Source of the DNA: Propionibacteriaceae bacterium | Lineage (GTDB): Bacteria; Actinomycetota; Actinomycetes; Propionibacteriales; Propionibacteriaceae | Reading direction: 5' to 3' | DNA length: 56,240 nt | Assembly (NCBI GenBank): GCA_025965155.1 | Contig: JAOPXN010000053.1 | Location: 1-56,240, forward strand | Part shown: positions 1-56,240 of the stretch, piece by piece | How the letters are laid out: every line of letters begins with the position of its first letter | How positions within the stretch are numbered: the stretch's first letter is position 1 | Translations under genes and position numbers: made by a program | Notes under the pieces: model-generated | What the model was told of the DNA's origin: nothing | Seen by the model: only the letters and a program-made list of their open reading frames with translations | Databases searched by the model: none

Positions 1-75
1 GGTGACGACCGCTGTTCCCCCACCTATCGCCGGTCGGGCTACCCTGGCCCGCGGACGAAGGGAGACATCAACTCG

Positions 76-1317
76 ATGCGACAAAGCCAGCGATCGGTCG
101 ACGATCCGACCACCTCGACGACGAGGCGTAGCCGTCGCCAACTGCTGGTGCTTGCCGGCTTGTTGATCTTAGCGTTCAACCTGCGACCGACGGCAGTGGC
201 GGTGGGTCCGTTGCTGACGACAGTGACTCACGCGATCGGCATGACTCCGGCCGAGGCTGGCCTGTTGACCACGTTGCCCGTCATCTCGTTCGCCGTCTTC
301 GGCGCCCTGACGCCCGCCATTGCATCCCGAATTGGTCCACACCGCACCATCGTGGTCGCTCTGGTGATGGTCGTACTCGGCCAGGCTTGCAGGGCCTTGA
401 CCGGATCGGTGGTGCTGTTCCTGGCGGCCAGCACGTTCGCGCTGGCGGGGATGGCAGCTGCCAACGTACTGCTGCCCTCGCTGGTGAAGCTCCATTTTCC
501 CGACCGGGTAGGGCTGGTCACGGCGCTGTACTCGACCCTGCTCGGAGTCGGTATCACCGGAGCCAGCGTGTTGACACTCCCCGCGGCGGGATTCTTCGGC
601 AGCTGGCGTTGGGGACTGGGGCTGTGGGCTGTCACCGGTCTGCTTGCGCTGGTCCCGTGGTTGCGGCTGGGGCGACATGACAGCGCCGCGGACAAGGCAG
701 TCGTCAGTACGCCGACGCGGATCCGGCTGGCCGACGTGGCGCGGACCCGGCTCGGCTGGATCATGGCGCTCTTCTTCGGCATCCAGTCGATGCATGCCTA
801 CTGTGTCTTCGGCTGGCTCGCGACGATCTACCAGGCTGCCGGCTACTCCCAGACCGACGCCAGCCTATACCTCGGAATCACTACCGGTGTTGGGATTCCG
901 CTGTCGTTTCTGGCCCCGGCCTGGGCCGCCCGACGGGCTCGCCCGTACGGCTTGATGATCATCATCGTTGGCTGCTGTGCTGCTGGCTACCTTGGCCTGC
1001 TGGTCGCACCGCACCAGGTTCCGTGGCTGTGGGCCGGTCTGCTGGCGTTGGGCATGACGTGCTTTCCGGTGATTTTGACCCTGCTGGGGCTACGGGCTCG
1101 GACCAGCGAGGGCACCGCAGCACTGTCCGGCTTCACCCAGGGTCTGGGTTATCTCGTGGCCTCGCCCGGTCCTTTCCTAGTGGGATTTCTGCACGAGCTG
1201 ACCGGATCCTGGGTGGCGCCGAAGATCTTCCTGCTGGTGATGACCATCCCGCTGCTGGTAACGGCCCTGCTCGCCTGCCGTCCGCGCTACATCGAGGACG
1301 AGCTCCGCGTCTCCTGA
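76..1317 (+). CDS. MFS transporter, CynX/NimT family
   Basis: A 413-residue polytopic membrane protein with about 12 hydrophobic segments and a basic N-terminal tail. Residues 35-50 (FNLRPTAVAVGPL) match the NLRP-type signature of the cyanate / 2-nitroimidazole (CynX/NimT) branch of the major facilitator superfamily. The family exports or imports small organic anions and drugs; the substrate here cannot be read from sequence. A purine-rich GAAGGGAGA lies before the ATG. It stands alone, followed by a degenerate gene on the same strand, so there is no operon context. Family assignment is good and substrate is unknown. Confidence 0.85.
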   Translation: MRQSQRSVDDPTTSTTRRSRRQLLVLAGLLILAFNLRPTAVAVGPLLTTVTHAIGMTPAEAGLLTTLPVISFAVFGALTPAIASRIGPHRTIVVALVMVVLGQACRALTGSVVLFLAASTFALAGMAAANVLLPSLVKLHFPDRVGLVTALYSTLLGVGITGASVLTLPAAGFFGSWRWGLGLWAVTGLLALVPWLRLGRHDSAADKAVVSTPTRIRLADVARTRLGWIMALFFGIQSMHAYCVFGWLATIYQAAGYSQTDASLYLGITTGVGIPLSFLAPAWAARRARPYGLMIIIVGCCAAGYLGLLVAPHQVPWLWAGLLALGMTCFPVILTLLGLRARTSEGTAALSGFTQGLGYLVASPGPFLVGFLHELTGSWVAPKIFLLVMTIPLLVTALLACRPRYIEDELRVS

Positions 1318-1386
1318 GGCGGCTCCACTATCCACAGATCGCCCGCCGGCTGCGGCGCAGTCGGCGGCCGCGTGGTGACCTTGCCC

Positions 1387-2312
1387 ATGGCCCGAATCAG
1401 TCTCACCCGCGACCTGATGGCCGGGGGCTTCACCTCCGACGAGGTCGCCCGGCAGGTGCGGTCCGTACGCTGTCACCGCTGCGGCGAGGCGCGTACCTCC
1501 GCGCCGGAGATGGGGAGCTGTCCCCCGCGGCAAGGCACCTGCGCCTGGTCGAGGCGACGATGCCGTTGGTGGCAGCGGGCTCTGTCGTCAGCCATCTCTC
1601 GGCGGCCGTTGTGCACGGACTGCCGGTGTTCGCCGACCAGCCGGACCACGTACAGCTGACCCGGGACGACGTGGCGGGTGGCAAGAGGCGCGGCCGGCTC
1701 CACCTGCATGCCGCACCCCTGGATCCGACGGAGGTAGTGAAGATCAACGGGATTGCGACCACCTCGATGGCACGAACGGTTGTCGACCTGGCCCGCTCGA
1801 TCGCCTTCGACCGTGCCGTCGTGGTGGGAGACGCCGCGCTGCGCCAGAAACTGGACACCAAAGCACTGGCGGACTCGGTCGGCCGTGCCGGGGGCCGGCC
1901 GGGCGTGGCGTAGGCCCGGCGGGTGTGCGACTTTCTCGACCCGCGCGGCGAAAGCCCCGGCGAATCGCTGTCGCGGGTGGTGCTGCATGAGGCTGGGATA
2001 CCCGCACCGACACCGCAGTACTCCGTCTACGGCAGCGGCGGCCGGCTTGCGGGTCGGGCCGACTTCGGTTGGGAAGAGCAACGCACGCTCGGGGAGTTCG
2101 ACGGCCGGACGAAATACGGACGGCTCCTCAAACCCGGCGAGTCCACCGAGGACGTCCTCTACCGCGAGAAGCTTCGCGAGGACGCGCTGCGCGACCTCGG
2201 GTGGCAGGTCGTCCGCTGGACGTGGGCAGACCTGCACCACCCCGCCACCATCGCCGACCGCCTCCTCCGAGCGTTCCAAAGGTCGGCCCGAGCCCAATCC
2301 GAGCCAGGCTGA
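1387..2312 (+). pseudogene. Disrupted AbiEi/DUF559-like protein gene
   Basis: Remnant of a roughly 300-residue actinobacterial protein of the AbiEi-antitoxin-like / DUF559 (PD-(D/E)XK-like) type. The N-terminus starts at 1387 (MARISLTRDL), then a frame change near 1463-1475 moves the reading to the frame carrying LSPLRRGAYLRAG, SVVSHLSAAVVHGLP and TSMARTVVDLARS. That frame meets an in-frame TAG at 1911-1913 and continues past it, without a further shift, into FLDPRGESPGESLSRV and a nuclease-like tail with ADFGW, GEFDG..KY and LGWQVVRWTW. The two lesions make it a probable pseudogene; a base-calling error could explain at most part of this. The function of intact relatives is not established. 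Confidence 0.7.
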
Positions 2313-2390
2313 GCTCTTTGTGGCGTGCTGAGCCCTTTTGTGGTGTGCTGAGCCCGCTGCAACGGGCTCAACCTAAAGGTACGGGCTCAG
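2308..2390. repeat. Short direct and inverted repeats of TGCTGAGCCC
   Basis: Three imperfect copies of a GCTGAGCYC unit start near 2308, 2327 and 2347; the first two are followed by a TTTGTGGYG tail. The third copy forms a perfect inverted repeat TGAGCCCG-CTGCAA-CGGGCTCA (2349-2370), followed by another inverted copy GGGCTCAGC (2383-2391). The array sits between the broken gene and the SRPBCC gene. It could act as a terminator-like hairpin or be a dispersed intergenic repeat; which one is not decidable here. Confidence 0.5.
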
Positions 2391-2445
2391 CGTTGCGGAG
2401 CGGGCGCGGGCGGCGTGTTGCGGCTGCCGTCGAGGGAGGAGGCCG

Positions 2446-2877
2446 ATGACTGTTGATGTCTCACCTCAGCAGCTGATCCGGGTAGCACGTCGCGAGGTCG
2501 CGGCCTTCATGTTCGACCCCACCAACGACCTCCGCTGGACCGGTGGCATCACGTCCAGCCGCCCGGACCAGCCGGGTCCACTGGTGCGAGGCGCGACGGT
2601 GCAGCGCTCGGCCCGGTTCTTGGGCAGGAGCTTCGACTACAGGTACGTGGTGACGGCGGACGAGCCGGAGCGGCTGGTCGAGCTGCAGGTGGACCGCCCC
2701 TTCCCGATGGCGATCACGTACCGGCTGGAGGATGTGGCGGACGGGACGTTGGTGACCATCCATGCCAGCGGCACCCCGGGCCGGTTCTTCGGCTGGGCGT
2801 CCCCGTTGATGGCCCGGCAGGTACGGCGCAGCATCGCCGCCGATCTGCGCCGGCTTCGCGACTGCCTCGAAGGGTGA
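2446..2877 (+). CDS. SRPBCC family protein
   Basis: A 143-residue protein with the layout of a START/Bet v1-like (SRPBCC) domain. It has an N-terminal strand, a helix containing FMFDPTNDLRWTGG, a run of beta strands with VVTADEPERLVEL and TYRLEDVADGTLVTI, and a long C-terminal helix ending LRRLRDCLEG. The family forms a hydrophobic ligand cavity, but no catalytic residue predicts a reaction. A strong purine-rich site (GGGAGGAGG) precedes the ATG. It converges on the radical SAM gene with 12 bases between stops. A polyketide-cyclase-like annotation would be equivalent. Confidence 0.75.
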   Translation: MTVDVSPQQLIRVARREVAAFMFDPTNDLRWTGGITSSRPDQPGPLVRGATVQRSARFLGRSFDYRYVVTADEPERLVELQVDRPFPMAITYRLEDVADGTLVTIHASGTPGRFFGWASPLMARQVRRSIAADLRRLRDCLEG

Positions 2878-2889
2878 GGTCGGTGCCAG

Positions 2890-4866
<1,977 letters not shown>

Positions 4867-4921
4867 AACCCCTCCAGACTAACGGTTGGCCGCCGGCCAC
4901 CTCGAGTTCACCAGCGCGACG

Positions 4922-4950
4922 AGACCCTCGGACCGGCGGTCCGAGGGTCT
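4922..4950 (-). terminator. Perfect 13-bp stem hairpin after the HU gene
   Basis: AGACCCTCGGACC and its exact complement are separated by a 3-base loop GGC, about 20 bases after the HU stop codon and before the radical SAM start on the same strand. There is no T-tract, as is common for actinobacterial terminators. It likely ends HU transcription and insulates the radical SAM gene. Confidence 0.8.
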
Positions 4951-4970
4951 GCCGCTGCGGCTTCTGCGCC

Positions 4971-5252
4971 TCAGCTGCTGACTGCCTTCTTCAGCACGCT
5001 GCCGGGGGTCAGCTTGACGCTGTACCCAGCCGGGATCTGCATCTCTTCACCGGTGCGCGGGTTGCGACCGATCCGGGCTGCGCGCTCGGTGCGCTCTGCG
5101 TTGAAGAACCCGGGAATCTTCACCGCCTCGCCGTCGCTGAGCGACTTGACCAGCAGGTCCTGCAGCGCGGTCAGCGCCGCGTCAGCGTCGGACTTGGACA
5201 GGGACGTCTGCTCCGCGATTGCGGCGACGACATCGGAGCGGTTGAGGGGCAC
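4971..5252 (-). CDS. HU family DNA-binding protein
   Basis: A 93-residue histone-like nucleoid protein. The N-terminus MPLNRSDVVAAIAEQTSLSKSDAD gives the two dimerisation helices. The arm region around residues 46-75 has KIPGFF, ERAARIGRNPRTGEEMQIP and the following strand, which together match the DNA-minor-groove-binding beta arm. It lacks the long lysine/alanine-rich tail of mycobacterial and streptomycete HupB-type proteins, so it is the short form. It has its own upstream region and a strong hairpin downstream, and is probably monocistronic. Confidence 0.93.
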   Translation of the reverse strand: MPLNRSDVVAAIAEQTSLSKSDADAALTALQDLLVKSLSDGEAVKIPGFFNAERTERAARIGRNPRTGEEMQIPAGYSVKLTPGSVLKKAVSS

Positions 5253-5353
5253 GGTGTTGCCTTTCGGTTGTACGTACGCGCAGTTGGGGGGCGCTGCGCT
5301 CCGGGAGACACTACGGCCAAGCCACGTCGGCCGTGTGAGGAGGTCGTCCGCAG

Positions 5354-6034
5354 TCAGTATCCGGGGCGGATCAGCTGTGTCTCGTAGGCCAGCACCACCA
5401 GCGCCACCCGGTCCCGCAGCCCGGTCTTGGACAGGATCCGACCGACATGGGTCTTCACCGTCGCCTCCGAGAGGACGAACTTGGTGGCGATCTCGGTGTT
5501 GGAGAGCCCGCGGGCGATCTCCAGCAGCACCTCGCGCTCGCGTTGGGTCAAGGTGCTGAGCCGCGCCTGTGTCGGCGCCTCCGACTCCGGGACCGCGTCC
5601 ACAAACTTCTCGATCAACCGTTTCGTTGTGCTCGGGGCAATCACCGCCTCGCCGGAGTGGACCGTGCGAATCGCCGCCAGCAGCTGCACCGGTGGGGTGT
5701 CCTTGAGCAGGAAGCCGGCTGCTCCGGCGCGAAGCGCGGCGAACGCGTACTCGTCCAGGTCGAAGGTGGTCAGAACTATGACCCTGGGACCGTCGATGGC
5801 TGCCCCAGCGGACCGTTCGAACAGCCGCCGGGTGGCCTCCACCCCGTCCATCCGCGGCATCCTGACATCCATCACGACCACGTCGCAGCCGGTGACCGCG
5901 AGCCGTTCGAGGGCCTCACCGCCGTTCGCCGCCTCGCCGACCACCACCAGGTCGGGTTGGGAGCCGATCAGCATCGCAAACCCGGCCCGGACCAGCTCCT
6001 GGTCGTCCACTAGGAACACCCTGATCCGGCTCAT
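5354..6034 (-). CDS. NarL/FixJ-type response regulator
   Basis: A 226-residue two-component response regulator. The receiver domain (about residues 3-125) has the acidic pair VDDQ and the phospho-acceptor aspartate in VVMDVRMPRMDG (about residue 56), plus a conserved lysine in LLKDTPP. The C-terminal LuxR-type helix-turn-helix (about residues 155-218) reads LTQREREVLLEIARGLSNTEIA..., ending VALVVLAYE. Its ATG overlaps the stop of the upstream kinase gene by 4 bases (ATGA), so the pair is translationally coupled. The targets are unknown. Confidence 0.93.
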   Translation of the reverse strand: MSRIRVFLVDDQELVRAGFAMLIGSQPDLVVVGEAANGGEALERLAVTGCDVVVMDVRMPRMDGVEATRRLFERSAGAAIDGPRVIVLTTFDLDEYAFAALRAGAAGFLLKDTPPVQLLAAIRTVHSGEAVIAPSTTKRLIEKFVDAVPESEAPTQARLSTLTQREREVLLEIARGLSNTEIATKFVLSEATVKTHVGRILSKTGLRDRVALVVLAYETQLIRPGY

Positions 6035-7320
6035 CCGCTCGCTCCCTCGCTGTCATCGGCCGCGTCCGGCAGCCAGGCGTTGATCTCGAATCCTCCAGCC
6101 GTCGGGCCGGCCGTCAGTTGACCGCCGACGGCTGCGACCCGTTCCCGCATCCCGAGCAAACCGTAGCCATCACCCTGGCCGTGGGACTGGATGGGCGTGC
6201 GGCGATCGTTGGAGCCGCCGCCACTGTCGGTGACCACGATCCGTATCCCGTCGTCGGTGTAGGACAGCTCCACCTCAACGCGGTCCCCGCCGTGTTTGCG
6301 TACGTTGGTGAGTGCCTCCTGCACCACCCGGTACGCCGTCAGCGACACCATGGCCGAAAGCCGACGCGGAGTGCCGCTCCGGCGCACGGTGAGGGCAGGC
6401 CCCGCCTCCAGCGCCACATCGAGCCGGGTGTCCAGGTCGTCGAGGTCGGGCTGCGGGGCAGCGGCTGACTCCTCGGCACCGGTCCCGTTCCGCAGCAGGC
6501 CGAGCAGGTTCCGCATCTGGGATAGCGACTCGCGGCCGGTCGCCGAAATCTGCTCCAACGCCTGGCGGGCGGTGTCTGGTGACTCCTGCACTACATAGGC
6601 CGCGCCATCGGCCTGCACGATCATCACCGACAGTCCGTGGGCGATCACATCGTGCATCTCCCGAGCGATCCGGGAACGTTCAGCCGCGGCAGCCAGCAAT
6701 GCCTGCTGCTCGCGTTCGCGCTCGAGCTGGTCGGCCCGCTGCGCGAGGGCGATCACGCCGTAGCGGCCGGACCGGAGCCTCTCCCCCATCGCCCAGGTCG
6801 CCGCCACCAGCACGGCGGCCCCGAGAGCCGAGACTAGACGCAACCAAGCGCTCGGGGCGGCGAGCTGCCGGTCGACGTACAGCCACCAGTCGGTGAGCGC
6901 GCCGACCACGACCGCGATGCCGCCCACCCCGAGCGCGAGCAGCCCGAACCGCCGGCCGGTGTAGCCGACAGCGGAGTAGAGCGCGAAGAGCAGCCCGGCG
7001 TCGTAGAGGCCGATCGGGATTCTGAGCAGCATCTGCACCAGCCCGGTCGCGAAGATCACGAAGAAGCACCCGCGAGGGAAGCGCCGGCGGACCAGCAGCG
7101 GCACGTTGACGAGAAAGACGAAGAGGAAGTCCTCCAGATCTGCCCGCGGCGAGAGCACCCGCAGCAGCAGCAAACCGACGGCCACAAAGATGATCATGAC
7201 CAAGGCGTCGAAGATCAGACTTCGGCGGGGCAGGTCATGGCCGGCCTTCGCTCCCTCGCTGGCCTCTAGCAGGTGCGCCAGCCTGCCATCGGGGATGACC
7301 GGCTGCGTCGAGGGGGGCAC
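6031..7320 (-). CDS. Sensor histidine kinase, HisKA_3 type
   Basis: A 429-residue membrane kinase. Several hydrophobic segments between about residues 35 and 185 form a multi-pass sensor without a large extracellular loop. The dimerisation/phosphoacceptor segment ERSRIAREMHDVIAHGLSVMI (about residues 213-233) carries the phospho-accepting histidine in MHDV. The HATPase_c domain follows, with QEALTNVRKHGG and VTDSGGGS. It pairs with the overlapping response regulator downstream. The start is a GTG 25 bases after the ndk stop, so the kinase may be co-transcribed with ndk. Confidence 0.92.
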   Translation of the reverse strand: MPPSTQPVIPDGRLAHLLEASEGAKAGHDLPRRSLIFDALVMIIFVAVGLLLLRVLSPRADLEDFLFVFLVNVPLLVRRRFPRGCFFVIFATGLVQMLLRIPIGLYDAGLLFALYSAVGYTGRRFGLLALGVGGIAVVVGALTDWWLYVDRQLAAPSAWLRLVSALGAAVLVAATWAMGERLRSGRYGVIALAQRADQLEREREQQALLAAAAERSRIAREMHDVIAHGLSVMIVQADGAAYVVQESPDTARQALEQISATGRESLSQMRNLLGLLRNGTGAEESAAAPQPDLDDLDTRLDVALEAGPALTVRRSGTPRRLSAMVSLTAYRVVQEALTNVRKHGGDRVEVELSYTDDGIRIVVTDSGGGSNDRRTPIQSHGQGDGYGLLGMRERVAAVGGQLTAGPTAGGFEINAWLPDAADDSEGASG

Positions 7321-7345
7321 CTGCGAAAGATACCGCTCCGGTGTC

Positions 7346-7786
7346 TCAGCTCAGGTGTGGGAACCAGAGCGCGATCTCGCGCTCCGCCGACTCCACCGAG
7401 TCGGAGCCGTGCACCAGGTTCTCGCGGTTGGAGACCGAGTAGTCGCCACGGATCGTTCCGGGTGCCGCCTTGCGGCCGTCGGTCGCACCGTTGATGGTAC
7501 GGACCACGTCGATCGCCTCGTCGCCCTCGACGATCAGGGCCACCGACGGCCCGGAGGTGACGAAGGTACGCAGCGGCGGGTAGAAGGCCTTGTCCACATG
7601 TTCGGCGTAGTGCTGGTCGGCCAGCCCACCATCGACCTGGCGCAGCTCCAGCGCGGTGATGGTGAGCCCCTTCGACTCGAAGCGGCTGAGGACCGCTCCG
7701 ACCAGCCCGCGGCGTACCGCGTCGGGCTTGATCAGAACGAAGGACCGCTGCGACGGCGGCACCGGAATGGTGGCATCAGAACTCAT
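7346..7786 (-). CDS. ndk: Nucleoside diphosphate kinase
   Basis: A 146-residue enzyme that moves the gamma phosphate from ATP to nucleoside diphosphates through a phosphohistidine. [17 protein letters not shown] near the N-terminus and [16 protein letters not shown] near the C-terminus contain the NDK signature with the catalytic histidine. Length is normal for the family apart from a short extra N-terminal leader ([13 protein letters not shown]). It follows the DUF4233 gene by 3 bases and folC, a gene order conserved in many actinobacteria. Confidence 0.97.
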
Positions 7787-7789
7787 GCC

Positions 7790-8173
7790 TCAGACCTTAT
7801 CGGCATCGGCGGCGGGTCTGCCGGCGTCGAGACGCTTGCCCAGGATGAAAGTAATCACCCACAACAGCCCGAACATGCCGCCGACCGCGAACATCGCCGG
7901 AGTGACCAGACCAAGGGCGACGGCCACCAGCTGAGTCAGCCAGCCGAGGTAGAAGCCGATCGGTTTCCGCATCAGGCCGGCCGCGACCAGTGCCAGCAGG
8001 ATCCCAGCCGCACCGAGGGCAGCGGCGAATCCGCCCGAGAGGTCGGAGACAAATATCATCACCGGCACCGCGAGACCGAACAAGATCACTTCGAAGATCA
8101 ACATCGTCAGCAGGACCACCCGCATGGGGTTGCCCAGCGCCAGAATCGCCGGGTTGCCGTTCGCCGAGCTCAC
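7790..8173 (-). CDS. DUF4233 membrane protein
   Basis: A small membrane protein of about 127 residues with four hydrophobic segments (VVLLTMLIFEVILFGLAV, GGFAAALGAAGILLALVAAG, LTQLVAVALGLVTPAMF, VGGMFGLLWVITFILG). This matches the DUF4233 family typically encoded between folC and ndk. The start at GTG 8173 is chosen because GTGA overlaps the folC stop and a GGAG lies 5 bases upstream; a GTG two codons earlier (8179) is also open. Its function is unknown. Close coupling suggests co-expression with folC. Confidence 0.85.
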   Translation of the reverse strand: MSSANGNPAILALGNPMRVVLLTMLIFEVILFGLAVPVMIFVSDLSGGFAAALGAAGILLALVAAGLMRKPIGFYLGWLTQLVAVALGLVTPAMFAVGGMFGLLWVITFILGKRLDAGRPAADADKV

Positions 8174-9657
8174 CGCCACTCCACCCCGTCGTCGCCGATC
8201 AGCTCGTCGTCGTCACGTACGTCGTCCGGCTCGTCAGACTCGAAGTCGCCAGAATCGGAATCATCGGAGTCGGAGGAATCGTAGTCGTCGTCGAGGTCGG
8301 ACCCGGTGCCGGCGGCCAACGGCTCGGCGTCGCCGACCAGAAGGGTGCGAGCTTCACCGACGGCGATCACCGATCCGGTGACCAGCACACCGGGCGCGCC
8401 GATGCCCTCGCCCTCGGCCAGCGATATCGCCGTCTCGATGGCGTCGTCCAAGCGAGGGACTACTCGGACCCGGTCGGGCCCGAAGATGCTCTCGGCGAGC
8501 TCGCCGAGCGCCTCCGCCGGCATGCCGCGGCTGGTGGAGTTGACCTGGGTGAGCACCACCTGGTTCATCACGTTCTCATAGACCCGCAGCAGGCCCTCGA
8601 CATCCTTGTCGGACATCACGGCCACCACACCGATCAGTGGGGAGAAGGCGAACGCCTCGGTCACAGCCTCCGCCGCCGCTCGGGCTCCGTGCGGGTTGTG
8701 CGCGGCGTCCAGCACCACGGCCGGGGAGCGACGCACCAGCTCCATCCGGCCGGGGAACTGCACCTGGGCCAGGCCTTCCCGCACGATGTCGGGGTTCAGC
8801 GCCTTGAGGCCCATGAACGCCTCGACGGCCGCGACCGCCTGTGCGGCGTTCGTGGCCTGATGGGCACCGTGCAGCGGCAGGAAGATGTCGTCAATCGGCC
8901 CTTCCGCGCCGTTCACCCGGATCAGCTGGCCGCCGACGGCCACGCTGCGCTCCAGCAGGCCGAAGTCGATCCCCTCCCGCTGCGGCAGCGCCCCCACCTC
9001 GGCGCAGCGGGCCAGCAGCACCTGTGCGGCCTCCAGCGACTGACCGGCCAGGATGGCGTGGGCTCCGGGCTTGATGATGCCGGCCTTCTCCGCGGCAATC
9101 TCGGCGAGGCTGTTGCCCAGCAGGTGAGTGTGGTCCAGGTCGATCGGTGTCACCACCGCGACGCCTGCGTCGGCGACGTTGGTCGCGTCCCAGCTGCCAC
9201 CCAGACCCACCTCGACCACGGCTACGTCCACCGGCGCGTCCGCGAAGGCGGCGTACGCCATCCCCGTGAGGATCTCGAAGAAGGTCAGCGACACGCCGTC
9301 GATGGCGCGCTCGTCCACCATCGCGACGTACGGCTCGATGTCGCGCCAGACCTCGTCGAACCGATCGTCGGAGATCGGCTGGCCATCAATGGTGATCCGC
9401 TCATTGATCTTCATCAGGTGCGGGCTGGTGAAGCGTCCGGTCCGCAGCCCACTAGCCCTCAGCAGCGACTCGATCATCGCCGTGGTGCTTCCCTTGCCGT
9501 TGGTCCCGGTGACGTGGATGACCGGGTAGGCGCGCTGCGGATCGCCAAGCAGCTTGGTCAGCGCCTCTATCCGTCCCAGCGAGGGGGCAACTCGGTGCTC
9601 GGGCCAGCGGTTGGTCAGTGCTGCGACGATCTCGGCATGCGTGGGTGTGGGTGACAT
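8170..9657 (-). CDS. folC: Bifunctional folylpolyglutamate / dihydrofolate synthase
   Basis: A 495-residue Mur-ligase-fold enzyme that adds glutamate to dihydropteroate and to reduced folates. The P-loop VIHVTGTNGKGSTTAMI is at about residues 46-62, followed by TSPHLMKINERI, the Mur-type VVEVGLGGSWDATN, and the C-terminal domain with VVLDAAHNPHGARAAA. The last 45 residues or so form an unusual Asp/Ser/Glu-rich tail (DDDYDSSDSDDSDSGD and onward) that the catalytic fold does not need. Divergent from valS. First gene of a folC-DUF4233-ndk run. Confidence 0.95.
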   Translation of the reverse strand: MSPTPTHAEIVAALTNRWPEHRVAPSLGRIEALTKLLGDPQRAYPVIHVTGTNGKGSTTAMIESLLRASGLRTGRFTSPHLMKINERITIDGQPISDDRFDEVWRDIEPYVAMVDERAIDGVSLTFFEILTGMAYAAFADAPVDVAVVEVGLGGSWDATNVADAGVAVVTPIDLDHTHLLGNSLAEIAAEKAGIIKPGAHAILAGQSLEAAQVLLARCAEVGALPQREGIDFGLLERSVAVGGQLIRVNGAEGPIDDIFLPLHGAHQATNAAQAVAAVEAFMGLKALNPDIVREGLAQVQFPGRMELVRRSPAVVLDAAHNPHGARAAAEAVTEAFAFSPLIGVVAVMSDKDVEGLLRVYENVMNQVVLTQVNSTSRGMPAEALGELAESIFGPDRVRVVPRLDDAIETAISLAEGEGIGAPGVLVTGSVIAVGEARTLLVGDAEPLAAGTGSDLDDDYDSSDSDDSDSGDFESDEPDDVRDDDELIGDDGVEWR

Positions 9658-9741
9658 AGCAGTTGAAGTCTAGGACGTAGGCGCTGCCCGACCCAGCCCG
9701 CCGGATGTGCATGCCTGCTACGGCGTCTCTAGGATTCATAC

Positions 9742-12333
9742 ATGAGCACAGAACCGATCAGTCCCCGTCCCGACGCGGCCGATGCCGGTGCGCGGGTCGT
9801 ACCGGACAAGCCGGTTCTGGAGGGCCTGGAAGCCAAGTGGCTGAACCGGTGGAAAACCGACGACACCTACGCCTTCGTCCGCCCGGCCACCCGGTCGGAG
9901 GTTTTCAGCATCGACACCCCGCCGCCCACGGTGTCGGGGTCCCTGCACGTGGGGCACGTCTTCTCGTACACGCACACCGACCTGGTGGCCCGCTACCAGC
10001 GGATGAGGGGCAAGCACGTCTTCTACCCGATCGGCTGGGACGACAATGGGCTTCCGACCGAGCGCCGGGTGCAGAACTACTACGGCGTCCGATGCGACCC
10101 GTCGGTGCCCTACGACCCCGACTTCGCTCCTCCGGAGAAGCCGGACCCGAAGCGTCAGGTGCCGATCAGCCGCCGTAACTTCGTCGAGCTCTGCCATGAA
10201 CTGACCCACCTGGACGAGCGGGCCTTCGAGGACCTGTGGCGGCGGGTCGGGCTGAGTGTGGACTGGTCCACGCTCTACACCACCATCTCCGACGACTCGC
10301 AGTCGGTGGCGCAGAAGGCGTTCCTGCGGAACGTGCGGCGGGGTGAGGCGTACATGTCCGAGGCGCCGACGCTGTGGGACGTGACCTTCCAGACTGCGGT
10401 GGCCCAAGCCGAACTGGAGGCTCGCGACTATCCGGGTGCCTACCACCGGGTGGCGTTCGAGGGCGCCTCAGGCCCGGTCTACGTCGAGACGACCAGACCC
10501 GAGCTGATCGCAGCCTGCGTGGCGCTGGTGGCGCACCCCGACGACGAGCGCTACCGGCCGCTGTTCGGCACCACCGTCACCAGCCCGATCTTCGGCGTGG
10601 AGATCCCGGTGCTGGCCCACGAGGCGGCTGAGCCGGACAAGGGTGCCGGCATTGCCATGTCCTGCACGTTCGGCGACCTGACCGACGTGACATGGTGGCG
10701 TGAGCTGCAGCTGCCGACTCGGACCATCATCGGCCGGGACGGCCGGATCCTGCGCGACCAACCCGAGTGGATCAGCAGGGCCGACGCCTGGGCGGAGATC
10801 GCCGGGAAGACCACATTCGGGGCCAGGGAGGCGACGGTGGCCGCACTGCGCGACTCCGGCGCCCTGGATGGTGAGCCGACCCCGACCCAGCGCAAGGCCA
10901 ACTTCTACGAGAAGGGCGACAAGCCGCTCGAGATCGTCTCCACCCGGCAGTGGTACATCCGCAACGGCGGCCGCGACGAGGACATCAAGCAGCAGATGCT
11001 GGCCCGCGGCGAGGAGCTCGGCTGGATCCCGCCGCACATGAAGCACCGCTACGACAACTGGGTCAGCGGTCTGAACGGCGACTGGCTGATCTCCCGGCAG
11101 CGCTTCTTCGGTGTCCCGTTCCCGGTCTGGTACGTGCTCGACGCGAACGGAGAACCCGACTACACCACGCCCATCCTGGCCAGCGAGGAGTCACTGCCGG
11201 TGGACCCGAGCTCTGACGTGCCTCCCGGCTTCGAGGAGTCACAGCGGGGGGTGCCGGGCGGTTTCGTCGCAGACCCAGACGTGATGGACACCTGGGCGAC
11301 GTCGTCGCTGAGCCCGCAGATCGTCACCGGCTGGGAACGTGACCCCGAGCTGTTCGCGGTGACCTTTCCGATGGACCTCAACACCCATGCACACGAGATC
11401 ATCCGTACCTGGCTGTTCTCCCGCGTCGTCCGCGCCCACTATGAGAACCACTCGCTGCCGTGGGCCCGGTCGATGATCAGCGGCTTCGTAATGGACCCCG
11501 ACCGGAAGAAGATGAGCAAGTCCCGAGGCAACGTCGTGGTGCCGACCGACATCTTGGACTCGTACGGGTCAGACGCGGTCCGCTGGCGGGCGGCCATGGC
11601 CAGACCGGGGATGGACTCCCCGTTCGACGAGAAGCAGATGAAGGTCGGCCGCCGGCTCGCGATGAAGGTGCTGAACGCCAGCAAGTTCGTGCTAGGGCTG
11701 GGTGCCGCCGGAGACCTTGCGTCGGTCACCGAGCCGGCAGACCGCGCACTGCTGGCCGAGCTGGGCGGCGTGATCGACACCGCAACCGCCGCGTTCGACG
11801 CGTTCGACTACACCGGGGCGCTGGAGGCGTCGGAGCGGTTCTTCTGGCAGTTCTGCGACGACTATCTGGAGCTGGTGAAGGAGCGGGCCTACGGGGCTCA
11901 GGGTGAGGCGGCTGCGGGCTCGGCACGGGCGGCGCTGGCCCTGGCGCTGGACGCCTCACTCCGGCTGTTCGCGCCGATCATGCCCTTCGTGACCGAGGAG
12001 GTGTGGTCGTGGTGGAAGAAGGGCTCGATCCACCAGGCCTCCTGGCCGACCGCGGACGAGGTCGCCACCGACGGCGACCCGGCCCTGCTGGGCGACGTGG
12101 CCGCCGCGCTGATCGCCATCCGCGGCTCGAAGTCGCAGGCAAAGGTGTCGATGAAGACCGAGGTCGCCGTTGCCGAGCTGTCGGCCCCGGCGGAATCGCT
12201 GGCCCGTCTGCAGTCGGTCGAGGCCGACCTGCGTGCCGTCGGACGGATCACCGGTGAGCTGACCTGGACAAAGTCTGACTCCCCGCTCTCGGTGGCGGTC
12301 CAGCTAGCCGAGGCAGAGTCCTCACACAACTGA
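9742..12333 (+). CDS. valS: Valyl-tRNA synthetase
   Basis: An 863-residue class I aminoacyl-tRNA synthetase that charges tRNA-Val. The HIGH-type motif is [12 protein letters not shown] (about residues 68-79) and the KMSKS motif is in [12 protein letters not shown] (about residues 589-600). The CP1 editing domain lies between them and the tRNA-binding helical domain follows. It has the shorter actinobacterial C-terminal end rather than a long coiled coil. The start is ATG 9742, after AGGA. It is divergent from folC with 84 bases between starts, and no T-box leader fits in that space. A strong hairpin follows the stop. Confidence 0.97.
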
Positions 12334-12343
12334 CCCTTCCGAA

Positions 12344-12406
12344 CGCCGAGTAGTCGGCTCCGCCGCGACACGCCGTCCGGGGTGCGGAGGAGCGGACTAC
12401 TCGGCG
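12344..12406 (+). terminator. Long hairpin after valS
   Basis: CGCCGAGTAGTC (12344-12355) pairs perfectly with GACTACTCGGCG (12395-12406); an inner CTCCGC/GCGGAG pair extends the stem. It begins 10 bases after the valS stop and is followed by GTTTGGG. Probable terminator of valS in the convergent valS/clpX gap. Confidence 0.75.
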
Positions 12407-12426
12407 GTTTGGGCGGGTCCAGACAT

Positions 12427-12465
12427 AGCACTGGCCGCTACCCCGATGGGGTGGCGGCCAGTGCT
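12427..12465 (-). terminator. Hairpin after clpX
   Basis: AGCACTGGCCGC (12427-12438) pairs with GCGGCCAGTGCT (12454-12465), with an inner CCCC-GAT-GGGG. It lies 14 bases after the clpX stop on the minus strand. Together with the valS hairpin it separates the two convergent genes. Confidence 0.78.
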
Positions 12466-12478
12466 GTTACGGCTCGGG

Positions 12479-13768
12479 TCAGGCGCTGCGTTCGCGCCTT
12501 TCACGCTTGGCGAGCTTCTCCCGCGGAACCAGGGTCGGCAGCGCGGCGTCTCTCACCACCTCGTCGGTGATGATTACCTGGGCCACGTTGTCGTTGCTCG
12601 GCACCTCGTACATGACGTTCAGCAGCACTTCCTCCAGGATCGCGCGGAGACCGCGGGCTCCGGTTCCTCGGAGCAGTGCGAGGTCGGCGATCGCCTCCAC
12701 CGCGTCGTCGGTGAACTGCAGGTCGACGCCGTCGATCTCGAACAGCTTGCGGAACTGCTTCACCAGTGCGTTGCGGGGCTCGACCAGGATCCGGATCAGC
12801 GCCTCCCTGTCCAGCGGGCTGACCGAGGAGATCATCGGCAGCCGGCCGATGAACTCCGGGATCAGACCGAACTTGACCAGGTCCTCCGGCCGCACGTCAG
12901 CGAACGGGTCCTCCGACTCCGGCTTGCGGGACTCGAGGTCGTTGTTGAATCCCAGCGGCCGCTTGCCGACGCGCGCGGAGATGATGTGATCCAACCCGGC
13001 GAACGCACCGCCGACGATGAACAAGACGTTGGTGGTGTCGATCTGGATGAAGTCCTGGTGGGGATGCTTGCGGCCGCCCTGCGGAGGCACGCTGGCGGAA
13101 GTGCCCTCCAAGATCTTCAGCAGTGCCTGCTGGACACCCTCCCCGGAGACATCCCGGGTGATCGACGGGTTCTCGCTCTTTCGGGCGATCTTGTCGACCT
13201 CGTCGATGTAGATGATGCCCGTCTCGGCCTTCTTCACGTCGAAGTCCGCTGCCTGAATCAGCTTCAGCAAGATGTTCTCGACATCTTCACCGACATAGCC
13301 GGCCTCGGTCAGCGCGGTGGCGTCCGCGATTGCGAACGGGACGTTGAGCATCTTCGCCAGGGTCTGGGCCAGGTAGGTCTTGCCGCACCCGGTGGGCCCG
13401 ATCAGCAAGATGTTGGACTTGCTCAGCTCAACACCGTCGTCCTCGACCCGGCGCGAAGGGTTCGCCGCCTGCGCCTGGACCCGCTTGTAGTGGTTGTACA
13501 CCGCGACCGCCAGAGCCTTCTTCGCTCCGGTCTGGCCGATCACGTATCCGTCGAGGAACTGACGGATCTGATGGGGCTTGGGGAGCTCTTCGAGCATCCC
13601 TACGTCAGCGCCCTCAGAGAACTCTTCCTCGATGATCTCGTTGCACAGGTCGATGCACTCGTCGCAGATATAGACACCGGGCCCGGCGATCAGTTTCTTA
13701 ACCTGCTTCTGGCTCTTTCCGCAGAACGAGCATTTGAGCAGGTCTCCGCTTTCTCCGATACGTGCCAC
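12479..13768 (-). CDS. clpX: ATP-dependent Clp protease ATP-binding subunit ClpX
   Basis: A 429-residue AAA+ unfoldase that feeds substrates to ClpP. The N-terminal zinc-binding domain has CSFC (residues 13-16) and CDEC (35-38). Walker A is GPTGCGKT, the pore loop is GYVGED, Walker B is [11 protein letters not shown], and the C-terminal domain has [11 protein letters not shown]. The GTG at 13768 is chosen because GAGGAAAGAGG precedes it; an in-frame TTG eight codons earlier lacks support. It lies downstream of clpP1-clpP2 on the same strand, with a 115-base gap that may hold its own promoter. Confidence 0.96.
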
Positions 13769-13883
13769 GCCGCCTCTTTCCTCAGGCCCCAAACCAAACG
13801 GACGATCTCCCCAACACTAGCCCGCCGCTCCGCTCCGATGAGGGATTACTGGCACGAGCGGGCCGGTGCCGGAGGTGAGCCCG

Positions 13884-14543
13884 TCAGGCCGGGACAGCCT
13901 TCAATGACGTCAGGACCTCATCGATGATGCCGTACTCGAGGGCCTGTTCGGAAGTGAGGTACTTATCACGCTCGATGTCGTGGCTGACCTCCTCGATGCT
14001 CTTGCCTGTGTCGTTGGCGAGCATCTCCTCCATCAGCGACCGGATCCGCAGAATTTCACGGGCCTGGATCTCGATGTCGGAGGACTGCCCGTAGCCGCCC
14101 TCGGTGGCCGGCTGGTGGATCAAAATCCGGCTGTTCGGCAGCGCCAGCCGCTTGCCCTTGGTGCCGGCGGCGAGAATCACCGCGGCAGCCGAGGCGGCCT
14201 GGCCAAGGCAGACCGTACGAACGTCGGGCTTGATGTAGCGCATCGTGTCGTAGATCGCGGTCAGCGCGGTGAACGAGCCGCCTGGGGAGTTGATGTAAAT
14301 CTCGATGTCGCGGTCGGAGTCCATCTGCTGCAGGCACAGCAGCTGGGCCATCACCGCGTTGGCGATCTCGTCGGAGATCGGCGTGCCGAGGAAGATGATC
14401 CGGTCCTCGAACAGCTTCGTGTACGGGTCGATCCGCCGCATGCCGTAGGAGGTGCGCTCCTCCCACTGCGGGATGTAGTAGTCCATGGTCGGCGCGAACG
14501 GCTGACCATCAGCGCGGGGCGCGCCGAACGGTGCGTTGTTCAT
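13884..14543 (-). CDS. clpP2: ATP-dependent Clp protease proteolytic subunit 2
   Basis: A 219-residue serine protease subunit. The catalytic serine is in GQAASAAAVIL, the histidine in SRILIHQPATEG and the aspartate in HDIERDKYL. In actinobacteria two different ClpP rings form one mixed complex, so this protein likely works with the adjacent ClpP1. ATG 14543 is preferred because AAGGAG lies 7 bases upstream. A GTG five codons earlier overlaps the ClpP1 stop as GTGA and cannot be excluded. Confidence 0.95.
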   Translation of the reverse strand: MNNAPFGAPRADGQPFAPTMDYYIPQWEERTSYGMRRIDPYTKLFEDRIIFLGTPISDEIANAVMAQLLCLQQMDSDRDIEIYINSPGGSFTALTAIYDTMRYIKPDVRTVCLGQAASAAAVILAAGTKGKRLALPNSRILIHQPATEGGYGQSSDIEIQAREILRIRSLMEEMLANDTGKSIEEVSHDIERDKYLTSEQALEYGIIDEVLTSLKAVPA

Positions 14544-14554
14544 TGCACGCTCCT

Positions 14555-15196
14555 TCACTGGGTCGGTGATTCGGTGGGGATCTGGGCGGCCTTCGTGAAC
14601 ACGTGGTCGATGAAGCCGTAGCTGAGGGCCTGCTCGGCGGTGAACCAGCGGTCACGGTCGGAGTCCGCCTCGATCTGCTCGAGGGTCTGGCCGGTGTGCG
14701 AGGCGATCAGGTTCTGCATGACGCTCTTGATGTGCAGCGACTGCTCGGCCTGGATGCGGATGTCGGAAGCCGTGCCGCCGAGACCGCCGGACGGCTGGTG
14801 CATCATGATCCGGCTGTGCGGCAGCGCGTACCGCTTGCCCTTGGTGCCGGCGCAGAGCAGGAACTGCCCCATCGAGGCCGCCAGTCCCATCGACACGGTG
14901 GCGACATCGTTGGAGATCCACTGCATGGTGTCGTAGATCGCCATGCCGGAGTCCACCGAACCCCCGGGCGAGTTGATGTAAAGCCAGATGTCCCGGTTGG
15001 GGTCCTCCGCGTTCAACAGCAGCATCTGGGCGCAGATGGCGTTGGAGTTTTCGTCCTTCACCTCAGAGCCCAAGAAGATGATGCGGTTCTGCAGCAGCGA
15101 CTGGTAGACGTTGTCGTCCAAGCCGACACCGCCGCGGGCAGCGGAACGGATCTCGTGCGCGTTCCCCATGCTCGGGTTTCCATGATTTGCGTTCAC
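14555..15196 (-). CDS. clpP1: ATP-dependent Clp protease proteolytic subunit 1
   Basis: A serine protease subunit of about 213 residues. It shows the catalytic triad regions [14 protein letters not shown] (Ser), [11 protein letters not shown] (His) and ADSDRDRWF (Asp). It is first in the clpP1-clpP2 pair, whose reading frames abut, consistent with 1:1 production of the two rings of a mixed tetradecamer. The start is uncertain: GTG 15220, 15202, 15196 and ATG 15169 are all open. GTG 15196 is used here because of an AGG-containing site upstream. Confidence 0.94.
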
Positions 15197-15305
15197 GGCC
15201 ACGAACCTACCCCGCAGCACTGACGAATGCGGGGGAATCCCATCCGTGTTCGCTGTGGGCGCACGAAAGCAGATCGACCGCTCCGACGCGCTCTAGGCTG
15301 GGTGA

Positions 15306-15788
15306 ATGACGACACTCTCCGACTTCCAGGCCACCTCCATCAGCGGCACCGAGGTGGATCTCGGCGACTACGCCGGCCAGGTGGTGCTGGTGGTGAACAC
15401 CGCGTCCGCCTGTGGCTTCACCCCGCAGTACGACGGCCTGGAAGCACTGAACAGGAAATACAGCAGCCAGGGGCTGGTCGTGCTCGGGTTTCCCTGCGAT
15501 CAGTTCGGTCACCAGGAGCGGGGCAGCGAGGCTGAGATCGAGGAGTTCTGTCGCCTCAACTTCGGTGTCACCTTTCCACTGTTCGCAAAGATTGACGTGA
15601 ACGGGGAGGGCAGCCACCCGCTCTACCAGTGGCTCCGCAGCGAGAGGTCGGGCAGCGACGGCGACGCCATCGAATGGAACTTCACGAAGTTCTTGATCGG
15701 CCGGGACGGCGCGGTGATCAAGCGGTACCCGTCGGCGACCGCACCCGACCAGATCACCGATGACATCGAGGCAGCTCTGGCCGCCTGA
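15306..15788 (+). CDS. Glutathione peroxidase family protein
   Basis: A 160-residue thioredoxin-fold peroxidase. The peroxidatic cysteine is in NTASACGFTPQYDGLE (about residue 37), followed by the family signature LGFPCDQFG and WNFTKFLIGRDG. It has cysteine rather than selenocysteine. Actinobacteria lack glutathione, so the electron donor is probably thioredoxin; this is inference. It is a single gene on the plus strand inserted between clpP1 and a GNAT gene, both on the opposite strand. Confidence 0.92.
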   Translation: MTTLSDFQATSISGTEVDLGDYAGQVVLVVNTASACGFTPQYDGLEALNRKYSSQGLVVLGFPCDQFGHQERGSEAEIEEFCRLNFGVTFPLFAKIDVNGEGSHPLYQWLRSERSGSDGDAIEWNFTKFLIGRDGAVIKRYPSATAPDQITDDIEAALAA

Positions 15789-15831
15789 CCTCGATCGGCC
15801 CGAACGGGTCCCTCCGCCCCGAACGCCTCAC

Positions 15832-16353
15832 TCACGGGACCAGCGCGGCGTACAGCACGTAGTCCTCGCGGCCGGTGACGTCGCCAGGGGCGAACTGGCG
15901 CAGCACTCCTTCGAAGCCGTAGCCGCTCCGCTCCAGCACCCGGCGCATCCCGTTGTTGGTGACTGAGGTGGCCGCCTGCACCCGGACCCAGCCTTCGGAG
16001 AACAGGTGGGCGGTGAAGAGCCGCACCGCCTCGGTTCCGTACCCCTGCCCACGCACCTCCGGAAACAGGTTGATGCCGAGCTCGCACACGCCCGGTGGGA
16101 AGCCGAAACGGGGGGCTCGGGCCTGGATGTGGCCTACCACCTCACCATCGACCTCCACCGCGAGGGCCAGGAAGCCCGTATCGAGCAGAGAGTGGTTCGG
16201 CTGAGCTACGCGTTCGAGCCGCTCCGCCTCCTCGCTCCGCTCCGCGGCCGGAACGAATCCCGCGGTGATATGACCAGCGAACCGCTGCAGGTCATCGGGC
16301 CTCACCGCCCGCAGTGTGACCCGGCGCCCTCGACGATCGATCGCAGACTTCAC
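15832..16353 (-). CDS. GNAT family N-acetyltransferase
   Basis: A 173-residue acetyltransferase of the RimJ/RimL-like subgroup. It opens with RRGRRVTLRAVRPDDLQRFAGH, has a central strand VDGEVVGHIQARAP, the acetyl-CoA-binding loop FPEVRGQGYGTEAVRL (Q/RxxGxG/A type), and ends NNGMRRVLERSGYGFEGVLRQ. It likely acetylates an amino group on a protein N-terminus or small molecule; the substrate is unknown. It stands alone between glutathione peroxidase and trigger factor. Confidence 0.9.
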   Translation of the reverse strand: MKSAIDRRGRRVTLRAVRPDDLQRFAGHITAGFVPAAERSEEAERLERVAQPNHSLLDTGFLALAVEVDGEVVGHIQARAPRFGFPPGVCELGINLFPEVRGQGYGTEAVRLFTAHLFSEGWVRVQAATSVTNNGMRRVLERSGYGFEGVLRQFAPGDVTGREDYVLYAALVP

Positions 16354-16409
16354 GAGCAGTCAATGTAGCGCCGCCGATTCCTGGCGCTCGGGTGCCCCGC
16401 AGGACGGCA

Positions 16410-16442
16410 AACCCCGCCACCCAAGATCTGGACGGCGGGGTT
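16410..16442 (-). terminator. Hairpin after trigger factor gene
   Basis: AACCCCGCC (16410-16418) pairs with GGCGGGGTT (16434-16442) about 28 bases downstream of the tig stop on the minus strand, with a small CCA/TGG pair inside the loop. Probable terminator of tig. Confidence 0.65.
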
Positions 16443-16469
16443 CGGCGGGATCGCAGCTGGAACCGAGGG

Positions 16470-17918
16470 TTAGGCCTTGACCTGGTCGCCGGTCTGCTCC
16501 TCAGCGTTGTCCGTGCCCTCCGTCGCCGGCTCGTCAGCAACGACGGACTCGTCAGGGCCTTCCGACTCGTCGGTGCCGGAGTCAAGGGTGCCGTCCGGAC
16601 GCAGCCCGGCCAGGTTGATCGGCTCGCCGTTGGAGTCGGTGACCGTCGCCGCTTCCACGATCAGAGCCAGCGCCTTCCCGCGCCGGATCTCGATCATGTA
16701 CTCCTGGATGTGGTGCGGGTGCTCCTGCATGTGCTCGGCGATCTGGTTGGGGCTGGTCCCCTCCTGCTGAGCCTTCCGGATGATGTGCTGGGTGAGGTCA
16801 TTCTGGTCGACGGCGATCTGGTTCTCATCTGCGACCTTGTCGAGGATGATCTGAGCCTTCAGAGCGTCACCGGAGCGCTTCTCGACATCCGCCCAGAACG
16901 TCGCCTCGTCCTGCTCGTCCTCGGTGTCGATCAGGTACTGCTCGAGAGTCAGACCGGCCTGGGCCAGCTGGTTCTGGATCCCCTCGCGGCGGGCCTCCAG
17001 CTCACCGGCCAGAACTCCCTCCGGGACCTCCAGGTCGAGCTTGCTGATCAGATCCTCCAGCACGGCGTCACGCGCCTTGCTCGCCTGCTCCAGGCGCGCC
17101 ATCTGGGTTACCCGGGTTCCGAGGTCTGCACGCATCTCCTCGATCGTGTCGAACTCCGATGCCAGCTGGGCGAACTCGTCGTCGGGCTCGGGGAGCTCCT
17201 CCTCCTGGACCTTGGTGACGGTCACGGTCACGTCGACCTCATCCCCCTTGAGGGGGCCGCCGACCAGGGTGGAGACAAACGTCGCGGACTCGCCGGTCGA
17301 GAGACCGGTGACCGCGTCATCGAGGCCGTCCAGCATCTGCCCGGAGCCGACCGTGTAGTCCATGCCCTCAGCCTTGGCGTCCTCGATCTCTTCGCCGCCC
17401 TTGCTGGCGGCCAGGTCGATGGTGATGACGTCGCCGTCGGCCACCGGCCGCTCGACCGGGGTACGGGAGCCGAAGCGGTGGCGGAGCAGGTCGACCTGCT
17501 CGTCGACCTGGGCGTCGGTGCTCTCGAGTGCGTCAACCGAGACATGGAGGGTGTCGAAGGCGGGCAGGTCGAACTCGGGCCGGACATCAACCTCGGCCGT
17601 GAACTCGATCAGGTCGCCGTCCTCGAGCCTGGTGACCTCAACGTCGGGCTGAGCGAGCGGCGTCAGATCGTTCTCCTGGACTGCCTTGCCGTAGAACTGC
17701 GGCAGCGCCTCGTTCAGAGCCTCTTGGATGATGGCACCGCGGCCGAATCGCTGGTCGATCACCATCGGCGGCACTTTGCCGTTGCGGAAACCGGGGATGT
17801 TCACCGACTTCGCGATTTCGCGGTAGGCCTTGTCCATGCTCGGCTTCAGGTCTGCGAACGGAACCTCAACGGTGATCTTTACCCGCGTGGGGCTCAACTG
17901 CTCGACAGTGCTTGGCAC
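16470..17918 (-). CDS. tig: Trigger factor
   Basis: A 482-residue ribosome-associated chaperone and peptidyl-prolyl isomerase. The N-terminal ribosome-binding domain contains the GFRxGK-type signature (IPGFRNGKVP, about residues 42-51). A central FKBP-like domain has DGDVITIDL and the C-terminal helical arms follow. The last 50 residues or so are acidic and Ser/Thr-rich (DESEGPDESVV). GTG 17918 is chosen because CCAGGAG lies just upstream and the encoded VPSTVEQLSPTRVKI matches the family's usual N-terminus; longer in-frame starts have no such support. It lies upstream of the clp genes, as in many actinobacteria. Confidence 0.96.
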   Translation of the reverse strand: MPSTVEQLSPTRVKITVEVPFADLKPSMDKAYREIAKSVNIPGFRNGKVPPMVIDQRFGRGAIIQEALNEALPQFYGKAVQENDLTPLAQPDVEVTRLEDGDLIEFTAEVDVRPEFDLPAFDTLHVSVDALESTDAQVDEQVDLLRHRFGSRTPVERPVADGDVITIDLAASKGGEEIEDAKAEGMDYTVGSGQMLDGLDDAVTGLSTGESATFVSTLVGGPLKGDEVDVTVTVTKVQEEELPEPDDEFAQLASEFDTIEEMRADLGTRVTQMARLEQASKARDAVLEDLISKLDLEVPEGVLAGELEARREGIQNQLAQAGLTLEQYLIDTEDEQDEATFWADVEKRSGDALKAQIILDKVADENQIAVDQNDLTQHIIRKAQQEGTSPNQIAEHMQEHPHHIQEYMIEIRRGKALALIVEAATVTDSNGEPINLAGLRPDGTLDSGTDESEGPDESVVADEPATEGTDNAEEQTGDQVKA

Positions 17919-18167
17919 GAATACTCCTGGTTGTATGGTCGCGCGATCAGCGGAAGCCGCCGCGCAGGCGAGAATCGACTCGTGAGAGAGCCTTGTCAAT
18001 CCTACGGTCGCCGCCGAAGGCTCACAAATCTAGGTGGTACACGACACCACTTCACCGATGTGCGTACCGCCGGTCGACCGATGAAGGCGATTGGCCATCT
18101 CAGCCCGCTACCCATACACTCAACACCGCACAACGCTGCCGCCCTTAACGGGTCGACGGCGATGGCG

Positions 18168-18240
18168 CGGGGCGTAGCGTAGTGGCTAGCGCGTCTGCTT
18201 TGGGAGCAGAAGACCGCTGGTTCGAGTCCTGTCGCCCCGA
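18168..18240 (+). tRNA. tRNA-Pro (TGG)
   Basis: A 73-base cloverleaf. The acceptor stem CGGGGCG (18168-18174) pairs with CGCCCCG (18233-18239), with discriminator A. The anticodon stem TCTGC/GCAGA encloses loop TTTGGGA with anticodon TGG at 18201-18203. The T-loop is TTCGAGT. CCA is not encoded. Confidence 0.95.
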
Positions 18241-18276
18241 CTCGGTGTTTGGCCCCTGGGCCATCCGACCGAACCT

Positions 18277-18350
18277 GCGGGTGTAGCTCAATGGTAGAGC
18301 CCCAGTCTTCCAAACTGGCTACGCGAGTTCGATTCTCGTCACCCGCTCCA
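18277..18350 (+). tRNA. tRNA-Gly (TCC)
   Basis: The acceptor stem GCGGGTG (18277-18283) pairs with CACCCGC (18340-18346), with discriminator T and an encoded CCA at 18348-18350. The anticodon stem CCAGT/ACTGG encloses loop CTTCCAA with anticodon TCC at 18309-18311. It lies 36 bases after tRNA-Pro; the two may be co-transcribed. Confidence 0.95.
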
Positions 18351-19005
18351 CAGCAACACCCCTAGCGGGGGCCACGTTAAGGCCACGCAACCTGAACCAG
18401 CAGGGCGCAAATCTGCAGGTAGCGGTCATAGTCGCCTGTTGGACCGCGGTGATCTTCGGCCTGCCGGGCAGCGCTTAGTTCGTAGCCACCTCGGACCAAG
18501 GTCTGTGACTGGGCGCACGAGCAGGAGGTGCCACACCGCGCAGACGACGACTCCCAGACAGTCGACAGCGATCACTGTGCCGCCCGACACCCCGTTGACG
18601 GGGGCAGACACGCCGGGTAGAGCCATGCCCTATCTGGGGGGTCTCGACAACCCCCAATAAAAGGGATTGCACAATACCCCAACAACTCCGTAGCCAACCA
18701 CTATCTTGGCAACTATTTTGATCACGATTTGATCACCGTTTGATAACCAGTTAGCATCTTCCGCGGGGGCCGGCCAGGCACGCAGAATTTCACCTCGACG
18801 CAGCGAAGCGCGACGGTGGAGCGAGCCCCATCGCCGGCGGCATTCGAACCCCCGTGAGCCCGGGTTGATCAGCCGGGTGAGATGCAGCGACGCGGCCAGT
18901 TCAGTTGACCTGGCTAAATCGTTTTGCTGACACGGAAGACGAACCCAGGAGCCCCAGCCAGCGGCCGAGAGTTCTTCTCGGTACGCCCTCACGATTGGGA
19001 TTGTT
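18351..19005. other. Long intergenic region between tRNA-Gly and secreted nuclease gene
   Basis: This 655-base gap has no convincing gene; the short open frames on both strands lack family motifs and ribosome sites. It holds a small GGGGG/CCCCC hairpin (about 18635-18656) and an AT-richer stretch (18660-18760) with three 11-bp tandem repeats described separately. The stretch is probably the promoter and regulatory region of the downstream secreted protein. Confidence 0.5.
18717..18749. promoter_or_regulatory. Three 11-bp tandem repeats of TTTGATCAC type
   Basis: Units TTTGATCACGA (18717-18727), TTTGATCACCG (18728-18738) and TTTGATAACCA (18739-18749) follow each other without gaps. The 11-base period is close to one helical turn, so a DNA-binding protein could occupy the same face three times. 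They lie about 260 bases upstream of the secreted nuclease/phosphatase start in the most AT-rich part of the gap. The binding protein is unknown. Confidence 0.45.
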
Positions 19006-20088
19006 ATGAGTTCGACCTTCGGAATGTCCGCACGACTCTCGGCTGTCCTTGCCACTCTCTGTCTCGCACTGGCGGCCACGGTCACCTTTCCCCAGGCCTC
19101 CACGACACCGGCCGCTGCGGCACCCGTAGCCGCCGCCCCAGTCAAGAAGTTGCGAGTCGCGAGCTTCAACGTCTACTGCGACTACTGCATCGGCGGCGCC
19201 CCCAATGAGCGCCCATGGAGTGTGCGTAGGGGCACGGTGGTCAGCCAGATCAAGTCACAGATGCCCGATGTTCTCAGCCTGCAGGAGGCCAACGCGGCAC
19301 CGCTGCGGGAGAACTACTCCCCGAAGAACCCGGTTCAGTACGAGGACCTGCTCAAGCGCCTCAACGCGACCGGCGTGAAATACGCCCTGACCAACATGCA
19401 CCGAAACGACTGTGTGAACTCCACCACCGGGTGGAAGTGCGTCTACAAGTACCGCGGCGCCTCAAAGGGAACCCGGATCGCGTACAACACCAAGACCGTG
19501 TCCATGGTGAACCAGGGCGCCCTCAAGCTGGCGAAGACGACGGGCGGGGACGACCGGTACGCCGCCTGGGCGACGCTGCGGCAGAGGTCCACCGGCAAGC
19601 GGTTCTTCTTCGTCGACCCTCACCTGAGCCCCCACTCCAACGCCAAGTTCTACGCCCTGCGTACCAAGCAGACCCAGCAGCTGATCGCCCTTATCAAGGC
19701 CAAGAACCCGGGCAAGCTGCCGACGATTGTGGCGGGTGACCTGAACTCGACGAAGTGGGCGCGGCCGGCGAACAAGCCCTACGATCTGCTGATCGAGTCC
19801 GGCTTGCGCGACCCGCTCGGCGCGGTCTACCGCACTAACAAGGTGAGCACCAAGGCGACGTCGGAAAAGCGCATCCGGGCGTACCTGCACAACTACAACG
19901 GGTTCAACCGGAAGGCGCCTGCGCTCGCGGATCACAAGAGCCCGGGGAGCTACACCGACTACATCCTCACCACGAAGATGCGCGTCCTCGAGTGGGAGAC
20001 GGTCGCCAAGCTCGACGCCAAGGGCAACTTCGTCGGCGTCATCCCCTCCGACCACAACATGATCCGGGCCGACGTCGTCCTGCCGTAG
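19006..20088 (+). CDS. Secreted endonuclease/exonuclease/phosphatase family protein
   Basis: A 360-residue exported protein. A Sec-type signal peptide covers about residues 1-40 (hydrophobic LSAVLATLCLALAATVTF, then alanine/proline-rich). The catalytic domain begins LRVASFNVYC and has the metal ligand glutamate in SLQEANA, a histidine in DPHLSPHS, the catalytic GDLNSTKW and the C-terminal SDHNMI. These are hallmarks of the EEP (DNase I / exonuclease III / sphingomyelinase) superfamily. The substrate could be extracellular DNA or a phosphoester. Two early cysteines (NVYCDYC) could form a disulfide. The gene ends with TAG. Confidence 0.9.
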   Translation: MSSTFGMSARLSAVLATLCLALAATVTFPQASTTPAAAAPVAAAPVKKLRVASFNVYCDYCIGGAPNERPWSVRRGTVVSQIKSQMPDVLSLQEANAAPLRENYSPKNPVQYEDLLKRLNATGVKYALTNMHRNDCVNSTTGWKCVYKYRGASKGTRIAYNTKTVSMVNQGALKLAKTTGGDDRYAAWATLRQRSTGKRFFFVDPHLSPHSNAKFYALRTKQTQQLIALIKAKNPGKLPTIVAGDLNSTKWARPANKPYDLLIESGLRDPLGAVYRTNKVSTKATSEKRIRAYLHNYNGFNRKAPALADHKSPGSYTDYILTTKMRVLEWETVAKLDAKGNFVGVIPSDHNMIRADVVLP

Positions 20089-20113
20089 TCACCCGGCTCG
20101 CTAGGCCCAGCGA

Positions 20114-21475
20114 TCACGACACTCGCAGCGCGGTCATCGCCCGGACTGGGCCGTTCGGCCGCAACGTCATTGAGGATGGACCGGCGGTCAGCGGAGCGTC
20201 CTGAACTCGGAGCCGCCACGACCGGCCCAGCTCGGCCAGCATGGTCGCGGCCTCCGACCAGGCAAACTGCTCCCCGATACACATCCTGGGTCCGGCACCA
20301 AAAGGGATGTACGCGCCCCGCGGTTGGCCTGGAAGCTTCGGGTCGAAGCGCTCGCGTTCCCCCGGTACGCGCCGCAGCCAGCGGTCGGGCCGGAACTGCT
20401 CCGGCTCAGGCCACCACCGTGGGTCGCGGTGCAGCAAGGCTGGGCTCACCAGGCACATTGTCCCCGCCTGGACGGGACGTCCACCGAGCACCACCGGCTC
20501 GACCACCCGGCGGCTGAACATCCAGGACGGCGGCCACAGCCGCAGAGTCTCCGCCAGGACGGCCATGGTGAGGGGAAGCGCGCCGGCGAGATCACCCGTC
20601 GGTGGACCCTCAGGCTGCGCGTCCCACTCGGCCTCGAGCTCGGTGCGGACCGCCGGCGCCTGGTCTATCGCAGCCAGGGTCCAGGTGAGGGCCATGGCCG
20701 TTGTCTCATGGCCGGCCAGTAGCAGCGTCATCACCTCGTCCCGTACCTGCTTGTCGGTCAGCTCGGGCTGCGAAGCCAGCAGGTCCTGCACCGGTCCGGG
20801 CGGCGGCTCACCGGCCCACCGCCCCCGGATGAGGTCGTCGACAACGTTCTCGAGTTCCGCTTTGGCCGATCGCACCCGAATGGCGACAGGCAGCTGGGAG
20901 CGAAGCAGCGTTGGACCTGCTGGAGCCATCGCCAGCCGGAAGCCCGCAAGCAGGTTGGTGAGGGCACGCGTGATCTGCGGCGCGGGCTGCCGGAGGTCTG
21001 AGCCGAACAGCGCCGACCCCGCGCCATCCAGCGTCATGGCGGACACCTCTGCGACCAGGTCGACGTCGCCACCGTCGGACCACCTGGCGGCGGCACGCCC
21101 GGCGGCACGGTGGAAGTGGCACAGGTAGTCGGCGATCCGCTGTGGATGGAACGCCGGCTGCAGCGCCCGGCGGTGGCGCCGATGCGTGTCGCCCTCGCTG
21201 GTGAGCAGGCCCTCGCCGAGCAGGAGCCGCGCGCGTACCAGTCCGCGTCCCTTCCCGGTACGCCGGGCATGCGTGGTCAGCAGCTCCCAGACCTGGGTGG
21301 CCTCGTCCACGAGCAGCACCCGCTCGGGTCCCATCCACAGCGGGATCGTGCTGGCCCCACTGGTCACCAGCACATCAAGGAAGTCCATCGGCGAGCGGCG
21401 GAACGCCCGGATCAGCGCCACGTTCGTCCCCACGGACCGCGCAGACCGGGCAACCAGGTCAGGCACGCTCACCAC
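20114..21475 (-). CDS. Cytochrome P450
   Basis: A heme monooxygenase of about 453 residues. The I-helix oxygen-binding motif AGHETTAMALTW, the K-helix ExxR in AETLRLWPPSW, the PERF-like segment FRPDRWL and the heme-binding loop FGAGPRMCIGEQFA with its cysteine ligand are all present. It starts 16 bases after the globin stop on the same strand. GTG 21475 is used here, with GTG 21472 and 21466 equally open; upstream extension would overlap the globin in another frame. No ferredoxin gene is adjacent. The pair with the globin and the neighbouring esterase suggests oxidative metabolism of a hydrophobic compound (inference). Confidence 0.93.
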   Translation of the reverse strand: MVSVPDLVARSARSVGTNVALIRAFRRSPMDFLDVLVTSGASTIPLWMGPERVLLVDEATQVWELLTTHARRTGKGRGLVRARLLLGEGLLTSEGDTHRRHRRALQPAFHPQRIADYLCHFHRAAGRAAARWSDGGDVDLVAEVSAMTLDGAGSALFGSDLRQPAPQITRALTNLLAGFRLAMAPAGPTLLRSQLPVAIRVRSAKAELENVVDDLIRGRWAGEPPPGPVQDLLASQPELTDKQVRDEVMTLLLAGHETTAMALTWTLAAIDQAPAVRTELEAEWDAQPEGPPTGDLAGALPLTMAVLAETLRLWPPSWMFSRRVVEPVVLGGRPVQAGTMCLVSPALLHRDPRWWPEPEQFRPDRWLRRVPGERERFDPKLPGQPRGAYIPFGAGPRMCIGEQFAWSEAATMLAELGRSWRLRVQDAPLTAGPSSMTLRPNGPVRAMTALRVS

Positions 21476-21491
21476 CGGCTGCCGGCGCCAG

Positions 21492-21944
21492 TCATCCGTT
21501 GACGACTCCGTCCCACGACCATCGCGGGGTGGGCAGGCCGTCCGGGACGTCGTCTGCGGATCCGTGGTAGCGGGACATCGTGGTGGTGGTCGCCCAGGCG
21601 AAGTAGTCGTGCAGCACCTGTCGCAGCCGGTCGTCGTTGGCCAGGCCGACGTCTGCCAATGCACGGTCGAAGCAGGCGATCGCTCGACGGTCCATGTCCT
21701 CGTGCGGACCGTGGCCACTGTGCATCCGCACGACGGAGGACTCGTTCCCGTAGCAGTCTGTGTAGGTTGTCGGGCCGCCGAGCGACTCGGCCCAATAGCT
21801 GGCGAGCCGCTGGCTGTGCTGGGGATGGAATCCATGGCTGAAGGCGTGGCTGACCACCTCGTCGGCCATCACCCTCGCGTGCCAGGCGTGAGCCAGGCGG
21901 AGCAAGCCGTCGGCACCGCCCGCGGCGTCGTACACCGTCTCCAT
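21492..21944 (-). CDS. Truncated-hemoglobin-like protein, group II
   Basis: A 150-residue globin. It has helix-B-like AHAWHARVMADEVVSHAFSHGF, HSQRLASYWAESLGGPTTY (the LGG..Y pattern of group II truncated hemoglobins) and a probable proximal histidine in RMHSGHGPHEDM. It encodes an oxygen- or NO-binding heme protein that may protect against NO or deliver oxygen. It sits directly upstream of the P450 gene, so the two are probably co-transcribed. The C-terminus PRWSWDG is typical of the actinobacterial form. Confidence 0.85.
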   Translation of the reverse strand: METVYDAAGGADGLLRLAHAWHARVMADEVVSHAFSHGFHPQHSQRLASYWAESLGGPTTYTDCYGNESSVVRMHSGHGPHEDMDRRAIACFDRALADVGLANDDRLRQVLHDYFAWATTTTMSRYHGSADDVPDGLPTPRWSWDGVVNG

Positions 21945-21990
21945 GCTCCCAAGATGACACGGCTGTCGGCGTCCGCGCAGGAGCGCTGCG

Positions 21991-23361
21991 CTATTGGTCT
22001 GTTGCCGTGCGTGTGGCGGAGCGAGCGAGCTTGTGGCGAAGGACGCCGGGAATGTGACCGCTGTCGTCCAACTGCCCGCGGGCGAAGTCCGCCCAGACTT
22101 GTCGCACCTTCTTGGCGTGCCTGTCGATGTCCTGCCACGATGCGCCGGCGACGAGTGCCGCCCGTTTCCACGCCTCTTCGTTGCCGAAGAGCAGGGGCAG
22201 GTCGATCGTGTGGGCAGCTCCGTACTGGCTTTCCGGTGCCGACCAGGACACGACGTAGGTGTGGGCTCGGCCGCCGGCGCGAGCGTGCCGGTCCGCGAAC
22301 CGTCGGACGGCTCTGGAGTAGACCGCGGCGGTGACGTAGCCCACGACGGCGCGGGAGATCAGCCGGCCCACGATGGGAACACGTGTCAGACGTTGCAGGA
22401 CTGGCGCTCTCGACAGAAAGAAGCGGGCTTCTTCTGACGTATGTCCGATCAGAACGTCGATGTCGGGAGCAACGCGGTCCCATGCGGCGTCAATGGCCTC
22501 CTCGTCGGGGAGAGGCGGAAATCCGTACTGAGTGCCGAACGGCATGCCCGCGATCAGTCCGAAGGATGCGCTCAGCTTCTCGACGTCGGGCTGCAGCTGG
22601 ACCACCTCAGCTGCGGACATGTCGGCGGTGACGTGTTCGGCGGCGGATGCCATAGCTGCCGTCATGCGCTCGCGTCGTCGCGAGATGCCTAGCGGAGGGC
22701 TCTGGATGATCGCCCGAGCGAACAGCGCAGCGGCATTCGGTGTCGCCATCAGGTGGGCCACGGCATCGCCGCCGGCGGACTCGCCGAATGCCGTGACACG
22801 GGACGGATCGCCACCGAAGGCTGCGATGTTGCGCTGGACCCAGCGGAGGGCCTCGATCTGGTCGATCAGGCCCAGGTTGGCAGGTCGGCCGCGGCTGTCC
22901 CCCAAGAATCCAAAGATTCCTAGCCGGTAGGTGACGGCCACGACGATGACCCGCTGCTCCGCGACGAGTGCCGCGGGATCTGTGATCGGCATGTCGCCTC
23001 CGCCGGAGGTGTAGGAGCCACCGTGGACCCACACCATGACAGGCAGCCCTTCGCCCGGTTGGACGTCCTTGGGGATGGTGACTGAAAGATGCTGGCAGTT
23101 CTCGTCTCTGGGAAGATGCTCGAGCTGGTTCCCGAGGATGGCGTCCAGAAGTGGCGTGGCTGGCTGAGGACAGACGGGTGACCAGCTCGTGGCTTGGAAC
23201 GGGCTACCCCAGTCGACGGCCGGAACCGGCGGTTGGAATCGATCGGCCGTGGCGTACGGGATTCCTGTTGCTCTGATCACGTCGTTGTCGACCCGGCCGA
23301 CCACAGGCCCGCAGGGAGGCTGGAAGGTTGGCGAGGACATGGAAGGCAAGGCACTCTCCAT
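21991..23361 (-). CDS. Type B carboxylesterase
   Basis: A 456-residue alpha/beta hydrolase of the carboxylesterase/para-nitrobenzyl esterase family. The oxyanion-hole segment VMVWVHGGSYTSGGG, the nucleophile elbow AFGESAGGDAV, and an acidic residue plus histidine further on (IGHTSEEARFFL and AAHTIDLPLLFG) are all visible. No signal peptide is seen, so it is probably cytoplasmic. ATG 23361 overlaps the stop of the PPOX gene (TGATG), so translation is coupled; a longer frame upstream is not needed. The gene ends with TAG. The substrate is unknown. Confidence 0.9.
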   Translation of the reverse strand: MESALPSMSSPTFQPPCGPVVGRVDNDVIRATGIPYATADRFQPPVPAVDWGSPFQATSWSPVCPQPATPLLDAILGNQLEHLPRDENCQHLSVTIPKDVQPGEGLPVMVWVHGGSYTSGGGDMPITDPAALVAEQRVIVVAVTYRLGIFGFLGDSRGRPANLGLIDQIEALRWVQRNIAAFGGDPSRVTAFGESAGGDAVAHLMATPNAAALFARAIIQSPPLGISRRRERMTAAMASAAEHVTADMSAAEVVQLQPDVEKLSASFGLIAGMPFGTQYGFPPLPDEEAIDAAWDRVAPDIDVLIGHTSEEARFFLSRAPVLQRLTRVPIVGRLISRAVVGYVTAAVYSRAVRRFADRHARAGGRAHTYVVSWSAPESQYGAAHTIDLPLLFGNEEAWKRAALVAGASWQDIDRHAKKVRQVWADFARGQLDDSGHIPGVLRHKLARSATRTATDQ

Positions 23362-23786
23362 CAGACGGTGTCGCCCGGCACGGCCGTCCAACCGGCCCAG
23401 CGACTGATGTCGATGGCGATGACGTCACCGCCAGGCGGGTGGGCGGCGTACTGGTGGTATTTGGCGGTGAGGCGTTCGATCGCCCGCGCCCGCTCCGTGA
23501 TGTCGGTGCCGACGCGGCCACGTCCGTCGAGCCGAACCCACCACAGACGTGTCCAGTCGTCCTCGTACCGGTCGATCAGAAGGGAGCATCGTTCGTCGTG
23601 CTCAAGATTGGCGAGCCGCTGGAGCCGACTGGTTCGCTTCGGTTTGTGGTCGACGGCGGTGTAGATGGTGTCGTGGTCGAGGACGAAGCAGACCGGTACG
23701 ACATGCGGCCTACCCTCGGGTGTCACGCTGGCGAGCCGACCCACCGGGGCGGCTTCGACCAGTCGGCGCATCGTGTCCCGGTCCAC
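23361..23786 (-). CDS. PPOX-class F420-dependent oxidoreductase, TIGR03668
   Basis: A 141-residue split-barrel flavin/deazaflavin-binding protein. Features are APVGRLASVTPEGRPHVVPVCF, AVDHKPKRTSRLQRLANL and RYEDDWTRLWWVRLDGRGRV. This pattern matches the TIGR03668 family of F420-dependent (Rv0121-like) oxidoreductases. It probably reduces a small substrate with F420H2, implying that the host makes coenzyme F420. It is coupled to the carboxylesterase gene downstream. Confidence 0.9.
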   Translation of the reverse strand: MDRDTMRRLVEAAPVGRLASVTPEGRPHVVPVCFVLDHDTIYTAVDHKPKRTSRLQRLANLEHDERCSLLIDRYEDDWTRLWWVRLDGRGRVGTDITERARAIERLTAKYHQYAAHPPGGDVIAIDISRWAGWTAVPGDTV

Positions 23787-23876
23787 ACGCCGACACTAGT
23801 CCAGGTCCGGAAGGCTCGTTACGGCGAAGCGGCTTGAAGCATAGGCTGGTTGCTGCGGACTGGTCGGGAGGTGCTG

Positions 23877-24227
23877 ATGACGGTGAAGCTCAACGAACGG
23901 GCCTTCCAACATGCCAAGAAGGTGGTGCAGGACGGCGAGGTCGTTATCGACGATCGGGACGCCTGGAGCGAGCACCGGCCCTCGGCTGGACAAGAGAACC
24001 ACTACATCGAGGAGCATGGAATGGCGGCGTACGGCCGCTGGTACCTCGGGATCGATGACGAGCATGCCGAAGACACCAAGGGGCACTACAAATTCCCTTA
24101 CAGCGACTTCGAGAAGGTCCACCGATGCGGTGTCCTTGCCGCGGAGGCGCGGGCCGCGCAGAACGACTACACCGATATCGAGGTGGCCGCCGCGCATCTG
24201 CACGGCATGCTTGACGCGCTGAAGTGA
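23877..24227 (+). CDS. Conserved hypothetical protein
   Basis: A 116-residue soluble, acidic protein. It starts MTVKLNERAFQHAKKVVQDG and ends AAAHLHGMLDALK. A strong GGGAGGTG lies before ATG 23877, so this start is preferred to an upstream alternative. The segment WYLGIDDEHAEDTKGHYKFPYSDF and one cysteine after HR are distinctive, but I recognise no functional family. It is divergent from the PPOX-esterase unit with a 90-base shared promoter region. Confidence 0.8.
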   Translation: MTVKLNERAFQHAKKVVQDGEVVIDDRDAWSEHRPSAGQENHYIEEHGMAAYGRWYLGIDDEHAEDTKGHYKFPYSDFEKVHRCGVLAAEARAAQNDYTDIEVAAAHLHGMLDALK

Positions 24228-24276
24228 TCCAGTGCGACTCACCGGATCGACCCAGCCAGGGCGTAATAATGCGCTT

Positions 24277-24429
24277 ATGAGCGAACGCAGCACCGAGCCC
24301 AACCGCGACGACGACCGCGACGCAACCGATACCGCACCGGGGACAGAGCGCCCGACCGACCCCGATCCCATCGAAGGAATCGAAGATCAGGAGCGCAAGG
24401 GCTGGCTGGACGAGCCCACTACGAGCTGA
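24277..24429 (+). CDS. Small acidic disordered protein
   Basis: A 50-residue, highly charged protein (MSERSTEPNRDDDRDATD at the start, QERKGWLDEPTTS at the end). No hydrophobic core is visible. Such short acidic proteins are common in actinobacteria and their role is unknown. It lies 49 bases after the preceding gene on the same strand. Coding status rests on start context and composition only. Confidence 0.5.
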   Translation: MSERSTEPNRDDDRDATDTAPGTERPTDPDPIEGIEDQERKGWLDEPTTS

Positions 24430-24432
24430 CCT

Positions 24433-24721
24433 CGAGCGCTAGGTTTTTTTCTCCGGCACCGGCTCACCGCGGCATTCGTGTACGCCACCGGCTACCTCTG
24501 GTCGTACACGTTCCAAACCGCATATCTGACCCGCGGCTGGGTCGACGGCCAAGACGTCGGGTTTCGCCGGCCGGCCGGCCGACTTCGGCATTGACTACGG
24601 CTTAGTCACCGCAGCAATCTTCATCGTCGGCTTCGGCCTAGTGACACTCGGGCATTACCTCGGCACCCGGCGGCGTACCCGGAACCGCATCGCCGACCTC
24701 GACCCCGCGCCGCACTCCTGA
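24433..24721 (+). pseudogene. Small membrane protein gene with frameshift in a CCGG repeat
   Basis: Two overlapping frames read as one small membrane protein. The first encodes LTAAFVYATGYLWSYTF and then TRGWVDGQDVG (stop TGA 24592-24594). The second encodes DFGIDYGLVTAAIFIVGFG and then VTLGHYLGTRRRTRNRI (stop 24719-24721). The switch point is GCCGGCCGGCCGGCC at 24566-24580. Removing one 4-base unit fuses the frames exactly, so a single tandem-unit gain explains the break. The only start codon seen is GTG 24478, without a ribosome site, so the true N-terminus is unclear. The family is not recognised. Confidence 0.55.
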
Positions 24722-24764
24722 CCCGTCGGCTGCAGCTGCCCTAGTGATCGCCTTGACCAAGCCA

Positions 24765-27700
24765 TCAGGAGCGGGGCCGCAGCAGGAACCGCAGCGCTCG
24801 CCCGAGTTCCTCAGACCGCTCGGCCGGGGAGGCGAACTGCTCGATGCCGAAGCCGAGCAGCACGGAGTCCTTCGTGGTCACCGCGCTGAAGAGCAGTCCC
24901 GGCGCCCGCCGGAAGCTGCCACCCTCCGGTGGGCTGCCGGCCGGTTGGCCGGGCATCGACCAGGCACCCAGTCCGTTCTCGAACCCTTCGTGGTCGTGGA
25001 CCGAGCCGCGCACCACGACCGCGGTGTCGTCGACGAACGCGCCTACGCCACCGATAGCGGAGTCGGTCACATAGCTGATTGACACCTCGACTCGCTGACC
25101 GGCGTAGGCCGACAGGTCGAAGGTGGTCTGCTTCCAGCCGCCGGAACTGCCGGTCATGGCGTTCCACTTCCCCGTGGTCCCGGCCGGCGTGCATGCGTTT
25201 TCGGCCGGCGTCAGATAGTGCCGCAGGAATGGGTGCTCGTCCAGCAAGATCCCAGCCCCGCAGTCCGCTGGCGGAGCAGTCTTGGTGAGCCCGTTCGCGT
25301 CAGGCAACGTCGTCCAGCTGTCGCTGCCGATCCGGTGGGCCTCGACGATCACGTTGTCGTACCCCGGCTCGGTGTCGAACGACAGCCTGGCGCGCAGCTG
25401 CGGCTTCTGTGCAGCCGCCACCCTCGTTAGGTCGATGGTCTGAGACAGCCGCATGTATGAGTTGTCGGCGTGGAGACCCCCGACGTACCACGCCCCCTCG
25501 ACGGGATCGAACGCGCCGGCGGTGCCTTCGTAGGCGCCTGCGGCCGCGCTCGCGAACTGCGGGAACTGCTTGACCGGCAGGAGATCGCTGGTCACCGCGA
25601 AGGTTCCCGGCTCGTCCAGCGGGTTGTCGGCGACCGCGGTACCGCCGAAGCCGGCAGACGCTCCGCTCAGTGTGCCCAGGCCCTTGAAGGTCTCAGGGTT
25701 GGGCGCCGTCGCGCGCGAGTAAGCCCCGAGGTAGTACTGGTAGAAGTCGTCGGCAAGCAGCAGGCAGTCGGAGAACAGGTCCTGGGTCACCACGCAGTCG
25801 GCGCTCGGGTCTCCATTCAGGCCGTAGTAGATGCCGCCGATCGTGCTGCCGAGTACGCCGAGGTACCCGGCAGTCTCGCCGGTGTGCACCAGCTTGCCGT
25901 GCTCGTTGAGGTAGTCGCGCACTGACAGCGTCAGGTACTGCTGCCGCTCCGCCACCGCTGCGTCCGCTATCTGGCGGCCGCCGATGTCGGTAAGGGCGTC
26001 CTCCGGGTCTTGAGTGAGCCGGTTGTCGCCGAGATACCACACCACCGTTTTGAAGTGGCCCAGCACGCCAAGATGGTGAGGTACGCCTTGGCGGGACACG
26101 TCCCACACGGATGCCTTGAACCCTTGGGCCTGCAACGCCGCGACATAGCCAGCGGCGTACTTCGGCTTGGTCACCGACGACGGGTAGTCGGGGTTCACCC
26201 CCTCGTAGTCCTCGTTGGCCAGCACCAGCACCGTGTTCGCAGTGTGTTCGGCCACCCGGTAGCGGAAGGACTCGCTGATCCGTTTCCCGTGACCGGGACG
26301 TCGGCCGGAGAACCAGACCCGGACATGGTCCCCCGGGTCGGCGCCTCGGACGACGCCGCGAAACTCCGCGTAGTACCGGCGACCCTGGTCGCCGTAGCGC
26401 TCGCCGCCGCGCCACTTCCGCACCGGCGCGCGATGGACCTTGCCGCCGTTGACGGAGTAGTGAAGCTTCAGTCTGCGCAGGTCGCGTTTTGCCGTCACGG
26501 CGACTGTCTGCGGGTCACCGTAGGAGACGTCGAAGCTGTCCACCTGGAAGTCCGGTGCCCTGCGCCCGACGACCGACACCGGGTCGTCGGGATCCTTGGC
26601 TGAGCGGGCAACCGCAAGCGCGAACGGGATGTTCTTCTCGAACTCCGCCCGAACGAGCGCCTCGGAGTCGGGGAAGTTGAAGATGCTCTCGCACGCAGCA
26701 GGATCAAACGCATCGTTGGGATCCGCAGCACTCGCGGTCTGGCAGGTCGACATCTCGGGGGTGAACGCCAGGGTGCCGTACCGCTGCTGGGCATGCTCGG
26801 TGGTCTCACCGTTGGTCGTGTAGAGCTCCGCGGAAATGTCGGGGTCGTAGCCAGGGACCGCCGGGTGGGCATCATCACCGGTGAGCGTCTCGTAGATCAG
26901 GTCGTCGGGGGTGGGCGTTGCGACCTGCCATCCGACTCCGTACAGCAGTAGCTCCGCGGCGGAATGGTAGTTGATCATGAACTCGAACCCGACCCGGCGC
27001 ATCAGCCGGTCCAACGCCCGCGTCTCGGGTTCCGACGCGGGCGAGGATCCCCGGTACTGCTCGCTGGCGATGGACGGTGACGAGCCCTCGTTGTCGTATC
27101 CCCATTTGTATCCAAAGTTGCGGTTGAGGTCGACGCCGTCCAGCCCGGTTATCATTCCGTCCCTGTCGTTGTCGCGGAGGTTCTTGCGCCACAGTCGGTG
27201 ACCTGCGGTGAACGTGTAGTCATAGCCGTCAGGGTTGGCGACCGGCACGAACCACAGTTCGGTGGTGTCGACAACGCGCTTGACTGTCGGATCGGTGGCG
27301 TACCGCTCCAGGTAGTAGTGCAACAGTCGGCGGTTCATCTCCGGCGTGATCCATTCCCGCGCATGCTGCGTCGAGGCATACAGCACGGACGGACGCCGCC
27401 CATCCTTGATCTTTTGGGCATCGCGGCTGACCTTGATCGCCAGAATCGGCTGCCCTTGCACGGTTCTGCCGATCGAGACCAGCTTGGTGAGCTTGGGGTA
27501 CTGGCCTGCGAGGACGATCAGCTCGTCCCGGATACCTCCGGGCGCACTATAGGAACGAAACACCTGGTAACCGGTGGCTGCCTTGGTGCTGAGCCGTTCC
27601 GAGACCGTCGCACCGGCCACCTCTTTCTCCGCCAGCTTCAGCCCCGAAGTGTTGAGCTTGGCAGCCTGGCTTTGGCTCAAGATCACCTCCACCGCGACCT

Positions 27701-27905
27701 TGCCCGGGGACGATGCCCCGCGTGTGGCCAGGCTTCCATGGTCCAACCCCAGTTCCGACAGCTGCTTGAGCTGCCCGGCCGTGAGCTCTCCGACGTAGAC
27801 CGTTGGTCCGTCCGATGGACTGGGGCCGGCTGATGCCGTAGGCACGGCGGCAAGGACCGAAGCCATCAGGGCTCCGACAACAAGTAGGGCAACTCTGCGC
27901 CTCAT
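24765..27905 (-). CDS. Secreted M14 zinc carboxypeptidase with immune-inhibitor-like tail
   Basis: A 1046-residue exported protein. The signal peptide is at residues 1-26 (MRRRVALLVVGALMASVLAA...). After a propeptide-like region, the M14 domain has the zinc ligands in STQHAREWITPE (His, Glu) and INYHSAAELLLYG (His), the substrate-binding VDLNRNFGYKWG, and the catalytic glutamate in FTPEMSTC. Beyond about residue 450 there is a long extension, ending in a domain with FDTEPGYDNVIVEA, GWKQTTFDLSAYAGQRVEV and GAFVDDTAV, like the C-terminal part of immune inhibitor A (M6) proteins. ATG 27905 follows GGGGGGAAG. It likely degrades extracellular peptides. Confidence 0.92.
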   Translation of the reverse strand: MRRRVALLVVGALMASVLAAVPTASAGPSPSDGPTVYVGELTAGQLKQLSELGLDHGSLATRGASSPGKVAVEVILSQSQAAKLNTSGLKLAEKEVAGATVSERLSTKAATGYQVFRSYSAPGGIRDELIVLAGQYPKLTKLVSIGRTVQGQPILAIKVSRDAQKIKDGRRPSVLYASTQHAREWITPEMNRRLLHYYLERYATDPTVKRVVDTTELWFVPVANPDGYDYTFTAGHRLWRKNLRDNDRDGMITGLDGVDLNRNFGYKWGYDNEGSSPSIASEQYRGSSPASEPETRALDRLMRRVGFEFMINYHSAAELLLYGVGWQVATPTPDDLIYETLTGDDAHPAVPGYDPDISAELYTTNGETTEHAQQRYGTLAFTPEMSTCQTASAADPNDAFDPAACESIFNFPDSEALVRAEFEKNIPFALAVARSAKDPDDPVSVVGRRAPDFQVDSFDVSYGDPQTVAVTAKRDLRRLKLHYSVNGGKVHRAPVRKWRGGERYGDQGRRYYAEFRGVVRGADPGDHVRVWFSGRRPGHGKRISESFRYRVAEHTANTVLVLANEDYEGVNPDYPSSVTKPKYAAGYVAALQAQGFKASVWDVSRQGVPHHLGVLGHFKTVVWYLGDNRLTQDPEDALTDIGGRQIADAAVAERQQYLTLSVRDYLNEHGKLVHTGETAGYLGVLGSTIGGIYYGLNGDPSADCVVTQDLFSDCLLLADDFYQYYLGAYSRATAPNPETFKGLGTLSGASAGFGGTAVADNPLDEPGTFAVTSDLLPVKQFPQFASAAAGAYEGTAGAFDPVEGAWYVGGLHADNSYMRLSQTIDLTRVAAAQKPQLRARLSFDTEPGYDNVIVEAHRIGSDSWTTLPDANGLTKTAPPADCGAGILLDEHPFLRHYLTPAENACTPAGTTGKWNAMTGSSGGWKQTTFDLSAYAGQRVEVSISYVTDSAIGGVGAFVDDTAVVVRGSVHDHEGFENGLGAWSMPGQPAGSPPEGGSFRRAPGLLFSAVTTKDSVLLGFGIEQFASPAERSEELGRALRFLLRPRS

Positions 27906-27985
27906 GGCTTCCCCCCGGCGACCACAGCCGTCTGTGCGTCGCAATCTGCAACACCTGAGATAACACTGGACAATGCAATCCCGTG

Positions 27986-28231
27986 TCAACGGGGGTAGGT
28001 CGCGCCAGAGGTGTCCGGGACCCGTCGGTTTTGGTAGATACCGTAAGAAAGGTTGGAAAGTCCCGCGGCTACGGCGAAGCCAAGCACCGTAGGACGTTGG
28101 CGACCGGGCAGCCACCAACGCCTGGCCAACGCGCAGCCGCGGACCCCTTCGACGGCCCGGTCGGTGAGTAAGAAAGTAACGGCACCTACGGGAAGCCCAG
28201 CGGCCACCGATCTCGGGGTCCCGACAGCCAA
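27986..28231 (-). CDS. Possible small membrane protein
   Basis: An open frame of about 81 codons with two modest hydrophobic stretches (SVAAGLPVGAVTFLL and VLGFAVAAGLSNLSYGIY). It lies in the same frame directly after the stop of the sigma-partner gene. TTG 28231 is preceded by GAGGAGGG, although the spacing is short. The frame also continues upstream without a start codon (HTPEVDGPVAWLFEEG). It could be a small real gene or the remnant of a longer membrane protein. No family was recognised, and the rest of the 377-base gap (27906-28282) shows nothing else. Confidence 0.3.
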   Translation of the reverse strand: MAVGTPRSVAAGLPVGAVTFLLTDRAVEGVRGCALARRWWLPGRQRPTVLGFAVAAGLSNLSYGIYQNRRVPDTSGATYPR

Positions 28232-28282
28232 ACCCTCCTCAAACAGCCACGCTACCGGCCCATCAACCTCTGGTGTGTGACG

Positions 28283-28927
28283 TCAGGGAGTCCACGATGC
28301 ATTGTCACCGAACGGGTTGGCGTAGTCGATGCTTCTCACCGTCGCGGCACTGCCGACCCCGAACGGAATGACCCCGGACACACATTGACCTGGTTTGTAG
28401 CTGCCGTCGAAGGGATAGGTCGTGGGCAGCGGTACCCGAGCGCGAATGGGATCGTCGATGGTTATGGTCGCTGAACCGGTCTCAACCGTCCAGGAGTCCG
28501 CCCTGAGGTGCACCCGGCCGTTGCGGCTCCCAGGTGGCAGGCTTCGTACGCAGGTGGTGACGAAGACGGTGTACAGGTCGGTTGGGTCGTTGTTGACCCG
28601 AACATGGTCCGCGGAGCTGACGGTAACCACAATGTCGGGGAACGTGACGGTGGTGCCCACTAGGTGGCTGGCGGGCGGCCTCATCGGGGTCGCCGGTTGA
28701 GGAGAGACGGTGGCCGACGGCGCTCCGGTCAGCCGCTGCTGATCATGAACTGTGCTGATTCCGAGGATGGTCACCGTGATGGTGACCGCGGCAGCCGTCG
28801 TGGCGTTGACAGCCAGTCTGAGCCGATTCCGGCCGGGGCGCCGAGTGGCCGCGGATTCGGCGAGGATGCGGTCAACGATGCGGTCAGGTTCACGGAGCCG
28901 CCGTGCGGATGGAAGCTGAAGGTTCAT
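28283..28927 (-). CDS. Membrane-anchored protein coupled to ECF sigma factor
   Basis: A 214-residue protein with a short cytoplasmic N-terminus (PDRIVDRILAESAATRR), one membrane segment (about residues 39-58, VNATTAAAVTITVTILGI) and an extracytoplasmic domain of beta character that has two cysteines (TTCVRSLPP and GQCVSGVIPFG). The fold resembles DUF4352-like domains. Its ATG overlaps the sigma factor stop by 4 bases, the usual arrangement for a sigma regulator, but no zinc anti-sigma HxxxCxxC motif is present. It is therefore a candidate anti-sigma or sensor partner by position only. Confidence 0.6.
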   Translation of the reverse strand: MNLQLPSARRLREPDRIVDRILAESAATRRPGRNRLRLAVNATTAAAVTITVTILGISTVHDQQRLTGAPSATVSPQPATPMRPPASHLVGTTVTFPDIVVTVSSADHVRVNNDPTDLYTVFVTTCVRSLPPGSRNGRVHLRADSWTVETGSATITIDDPIRARVPLPTTYPFDGSYKPGQCVSGVIPFGVGSAATVRSIDYANPFGDNASWTP

Positions 28928-29532
28928 CTGGACTCTCCCAGCAGGGTGGCGATCTCGGTGTTGGCAAGGCGGGATCGGGCCCTGGACAGGCGCGACTTGG
29001 CTGTGCCTACAGAGATCTTCAACGTGGCGGCGGCCTCGGCCATGCTGAGACCGGACCAGGCCACCAGCTCCACCACGTCGCGCTGATGTCGCGGCAGAAC
29101 AGCCAACGCCTGACGGATCGCCTGCATTGTCGCCTCACTCTCGACCCACGCTTCGGTGTTGTCGACCGCATCACTACTCGCCGATCCGAGGTGGTCCACC
29201 AACCGGACGCGGCGACTACGGGATCGGTTGAGGTTGCTGCACTCGTCGCGAGCCATGGCGAAGAGCAGCGGCCGTGCCGAGTCCAGGCGGAGATCCTCGA
29301 TCTTGCCCGCGACCGCGCGCCGCCACAACGCCGCGAACGTGGCCTGGACGGCATCCTCGGCTAGCGACCATGACCCGGTGCTACGGAAGCAGTAGTTGTA
29401 GACCATGTCGCTGTACCGCAGGAACAGGTCACGGAAGGCCAACTCGTCGCCGGAACCGACCGCGTGCCATAGATCGGGGTCAGAGCGGGCAGGCCCGCTC
29501 AGGTTGGCGTTCATCACCACCACCCGGCTCAT
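28924..29532 (-). CDS. ECF-type RNA polymerase sigma factor
   Basis: A 202-residue sigma-70 family factor. Region 2 (about residues 25-90) has FLRYSDMVYNYCFR and LAEDAVQATFAALWRR, and region 4 (about residues 140-190) has LPRHQRDVVELVAWSGLSMA, then AATLKISVGTAKSRLSRAR. Regions 1 and 3 are absent, as in extracytoplasmic-function factors. ATG 29532 is chosen over longer frames because AAGGGG precedes it and the encoded MSRVVVMNANLS leads straight into region 2. It is coupled to the membrane protein gene downstream. Confidence 0.9.
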   Translation of the reverse strand: MSRVVVMNANLSGPARSDPDLWHAVGSGDELAFRDLFLRYSDMVYNYCFRSTGSWSLAEDAVQATFAALWRRAVAGKIEDLRLDSARPLLFAMARDECSNLNRSRSRRVRLVDHLGSASSDAVDNTEAWVESEATMQAIRQALAVLPRHQRDVVELVAWSGLSMAEAAATLKISVGTAKSRLSRARSRLANTEIATLLGESR

Positions 29533-29885
29533 CGGGCACCCCTTAGGCAGCCCACGGAATTCTTCACACCCATGATGAGTCCAGCACGGTCCATCTGGTT
29601 CCCTCGAGGTTCCGGCGGCCATGAGCAGCACCCCGCGGCCAAAGGAGATTTTCGTGTTCACCTGGCGCGAACGTCCGAGCGACGTGCAGGTGAACTTCCG
29701 GTGTCGCCGAACGCACGGTTTCTCGGAGTTTGGCCGGCCGTCCGCTGAACCAGTGAAAATTCGACGCCGATGTGCCACGCTGGTGAGTGTGCCTACCTTG
29801 CCACAGTGCGAGTGCAGGGTTCGCTGGCACCATCTTTGAGTGCATCGGCGCATTGCTCAGTTCCGCGCTGACAGACAGGAGTTTG
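29533..29885. other. Divergent intergenic region, sigma factor / small protein
   Basis: A 353-base gap between divergent genes. It has no open frame with family motifs and no clear RNA fold. It probably holds the promoters of both genes. I could not single out -35/-10 elements with confidence. Confidence 0.35.
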
Positions 29886-30209
29886 ATGTCAAAGATCGAC
29901 TACAAGCACATCAGCGTCGAGCGCAACGGCCGGGTTCTCGCCGTAGCCGAGGTTCGCACCGACGCGGAGCACAACGTTGTCAGTGCCAGTCTGCATGTCG
30001 AGGCGGGGCATCTTCCGATGGGAATCCGGACCCAGCTCGTGGATGATTTCCTTGCACAGACAGACGCCCTTCCCGGAGCACTGCTGCAGGTGGCTCTTCC
30101 GGCGGGTGACGGAGAGATACTTGATCGGATGCGACAGCGCTGCGGCCACATCGACACTCGAGCCGCCGGAGCTACCTGCCTGGCTGCCGCTCATTTGCCC
30201 AAACTATAA
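29886..30209 (+). CDS. Conserved hypothetical protein
   Basis: A 107-residue soluble protein starting MSKIDYKHISVERNGRVLAV. ATG 29886 has CAGGAG five bases upstream, which decides against a longer frame. The body (SASLHVEAGHLPMGIRTQLV, then DGEILDRMRQRCGHIDTRAAG) suggests an alpha/beta fold, with two cysteines near the end. I recognise no family. It converges on the endonuclease gene with one base between the stops. Confidence 0.7.
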   Translation: MSKIDYKHISVERNGRVLAVAEVRTDAEHNVVSASLHVEAGHLPMGIRTQLVDDFLAQTDALPGALLQVALPAGDGEILDRMRQRCGHIDTRAAGATCLAAAHLPKL

Positions 30210-30210
30210 A

Positions 30211-31110
30211 TCAGAGCTGAATGTCGGCGAAGTCGTGCAGCGGCATCCACCGGCCTGCAGTGGTGGCCGCCTCGGTGGCGAGTTCGCCGACGGGAACTGG
30301 CGTAGGCCTGGGCAGTCGGTCAGCCGCGGGCAGTGGCCCCAGGCTGAGCCCGGTCAGGGTGGCGATGTCGATGATGGGAACCTGGAACGTGCGGTAGGGG
30401 CCCAGCGGCGGCGGGTCACCCGCATCCAGCGCCTGCTGGGTAGCAAGCTCGACGTCGTCGAGCTGTGGGGTTTGGTCAAGTAGGTATCCGGTGGCGGCCA
30501 GCAGCTGGGAGGTCGGATCCGCTGCGGTATCTGACTGGCCAGTAGTGCCGGGCTGGGCCCAGGCCGCGATCTTCCAGAACCGGCGCGGAATCTGAACGCC
30601 TCGGTAGGGCGGGTCCTCCTCAGCGAGGATCGGTGCCGTGAGCACACACAGGCGCTGCCGGTACGTCCGGGCGTGGTCCAGGATGTAGTCCTCCAGCCCC
30701 GCCCACAACAGCTTGCCCTGATTGAACTCGGCCGCTTGAGGGGCAGCGTTGACATAGCTGAAGGTGTCGAAGTTAGCCTGCGCTGCTATCTCTGCGTCAC
30801 CCCAGACGGGGTCGCGGCGGCGGACGAGGTGTCCGCGGTCAAGGTCGTTGTTGACGTACACGTCGGGGCCGGTCTGCTGATCAGCCGGCACTCGTGGGTC
30901 GAGGTGCCAGTCGTCGCCGCGCTCAAGATCCCGCAGCGCGGCGCCGTCGAGGTTCACCGCGGTCGCGACCGCCAGGCGCCGGGCCAGATGAAGCAGCACG
31001 CTGAAGTGGGTGAACGGCAGCTCCCTGGTCGGTGCCGCGGCAGCGGGGACAGGGAAGGGCGCGCTCACGGGCAAGAACTCCGGGTCGTACCCCGCGGCAG
31101 CCGTGGCCAT
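30211..31110 (-). CDS. DNA/RNA non-specific endonuclease (NUC1 family)
   Basis: A 299-residue protein with the beta-beta-alpha-metal nuclease core. The signature DLDRGHLVRRRDPVWG (about residues 93-108) has the catalytic histidine in DRGH. The magnesium-binding asparagine is in NAAPQAAEFNQGKLLW (about residues 121-136). No clear signal peptide is seen, although the first 27 residues are alanine/proline-rich. It may act as an intracellular or exported nuclease or as a toxin domain; no immunity gene is evident. It is divergent from the sensor kinase gene. Confidence 0.88.
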   Translation of the reverse strand: MATAAAGYDPEFLPVSAPFPVPAAAAPTRELPFTHFSVLLHLARRLAVATAVNLDGAALRDLERGDDWHLDPRVPADQQTGPDVYVNNDLDRGHLVRRRDPVWGDAEIAAQANFDTFSYVNAAPQAAEFNQGKLLWAGLEDYILDHARTYRQRLCVLTAPILAEEDPPYRGVQIPRRFWKIAAWAQPGTTGQSDTAADPTSQLLAATGYLLDQTPQLDDVELATQQALDAGDPPPLGPYRTFQVPIIDIATLTGLSLGPLPAADRLPRPTPVPVGELATEAATTAGRWMPLHDFADIQL

Positions 31111-31328
31111 GGATCGAGCCTACTCAGCGCACACCAGGACCCCTTGATTTAGGGGGCGGCAACTTCTATTTGTGGCCCTCCGCGGCCGCTCAGTCCGTCA
31201 TCCTTGAGTCGCAGCCGACCAGGGGGTCTGAGCAGCGTCCACGATGGGGAAGGAACCACGATGGCTTCGGCACGAGGCGATTTCCCAGCGCACGCGAAAG
31301 TATCGCGAAGACCAAATCGAGGGAAGCG

Positions 31329-32747
31329 ATGACGCACGAGCTCGCGTCGGACCCGCCGGCAGAGGTGGCCGGCAGCGTTCCCGCTCCGACGCGTCGATGG
31401 GTGACCCTGTCCACAGGATCAGACGGGATAAGCCCCGAACCTCCGCTCCGACCGGGGCGGGTCTACGCGCAGGTTATCGCTGCGACCATTCTCGTCGTCC
31501 TCGCCGTAGCGCTCTTCGGAGCCTTCACCAGCAGGCAGGCGGCGGAGCGGCAAGCGGTCGATATTGCCTCTCAACGGGCTGACATCTTGGCGGATGCGGT
31601 GGTGCAGCCAGCACTACAGAACGGCATTATCGAGCAGGACCCGGCCGCTGTGAACCGGCTGAGGATAGCCGTCGAGGATCACGTGATGGGGCCGACGATC
31701 ACCCGGGTGAAGTTCTGGACCGCCGAGGGGCTCGTTGTCTACTCCAGCGATCCACGCTTGGTCGGGTTAACCTTTCCGCTCAGCGACGACCATCGGGCCG
31801 TCCTGGCGCACCCCTCCCTGCGTGCCGAGGTCACCAACCTTGACGAACCCGAGAACACCTTCGAACGCGGCGAGGGGAAGCTACTCGAGGTGTACCGGCC
31901 CGTGTGGATGCCGGACGGGCGTGCGCTCGTGATGGAGACCTACTCCCCCTACAGCACGGTCGATCAGCGCACAGGTGAGGTCTGGCGCGACTTCGCCACG
32001 ATCACGATCGTCAGCCTCCTGGTCCTCATACTCCTGCTGCTACCGGTGCTCTGGCGGCTCATCCAACGGTTGCAGCTGTCCCAAGCGCAGCGGCAGGCGC
32101 TGCTGGAGCGTGCCGTGGATGCCTCAGCCCAGGAACGGCGTCGGATTGCCGCGACGCTGCACGACGGAGTGGTGCAGGAGCTGGTCGGCGCTTCGTTCGT
32201 CGTCTCGGGCGCCGCGGTACGGGCCGAGGGTGAGGGGCGGCACAACGCCGCCGATGAGCTACGGGGGGCCGCCGCCACCGTCCGCAGCAGTATTGGAGGA
32301 CTTCGCTCGCTACTGGTTGACATCTACCCGCCCAGCCTGGCGGCCACCGGCCTCAAGGCTGCCCTGAGTGACCTCGTGGCCAGTCTGCGAACCCGCCAGA
32401 TTGCGGTCGACCTCGAGTGCAGCTACGACGGTGTAAGCCTCGGCAAGGACGGTGAGCGGCTCGTATTCCGGGTGGCGCAGGAGTGCCTCCGCAACGCGGC
32501 CCGACATTCGGCAGCAACGATGGCGACTGTGCGGCTCGCTCCGGACGGAAACACCATGGTTCTCGATGTAGTCGACAACGGCATCGGCTTCAACCCCGAA
32601 CAGCTACTCGCGCAGCCCAAAGAGGGGCACTTCGGCCTCCGCCTGATGGCAGACTCCGCCACCCAGGGCAGCGCCCGGCTTCGGGTGGCCTCGGCCCCAG
32701 GCGCTGGAGCCCATTGGCAGCTACGCGTACCCATGGAGCAGAGCTGA
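31329..32747 (+). CDS. Orphan sensor histidine kinase, NarX/DegS-type
   Basis: A 472-residue membrane kinase. One membrane segment (about residues 48-66) and a second (about 223-244) flank an extracytoplasmic sensor domain of about 155 residues (with VKFWTAEGLVVYSSDPRLVG). The HisKA_3 helix ERRRIAATLHDGVVQELVGA carries the phospho-accepting histidine in LHDG. The HATPase domain has AQECLRNAARHSA, VVDNGIGF and GHFGLRLMAD. ATG 31329 follows GAGGGAAG. No response regulator lies next to it; the next gene is a GT20 protein 94 bases downstream on the same strand. Confidence 0.92.
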   Translation: MTHELASDPPAEVAGSVPAPTRRWVTLSTGSDGISPEPPLRPGRVYAQVIAATILVVLAVALFGAFTSRQAAERQAVDIASQRADILADAVVQPALQNGIIEQDPAAVNRLRIAVEDHVMGPTITRVKFWTAEGLVVYSSDPRLVGLTFPLSDDHRAVLAHPSLRAEVTNLDEPENTFERGEGKLLEVYRPVWMPDGRALVMETYSPYSTVDQRTGEVWRDFATITIVSLLVLILLLLPVLWRLIQRLQLSQAQRQALLERAVDASAQERRRIAATLHDGVVQELVGASFVVSGAAVRAEGEGRHNAADELRGAAATVRSSIGGLRSLLVDIYPPSLAATGLKAALSDLVASLRTRQIAVDLECSYDGVSLGKDGERLVFRVAQECLRNAARHSAATMATVRLAPDGNTMVLDVVDNGIGFNPEQLLAQPKEGHFGLRLMADSATQGSARLRVASAPGAGAHWQLRVPMEQS

Positions 32748-32841
32748 CGCCCCTGCAACTATTGTTTCAGGTGCCAGTTCATGCTTGAGTGAAGTACGTT
32801 GAGCAGCGCAAAGCGCTGCCCTTCCCGCGAAGGTGATGGTC

Positions 32842-34389
32842 GTGGCTTTCCAATCCAGTGCCAACCCCTCTCCCTGGGATGCCTTGCTCGTGGTGAGCTA
32901 CCAGCTCCCTGTCCACACCCCCGAGCAGGCCGAGCCGGTATTTCACCGGGGCAGCACACCGGGTAACCGCATCGATGCCCTCGCCGCCGGAATGCGACAC
33001 CAGCGCGCCACCTGGGTCGGCGGCTGCCATGTCACGGATGGTCCCGGGGTGCCCTTCAGCCAGGGACAGCTCAACTTCGAGCCCGTTCTGCTGTCCTGCA
33101 CCGAGCGGGCCGCCTGCGACGAGTTCTGCCATCACACGCTATGGCCCCTGTACCACGACATCATCGCCCATCCTGAGTTCCGCCAGAGCGGCTGGGCCGG
33201 GTACGAAACGGTGAACCGCCGCTTTGCCGACCGCATCGTCGAGGTCGCCGAGCGCGGAGCGACTGTCTGGATCCTGGACCACCACCTCCAGCTGGTACCA
33301 GCACTGCTGCGGGAACGACGCCCCGACCTTCGAATCGGGATCTTCATCGACATTCCGTTCCCGCCGATGGAGCTGCTCTACCATCTGCCCTGGCACCGGG
33401 AGCTGCTGCAGGGTCTCCTCGGTGCCGACCTGCTCGGGTTCCAGCTGCCGAGGCATCAGCAGAACTTCATCGAGGCGGCGCAGGTCACCTTAGGGCACCC
33501 CATGCATCCCGGTGGTCTCCATCTCGGCACCCGCCATCTGAGGACAGCGACCTATCCAATGGCGGTCCAGACACGGGCGCTGAGCCTGGTGGCGGCACAA
33601 CCTGAGGCAGCCGAGCAGGCGCAGACCATCCGTGCACTGCTCGGCGACCCGCGGGTGCTGCTGCTCGCTTTCGACCAGCTGGACTGCACAGCGGGGATCC
33701 ACGAGCGACTCCAAGCATTTGAGGATCTGATCAAGCGCCGGGAGCTGGACCCGCGGGACACTGTGCTGGTCCAGATCGCCACCACCTCCGACGAGGAGCG
33801 TGTCGGTAAGTCGAAGATGCGTGACGACATCGACCGGCTGGTCGGCCGCATCAACGGCGACGCCGCACGGTTCGGACACCCGCCCGTCATCTACGTCCAC
33901 AGCACCGGAGCCGACGCCACCATGGCGGGCCTGTACCGGGCCGCGGACCTGCTGCTGTCCACTCCGCTGCGCGACGGCATGAGCCTGGCGGCGAAGGAGT
34001 ACATCGCGTGCCGGCAGGCAGATGACGGCGCCGTCGTACTGAGCACCCTCTCCGGAGCCGCGGAGCAGCTCACCAGCGCGTATGAGGCGAACCCCTACGA
34101 CCTGGAGGCGTTGAAGGCGTGTCTGCTCCGGGCCGTCCATTCCACCGCAGAGGACCGGGCCACCCGGATGCGGGCTCTGCGCAAACAGGTGGCCGACAAT
34201 GATCTGGCCCGGTGGGCGTACCGATTCCTGCGGGACCTGGGCAGCCATTCCTCTGAGGTGTCGTGCTCGGGCCATGAGACCCACCCGACCCTGGAGCTGC
34301 CGCTGATGGACAGGGTCAAGGGATACCCCTCGGCGCTGCGTCGTTGGCCCGGTCACTCCACCGGCGGCTCCTCGGCGAGTCTGTCCTGA
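32842..34389 (+). CDS. GT20 (trehalose-6-phosphate synthase family) protein with degenerate active site
   Basis: A 515-residue protein with the whole GT20 fold recognisable: [82 protein letters not shown]. Compared with E. coli OtsA, many ligand contacts are changed: VSNR becomes VSYQ, the GGL loop becomes GNR, HDYHL becomes LDHHL, FLHIPFP becomes FIDIPFP, ERLDYSKG becomes DQLDCTAG (Arg262 to Gln, Lys267 to Ala), and PTSR becomes TTSD (Arg300 to Asp). Only the C-terminal LRDGM..AKEY acidic residues are kept. It is unlikely to make trehalose-6-phosphate; a regulatory or novel role is possible. GTG 32842 fits the AAGGTGA site best. Confidence 0.85.
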
Positions 34390-34404
34390 CTCGGTTCCCG
34401 AGTC
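34388..34404. terminator. Hairpin between GT20 and YihY genes
   Basis: GACTCGG-TTC-CCGAGTC overlaps the end of the GT20 stop codon and lies just before the convergent YihY stop. It is a 7-bp perfect stem that could end both transcripts. It has no T-tract. Confidence 0.45.
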
Positions 34405-34410
34405 GGGCGC

Positions 34411-35418
34411 TCAGCCCTTCTGTGTCGGCGTCGAGTCGGCCTTCACCGCTCCCCGCTTGCCGATCGGCTCGGGCGACCCCTTCGTCGTGTCGGCCACTGT
34501 CTGCTCCTCGGACTCCGCGTTGATCTCGGCGCCAAGCAGGACCGCATAACAGGTGATCCACAGCCACAGCAGCAGCACCACGACTCCGGCCAGTGCGCCG
34601 TACGTCTTGGCGTAGCTACCGAAGTTGGAGACGTAGATGGTGAACCCGACGGACGCGACCACCCACAGAATCGTAGCGGTCACCGCGCCCACCGAAACCC
34701 AGCGCATCTTCGGTGCATCCCGGTCCGGCGCGACCCGGTACAGAACCGCCAGTGCGCCGGTCACCAAGATGATCAACAGGATCCAGCGGAGCACCTCCAA
34801 GATCCAGCGCAGCGGTCCCGATCCGACCAGGTTGTCCAACAGCGCAGGGACGACAGCCACCAGCGCAATTGTGATCGACATGAAGACGATCGCGGCAACG
34901 GTGAGGCCGAGAGCGAGTGCCTTCCGTTTGATGAAGCCGCGGGTCTCCTCCTCGTCGTAGGCGGTGTTGATGGCGGTGATCAACTGGCCTACCCCGCCCG
35001 ACGCGCTCCAGAAGGCCAGCAGCAAGGCAATGATCAGTCCGACTCCCAGCGACTGCTGTGGGGTGGACGTCAGCGACTGGAGCTGGGTCTGGATCAAATC
35101 CCGGGCTGCGCTCGGCATGTTCTGCGTGAACGAGCCGACCTGCTCGGTGATCTTTGCTGGGTCGGCGAACAACCCGTACAGCATGACAAGTGCGATCAGG
35201 GCCGGAAACAGTGACAAGAAGCTGAAAAAAGCGACACCGGCCGCCAGCAGCGGTACCTGGTCCGCCTTGGCTTCCTTCCACCCCCGCTTCACGATCTGGA
35301 GCCACCCCTTGGGTGGGATCTCCTGGGGCTTGTCGGCATGCTGGCCCGGAACCTGCTCGTCGGCCCGGCTGGTGGAACGGGCCGAGCGGTCGGTTTTCGT
35401 GGTGGCGATGGTAATCAC
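34411..35418 (-). CDS. YihY/BrkB family membrane protein
   Basis: An integral membrane protein of about 335 residues with six hydrophobic segments and the family pattern ADQVPLLAAGVAFFSFLSLFPAL near the N-terminus. Further on are FWSASGGVGQLITAINTAYD and VGAVTATILWVVAS. The family (formerly annotated as ribonuclease BN) has no confirmed activity; transport or envelope roles are proposed. The start is uncertain: GTG 35418 has an AGGAGA that is very close, while an upstream TTG 35457 has no site. The C-terminus is hydrophilic. Confidence 0.85.
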   Translation of the reverse strand: MITIATTKTDRSARSTSRADEQVPGQHADKPQEIPPKGWLQIVKRGWKEAKADQVPLLAAGVAFFSFLSLFPALIALVMLYGLFADPAKITEQVGSFTQNMPSAARDLIQTQLQSLTSTPQQSLGVGLIIALLLAFWSASGGVGQLITAINTAYDEEETRGFIKRKALALGLTVAAIVFMSITIALVAVVPALLDNLVGSGPLRWILEVLRWILLIILVTGALAVLYRVAPDRDAPKMRWVSVGAVTATILWVVASVGFTIYVSNFGSYAKTYGALAGVVVLLLWLWITCYAVLLGAEINAESEEQTVADTTKGSPEPIGKRGAVKADSTPTQKG

Positions 35419-35520
35419 TCTCCTACGCGAGGGAACGGCTTGCTCAGAAGTCGGCAACAGCGCCGGTCTGAGTTTACGTTGTAAAGCCTGGAAATGACCA
35501 CGGTCGACGCCGCGGAGTGG

Positions 35521-35826
35521 TCACGCCTCACCGTGGCTCAGCCCTTCGGTCTCGTCGCCGTCGGACATGCCGCGTGCGGTCGGTTGGGCGAACTGCAGCA
35601 CATGCGACACCTCGTCAGCCGAGGCGCTGTCGACGAAGCGGGCGGACTTGTGGGAGCCGTCGCACAGCGGCTTGAGCCGCGAACGCCCGCAGCGGCAGAG
35701 CGCGATCACGTTGCGATCCGTGTCGATCACCCGACCGTCGGCACTACGCAGCTCGAAACTGCCCCGGACGAGCAGCGGGCCGTCCGGGTAGACCGTGATG
35801 GATGTCGGGTCGACGTGGCCGTTCAC
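35521..35826 (-). CDS. CDGSH iron-sulfur domain protein
   Basis: A 101-residue protein with one CDGSH-type domain. The ligands are in LCRCGRSRLKPLCDGSH (Cys, Cys, Cys, His), which binds a 2Fe-2S cluster. The N-terminal part (ITVYPDGPLLVRGSFELRSADG) matches the bacterial short family. GTG 35826 overlaps the stop of the upstream iron-enzyme gene (GTGA), so translation is coupled. The two families are often neighbours in actinobacteria. It probably has redox or iron-sulfur transfer roles. Confidence 0.9.
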   Translation of the reverse strand: MNGHVDPTSITVYPDGPLLVRGSFELRSADGRVIDTDRNVIALCRCGRSRLKPLCDGSHKSARFVDSASADEVSHVLQFAQPTARGMSDGDETEGLSHGEA

Positions 35827-36944
35827 CAGCGGCCCGCCGATCGCAGGCTGGACTGGTGGTCGGACCAGCTGTTGATCAGATGCCGGGCGAACTGCTGATC
35901 CGCCAGCTGCGCGCAGCGCGCCCCGAAGACGATGTCCCCGGCCAGGTCGGGCTCGGCTGCGGCCAGCCCGCCGGCCAGGTCGTGCGCGGCGATCTGCTCG
36001 TGCATCGCATCGGCCACCACATGCTCGTCGAAGAAGCGGGCGGCTGCCTCGTCACCACCGAGCCGACGGTGACCGCGGCCGTACCGGCCGTTCGGTATCG
36101 ACGACGTCATCTCAAACAGCGCGAGATGGCCGACGAGTGCGCCGCGCCACCGACGGTTGAGCCCGAACATCGAGATGATGTTGCTGGACAGCAGGGTCAC
36201 GGCCGGCACCAGGTCCAGATAGTGCCCGTAGCCCGTCTCGAGCCCCCAGCTCCGCATCAGGGTACGGAACAACTCCGCGTGCATGGCCGCGGTTCGGCCC
36301 GACCCGTACTCATCGGACTGGATGGTGACCAGCGCCGACTTGACCGAGCCGCTCATCCGGGGAATCGCCCAGCTGTGCGGGTCAGCCTCCTTGAGATGGT
36401 AGATCGACCGATGGATCAAGAACTCCCGGAACTGCTCGGAGTCGGCCTCGCGCATCAACACCCCCGACAGCGAGGGTCCGTCGTCAGTGGCAGCAATGCT
36501 GTTCAGCCGGGCGATCACTGACGCCGGGTCCGGTTCGACCATGCTGTGCGGCGCGCCGATGGCCCCCGCAAGGCTGGTGCAGAGCAGGTGCTCCCACTCC
36601 TGGCGCGCGCGCAGCAGTTCCGGATGCCACTCCCAGTCTTCGGACACCTCCGCCAGACCCCGGTAATGCAGCTCGTAGCTCAGCCAGAGGGCAAGCTGTA
36701 AGTCATCGTCGAGGATGGCGGACTCGACCGGTCCCTGCCAGCGCAGCTCAGGCCGGGCCTCGGCCTCCCACCGCCCGATCTCCCAGGGATTGTGCAGCAG
36801 CAGCGCGATCAGCGCCGCCGACACCGGGCCGCGGGCTGCGGGCAGAGGGACAGGTCGGTCATGCAGCGACACGTCGTACCCGCCATGGACGTCGGACTGC
36901 GCTGCCAGCGGCGGCGTGGGGTTGGAGTCCATCTGCAAAGTCAC
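35823..36944 (-). CDS. Iron-containing redox enzyme (heme-oxygenase-like fold)
   Basis: A 373-residue, helix-rich protein. Putative metal-ligand segments are EYGSGRTAAMHAELF, GHLALFEMTSS and FFDEHVVADAMHEQIAAHDL, the E/H/D pattern of the heme-oxygenase-like diiron family. Known relatives carry out oxidative chemistry with a diiron cofactor; the substrate here is unknown. GTG 36944 (VTLQMDSNP) is preferred to a longer frame because GGAG is 8 bases upstream. It is translationally coupled to the CDGSH protein, which could donate electrons (inference). Confidence 0.82.
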   Translation of the reverse strand: MTLQMDSNPTPPLAAQSDVHGGYDVSLHDRPVPLPAARGPVSAALIALLLHNPWEIGRWEAEARPELRWQGPVESAILDDDLQLALWLSYELHYRGLAEVSEDWEWHPELLRARQEWEHLLCTSLAGAIGAPHSMVEPDPASVIARLNSIAATDDGPSLSGVLMREADSEQFREFLIHRSIYHLKEADPHSWAIPRMSGSVKSALVTIQSDEYGSGRTAAMHAELFRTLMRSWGLETGYGHYLDLVPAVTLLSSNIISMFGLNRRWRGALVGHLALFEMTSSIPNGRYGRGHRRLGGDEAAARFFDEHVVADAMHEQIAAHDLAGGLAAAEPDLAGDIVFGARCAQLADQQFARHLINSWSDHQSSLRSAGRW

Positions 36945-37170
36945 GATAGTTGCTCCACTGGGCGGCGGACTGAACGCAGGGGATCCTTCATTGGATGTCC
37001 TTCCGGGCGGACGAGCACGTCCCGCGCCTCGGTTGGACTGGAGAGGCAAACGGTTCCGTGGCTCGAAGCCATACATACGGATCACACATTCACCCCCTCC
37101 GTTCTGAAGGAGCAACTACCACCGTACAACGCCGGGCTGACAAAGTCAGCGAGGCCCCCGCCAGCCGGCG

Positions 37171-37995
37171 TTACGGTCCGGTAGTCTCCTCGGCGACCAC
37201 GACCATTGACTGGAGGTACGGGGCGCCGAAGGTGGTGGCCATCGCCACGTCGGAGGCATCGCGACCGCGTCCGATCAGCACCCGGCCCTTCCGCTTCTCG
37301 TTGTTACGCGGGTCGAAGGTCCACCAGCGGTCCCCCAGCCACACCTCCATCCAGGCCGCAAAGTCCATCGGCTGCGGTTTCGGTGCGACCTCGATCTCCG
37401 GCAGGTAGCCGAAGACGTAGCGCGCCGGGATGTTGAGGGCCCGGCAGAGGGAGATTGCCAGGTGTGTGAAGTCCCGGCACACCCCGTAACCCGAAGCGTG
37501 TACGTCGGCCGCCGTGCTGAGCGCCGTGCTGCTGCCGTACTGGAACTTCAGGTAGTTGTGCACGTAGTCGCAGATGGCCTGGACCCGCTGGTAGCCGCGG
37601 GGCATGGTGCCGAACCGCGACCACGCCTCGAAGCCCAGCACGTCTGGTAGAACGTACCGGCTCGGCAGGGTGTACATCAGCACCTCGTCAGGCAGCTCGT
37701 CCGGAAACAACTCGGGGGCATCCGGGTCGCTGTCCTCGGTGGCGTTGGGCACCTCCACCTGAGCCTGGTAGGTGAAGAGCGACTGACCGGCAGGTACGGT
37801 CAGCCGAAGGCACCGGTTCCCGTATGCGTCCACGTAGGGGCGACTGGGGCGCTGTGGCTCCATGCTGCAGTGCTCGTCCAACAGCTTGACGTCTTGGTCC
37901 AGCAGCGGCTGCACCAAAAACACAGCCGGCGTCTCGACGGCAGAGCTGTACGCAAACTCGCAGCCGAGCTGCAGCTGCAACGTATCTGGAGCCAT
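37171..37995 (-). CDS. Transglutaminase-like protein lacking the catalytic histidine
   Basis: A 274-residue protein of the transglutaminase-like superfamily. An N-terminal beta domain is followed by the catalytic core: the cysteine in GYGVCRDFTHLAISL (about residue 173) and the aspartate in WWTFDPRNNEK. The position normally holding the histidine (xxFHAWxEV) reads MDFAAWMEVWLG, so Ala replaces it. Relatives with the same C-terminal GRGRDASDVAMATTFG ending exist, and that subfamily varies at this position. Enzymatic activity is therefore doubtful. It starts 3 bases after the stop of a small acidic protein gene. Confidence 0.85.
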   Translation of the reverse strand: MAPDTLQLQLGCEFAYSSAVETPAVFLVQPLLDQDVKLLDEHCSMEPQRPSRPYVDAYGNRCLRLTVPAGQSLFTYQAQVEVPNATEDSDPDAPELFPDELPDEVLMYTLPSRYVLPDVLGFEAWSRFGTMPRGYQRVQAICDYVHNYLKFQYGSSTALSTAADVHASGYGVCRDFTHLAISLCRALNIPARYVFGYLPEIEVAPKPQPMDFAAWMEVWLGDRWWTFDPRNNEKRKGRVLIGRGRDASDVAMATTFGAPYLQSMVVVAEETTGP

Positions 37996-37998
37996 GCC

Positions 37999-38193
37999 TC
38001 AGCCCCGGTCGGTATCGATGTCGTCTTCCGGTTCGCTGTAGTCGCGCGGCGGCCCGTGCGGGATATGTTTCGCCGACTCGGCGTCGGGGATGACCTCGAC
38101 GTCGGCCGGCGTACCGTCCGGGTCGACCAGCGCGTCGAGGCGCTGGGTCTCGGAGATCTGGCCTTCGGAGTCGTCGTCAGGCTTGCGAGGCAT
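37999..38193 (-). CDS. Small acidic protein
   Basis: A 64-residue hydrophilic, acidic protein (MPRKPDDDSEGQISETQRLD, ending EPEDDIDTDRG). AAGGAA precedes the ATG. It lies between the dps and transglutaminase-like genes with short gaps, so it is probably co-transcribed. No domain was recognised; it is likely disordered. Confidence 0.6.
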   Translation of the reverse strand: MPRKPDDDSEGQISETQRLDALVDPDGTPADVEVIPDAESAKHIPHGPPRDYSEPEDDIDTDRG

Positions 38194-38241
38194 GAAGTTC
38201 CTTTGCGTGCGGGACCGGCGGATGGACGAGGAGGGCGCTAC

Positions 38242-38838
38242 TCAGGTCCGGGGCACGGTCCTGCTCGCCTTCTCTGCCGCACCCACCTCCGTCGTCTCCC
38301 CGGTGGTGGCGGTATAGCCTGCCTTGTTCTCCAGATGGGAGCGGATGAACCACTGGAACAGCTCGAGCTGCTTGGTGTGGCCGATCAACATGTCCTGGGT
38401 GATCGGGTCGATCTCACCGACGGAGTTGATTGCCTTTCGCTGGTCGGCGATCACTCCGTCGTACACCAGGTCAAGGGCAGCGAGGTGCTCGATTGTCAGG
38501 GCGCGCCCGAGCGAGTACTCGTTCCAGGTCCGGTCGGCTGCAATCGCGCCCGGCGTTCCGACCGGCGGTACGCCCAGGGTGGCCATCCGCTCGGCCGTCT
38601 CATCGACCATCTCCCGTACCGCATCGATCTGGGGGTCCAACATCTTGTGCACCCCGATGAAGTCCGGGCCAACCACGTTCCAGTGGGCGTGCTTCAAGGT
38701 GAGCTGGAGATCGTTCAGAGCGTGCAGCCGCAACTGCAAGGTCGCACCCACACCGTGCCCGTCCTCCAGGCTGAGCCCGGGAACGGTGAAGTCGCTGTCG
38801 GGGCCGGCTTTCGTGGTCGTCGTCTGTGCAGCCATCAT
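38242..38838 (-). CDS. dps: Dps family ferritin-like protein
   Basis: A 198-residue DNA-protection protein. The helix LTLKHAHWNVVGPDFIGVHKML and the following DAVREMVDETAERMATLG carry the histidines, aspartate and glutamate of the intersubunit ferroxidase site. It stores iron and detoxifies hydrogen peroxide in a dodecamer. A flexible C-terminal tail after ENKAGYTATTGE contains lysine and arginine and could touch DNA. GGAAGG lies five bases before the ATG. It leads a run of minus-strand iron/redox genes. Confidence 0.93.
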   Translation of the reverse strand: MMAAQTTTTKAGPDSDFTVPGLSLEDGHGVGATLQLRLHALNDLQLTLKHAHWNVVGPDFIGVHKMLDPQIDAVREMVDETAERMATLGVPPVGTPGAIAADRTWNEYSLGRALTIEHLAALDLVYDGVIADQRKAINSVGEIDPITQDMLIGHTKQLELFQWFIRSHLENKAGYTATTGETTEVGAAEKASRTVPRT

Positions 38839-38973
38839 CCATGCCTTCCATCCGAGTGGTCGAGACTGTGATCAGATCACCCACTTTACGAGGTGACCCG
38901 GCCACCGCCGCGGCGGGTGCTGCATGGCCCGGAAGCGGTCGACATCTCGATCGACAGCGCCGGGGGAGGCGGC

Positions 38974-41463
38974 TCAGTTGCCCTTCTTCTTCTTCTCCTG
39001 GTCCTTCTTCTTCTGCTCGGCTTTCTTCTTTGCCTCGGCCTTCTTCTTCTCCTCGGCCTTCTTCTCCTTCGCGCGGCGCTCCTCGGCGCGCTTCTCGGCG
39101 CGGCGCTCGGCGGCCCGCTGGCGCGCTTGGCGTACGGCCGGATTCTCGCCGCGGGAGTAGTCGGCGTAGATGGTGCTGAACTCGGGCACCCTGCCACCGC
39201 CCGGGGAGAACCCGATGAAGTTGTACCGCGGCACCCGGCTGCTGTAGCGGTACCGCGTCTCCACCGTGAAGCCTTCCTTTTCTAGCTTCTTCGTGGCGGC
39301 CCTGATGCCGAGCCCGCCGATGTGAGGCATCGAGACGAAACGACCGTTCAGAACCTTGTTGGACGGACTCTTGAAGCCGGTCTTCTTGATGCCCTTCAAG
39401 TAGGAGTCCATGGTGGGCTTCCAGATCTTCATCCCCGCGTCGCCACTGCCGGACCCCTCCAGGAAGGTGCCGCTCTTCGGCAGCTGGAAGTTCTTGACAC
39501 CGCTCTTGCGGAAGCCCGGCTTGCCCTTGCGGAACGGCTTCTTCTGGTTGTCGATGGAGATCATCGCCACCCCCGCGATCCTGGGGGTGTAGCCGACGAA
39601 CCAGACTGCCTCGTTGCTGTCGATCGTCCCGGTCTTGCCGGCTTGGGGCCGGTGGTCGGCGGTCAGCGCACGGCGGCCGGTCCCCTTGGTCATCACCGAA
39701 CCGAGGAGCTTGTTCATGCCGTCCGCGACGTCGGTGGAGATGACCCGCTTGCAGCCTGCGTCCGGGACGGCCAGCTTCCTGCCGTCCCGGGTGGTGATCT
39801 TCGAGACGATGATCGGGTTGCAGTGGATGCCGCGGGCAGCGAATGTGGCGTACGCCTCCGCCATCGACAGCGGGCTGACCTCCACCGAGCCGAGCGTGAA
39901 CGCGGGCTTGTCCTGGTAGTAGTCGACCAGGGGTCGGTTCGGCGCGCTGCTCTTCACACCGAGCTTCTTGGCCATCTTGGTGACCCGGCACATTCCGGTA
40001 GCCAGCTCGAGCTGGACGAAGTAGGTGTTGACCGACATCTCAGCGCCCCGGTACATGTTCATTACGCCGTTGGTGCCGGTGGAGTTGGTCACCTTCCATG
40101 AGCCGTAGACGTTCTCTCTGCCGTCACAGGACTCGAAGCTCTTGCCCGAGAAGTTCATCGTCCGGCGAGCATTGAACTTCTTGCTCAGCGGGATGCCCTT
40201 CTCCAGTGCCGCGGCCGCGGTGAACGCCTTGAACGTCGAGCCGGCCTGATACCCCTGGATGCCACCCATGGACGGTTCCACCGAGTAGTTCCAGTAGGTC
40301 TCACCCTTCTTTGCGTTAGCGCCCATCACCGGGCGGCTCTGCGCCATGGCGATGATCTGCCCTGTGCCCGGCTCGATCATGTTCATGGTCGAGATGACCG
40401 GGTCGCGTGCGTCGACGACCGAGCTGACCGACTTCTGAGCCTTCTTCTGAGTCTTCGGGTCGATTTTCGTCTCGATCGTGAGACCGCCCCGCTTCAGCAG
40501 GTTCATCCGGTCCTCGACCGTCTTACCGAGGCTCGGCGTGTTCTCCAGGGTCTTGACGACGTACTGGCACAGGAAGGGGAACTTGCTGCCGACGCAGCCG
40601 TTGCGCAGCGGGCGGATCTTGTCGGCGTCGAACTTCACCGCCTTGACAGCCTTAAGCTCGTCGGTGGTGATCAGCTTGAGCTCGGCCATCCGGTTGGCCA
40701 CCACGTCACGCCGGTCAAGCGCAGCAGCGCGGTTGGTCACCGGATTGTTGGCGTCCGGGTTCTGAACCAACCCGGCGAGCATGGCGGCCTGAGACAGCGT
40801 CAGCTTGTTGGCTGGGGTGCGGAAGTAGTACCGGGCGGCGGCTTCGACGCCGTAGTTCCCCTGACCGAAGTAGGCGATGTTGAGGTAGCGCTCCAGGATC
40901 TGGTCCTTGGACAGCTTCTCCTCCAGGGCGATCGCGTAGCGCAGCTCCTGGATCTTCCTGGCGTACGTGGTCTCCTGCGCCGCCTTGATGGCCGCCTCGT
41001 CGCCGGCCTGCCGGGCGTTCTCGACCTGCACCATCTTCACGTACTGCTGCGTGATGCTGGAACCGCCCTGAGTCCCGCTGGAGGAGGTGGAGTTGCGAAT
41101 CAGAGCGCGCAGGGTGCCCTTGAAGTCCATCGCGCCGTGCTCGTAGAACCGGTGGTCCTCGATCGCTAGCATGGCGTGCCGCATGACCGGAGCGACCTTC
41201 TTCAACGGGACGTAGACCCGGTTCTGGTCGTAGACGTAGGCGAGCACGGAGCCGTCTCCGAGCAGGATCTTGGACCGCTGAGGCTGGGCGGAGATCTCCA
41301 GCGCGGCGGGGATGCTTTTCATCTCCCCCGCCGCTGCGCGCGTGCTCAACCCGGCGATTCCGGCCGCCGGAACGAAGAGCGCAGCTACCAGCACACCCGC
41401 CAGCGCGCTTACCACGACGAACATGATCGTGGAGTAGACGATGCTGAGGGGTTTGACGGACAT
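38974..41463 (-). CDS. Class A penicillin-binding protein (PBP1A/PonA-like)
   Basis: An 829-residue bifunctional peptidoglycan synthase. An N-terminal membrane anchor (about residues 9-32) precedes the glycosyltransferase domain with AIEDHRFYEHGAMDFKGT and GGSSITQQYVK. The transpeptidase domain has the serine motif STFK, SVN and KTGT (AGKTGTIDSNEAVWFVGY). A PASTA-like segment (MPHIGGLGIRAATKKLEKEG) follows near residue 720. The last 55 residues or so are almost only Lys, Glu, Arg, Ala and Gln. It polymerises and cross-links the cell wall outside the membrane. It is a monocistronic gene divergent from the flavin reductase. Confidence 0.95.
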   Translation of the reverse strand: MSVKPLSIVYSTIMFVVVSALAGVLVAALFVPAAGIAGLSTRAAAGEMKSIPAALEISAQPQRSKILLGDGSVLAYVYDQNRVYVPLKKVAPVMRHAMLAIEDHRFYEHGAMDFKGTLRALIRNSTSSSGTQGGSSITQQYVKMVQVENARQAGDEAAIKAAQETTYARKIQELRYAIALEEKLSKDQILERYLNIAYFGQGNYGVEAAARYYFRTPANKLTLSQAAMLAGLVQNPDANNPVTNRAAALDRRDVVANRMAELKLITTDELKAVKAVKFDADKIRPLRNGCVGSKFPFLCQYVVKTLENTPSLGKTVEDRMNLLKRGGLTIETKIDPKTQKKAQKSVSSVVDARDPVISTMNMIEPGTGQIIAMAQSRPVMGANAKKGETYWNYSVEPSMGGIQGYQAGSTFKAFTAAAALEKGIPLSKKFNARRTMNFSGKSFESCDGRENVYGSWKVTNSTGTNGVMNMYRGAEMSVNTYFVQLELATGMCRVTKMAKKLGVKSSAPNRPLVDYYQDKPAFTLGSVEVSPLSMAEAYATFAARGIHCNPIIVSKITTRDGRKLAVPDAGCKRVISTDVADGMNKLLGSVMTKGTGRRALTADHRPQAGKTGTIDSNEAVWFVGYTPRIAGVAMISIDNQKKPFRKGKPGFRKSGVKNFQLPKSGTFLEGSGSGDAGMKIWKPTMDSYLKGIKKTGFKSPSNKVLNGRFVSMPHIGGLGIRAATKKLEKEGFTVETRYRYSSRVPRYNFIGFSPGGGRVPEFSTIYADYSRGENPAVRQARQRAAERRAEKRAEERRAKEKKAEEKKKAEAKKKAEQKKKDQEKKKKGN

Positions 41464-41545
41464 GCGCTTCAGCGTACGAAAACTGCTGCTGGAAGGAAAC
41501 CTGTCTCACCGAAACGATGCCGACTTGTGCTAAGAACTGACTCCC

Positions 41546-42154
41546 ATGTACTTCTACCGCCCGGCGGAGGGTCACGGACTACGCCATGACCCCTTCAACG
41601 CCCTCGTCGCACCCCGCCCGATCGGCTGGATCTCGTCCCGGGATGCCGGCGGCGTGCTTAACCTCGCGCCGTACAGCTTCTTCAATGCCTTTAACTACAC
41701 CCCGCCGATCATCGGCTTCGCCAGCGTCGGCCACAAGGACAGCGTGTCCAACATCGAGCAGACCCACGAGTTCGTCTGGAACCTTGCGACCCGCGAGCTG
41801 GCCGAGGCAATGAACGCAACCTCGGCGACCGTCCCGCCGAGGGTCGAGGAGTTCGCTCTGACCGGGCTGACCGCCGCGCCCTGCCGGGTGGTGGGCGTGC
41901 CGAGGGTTGCCGAGTCACCGGTCTCGATGGAGTGCCGGCTGTCGCAGCTCGTTCGGCTGACCGGGGCCGACGGCACGGTGACCGACACCTGGATGGTGTT
42001 CGGCGAGGTGGTTGGTGTGCACATCCGCGAGGACCTGCTGGAGGACGGAGTGTACGACACCGCCAAGGCCCGCCCGGTGCTCCGCGGCGGCGGACCGACT
42101 GCCTACTTCGAGATCGGGCCCGAGGCCCGCTTCGACATGGTCCGGCCACGCTGA
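41546..42154 (+). CDS. Flavin reductase family protein
   Basis: A 202-residue FMN-binding split-barrel protein. MYFYRPAEGHGLRHDPFNAL is followed by RPIGWISSRDAGGVLNLAPY and SFFNAFNYTPPIIGFAS, a pattern of the flavin-reductase-like (DIM6/NTAB) family. These proteins bind FMN and reduce it or small substrates with NAD(P)H. No monooxygenase partner is adjacent. No clear ribosome site precedes the ATG, so a leaderless message is possible. Confidence 0.88.
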   Translation: MYFYRPAEGHGLRHDPFNALVAPRPIGWISSRDAGGVLNLAPYSFFNAFNYTPPIIGFASVGHKDSVSNIEQTHEFVWNLATRELAEAMNATSATVPPRVEEFALTGLTAAPCRVVGVPRVAESPVSMECRLSQLVRLTGADGTVTDTWMVFGEVVGVHIREDLLEDGVYDTAKARPVLRGGGPTAYFEIGPEARFDMVRPR

Positions 42155-42216
42155 CCGGTGGGCTGCCGTGCCGGCGTACTGGCCGCCGCGGGCCGACGGC
42201 AAGTGACAACAAACGG

Positions 42217-42226
42217 CAACCGATTG
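42217..42226. promoter_or_regulatory. Candidate LacI-type operator before uxaC
   Basis: CAACCGATTG differs by one base from the perfect palindrome CAACCGGTTG found before the sugar-binding protein gene at 47043. It lies 34 bases upstream of the uxaC ATG. The central CG is typical of LacI-family operators. Two LacI genes lie nearby. Confidence 0.4.
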
Positions 42227-42259
42227 ATGTGACCTGACCACCGTCCGCAGGATGTGACC

Positions 42260-43678
42260 ATGCCATCCAGCCCAGCACTAAAGCTGCACCCCGACCGGCT
42301 GCTTCCAACCGAACCCGCGGTCCGCGCCATCGCCCGGGAGCTGTACGAGTCGGTCAGGCAGCTGCCGATCATCTCTCCACACGGGCACGTGCCGGCGCAG
42401 TGGCTGGCCGATGACATCCCCTTCACCGACCCCACCTCGTTGTTGATCACGCCCGACCACTACGTCAACCGGCTGATGCACGCCCATGGCGTGGACCTTT
42501 CCGAGCTCGGCGTGGGCCGGGGGCCGCTGACCGCTGAGGAGTCCCGTCAAGCGTTCCGGATCGTCTGCGCCAACTGGCACGTCTACCGCGGCACACCCGT
42601 CCGCTTCTGGTTCGACTCGCAGCTGGCCGACATCTTCAACGTCACTGTGCGACCGTCTGCCGACACGGCGGACCGGATCTACGACCAGATCCAGGAGTGT
42701 CTGGACTCGCCGGAGTTCCGGCCGCGTGCACTGTACGACCGCTTCAACATCGAGGTGCTGGCGACCACGGACGACCCGTGCGACGACCTGGCTGCGCACC
42801 GCCGCCTCCGCGACGACGACAGCTGGTCCCGCCGGGTGATCCCGACGTTCCGCCCGGACCGCTACCTGGAGGCGGCCTCCCCCGGCTGGATCGACACCGT
42901 GGACCGGCTGGCGGAGGTGTCCGGGGTGGACACTTCCGACTACGCCGGCTTCATCGCCGCCCTGGAGAACCGCCGGCGCTACTTCGTCGACCACGGCGCC
43001 GTCTCCTCCGACCACTCCCATCTCGACGCCCGGACCGACCTCCTCGAGCCGGCTGAGGCTGAGTACCTGTTCAACCTCGCTCGCAAAGGTGAGATCGCCG
43101 AGCACGAGGCGACCATGCTGCGGCGCCACCTGATATCGGAAATGGCCAGGATGGCCTGCGACGACGGGCTGGTGATGACTATGCATCCAGCGGTGCGGCG
43201 CAACCACCACCTGCCGACCTTCGAGTCGTATGGTGCGGACGTCGGCACCGACATCCCCGTACGCGTGGAGTTCACCGACGCGCTGCGGCCGATGTTGAAC
43301 CGGTACGGAACCCACCCGAACTTCCAACTGGTGGTTTTCACGCTGGACGAGACGGTTTTCTCCACCGAGCTAGGACCGCTTGCGGGGTTCTACCCGTCGG
43401 TATATGCCGGAGCTCCGTGGTGGTTCATCGACGCACCGGAGGCTATCCGGCGCTACCGGGCAGCGATTACCGAGTCCGCCGGCTTCACCAAGACCTCTGG
43501 CTTCATCGACGACACCCGCGCCTTCTGCTCCATCCCAGCCCGGCACGACATGTCGCGGCGGCTGGATGCCAGCTTCGTCGCCCAACTCGTGGCAGAACAT
43601 CGGCTGGATGCCGACGAGGCGTTGGAGACCGTGCACGACCTGGTCGTCACCAACCCACGGCGGGCGTTCAAGCTCTGA
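42260..43678 (+). CDS. uxaC: Glucuronate isomerase
   Basis: A 472-residue amidohydrolase-fold enzyme that converts D-glucuronate to D-fructuronate (or galacturonate to tagaturonate). The N-terminal metal site is in LPIISPHGHVPAQWL. Characteristic segments are FNIEVLATTDDPCDDLAAH, VIPTFRPDRYLEA, DHGAVSSDHSHLDA and TKTSGFIDDTRAFCSIPARH. Length is normal. ATG 42260 has AGGA seven bases upstream; an in-frame GTG 42254 is too close to it. The 3' end overlaps that of the convergent lacI gene by 11 bases. It opens the uronate/sugar catabolic block. Confidence 0.95.
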   Translation: MPSSPALKLHPDRLLPTEPAVRAIARELYESVRQLPIISPHGHVPAQWLADDIPFTDPTSLLITPDHYVNRLMHAHGVDLSELGVGRGPLTAEESRQAFRIVCANWHVYRGTPVRFWFDSQLADIFNVTVRPSADTADRIYDQIQECLDSPEFRPRALYDRFNIEVLATTDDPCDDLAAHRRLRDDDSWSRRVIPTFRPDRYLEAASPGWIDTVDRLAEVSGVDTSDYAGFIAALENRRRYFVDHGAVSSDHSHLDARTDLLEPAEAEYLFNLARKGEIAEHEATMLRRHLISEMARMACDDGLVMTMHPAVRRNHHLPTFESYGADVGTDIPVRVEFTDALRPMLNRYGTHPNFQLVVFTLDETVFSTELGPLAGFYPSVYAGAPWWFIDAPEAIRRYRAAITESAGFTKTSGFIDDTRAFCSIPARHDMSRRLDASFVAQLVAEHRLDADEALETVHDLVVTNPRRAFKL

Positions 43679-44726
43679 CCGGTCCGCTGGAGTCCCGGAT
43701 GATGAGCCGGGCCGGCAGCCGGATCGGTTCCACGGGCCCACGCTCTGGCCGCCGGGTGTTTCTGAGGAGGTGGCTGACTGCCGCGGAGCCCAGGCTGACC
43801 AGCGGGAGGGCGATGGTGGTGAGCTGCGGCTCCACCAAGGTGGCGTCGACGATGTTGTCGAAGCCGATCACGCTGACGTCGTCGGGCACCCGGCGCCCAG
43901 CGGCCGAGACTGCCCTGATGAAGCCGATGGCCAGCAGGTCGTTGTAGGCGATGACGCCCGACGTCGGGTTCAGCAGCCACTGCTCTGCGGCCGCCGCACC
44001 GCCTCGCAGGGTCGGCAGGAACGGACCGATCCGACGGATTCTCAGATCGAGCTCGAGACCTGCCTCGCGCAGCCCCCGCCAGCGCATGCCGTCACTCCAC
44101 GAGGCCTCGGGCCCCGCCAGGTAAGTGATCGACCGATGGTTCAGCCCCGCCAGATGCTCGGTGGCCTGGTTGATGGCCTTCACATTGTCGCCGGCGACCG
44201 AGGGCACCTGCCCGACCATCCGGTTCAGCACCACCAGCGGCGTCCGCTTGGCCAGCGTCCGGATGTCGGAGTCGGACATCCGCGAGGAGGTCAGGATGGT
44301 TCCATCGACGGCAGGCATGACCCGGTCGAGGGCATCCCTCTCAGCCTGCTCGGACTCCTGAGTCTCGATAACCAGCAGCGTGTAGCCGCTGAACGCGGCC
44401 GCTCGCTCGGCCCCCCGGATCATGCCGAAGAACACCGGGTTGGTGATGTCGGCGACGATCATCGCCAACATCGACGTGCCCTGCTCCGGTGCGCGCCGCT
44501 CCAAGGTGAGGGACCGGTAGCCGATCTCGCCGGCCACCTTGCGGATGTGCTCGGCCGTCTTGAAGCTCACCCGTCCGGGCTTGGACAGCGCCCGCGACAC
44601 CGTCGACGCAGCGACACCGGCGGCTCTGGCCACGTCGTAGATAGTGACGGATCCGGTGTCGGAGGTGGCGTCGGCATCGCCGGCGGCTCCGGCGCCCAGC
44701 GTATTCAGATTTTCGTGAGTGCTCAT
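43668..44726 (-). CDS. LacI family transcriptional regulator
   Basis: A 352-residue repressor-type protein. The helix-turn-helix and hinge helix are at about residues 27-80 (TIYDVARAAGVAASTVSRAL, then KTAEHIRKVAGEIGYR). The sugar-binding periplasmic-type domain has LAMIVADITNPVFFGMIRG and VSVIGFDNIVDATLVEPQLT. An unusually long leader of about 26 residues precedes the HTH. It lies between convergent uxaC and the divergent IolE-like gene, so it probably controls this sugar block in response to a uronate or inositol-type sugar (inference). ATG 44726 is preferred over a longer frame. Confidence 0.92.
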   Translation of the reverse strand: MSTHENLNTLGAGAAGDADATSDTGSVTIYDVARAAGVAASTVSRALSKPGRVSFKTAEHIRKVAGEIGYRSLTLERRAPEQGTSMLAMIVADITNPVFFGMIRGAERAAAFSGYTLLVIETQESEQAERDALDRVMPAVDGTILTSSRMSDSDIRTLAKRTPLVVLNRMVGQVPSVAGDNVKAINQATEHLAGLNHRSITYLAGPEASWSDGMRWRGLREAGLELDLRIRRIGPFLPTLRGGAAAAEQWLLNPTSGVIAYNDLLAIGFIRAVSAAGRRVPDDVSVIGFDNIVDATLVEPQLTTIALPLVSLGSAAVSHLLRNTRRPERGPVEPIRLPARLIIRDSSGPVRA

Positions 44727-44750
44727 GGTCCAACCCCACCGTCGCACCGC

Positions 44751-44766
44751 TTGCAACTATTGGCAA
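44751..44766. promoter_or_regulatory. Candidate operator between lacI and IolE-like gene
   Basis: TTGC-(8)-GCAA inverted repeat within TTGCAACTATTGGCAA, in the short gap between two divergent genes. Position and shape suit a LacI-family operator controlling both genes. The inner bases are only partly symmetric. Confidence 0.35.
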
Positions 44767-44810
44767 CTGATGGCGCAGCCCACGCCAGCGGTGCAGAAAT
44801 GGTGGACACC

Positions 44811-45716
44811 ATGACCCTTTCGAACCTCGAGGACACCGGCGCCGGTCCCCGACCACGCGTAGCAGCCAACCCCATTCCCTACTGGGCCGCAGGAAAGACC
44901 CGAGAGGCGTTCGAGGATGCCTTCGCCGACTTCGCCGCCATCGGGTTCAGCGCTGTCAAGGCCGACATCCCCGAGGGGATGAGCGTGCAGGACTATGCGG
45001 CGTGGATCGACGGGTATGGGCTGTCCCCCGCGCTGAGCCTGTTCAGCTCGCCGTTCGACGAGACGGTCGGGATCGACGCGGAGATCGAACGAGCCAAGCG
45101 TTTCGCCGCCGACCAGGTGGCTCTCGGACTCGACCGCACGATGATCTCATCCATGGCGATCCCCGCCCGAATGGCCGAGCCTGCGGTTGGCGCCGACTTC
45201 AGCGAGGACCGACTGCAGTTGGCGATCGAGAACTGCGGCATCGTCTGCCAGGTGCTGCAGTCCGAGGGCCTGCGACCACTGCACCACTCCCACGTCGGCG
45301 GCGTGTTCGAGACCGAGTCTGAGATCACCCGCCTGCTCGACACCCTAGGACCGGAGGTGATCGGCTTCGGTCCGGACACCGGCCACCTGCGCTGGGCCGG
45401 GATCGACCCCGTGCAGCTGATCAGCAGGTACGCGGACCGGATCGGCGGAATCCACATCAAAGACTGCTTCCCCGACTATCTTGAGCCGTCCGCCCGCGTC
45501 GGCATGGGTTACCGGGAGGTCAGTGGCACCAAACGGCTGTGGGCTGAGCCGGGTCGCGGCGTGGTGGACTTCGATGCGGTCGTCGCCGCGATGCCGGAGA
45601 ACTACGATGGCGACTACATGATCGAGATCGATGTGCCCAGCGTGCCCTCCAAGTACGACTCCCACAAGGTGTCCTTCGAATGGGCAGCTCAGGCACTGGA
45701 CTTCGCCTGGCTCTGA
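44811..45716 (+). CDS. Sugar phosphate isomerase/epimerase, IolE-like
   Basis: A 301-residue TIM-barrel protein of the xylose-isomerase-like superfamily. HHSHVGGVFETESEITRLL, FGPDTGHLRWAGIDP, GGIHIKDCFPDY and YMIEIDVPSVPS contain the metal-ligand residues and resemble inosose dehydratase (IolE) proteins. It probably dehydrates or epimerises a keto-sugar derived from a cyclitol or uronate. ATG 44811 has GGTGGA upstream; ATG 44799 is an alternative. It is divergent from the LacI gene. Confidence 0.85.
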   Translation: MTLSNLEDTGAGPRPRVAANPIPYWAAGKTREAFEDAFADFAAIGFSAVKADIPEGMSVQDYAAWIDGYGLSPALSLFSSPFDETVGIDAEIERAKRFAADQVALGLDRTMISSMAIPARMAEPAVGADFSEDRLQLAIENCGIVCQVLQSEGLRPLHHSHVGGVFETESEITRLLDTLGPEVIGFGPDTGHLRWAGIDPVQLISRYADRIGGIHIKDCFPDYLEPSARVGMGYREVSGTKRLWAEPGRGVVDFDAVVAAMPENYDGDYMIEIDVPSVPSKYDSHKVSFEWAAQALDFAWL

Positions 45717-45731
45717 CCCCGGTCGCCGGGG
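45717..45731 (+). terminator. Short hairpin after IolE-like gene
   Basis: CCCCGG-TCG-CCGGGG starts directly after the stop codon, with six perfect G/C pairs. It is a possible terminator separating the gene from the downstream LacI gene. There is no T-tract. Confidence 0.4.
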
Positions 45732-45811
45732 TGGGACCGGGGGGCCTTGGTACACCGTGGCCATCGCCGCCGGCATGTCTATCCAACCTGAATGTCCCTA
45801 CACTCAGGAAC

Positions 45812-46891
45812 ATGTCGGTCGAAACCCACCCCGGGGCTCTCCATCGGTCGCCGCAGGGCTCCCCGCCACGCGTCACGCTGGCCGATGTCGCCAAGGACGC
45901 CGGCGTACACAAGGGCACAGCGTCCCGGGCACTTCGCGGTCTTCCAGGCGTCGACGCCGGGACTCGTGCAAGGGTCGCCGAGGCGGCTCGCCGGCTGAAC
46001 TACTCAGCGTCAGCCACCGCTACAGCGCTGGCCACCGGCCGTTCGCACACCGTGGGATTAGTGCTGCCCACCTTGCGGTGGTGGTACTTCTCTGAGGTGG
46101 CGGCCGGCGCGAGCGAGGTGCTGATCGGCGCCGGGTACCGGGTGGAGCTGATCAACCTCGATGTCGACTCCGACTCGCTCGAGGTGGACGCACCGCCGTT
46201 CCGGGAACTGATGGATGAGCTGGGGGCGGCGCACGGCCGCGACGCCTTGCTGTACGCCGGCACCATTGCCCGACCGGGTCCCGCCGGAGGGGATGCGGAC
46301 GCAACGGTGCCCGCTGCGGTGGTGGGCCGACCCCTTACGCATGTCCGGGGCATCTACGTCGACAACCGACTCGGCGGGCGGCTGGTGGCTCAACACCTGG
46401 CTGATCTTGGTCACCGTCACGTTGCTGTGCTGGATGGGCGGATGCCGGCCAAGCGTGAAGTCACGACGTGGCGGCACCGTACCGAGGGATTTCTCGAAGT
46501 CTTTCCCGATGCTCTGGTGCTGCATCCCGGCGACTGCCATGCCGTGCACGGTCAGATCGCGATGGGCGATCTCCTCGAGTCGGGGAACCCGCTCCCCACA
46601 GCCGTGTTCTGTCATACCGATGACATGGCCTTCGGTGCGATGGCGACGCTGCGGCGGGCAGGACTGCGTTGCCCAGACGACGTGTCGGTGGCCGCGTTCG
46701 ACGACCAGCCGATGTCGCAGTACTGGGGGCTCACGACAGTGACTCAGCATGCTCACCAACAAGGTGTACGCGCGGCCGCGGCGTTGTTCGAGGCGATGAA
46801 CGTAGCCGTTCCAAACTCCGGTCTCAGCGCCCTCGATGCGTTACAGGTGGAACTGGTGGTGCGAGAAACAACTGCCGGGCCGACTAGGTAA
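45812..46891 (+). CDS. LacI family transcriptional regulator
   Basis: A 359-residue regulator. The HTH is in VTLADVAKDAGVHKGTASRA (about residues 19-38), followed by the hinge segment VAEAARRLNYSASATATALA. The ligand domain has HTVGLVLPTLRWWYF, YVDNRLGGRLVAQHLADLGH and DDVSVAAFDDQPMSQYW. ATG 45812 is chosen because AGGAA lies just before it. It lies 238 bases upstream of the sugar ABC operon on the same strand and is the best candidate to bind the CAACCGGTTG palindrome in that gap. Confidence 0.92.
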   Translation: MSVETHPGALHRSPQGSPPRVTLADVAKDAGVHKGTASRALRGLPGVDAGTRARVAEAARRLNYSASATATALATGRSHTVGLVLPTLRWWYFSEVAAGASEVLIGAGYRVELINLDVDSDSLEVDAPPFRELMDELGAAHGRDALLYAGTIARPGPAGGDADATVPAAVVGRPLTHVRGIYVDNRLGGRLVAQHLADLGHRHVAVLDGRMPAKREVTTWRHRTEGFLEVFPDALVLHPGDCHAVHGQIAMGDLLESGNPLPTAVFCHTDDMAFGAMATLRRAGLRCPDDVSVAAFDDQPMSQYWGLTTVTQHAHQQGVRAAAALFEAMNVAVPNSGLSALDALQVELVVRETTAGPTR

Positions 46892-47038
46892 ACATCTGCT
46901 CTAAGTTGTCTCGCCTCGTGAGATCTTGCCCCCAACTCCCCCGGGGCTGCCCAAACCGCGCAACTGTGACGAAGGTACGACACAGCGGTGCCGCTGTGCC
47001 CCTTTGCGCATCGGCTTGGTAACCATTGCCATAGCGCG

Positions 47039-47067
47039 TTGACAACCGGTTGCGGAGAAGTGATGAT
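47039..47067 (+). promoter_or_regulatory. Promoter with overlapping LacI-type operator
   Basis: TTGACA (47039-47044) is a consensus -35 box. After 17 bases GATGAT (47062-47067) is a plausible -10. The perfect palindrome CAACCGGTTG (47043-47052) overlaps the -35 box. A repressor bound there would block RNA polymerase and so control the sugar ABC operon that starts at 47130. Confidence 0.55.
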
Positions 47068-47129
47068 CCCAACGGAAGTCGTTTACGCAGGCGGGCTCGT
47101 CTGCGCCATCCGGAATCAAGGAGGAATCC

Positions 47130-48476
47130 GTGAGAGAACCAGCAGAAGCATTCGATCGCACGCTGTCCAGACGTCGTTTTTTGTCGACGTCTGCGCTTGC
47201 AGGCTTGGGGGTGGCGGGAGGTAGCACGCTGCTGGCAGCCTGCGGCGGCGGCAGCAGTGGCGGCCCGGCGGGAAACTCGGGCAACAACGGCGGCGGTGGC
47301 GGCGGCTCCATCACCTGGGGCTCGTGGGCCAACCCGGGCGAGGCTGAGCGTTTCAGGGCCTACAGCAAGGATTACCAAGCCAAGTCGGGGATGAAGGTCA
47401 CCTGGCAGAACGTGGTCGGCGACTACCCGAGCAAGATGCTCACCCAGCTCGCCGGCGGATCAGCCCCCGACGCCTTCTACGTCGGCGACACCTTGATCTC
47501 CAAGGCGATCGAGTCGAACGTACTTGCCGATCTGACGGCTGACCCGGGTATCAAGGCCGTGCACGAGATGACCTATCCCGGTCTGCGCAAGTGGGCCGAG
47601 TCCTCGGACGGCAAGGTCTACGGCATCGACGTGGACTGCAACCCGAAGGTGTTCTGGTTCAACAAGAACCTGCTGAAAGAGGCCGGCGTCACCGAGGACC
47701 CCGCAGTGCTGCAGGAGGCCGGCAACTGGAACCAGGCGGCCCTGACCGATCTGCTGACCAAGGTCAAGACCACCGGCAAGCGCGGCATGGCCTTCGAGTC
47801 GGGCTGGGGTGACCTGTTCAGCTGGATCACCACCTTCGGCGGAACCGTTTTCGACGAGTCCGGCAAGGCTGTCTTTGACAAAGACGCCAAGGCGCAGGCA
47901 GCGATTGCCTGGCTGTTCGAGCAGCTCAACAACGAGAACATCACCTACGCCGGCTCACTCCCCAAGGGTCAGGGCGTGGACGCGCTGTTCTACAGCGGCC
48001 AGCTGGCGACGATCCAGTACGGCCGGTGGATCCTGCCGAACCTGAAGAAGCTGAAGGGCAAGATCGACTACGACATCGCACCGATGCCCTCCGAGGCCGG
48101 CAACGAGGTCAGCTCGGTGGCCGTGTTCACCGCCTGCATGTCGGTCAACGGGAAGGCCAAGGACCAGGCCACCGCCCTCAAGTTCGTCGCAGACTACTGC
48201 GGTACCGAGGGTCAGAAGTACCGGCTGTCGGGCGGCGGTAACGCTGTCCCCTCCATCCCGGGCCTCAACGACATCGTCACCGAAGGCAACGACCCGCCTC
48301 ACGGCGCCTACTTCGCGGAGGTCGCGGCCAAGGGGTACGCAGTGCCGCTGCCGCTGATCCGCAGTGCCAAGAAGTCTGCCGACTTCCCGCTGAAGAACGA
48401 CGTCCTGCTGAAGGATATTAAGAACCAGACGCCGAAGAGCTACAGCGAAGCCCTTGTCACACTCCTGAATGGCTGA
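47130..48476 (+). CDS. Sugar ABC transporter substrate-binding lipoprotein
   Basis: A 448-residue extracellular binding protein. The N-terminus has a Tat-type SRRRFLSTSALAG followed by a lipobox LLAAC, so it is probably exported folded and anchored by the lipidated cysteine (residue 38). A Gly/Ser/Asn-rich linker follows, then an MBP-like family 1 solute-binding domain (SITWGSWANPGEAERF, LAGGSAPDAFYVGD, GIDVDCNPKVFWFNKNLLK). The GTG start has AAGGAGG at ideal distance. It is first gene of an operon with two permeases. The ligand is probably a uronate, oligosaccharide or related sugar (inference). Confidence 0.93.
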   Translation: MREPAEAFDRTLSRRRFLSTSALAGLGVAGGSTLLAACGGGSSGGPAGNSGNNGGGGGGSITWGSWANPGEAERFRAYSKDYQAKSGMKVTWQNVVGDYPSKMLTQLAGGSAPDAFYVGDTLISKAIESNVLADLTADPGIKAVHEMTYPGLRKWAESSDGKVYGIDVDCNPKVFWFNKNLLKEAGVTEDPAVLQEAGNWNQAALTDLLTKVKTTGKRGMAFESGWGDLFSWITTFGGTVFDESGKAVFDKDAKAQAAIAWLFEQLNNENITYAGSLPKGQGVDALFYSGQLATIQYGRWILPNLKKLKGKIDYDIAPMPSEAGNEVSSVAVFTACMSVNGKAKDQATALKFVADYCGTEGQKYRLSGGGNAVPSIPGLNDIVTEGNDPPHGAYFAEVAAKGYAVPLPLIRSAKKSADFPLKNDVLLKDIKNQTPKSYSEALVTLLNG

Positions 48477-48481
48477 TCACC

Positions 48482-49441
48482 ATGTCCGCTGTCGTTGAAG
48501 AGCCGAAGCCGAAGACCGGCTTGGCCAAACCTAAGTTCGAGCCGCCACCGATACGGGAATCGGCCAAGAAGGCCCGGCGCCAGGACAACATGTTCGCCTA
48601 CCTTTTCTTGGCGCCACAGCTGATCGGTCTCGTCGTTTTCATGCTGGGCCCGCTGATCTTTGCCTTCGTGCTCAGCATGTCCAACTGGGATGGGTTCGGC
48701 ACCAGGTCGTTCGCCGGGTTCAGCAACTTCGCCACGATCTTGTCCGATCCGCAGTTCCGGGAGTCGGCCGGCAACACCGTGTGGTACACGGTGTTGTCGG
48801 TGCCGGGCACCATGATCTCCGCGTTCATCGTGGCGTACATGTTGCAGAAGGTTCGGACCAAGTCTTTGTACCGAGCGTTCTACTTCGCCCCGGTGGTGAC
48901 CTCCACCGTGGCGGTAGCAGCGATCTGGCTCTGGTTGTTCAACCCAGAGATCAGCCCGCTGAACAACCTGCTGCGCAACCTGGGCCTACCGGCACCTGAC
49001 TGGCTGCAGGATGCTCGATTCGTCATCCCTGCCTTCGCCATCGTCGGCATCTGGCAGGGGCTGGGATACCAGATCGTGATGATGATGGCCGGCTTGGAGA
49101 ACGTGCCCAAGTCACTGATCGAGGCCGCTGACATCGACGGTGCCTCCGAGCTTCAGAAGATGCGCAGGATCACCATCCCGCTGCTGTCGCCGACGATCTT
49201 GTTCCTCTCGATCACCTCGATCATCGGGTCGTTCCAGATCTTCGACTACATCTACGTCTTTATGGGCCCGAGTGCTCCCGCTGCCTCACGGACGATCGTG
49301 TACGAGATCTTCCAAAGAGCCTTCGTTGAGTTCAACTTCGGTCTGGGCTCTGCGATCGCGATCATCTTGTTCCTCTGCCTGCTGGCCCTCACCGGTCTGC
49401 AACTGATGGCACAGAAGAGATGGGTGCACTACACAGAATGA
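48482..49441 (+). CDS. Sugar ABC transporter permease (MalF-like)
   Basis: A 319-residue membrane protein with six hydrophobic segments after a charged cytoplasmic leader (about residues 1-35). The EAA loop that contacts the ATPase reads IEAADIDGASELQKMRRITI (about residues 214-233). It starts 5 bases after the binding-protein stop and overlaps the next permease by ATGA. It imports the sugar captured by the lipoprotein. Confidence 0.94.
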   Translation: MSAVVEEPKPKTGLAKPKFEPPPIRESAKKARRQDNMFAYLFLAPQLIGLVVFMLGPLIFAFVLSMSNWDGFGTRSFAGFSNFATILSDPQFRESAGNTVWYTVLSVPGTMISAFIVAYMLQKVRTKSLYRAFYFAPVVTSTVAVAAIWLWLFNPEISPLNNLLRNLGLPAPDWLQDARFVIPAFAIVGIWQGLGYQIVMMMAGLENVPKSLIEAADIDGASELQKMRRITIPLLSPTILFLSITSIIGSFQIFDYIYVFMGPSAPAASRTIVYEIFQRAFVEFNFGLGSAIAIILFLCLLALTGLQLMAQKRWVHYTE

Positions 49442-50334
49442 CCATCGCAACCAACATCGCAATCGAAGCCGTTGAGGCGAACGCGCACCCTCACCTACAA
49501 GATCAGAAGCCACCGTTTCGGTGGACTCGGATCCCCTTGCACCTAATCCTCGCCTTCGGTGCCATCGTCATGGCACTGCCGTTCGCCTGGATGGTGCTCA
49601 GCTCGTTCAAGCCACTGAGCGAGATCTTTTTGCAGCCACCCAAGCTGCTGCCAATGGACTGGGCGCCGGAGAACTACCCTACGGCCTGGGCGGGGGCTGA
49701 CTTCCCGCGCGGCTACTTCAACAGCTTCTACATCGCCTCGATCGTAGTGATCGTCTCCATCCTGACCTCGGCCATGGCAGCCTATGCATTTGCCCGGATC
49801 CGGTTCCGCGGCAACAACGCCTTGTTCATGGTGTTTCTGGCTACCTTGATGGTGCCGGTTCAGCTCACCGTCATCCCGCTGTACATCATCTTGGGATACA
49901 TCGGCTGGATCGACACCCACCTGGCCCTGATCGTGCCGGCCGCCCTGTTCAACGCCTTTGGTGTCTTCCTCCTCCGCCAGTACGTTCGGGGCATCCCGCT
50001 CGAACTGGAGGAGGCCGCAGCCATCGACGGCGCCTCGCGGGCCCGGACCTTCTTCACCATCATCATCCCGCTGCTGCGGACCCCGATGGTGGCGCTGGGG
50101 ATCTTCACCTTCCTGGCCCAGTGGAACAGCTTCTTCTACCCGTTGATCTTCTTGAACACCGAGGAGAAGTTCACTATCCCGCTGCTGGTCAACCAGTTCA
50201 AAGGCGCGTACTCCTCTGACTGGACCAGCCTGATGGTGGCCGCCACCCTGGCTGCCGCCCCGCTGCTGATCATCTTCATCATTGCTCAGCGGCAGATCGT
50301 CGAAGGCATTGCGCTTTCCGGATCGAAGACCTGA
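49438..50334 (+). CDS. Sugar ABC transporter permease (MalG-like)
   Basis: A 298-residue membrane protein with six hydrophobic segments. The EAA loop is EEAAAIDGASRARTFFTIII (about residues 186-205). ATG 49438 overlaps the upstream stop (ATGA), so it is used rather than the frame's longer start. It forms the channel with the preceding permease. No ATP-binding subunit follows; the operon ends at a strong terminator, so a shared MsmX/UgpC-type ATPase encoded elsewhere is likely. Confidence 0.94.
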   Translation: MTIATNIAIEAVEANAHPHLQDQKPPFRWTRIPLHLILAFGAIVMALPFAWMVLSSFKPLSEIFLQPPKLLPMDWAPENYPTAWAGADFPRGYFNSFYIASIVVIVSILTSAMAAYAFARIRFRGNNALFMVFLATLMVPVQLTVIPLYIILGYIGWIDTHLALIVPAALFNAFGVFLLRQYVRGIPLELEEAAAIDGASRARTFFTIIIPLLRTPMVALGIFTFLAQWNSFFYPLIFLNTEEKFTIPLLVNQFKGAYSSDWTSLMVAATLAAAPLLIIFIIAQRQIVEGIALSGSKT

Positions 50335-50369
50335 CGGGTCGGAGATCCAAGCGCAGCACAGCGTCACCG

Positions 50370-50402
50370 AAATGGGGCGGACCAGATGGTCCGCCCCATT
50401 TT
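50370..50402. terminator. Strong terminator after sugar ABC operon
   Basis: AAATGGGGCGGACC (50370-50383) pairs with GGTCCGCCCCATTT across loop AGAT, with a short T run. It stands 35 bases after the permease stop and faces the convergent lipid-kinase gene, so it can serve both strands. Confidence 0.9.
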
Positions 50403-50421
50403 CGCGTTCACGCGATGGTGC

Positions 50422-51366
50422 TCAGCTCGGGATGTGTTCCTTCACCTCGGGATCATCGGGCGCCTTGACCAAGATCGCTCCGGGTACCACCTCGGCAAGC
50501 ATGGTGCTGCACTCCCCTTCGGTGTCGCCGTCCATCTGGTAGACGTCCTTGCCACGGATGGCGATGCGGACCTTCTGTCCGGACAGCCGGTCGAGCTGGT
50601 CATCCTGGTGGGGCCGGCGGAGCAGCACCTTCGATATCAAGCGCAGCCAGTCCCTGAACCGGCGTGGTGAGGCGATCAGCAGGTCGAGACGCCCATCATC
50701 GGCCTTTGCGTCAGGCATCAGAGTGATGTCGGCCTGGAGCTTGCCCACATTGCCCACTACGCACAAGCTGGCGCGTCGACGGAACGGCTTCCGGTCGTCG
50801 ATCGTGATCATCGCATCCAGCGGGAGCCGGCCTAGTGCCTCGCCGGCTGCCACCAAGTACGCCGCGGATCCGATCACCTGCTTCAGCTTCGGGTTGGTCG
50901 CCTGCATGACGACTGCATCCACCCCGACCCCCGCCATCACGGCGAAGTGGTCGGGCTCACGGTCGTCGACGGTGAGCTTGATCATGTCGATGCGCCGTAC
51001 CTTGTCGCTCAGGGCGAGCTCGAGAGCGCTGTCCTGGTCCAACGGGATGGCGAGGTTGCGGGCCAGTAGGTTGCCGGTGCCGGATGGGATGATGCCGAAC
51101 TCGATATCGGAGCCCACCAATCCGGCAGCGATCACCCGGATGGTGCCGTCCCCGCCTGCGCCCAGCACCAGGTCCACCTGCTCCTTGACGGCACGAGCAA
51201 CCATCTCCCGGCCTGGATCCTCCTCGGTCGTCTCCAGCCACAACGGATCGCCGAAGGAGTTGGCGGATAGGGCCGTCAGCACCGTGTCCTTGAAGTCGTT
51301 CTTGATCTTCGACGGGTTGACGATCACGGCACATCGGCGCGGCCCGGGGCCGGTTGTCTCACTCAT
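50422..51366 (-). CDS. Diacylglycerol/lipid kinase family protein (YegS-like)
   Basis: A 314-residue kinase of the DAGK catalytic family. The nucleotide-binding GAGGDGTIRVIAAGL (about residues 69-83) and IIPSGTGNLLARNLAI are the family's key motifs. The C-terminal beta domain ends with LAEVVPGAILVKAP. It phosphorylates diacylglycerol, sphingoid base or another lipid at the membrane face. It is a single gene bounded by hairpins on both sides. Confidence 0.93.
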   Translation of the reverse strand: MSETTGPGPRRCAVIVNPSKIKNDFKDTVLTALSANSFGDPLWLETTEEDPGREMVARAVKEQVDLVLGAGGDGTIRVIAAGLVGSDIEFGIIPSGTGNLLARNLAIPLDQDSALELALSDKVRRIDMIKLTVDDREPDHFAVMAGVGVDAVVMQATNPKLKQVIGSAAYLVAAGEALGRLPLDAMITIDDRKPFRRRASLCVVGNVGKLQADITLMPDAKADDGRLDLLIASPRRFRDWLRLISKVLLRRPHQDDQLDRLSGQKVRIAIRGKDVYQMDGDTEGECSTMLAEVVPGAILVKAPDDPEVKEHIPS

Positions 51367-51398
51367 GTCCCGTACCTTAGCGGCCTAACCGCAGCAGA

Positions 51399-51423
51399 TC
51401 CCCGCCGTACTGAACGGCGGGGA
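51399..51423 (-). terminator. Hairpin after glgX
   Basis: TCCCCGCCGT (51399-51408), loop ACTGA, ACGGCGGGGA (51414-51423): a 10-bp perfect stem 27 bases after the glgX stop, between it and the lipid-kinase start on the same strand. Confidence 0.75.
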
Positions 51424-51450
51424 CCTGCGCGTGGTACTTCAGTCAGCGGG

Positions 51451-53652
51451 TTACTGGCTCTTCCCCGCGGACTTGCGCGCGATCGTCGACGCAGCCTTGT
51501 CGGCGCGCGTCTCAGACGCTTGCTTCTCCTTTGCCGGAACCACGGTGGTCGACAGCACCACCACGGAGTGGCCCTCCACGGCATGCGTCGAGCCGGCCTC
51601 CCACACCAGATCACCGGTGGGCACGGCGCTCTGCGCCGTGTCCAACCGGACTTCCCACCGGCTGCCGTAGGTGGCCGGTGGCAGTGTGAAGTCGATCGCC
51701 TCATGGTGGGCGTTGAACATCAGGATGAAGTGGTCGTCGGTGATCCGTCGGCCGACACTGTCCGGCTCGGGGATTGCGTCGCCGTTGAGGAACACCATCA
51801 CGCTGCGGGCATACCCGGCGCTCCAGTCCTCGTCGCTCATTTGGCAGGCATCAGGGGTGAACCACTCGATGTCTCCAAGATCGCTCTTGCCGCCATGGGC
51901 CGCGTCCCCCGCGAAAAACCGACGGCGGCGAAACACCGGGTGGTTCTTGCGCAGGTCGATCACCCTCGTGACGAACTCCAGCAGCGAGGTCTGCTCCTTG
52001 TCCAGATCCCAGTTGATCCACGAGAGCTCACTGTCCTGGGCGTAGACGTTGTTGTTGCCGACCTGGGTCCGGCCAAGCTCGTCGCCATGGGCAATCATCG
52101 GCACGCCCTGGCTCAGGAGCAACGTAGTGAGGAAGTTCCGTTGCTGCCGCAACCGGAGCTCGTTGACCTCTGGATCGTCGGACTCCCCTTCCACTCCGCA
52201 GTTCCAGGAGCGGTTGTGGCTCTCGCCGTCGTTGCCACCCTCGCCGTTGGCCTAGTTGTGCTTCTCGTTGTAGGAGACGAGGTCGCGGAGGGTGAACCCG
52301 TCGTGGGCGACGACGAAGTTGATCGATGCGGTCGGCCGGCGATCGGAGTGGTTGTACAGGTCACTGGACCCGGTCAACCGGGAGGCGAACTCCGCCAGCG
52401 TAGCCGGCTCACCTCGCCAGTAGTCCCGGACCGTGTCGCGGTACTTGCCGTTCCATTCGGTCCACAACGGTGGGAAGTTGCCCACCTGGTAACCGCCGTC
52501 GCCGAGGTCCCACGGCTCGGCGATCAGCTTCACCTGGGAGATGACCGGGTCCTGCTGGATGATGTCGAAGAAGGCCGACAGCTTGTCAACCTCATGGAAC
52601 TGACGCGCCAGGGTGGCGGCGAGGTCGAATCGGAAGCCGTCGACGTGCATCTCGTTGACCCAGTACCGGAGCGAATCCATGATGAGCTGGAGCACGTGCG
52701 GGCTGCGCATCAACAGGCTGTTGCCGGTGCCGGTGGTGTCGTAGTAGTGAGCCTTGTCGCTGTCGACCAGGCGGTAGTAGGACGCGTTGTCGATCCCTCG
52801 GAAGGCGATCGTCGGGCCACGCTCGTTGCCCTCAGCGGTGTGGTTGTAGACGACGTCCAAGATGACCTCGATGTCGGCCTCGTGAAGGGCCTTCACCATC
52901 GCCTTGAACTCGGTGGTCTGCTGGCCACGGGAGCCGGTGCTGGCGTACCCGTTGTGGGGTGCGAAGAACCCGATGGTGTTGTAGCCCCAGTAGTTCGACA
53001 GCCCCTGGTCGACCAGGTGCGAGTCGTTCACGAACTGGTGCACCGGCATCAGCTCGACGGCGGTGACGCCAAGGCCTTTCAGGTGATCGATGATGGCCGG
53101 GTGTCCCAGCGCCGCGTAGGTGCCGCGGATCTCCTCGGGGACATCCGGGTGGGTCATGGTCAGACCCTTGACGTGGGTCTCGTAGATGATGCTGTCGTGG
53201 TACTGGTGCCCCGGTGGGCGGTCGTGGCCCCAGTCGAAGAAGGGGGTGGTGACCACCGAGAGCATCGTGTGACGTGCCGAGTTGGCGTCGTTGAACGCGT
53301 CCGGGTCGTCGAACTTGTAGGAGAAGAGCGACTCGTCGCCGTCGATCTGGCCTTCGATGGCCTTGGCGTACGGGTCGAGCAGCAACTTGGCAGGGTTACA
53401 GCGGTGTCCGTTTTTGGGGTCGTAAGGGCCGTGGACGCGGTAGCCGTACCGCTGTCCGGGCTGGATGGAGGGGAGGTAACCGTGCCAGACGGAGCCGTCC
53501 ACCTCGGTCAGTTCAATGCGCGTCTCGGCGCCGCGCTCACCAATGAGACACAGCTCTACGCGCTCGGCGACCTCGGAGAAGAGCGCGAAGTTGACTCCGC
53601 TACCGTCGAACGTCGCACCCATTGGGTACGGTTTTCCGGGCCAGATATCCAT
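51451..53652 (-). pseudogene. glgX: Glycogen debranching enzyme GlgX, split by an in-frame amber codon
   Basis: Coding for a 733-residue GH13 isoamylase-type enzyme that hydrolyses alpha-1,6 branches of glycogen. It has an N-terminal carbohydrate-binding domain ([20 protein letters not shown]), then [24 protein letters not shown] (nucleophile Asp), [13 protein letters not shown] (acid Glu), [16 protein letters not shown], and, after the break, GESHNRSWNCGVEG and LLLSQGVPMIAHGDE. A TAG at 52252-52254 replaces the Glu expected in YNEKHNEANGE. The frame is unchanged on both sides, so one GAG-to-TAG change is enough. The first 466 residues could still be made but lack part of the barrel and the C-terminal domain. 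Pseudogene, recent mutation or sequence error. Confidence 0.9.
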
Positions 53653-53762
53653 GTCAATCCTCTGTCATGTGAAGTTGAAGTGTCATTCTCACCCGTGCGA
53701 GCGTTTTCCGCTAAAAGTGGAACTCGCTAGGTGCTCCACCTTCTACCCCGCACGGGGCCGTC

Positions 53763-53830
53763 GAGACAAGTTCCAACACAGCAGCGCCGACGCCCCGTGG
53801 AGGGGTGCCGGCGCTGCAGCTACTTGTCTC
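53763..53830 (-). terminator. Large two-part hairpin after FucP-like gene
   Basis: Outer arms GAGACAAGT (53763-53771) and ACTTGTCTC (53822-53830) are perfect complements. The inner arm GCAGCGCCGACGCCCC pairs with GGGGTGCCGGCGCTGC apart from two mismatches. It lies 20 bases after the symporter stop and 110 bases before the glgX start. It is probably a terminator; the double-stem shape could also be a structured leader RNA for glgX. Confidence 0.6.
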
Positions 53831-53850
53831 ATCAACTATTCTACCCGCGC

Positions 53851-55206
53851 TCAGTGGGCCGCCTCGCTGACCAGCTGTGAGCCGTGCCGGTTGGTCCTCA
53901 GATCGAACAAGGCGTACGCCGTGACGAATGCCAGGGCGATGGCTGGGACTATGAAGCCGATAGCCTGGTTGTCGCCCGCGGCGTCGACGATCCGACCCTG
54001 CAGCGGCGGTAGTAACGCTCCACCCAGGATCGCCATCACCAGACCTGCGGCGCCGAACTTGGTGTCATCACCGAGGCCTTGGAGCGCGACACCGTAGATG
54101 GTCGGGAACATCAAGGACAGCGAGAACGAGATGCCCACCACCGCGATTAGACCGACGATGTTCTGGGACACCACAGCGATCAGGCAGAGCACGACCCCCA
54201 GGGCTCCCATGGCGAACAGGAGCTTGGTGGGGCGGAACTTGCCCAACAGGTAGAACATCAGGAACCGGGCGAGCAGGAACAGCAACAGGCTGGCCTGCAG
54301 CCACAAGCCGGCGACAAACGGAGAGTAGCCGACTACGAACTCGGCGTACTGGATGGTGAACGACCAGGCGCAGACCTGGGCCCCGACATTGAAGAACTGG
54401 GCAACGACGCCCCAGCGGTAGTGCGGGTTCCTGAACAGCCTCCCGAACACGCCCTTCTGGGCGTGCGGGTGGGCTCCGCCGACCTCATGCTCGTGGTCCT
54501 CCAGCGGGTTGTGCATCTTCGTGAAGAAGATCAGCACCCAGATAATGACGAGCACGGCGGCGATACCCAGGTACGGGCCGAGCACCAGGCCCAGGTCCCG
54601 CTCCTGTGACGCGACCAGCTGCTCGGGCGTCATCCCCTGCTTGGCCTCCTCCTTCGTCAGCCGGGGAAGGATGAGCGCGGCACCGAGGAGCACGCCGATG
54701 TTGGCGCCGACCGGGTTGAAGGACTGGGCCAAGTTGAGCCGCCGGGTGGCCGTCTCCTCCGGTCCCATCGCGATGGCGAACGGGTTCGCCGACGTCTCCA
54801 GGATCGACAGGCCGGCCGCCAGGATGAACAAGGCGAGCAGGAACATGTTGTAGGTGAGCAGCTGGCTCGCTGGCAGGAACATCAGGCCACCGATCGCCGC
54901 CAGGCCCAGCCCGGTGAGCACGCCCGTCTTATAACCGAACCGCTTGTTGATGAAGGCGGCCGGGATGGCCAGCGTGAAGTAAGCACCGTAGTACGCGAAC
55001 TGCACGAGGGCGGACTCGAAGTTCGACATCGTGAAGATCTTCTTGAAGACACCGACCAGCACGTCGCTCAGGTTCGCGGCCGACCCCCACGCAGCAAAAC
55101 ACGCGACCAACAGGATGAACGGAAGGGTCAGGGCTGGGTAGACCAGCCGGGCCTTGCCGTTCTTTAGCTCGTCGTCGGCTCGTACTGCGTCTGGCGTGGT
55201 GGACAT
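53851..55206 (-). CDS. FucP-like sugar:proton symporter (MFS)
   Basis: A 451-residue membrane protein with about 12 hydrophobic segments. Family marks are PFILLVACFAAWGSAANLSD, FAYYGAYFTLAIPAAFINKR, LSILETSANPFAIAMGP and LNLAQSFNPVGANIGVLLG, matching the L-fucose/glucose:H+ symporter branch. A long cytoplasmic loop contains a His-rich stretch (EDHEHEVGGAHPHAQKG). ATG 55206 has GGAGAGG upstream. It likely imports fucose or a similar sugar. It lies upstream of glgX on the same strand. Confidence 0.9.
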   Translation of the reverse strand: MSTTPDAVRADDELKNGKARLVYPALTLPFILLVACFAAWGSAANLSDVLVGVFKKIFTMSNFESALVQFAYYGAYFTLAIPAAFINKRFGYKTGVLTGLGLAAIGGLMFLPASQLLTYNMFLLALFILAAGLSILETSANPFAIAMGPEETATRRLNLAQSFNPVGANIGVLLGAALILPRLTKEEAKQGMTPEQLVASQERDLGLVLGPYLGIAAVLVIIWVLIFFTKMHNPLEDHEHEVGGAHPHAQKGVFGRLFRNPHYRWGVVAQFFNVGAQVCAWSFTIQYAEFVVGYSPFVAGLWLQASLLLFLLARFLMFYLLGKFRPTKLLFAMGALGVVLCLIAVVSQNIVGLIAVVGISFSLSLMFPTIYGVALQGLGDDTKFGAAGLVMAILGGALLPPLQGRIVDAAGDNQAIGFIVPAIALAFVTAYALFDLRTNRHGSQLVSEAAH

Positions 55207-55333
55207 CGGACCTCTCCTTCGAGTACTCACCGAGCCGGATGGGCACCAACTCGGCCTATCGCTACATCACATCTTGCCCCTCATCCCCGGTGAGAGCGAG
55301 GTGCCTGCGGCATCGCCATCGTGGCGATCTGCG

Positions 55334-55639
55334 CTATTTCGCCTGGTACAGGCGAAGCTCGGAGGGCTCGGCCAAGAGGTCCTTGAGGATCTCGTTGCCC
55401 TCCTTGTTGTGCTTGGTTTCCATATGCTCGTCCCAGGCAGCGCGGGACTTGAACTGCTCCAGCATCACCCAGGTGTTGGGATCGTCCTGGGAGTGGACCA
55501 GATGCATGAAGACGTTGCCCTCCTCCTGCATGGTTGCGGCCCTCATCGCCTGTAGCTGCGCCTCTGCTTCAGCAAGCTTGTCGAGACGAGGCTTGATGGT
55601 CACAACGAGGAATAGAGGTCCGTCGTCGGCTTCGGTCAT
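55334..55639 (-). CDS. Antibiotic biosynthesis monooxygenase family protein (quinol monooxygenase)
   Basis: A 101-residue ABM-domain protein. LFLVVTIKPRLDKLAEAEAQ, EEGNVFMHLVHSQDDPNTWV and MLEQFKSRAAWDEHMETKH match the dimeric alpha+beta barrel of small cofactor-free monooxygenases such as YgiN. ATG 55639 has AAGGAC upstream; a longer frame is open but unsupported. The gene ends with TAG. It could also be a sugar-metabolism protein of the L-rhamnose mutarotase type, but the VMLEQF...H pattern favours ABM. Confidence 0.85.
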   Translation of the reverse strand: MTEADDGPLFLVVTIKPRLDKLAEAEAQLQAMRAATMQEEGNVFMHLVHSQDDPNTWVMLEQFKSRAAWDEHMETKHNKEGNEILKDLLAEPSELRLYQAK

Positions 55640-55731
55640 GTGTCCTTCTTCCTCGGGCAGGCCATTGGTGCGTACCCGGCGGCACCGCGCCGAGCCTAAA
55701 TCCGACCCTGCCATACAAAGGCCATCGGCGG

Positions 55732-56240
55732 CTAGAGCCGGATTGCCGCGACGGGAGCCGGCGGCCGAGCGTTCCGTACCGCCGACGATCCTTGATCAGG
55801 TGGCGTCGCGGCGAGCCTCCCTCCGGCTTTACAGCCGCCGCTGCCCCGGTCATGCCGTCTGCCCCCGTTGCCCCTACTCGGGCGGTCAGGATCGCTCGAC
55901 CGGCGCGCGGCCTTCCAGGTTGCGTGGGCGAATGGGTTGTTGCCGAGGTCGTGGGTGCCGGTGTTGGTGGTGAGGTAGATCCAGCCGTGGGGTGATCGCC
56001 ACAGGTAGAGGCCGGGTTGGGGTTGGAGGACTGTCCAGCGGCTGAAGGTTTTGAGTCGGTGCTGGCTGCGGGAGAGTGGTCCGAGGTTGTGGAGTCCGGT
56101 CTGGCCGGGTGGCCCGCCGCGGTCGGGTGGTTGGTAGGGGGTGGTGTGGTCGAGGTCCATGGTGCGGCTGGTGGTGGGGGCGTAGGGGAAGATGCTGGCG
56201 GGGTTGCGGAGTCGGAGGGCTTCGCGGGTCCGGGTGGGGA
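55732..56240 (-). CDS. HNH endonuclease (DUF222-type), C-terminal part
   Basis: Partial gene whose 5' end lies beyond the right edge. The frame reads NPASIFPYAPTTSRTMDLDH, with the HNH core HTTPYQPPDRGGPPGQTGLHN and RSQHRLKTFSRWTVLQPQPG, then WRSPHGWIYLTTNTGTHDLG. This is the C-terminal end of the DUF222/13E12-repeat HNH endonucleases that are multicopy in many actinobacteria. After NNPFAHATWKAARR the sequence becomes Arg/Gly/Pro-rich and runs about 50 residues to a TAG, longer than usual, so the original stop may have been lost. Confidence 0.8.
   Translation of the reverse strand, partial: PTRTREALRLRNPASIFPYAPTTSRTMDLDHTTPYQPPDRGGPPGQTGLHNLGPLSRSQHRLKTFSRWTVLQPQPGLYLWRSPHGWIYLTTNTGTHDLGNNPFAHATWKAARRSSDPDRPSRGNGGRRHDRGSGGCKAGGRLAATPPDQGSSAVRNARPPAPVAAIRL

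Follow-up and report, generated by a model that had tools for sequence, protein, structure and literature searches.

Retaining GT-B glycosyltransferases generally depend on an Arg-Lys pair and on the phosphate of the donor. In OtsA, a GT20 member, the contact list in PMC6879718 assigns the donor to Arg286, Lys291, Asp385, Glu393, His168 and the backbone of residues 386-389, and glucose-6-phosphate to Arg18, Tyr90, Asp144, Gln146 and Arg324, with Gly39 as a likely catalytic residue; positions are numbered here on Mycobacterium thermoresistibile OtsA unless stated otherwise. The GT20 fold can serve something other than trehalose-6-phosphate, as in the pseudo-glycosyltransferases VldE and ValL, and VldE, described in PMC3441724, uses GDP-valienol and keeps Arg290, Lys295, His182, Asp158 and Arg326. 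Fungi are already known to have inactive GT20 relatives with a regulatory role in trehalose metabolism, and inactive ones are known in plants. Yeast Tps3/Tsl1 and Aspergillus TslA/TslB are eukaryotic paralogues without catalytic residues that stand beside an active synthase and carry a TPP-like domain; Tps3/Tsl1 and TslA are treated as regulatory in PMC1769515 and PMC5405227, and the former source also reports replacement of Arg262 by Gln or Lys in yeasts. Plant class II TPS proteins likewise have an inactive GT20 domain (as given in PMC3634074 and PMC1769515), fused to TPP and with limited substitutions at the TPS site in the account of PMC1769515. Among prokaryotes, the TPSP-GT system of Thermoproteus tenax has a GT-type partner that activates trehalose synthase, is encoded in the operon and acts on a TPS-TPP fusion (according to PMC3634074). 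No description of a bacterial pseudo-OtsA was found in the literature searched, which is not proof of absence.

The window, a 56,240-nucleotide stretch from a Propionibacteriaceae bacterium (contig JAOPXN010000053.1), carries on its forward strand a gene for a 515-aa GT20 paralogue, a pseudo-OtsA, at 32842..34389, recognised by its intact ORF, by Pfam and by a model matching 5jij and 5k41. The open frame spans 32833-34389 (+) with candidate starts at GTG 32833, ATG 32836 and GTG 32842, the last of which gives 515 residues. The Pfam search found GT20 alone (PF00982; 334 bits, residues 54-466) and no TPP domain. Against NCBIfam TIGR02400 the window protein scores 359.9 bits and the true OtsA of the same genome 544.4, and the equivalog cut-off of 564.85 lies above both; an annotation that relied only on a GT20 match would take the variant for a second otsA. 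The protein is 43-48% identical to actinobacterial OtsA, and its top match among solved structures is the OtsA of M. thermoresistibile. An AlphaFold (AF2) model built from a four-sequence alignment has a mean pLDDT of 72.7 and a pTM of 0.74, and a Foldseek comparison with 5jij gives a target TM of 0.89, a query TM of 0.80 and an rmsd of 2.7 over 462 columns; in this predicted structure the OtsA fold is retained. Segments with pLDDT <50 include the altered pocket loops at 30-41, 280-283 and 315-322 and the last 46 residues, and because the pocket loops are of low confidence the model is a poor guide to the pocket.

The initial annotation had read the protein as a GT20 member that kept the fold and lost most donor and acceptor contacts, and had called for a structural model against OtsA; the Pfam score, the match of that model to 5jij and the contact mapping given below bear this reading out. 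The motif changes that it listed (VSYQ, GNR, LDHHL, FIDIPFP, DQLDCTAG and TTSD) and the retained LRDGM..AKEY are all present in the translation, and so its comparison with E. coli OtsA stands for the changes themselves, but actinobacterial OtsA is the appropriate standard of comparison. The true OtsA of the genome has the motifs VANR, GGL, QDYQL, FLHIPFP, DRLDYTKG and PSR, so that the first residue of the listed HDYHL to LDHHL change is not a striking loss, and the last His of the variant motif equals that of E. coli.

Relative to M. thermoresistibile OtsA, the window protein carries R18Q, G39N, Q146H, H168D, R286Q, K291A, R324D and N388S, has Asp or a gap at Tyr90 depending on the alignment, and leaves D144, D385, G386, M387, L389 and E393 unchanged. 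Along the forward strand, and compared with the single orthologue described below, Arg18 (E. coli Arg9) is lost in VSYQLP at 32893..32910, where it is Gln here and Asp in the orthologue, and an 11-residue mobile loop at 32941..32973, identical in the orthologue at 11/11 residues, has Asn for Gly39 (E. coli Gly22) and Arg for the following Leu. LDHHLQ at 33274..33291 keeps Asp144 and has His for both Tyr145 and Gln146, and FIDIPFP at 33343..33363 has Asp for the donor residue His168 (E. coli His154). A 10-residue donor-phosphate segment at 33667..33696 replaces the Arg-Lys pair of Arg286 and Lys291 by Gln279 and Ala284, the orthologue having Pro and Ala. IATTSDEE at 33775..33798 has Asp for the acceptor-phosphate residue Arg324 (E. 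coli Arg300; Pro in the orthologue), so that the glucose-6-phosphate site has lost Arg18, Tyr90 and Arg324. The 12-residue donor-sugar loop at 33967..34002 keeps Asp385, Gly386, Met387, Leu389 and Glu393 and changes Asn388 to Ser. When the eleven active-site residues listed for E. coli OtsA in PMC1769515 are matched by motif, the window protein lacks seven (Arg9, Gly22, Trp40, Tyr76, His154, Arg262 and Arg300) and keeps four (Trp85, Asp130, Asp361 and Glu369); Trp40 remains Trp in the orthologue. Of three Mtr allosteric-site residues, Arg384 alone is kept.

The replacements at Gly39, His168, Lys291 and Asn388 are the same in both variant copies, whereas Arg18, Tyr90, Arg286 and Arg324 are lost in both but to different residues. 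These eight positions are kept in 78/78 distinct ordinary OtsAs that cover them, and Gln146 is His in 3 of the ordinary OtsAs. A partial 79th OtsA (L039) keeps the 4 positions that it covers among R18, G39, Y90, H168, R286, K291 and R324, and differs at Y289 and N388. In 141 columns the 79 ordinary OtsAs show at least 98% conservation; of these, both variants keep 99, both change 35 (23 of them to the same residue) and one changes 7. Both variants differ at 8/14 contact columns vs 27/127 other equally conserved columns (one-sided Fisher p 0.0067), and this excess, together with the retention in ordinary OtsAs, argues that the contact losses are not due to chance. In Candida Tps1, K285A and Y89F leave no detectable enzymatic activity in the results given in PMC5527307, and by role and spacing K285 and Y89 can be taken as the equivalent Lys and Tyr positions. 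Since replacing the Lys of the Arg-Lys pair by Ala left Candida Tps1 with no detectable activity, the window protein is, to judge from its residues, very unlikely to make trehalose-6-phosphate.

Compared with the described systems, the window protein is like OtsA (GT20, e.g. M. thermoresistibile 5JIJ; 43% identity) in its predicted fold, its donor-sugar loop RDGM-L---E and Asp144, and unlike it in lacking Arg18, Gly39, Tyr90, His168, Arg286, Lys291 and Arg324 and in carrying an extra C-terminal tail; in the OtsA of S. venezuelae the residues that bind the diphosphate, missing from the window protein, are present (as described in PMC5247666). As with VldE and ValL, a GT20 fold would serve something other than trehalose-6-phosphate, but of the five VldE residues given in PMC3441724 (Arg290, Lys295, His182, Asp158 and Arg326) only the Asp is present. 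The protein shares with Tps3/Tsl1 and TslA/TslB a GT20 domain without catalytic residues and a normal synthase gene in the same genome, and shares an inactive GT20 domain with plant class II TPS; unlike these proteins it is bacterial and single-domain, with no fused TPP domain. The T. tenax partner offers a prokaryotic likeness, but the variant gene is unlinked to otsA.

The variant is present in 2/20 genus genomes, namely that of the window (G000) and that of the uncultured Propionibacteriaceae bacterium AVDCRST_MAG75 (G018), and in 2/198 family genomes. The two variants are 63% identical and have GNR, LDHH, DIPFP, LDCTAG, ATTS and RDGMS in common. In each genome there is also a true otsA, whose motifs are ordinary. 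GT20 matches number two in the window genome, and its one trehalose-phosphatase match (otsB) adjoins the true otsA on a different contig from the variant. The locus is syntenic in the two genomes, where the variant is accompanied by a convergent YihY/BrkB membrane protein gene (34411..35457, reverse strand in the window; Pfam), a haem-oxygenase-like protein, Dps and a penicillin-binding protein. YihY matches occur in 15 other genus genomes, and at the 12 of these places that were inspected none of the variant, haem-oxygenase-like, Dps and penicillin-binding protein genes of this locus lies beside it, two of the places (L125 and L126) ending at contig ends. The initial annotation had asked whether the substitutions form a clade in genomes that have a true otsA as well: the true otsA was found in both variant-bearing genomes, and the substitutions are in part common to a two-member clade, many being shared and those at R18, Y90, R286 and R324 going to different residues, a pattern other than random decay.

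No third sequence scores between the variant pair and ordinary OtsAs in the 198 family genomes or, among the matches listed, in 391 order genomes; the next-best score below the pair is 461 bits in the 20 genus and 198 family genomes and, among the matches listed, 512 in the 391 order genomes. Among the matches listed for 394 class and 396 phylum genomes, only G000 scores far above the rest, and G018 is absent from both lists. Match thresholds were 1e-130 for the order and class sets and 1e-155 for the phylum set, up to 3 candidates were scored per genome, the genome sets overlap and motifs were checked in the fetched loci; a more divergent clade member could have escaped the order, class and phylum searches. 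A scan of 84,980 species with two peptide patterns returned 4 loci, the orthologue and three others (L037, L038 and L039). L037 and L038 have ordinary OtsA motifs and were rejected as further variants, and L039 is a partial sequence. A match to the DNA pattern for LDCTAGI in a second genome (G468) lies in an unrelated frame. Viral and plasmid origins were set aside: 13 stretches in viral contigs matched a pattern and none was confirmed as a relative, and 354 plasmid records hold relatives, all <60% identical among the best 20 of the 354. A quick tree groups the variant pair as a single clade, whose stem is 3.23, nested in a starred fork; the 50 rows of this fork all belong to the order where coded. 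This position suggests that the variant most likely arose by duplication of otsA within the order, the exact placement being unsure given the long branch.

The Nei-Gojobori dN/dS between the two variant copies is 0.27 (dS 1.03), or 0.28 on a second alignment; the true otsA genes of the two genomes give 0.09, and six further genes of the region give 0.05-0.17. Together with the orthologue, the ratio upholds the initial view of a pseudo-synthase with an intact 515-codon frame under selection. Eleven segments (91 codons), picked by the analyst by OtsA motif, were taken as the pocket. These have a pN of 0.116 and a dN/dS of about 0.08 (bootstrap 0-0.15), a rough value since dS is 1.61 and near saturation; the rest of the core has a pN of 0.242 and a dN/dS of 0.30 (0.22-0.40), and the C-terminal tail a dN/dS of 0.61 (0.33-1.13). 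Identity between the copies is 75/91 in the pocket vs 223/365 elsewhere in the core (p 1e-4), and on a MAFFT alignment with ordinary OtsAs it is 0.79 in the pocket and 0.61 in the rest of the core. Among 883 ordinary OtsA pairs with a rest-of-core identity of 0.57-0.65, mean pocket identity is 0.86 (0.77-0.97), which places the variant pair inside this range, at its low end, and the pockets of the two variants have mean identities of only 0.49 and 0.51 to those of ordinary OtsAs. A constraint near the OtsA range combined with low identity to ordinary pockets indicates a constrained but different pocket; judged from one sequence pair, its conservation comes close to that seen among ordinary OtsAs but involves a new residue set. 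Donor-side segments are near-identical between the copies and the glucose-6-phosphate positions R18, Y90 and R324, along with R286, differ, suggesting that the phosphate clamps were dropped and not replaced. The pocket segments are probably partly buried, and their conservation may partly serve folding.

The explanation favoured here, given a probability of roughly one half, is that the gene descends from a duplicated otsA and now encodes a pseudoenzyme, with a repurposed pocket for a putative ligand and a regulatory effect on a putative partner; binding or sensing, rather than synthesis of trehalose phosphate, is the probable function of the protein. After duplication one copy would have become the pseudoenzyme, which would carry out no NDP-sugar or glucose-6-phosphate chemistry, and its ligand site would comprise the retained donor-sugar loop (Asp378, Gly379, Met380 and Leu382), Asp146 and His148, and the new shared residues Asn42, Arg43, His147, Asp170 and Ala284. 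The ligand would be small, non-nucleotide and non-phosphorylated; the simplest candidate is a neutral sugar, for example trehalose or glucose, which is plausible because the sugar-recognising loop remains, and the loss of both phosphate clamps from a conserved, different pocket is compatible with a ligand lacking phosphate. Ligand binding would shift the open/closed state, and the signal may be passed to a partner, perhaps OtsA via a mixed assembly or another protein via the tail, so that the output would be that of a sugar-responsive regulator, as in the sensing or regulatory role suggested by the initial annotation. Even odds are given to the view that, once the gene had been duplicated, its pocket was rebuilt into a site that is under selection and accepts a new non-nucleotide ligand, the protein being either a free-sugar receptor or a new-chemistry enzyme on the OtsA fold; a metal site at Asp146, His148 and Asp170 is speculation. 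A compact single-domain bacterial case with a normal sister gene in the same genome would make it possible to study directly the conversion of a retaining GT-B enzyme into a binder or regulator, and to ask whether bacteria control OtsA through such partners.

A less probable alternative, close to the enzyme with a different, uncharged substrate that the initial annotation also proposed, is that the rebuilt pocket catalyses another reaction, such as hydrolysis or transfer, on an unphosphorylated substrate and without an NDP-sugar, with Asp146, His148 and Asp170 possibly acting as functional groups. The near OtsA-like constraint on the pocket and the identity of the new polar residues in both copies fit such an enzyme, but the Arg-Lys pair on which retaining GT-B enzymes generally rely is lost, the acceptor-phosphate positions differ between copies, no pathway genes are seen nearby and the conserved pocket can be accounted for without catalysis. 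More doubtful still is a purely structural, Tsl1/Tps3-like subunit that pairs with OtsA by its surface and whose pocket is conserved only through burial: the fold is kept and fungi have inactive GT20 subunits (in the accounts of PMC5405227 and PMC1769515), but fewer changes have accumulated in the pocket than in the remaining core, the opposite of what is expected of a free pocket, and the TPP domain of Tps3/Tsl1 is absent. Decay of a duplicate towards a pseudogene is improbable in the extreme, for although the dN/dS is threefold the value for the true otsA genes, the stem is long and the N-terminal starts differ between the copies, both copies are open over their full length at a dS of about 1, pocket pN is low and a 5' block is conserved; purely random decay is rejected on the strength of the syntenic orthologue, the dN/dS and the shared replacements. 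Least probable of all is an enzyme that still makes trehalose-6-phosphate or a related product at an unusual GT20 site, like GgpS or VldE, since the kept Asp144, Asp385, Glu393 and sugar loop are set against the loss of the Arg-Lys pair, Gly39, His168, Tyr90, Arg324 and Arg18, the retention of Arg290, Lys295, His182 and Arg326 in VldE (as described in PMC3441724) and the presence of a true otsA.

Two features at the ends of the gene count in favour of the pseudoenzyme reading. A conserved 5' block at 32757..32851 (+) extends from upstream across the start codon(s) and is a possible promoter or 5' leader. Its 95 bases align to 9783-9881 of the orthologue's locus (L036) with 77 matches, 9 mismatches and 22 gap columns, the local score is 47 vs a best of 26 among 500 two-base-block shuffles, and its core occurs in 2/20 genus genomes. 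The block has no similarity to the region upstream of the true otsA, and regulation shared with that gene was rejected because the upstream regions are dissimilar; a structured leader was rejected as well, the block having no Rfam match and no unusual fold signal. A scan of 32500-34700 for sigma-70-like promoters and terminators found none. The conservation of the block suggests that the gene may have its own conserved promoter. The block overlaps the start in the window, and in L036 the ATG lies 102 bases past the block end, with a 40-codon frame that starts inside the block and ends right at the ATG of the orthologue. At the other end of the gene, the C-terminal tail (34246..34386, +) is absent from the true OtsA of the genome and is modelled with low confidence; it has KGxPxAxxRWxGxSxGGSS in common with the orthologue, a possible docking motif.

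No trehalose gene adjoins the variant and no neighbouring pathway genes were seen. YihY, haem-oxygenase-like, transglutaminase-like and Dps genes lie in a row beside it at 34411-38838 (-); for the transglutaminase-like gene no counterpart was found in L036. On the other side, the stretch 20114-32747, which separates the variant from the clpP genes, holds genes for a P450, an esterase, an M14 peptidase, an ECF sigma factor, a DNA/RNA endonuclease and a HisKA_3 kinase. In 17.9 kb of the orthologue's region none of these was found, the upstream histidine kinase included. Further along the window, UxaC, xylose-isomerase-like, LacI-type regulator and ABC permease genes at 42254-50334 (+) resemble a hexuronate-use cluster. 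A glgX-like glycogen-debranching gene at 51451-53652 (-) has one in-frame stop after codon 466, its first part matching CBM48 and alpha-amylase and its second part weakly matching Isoamylase_C, below the cut-off.
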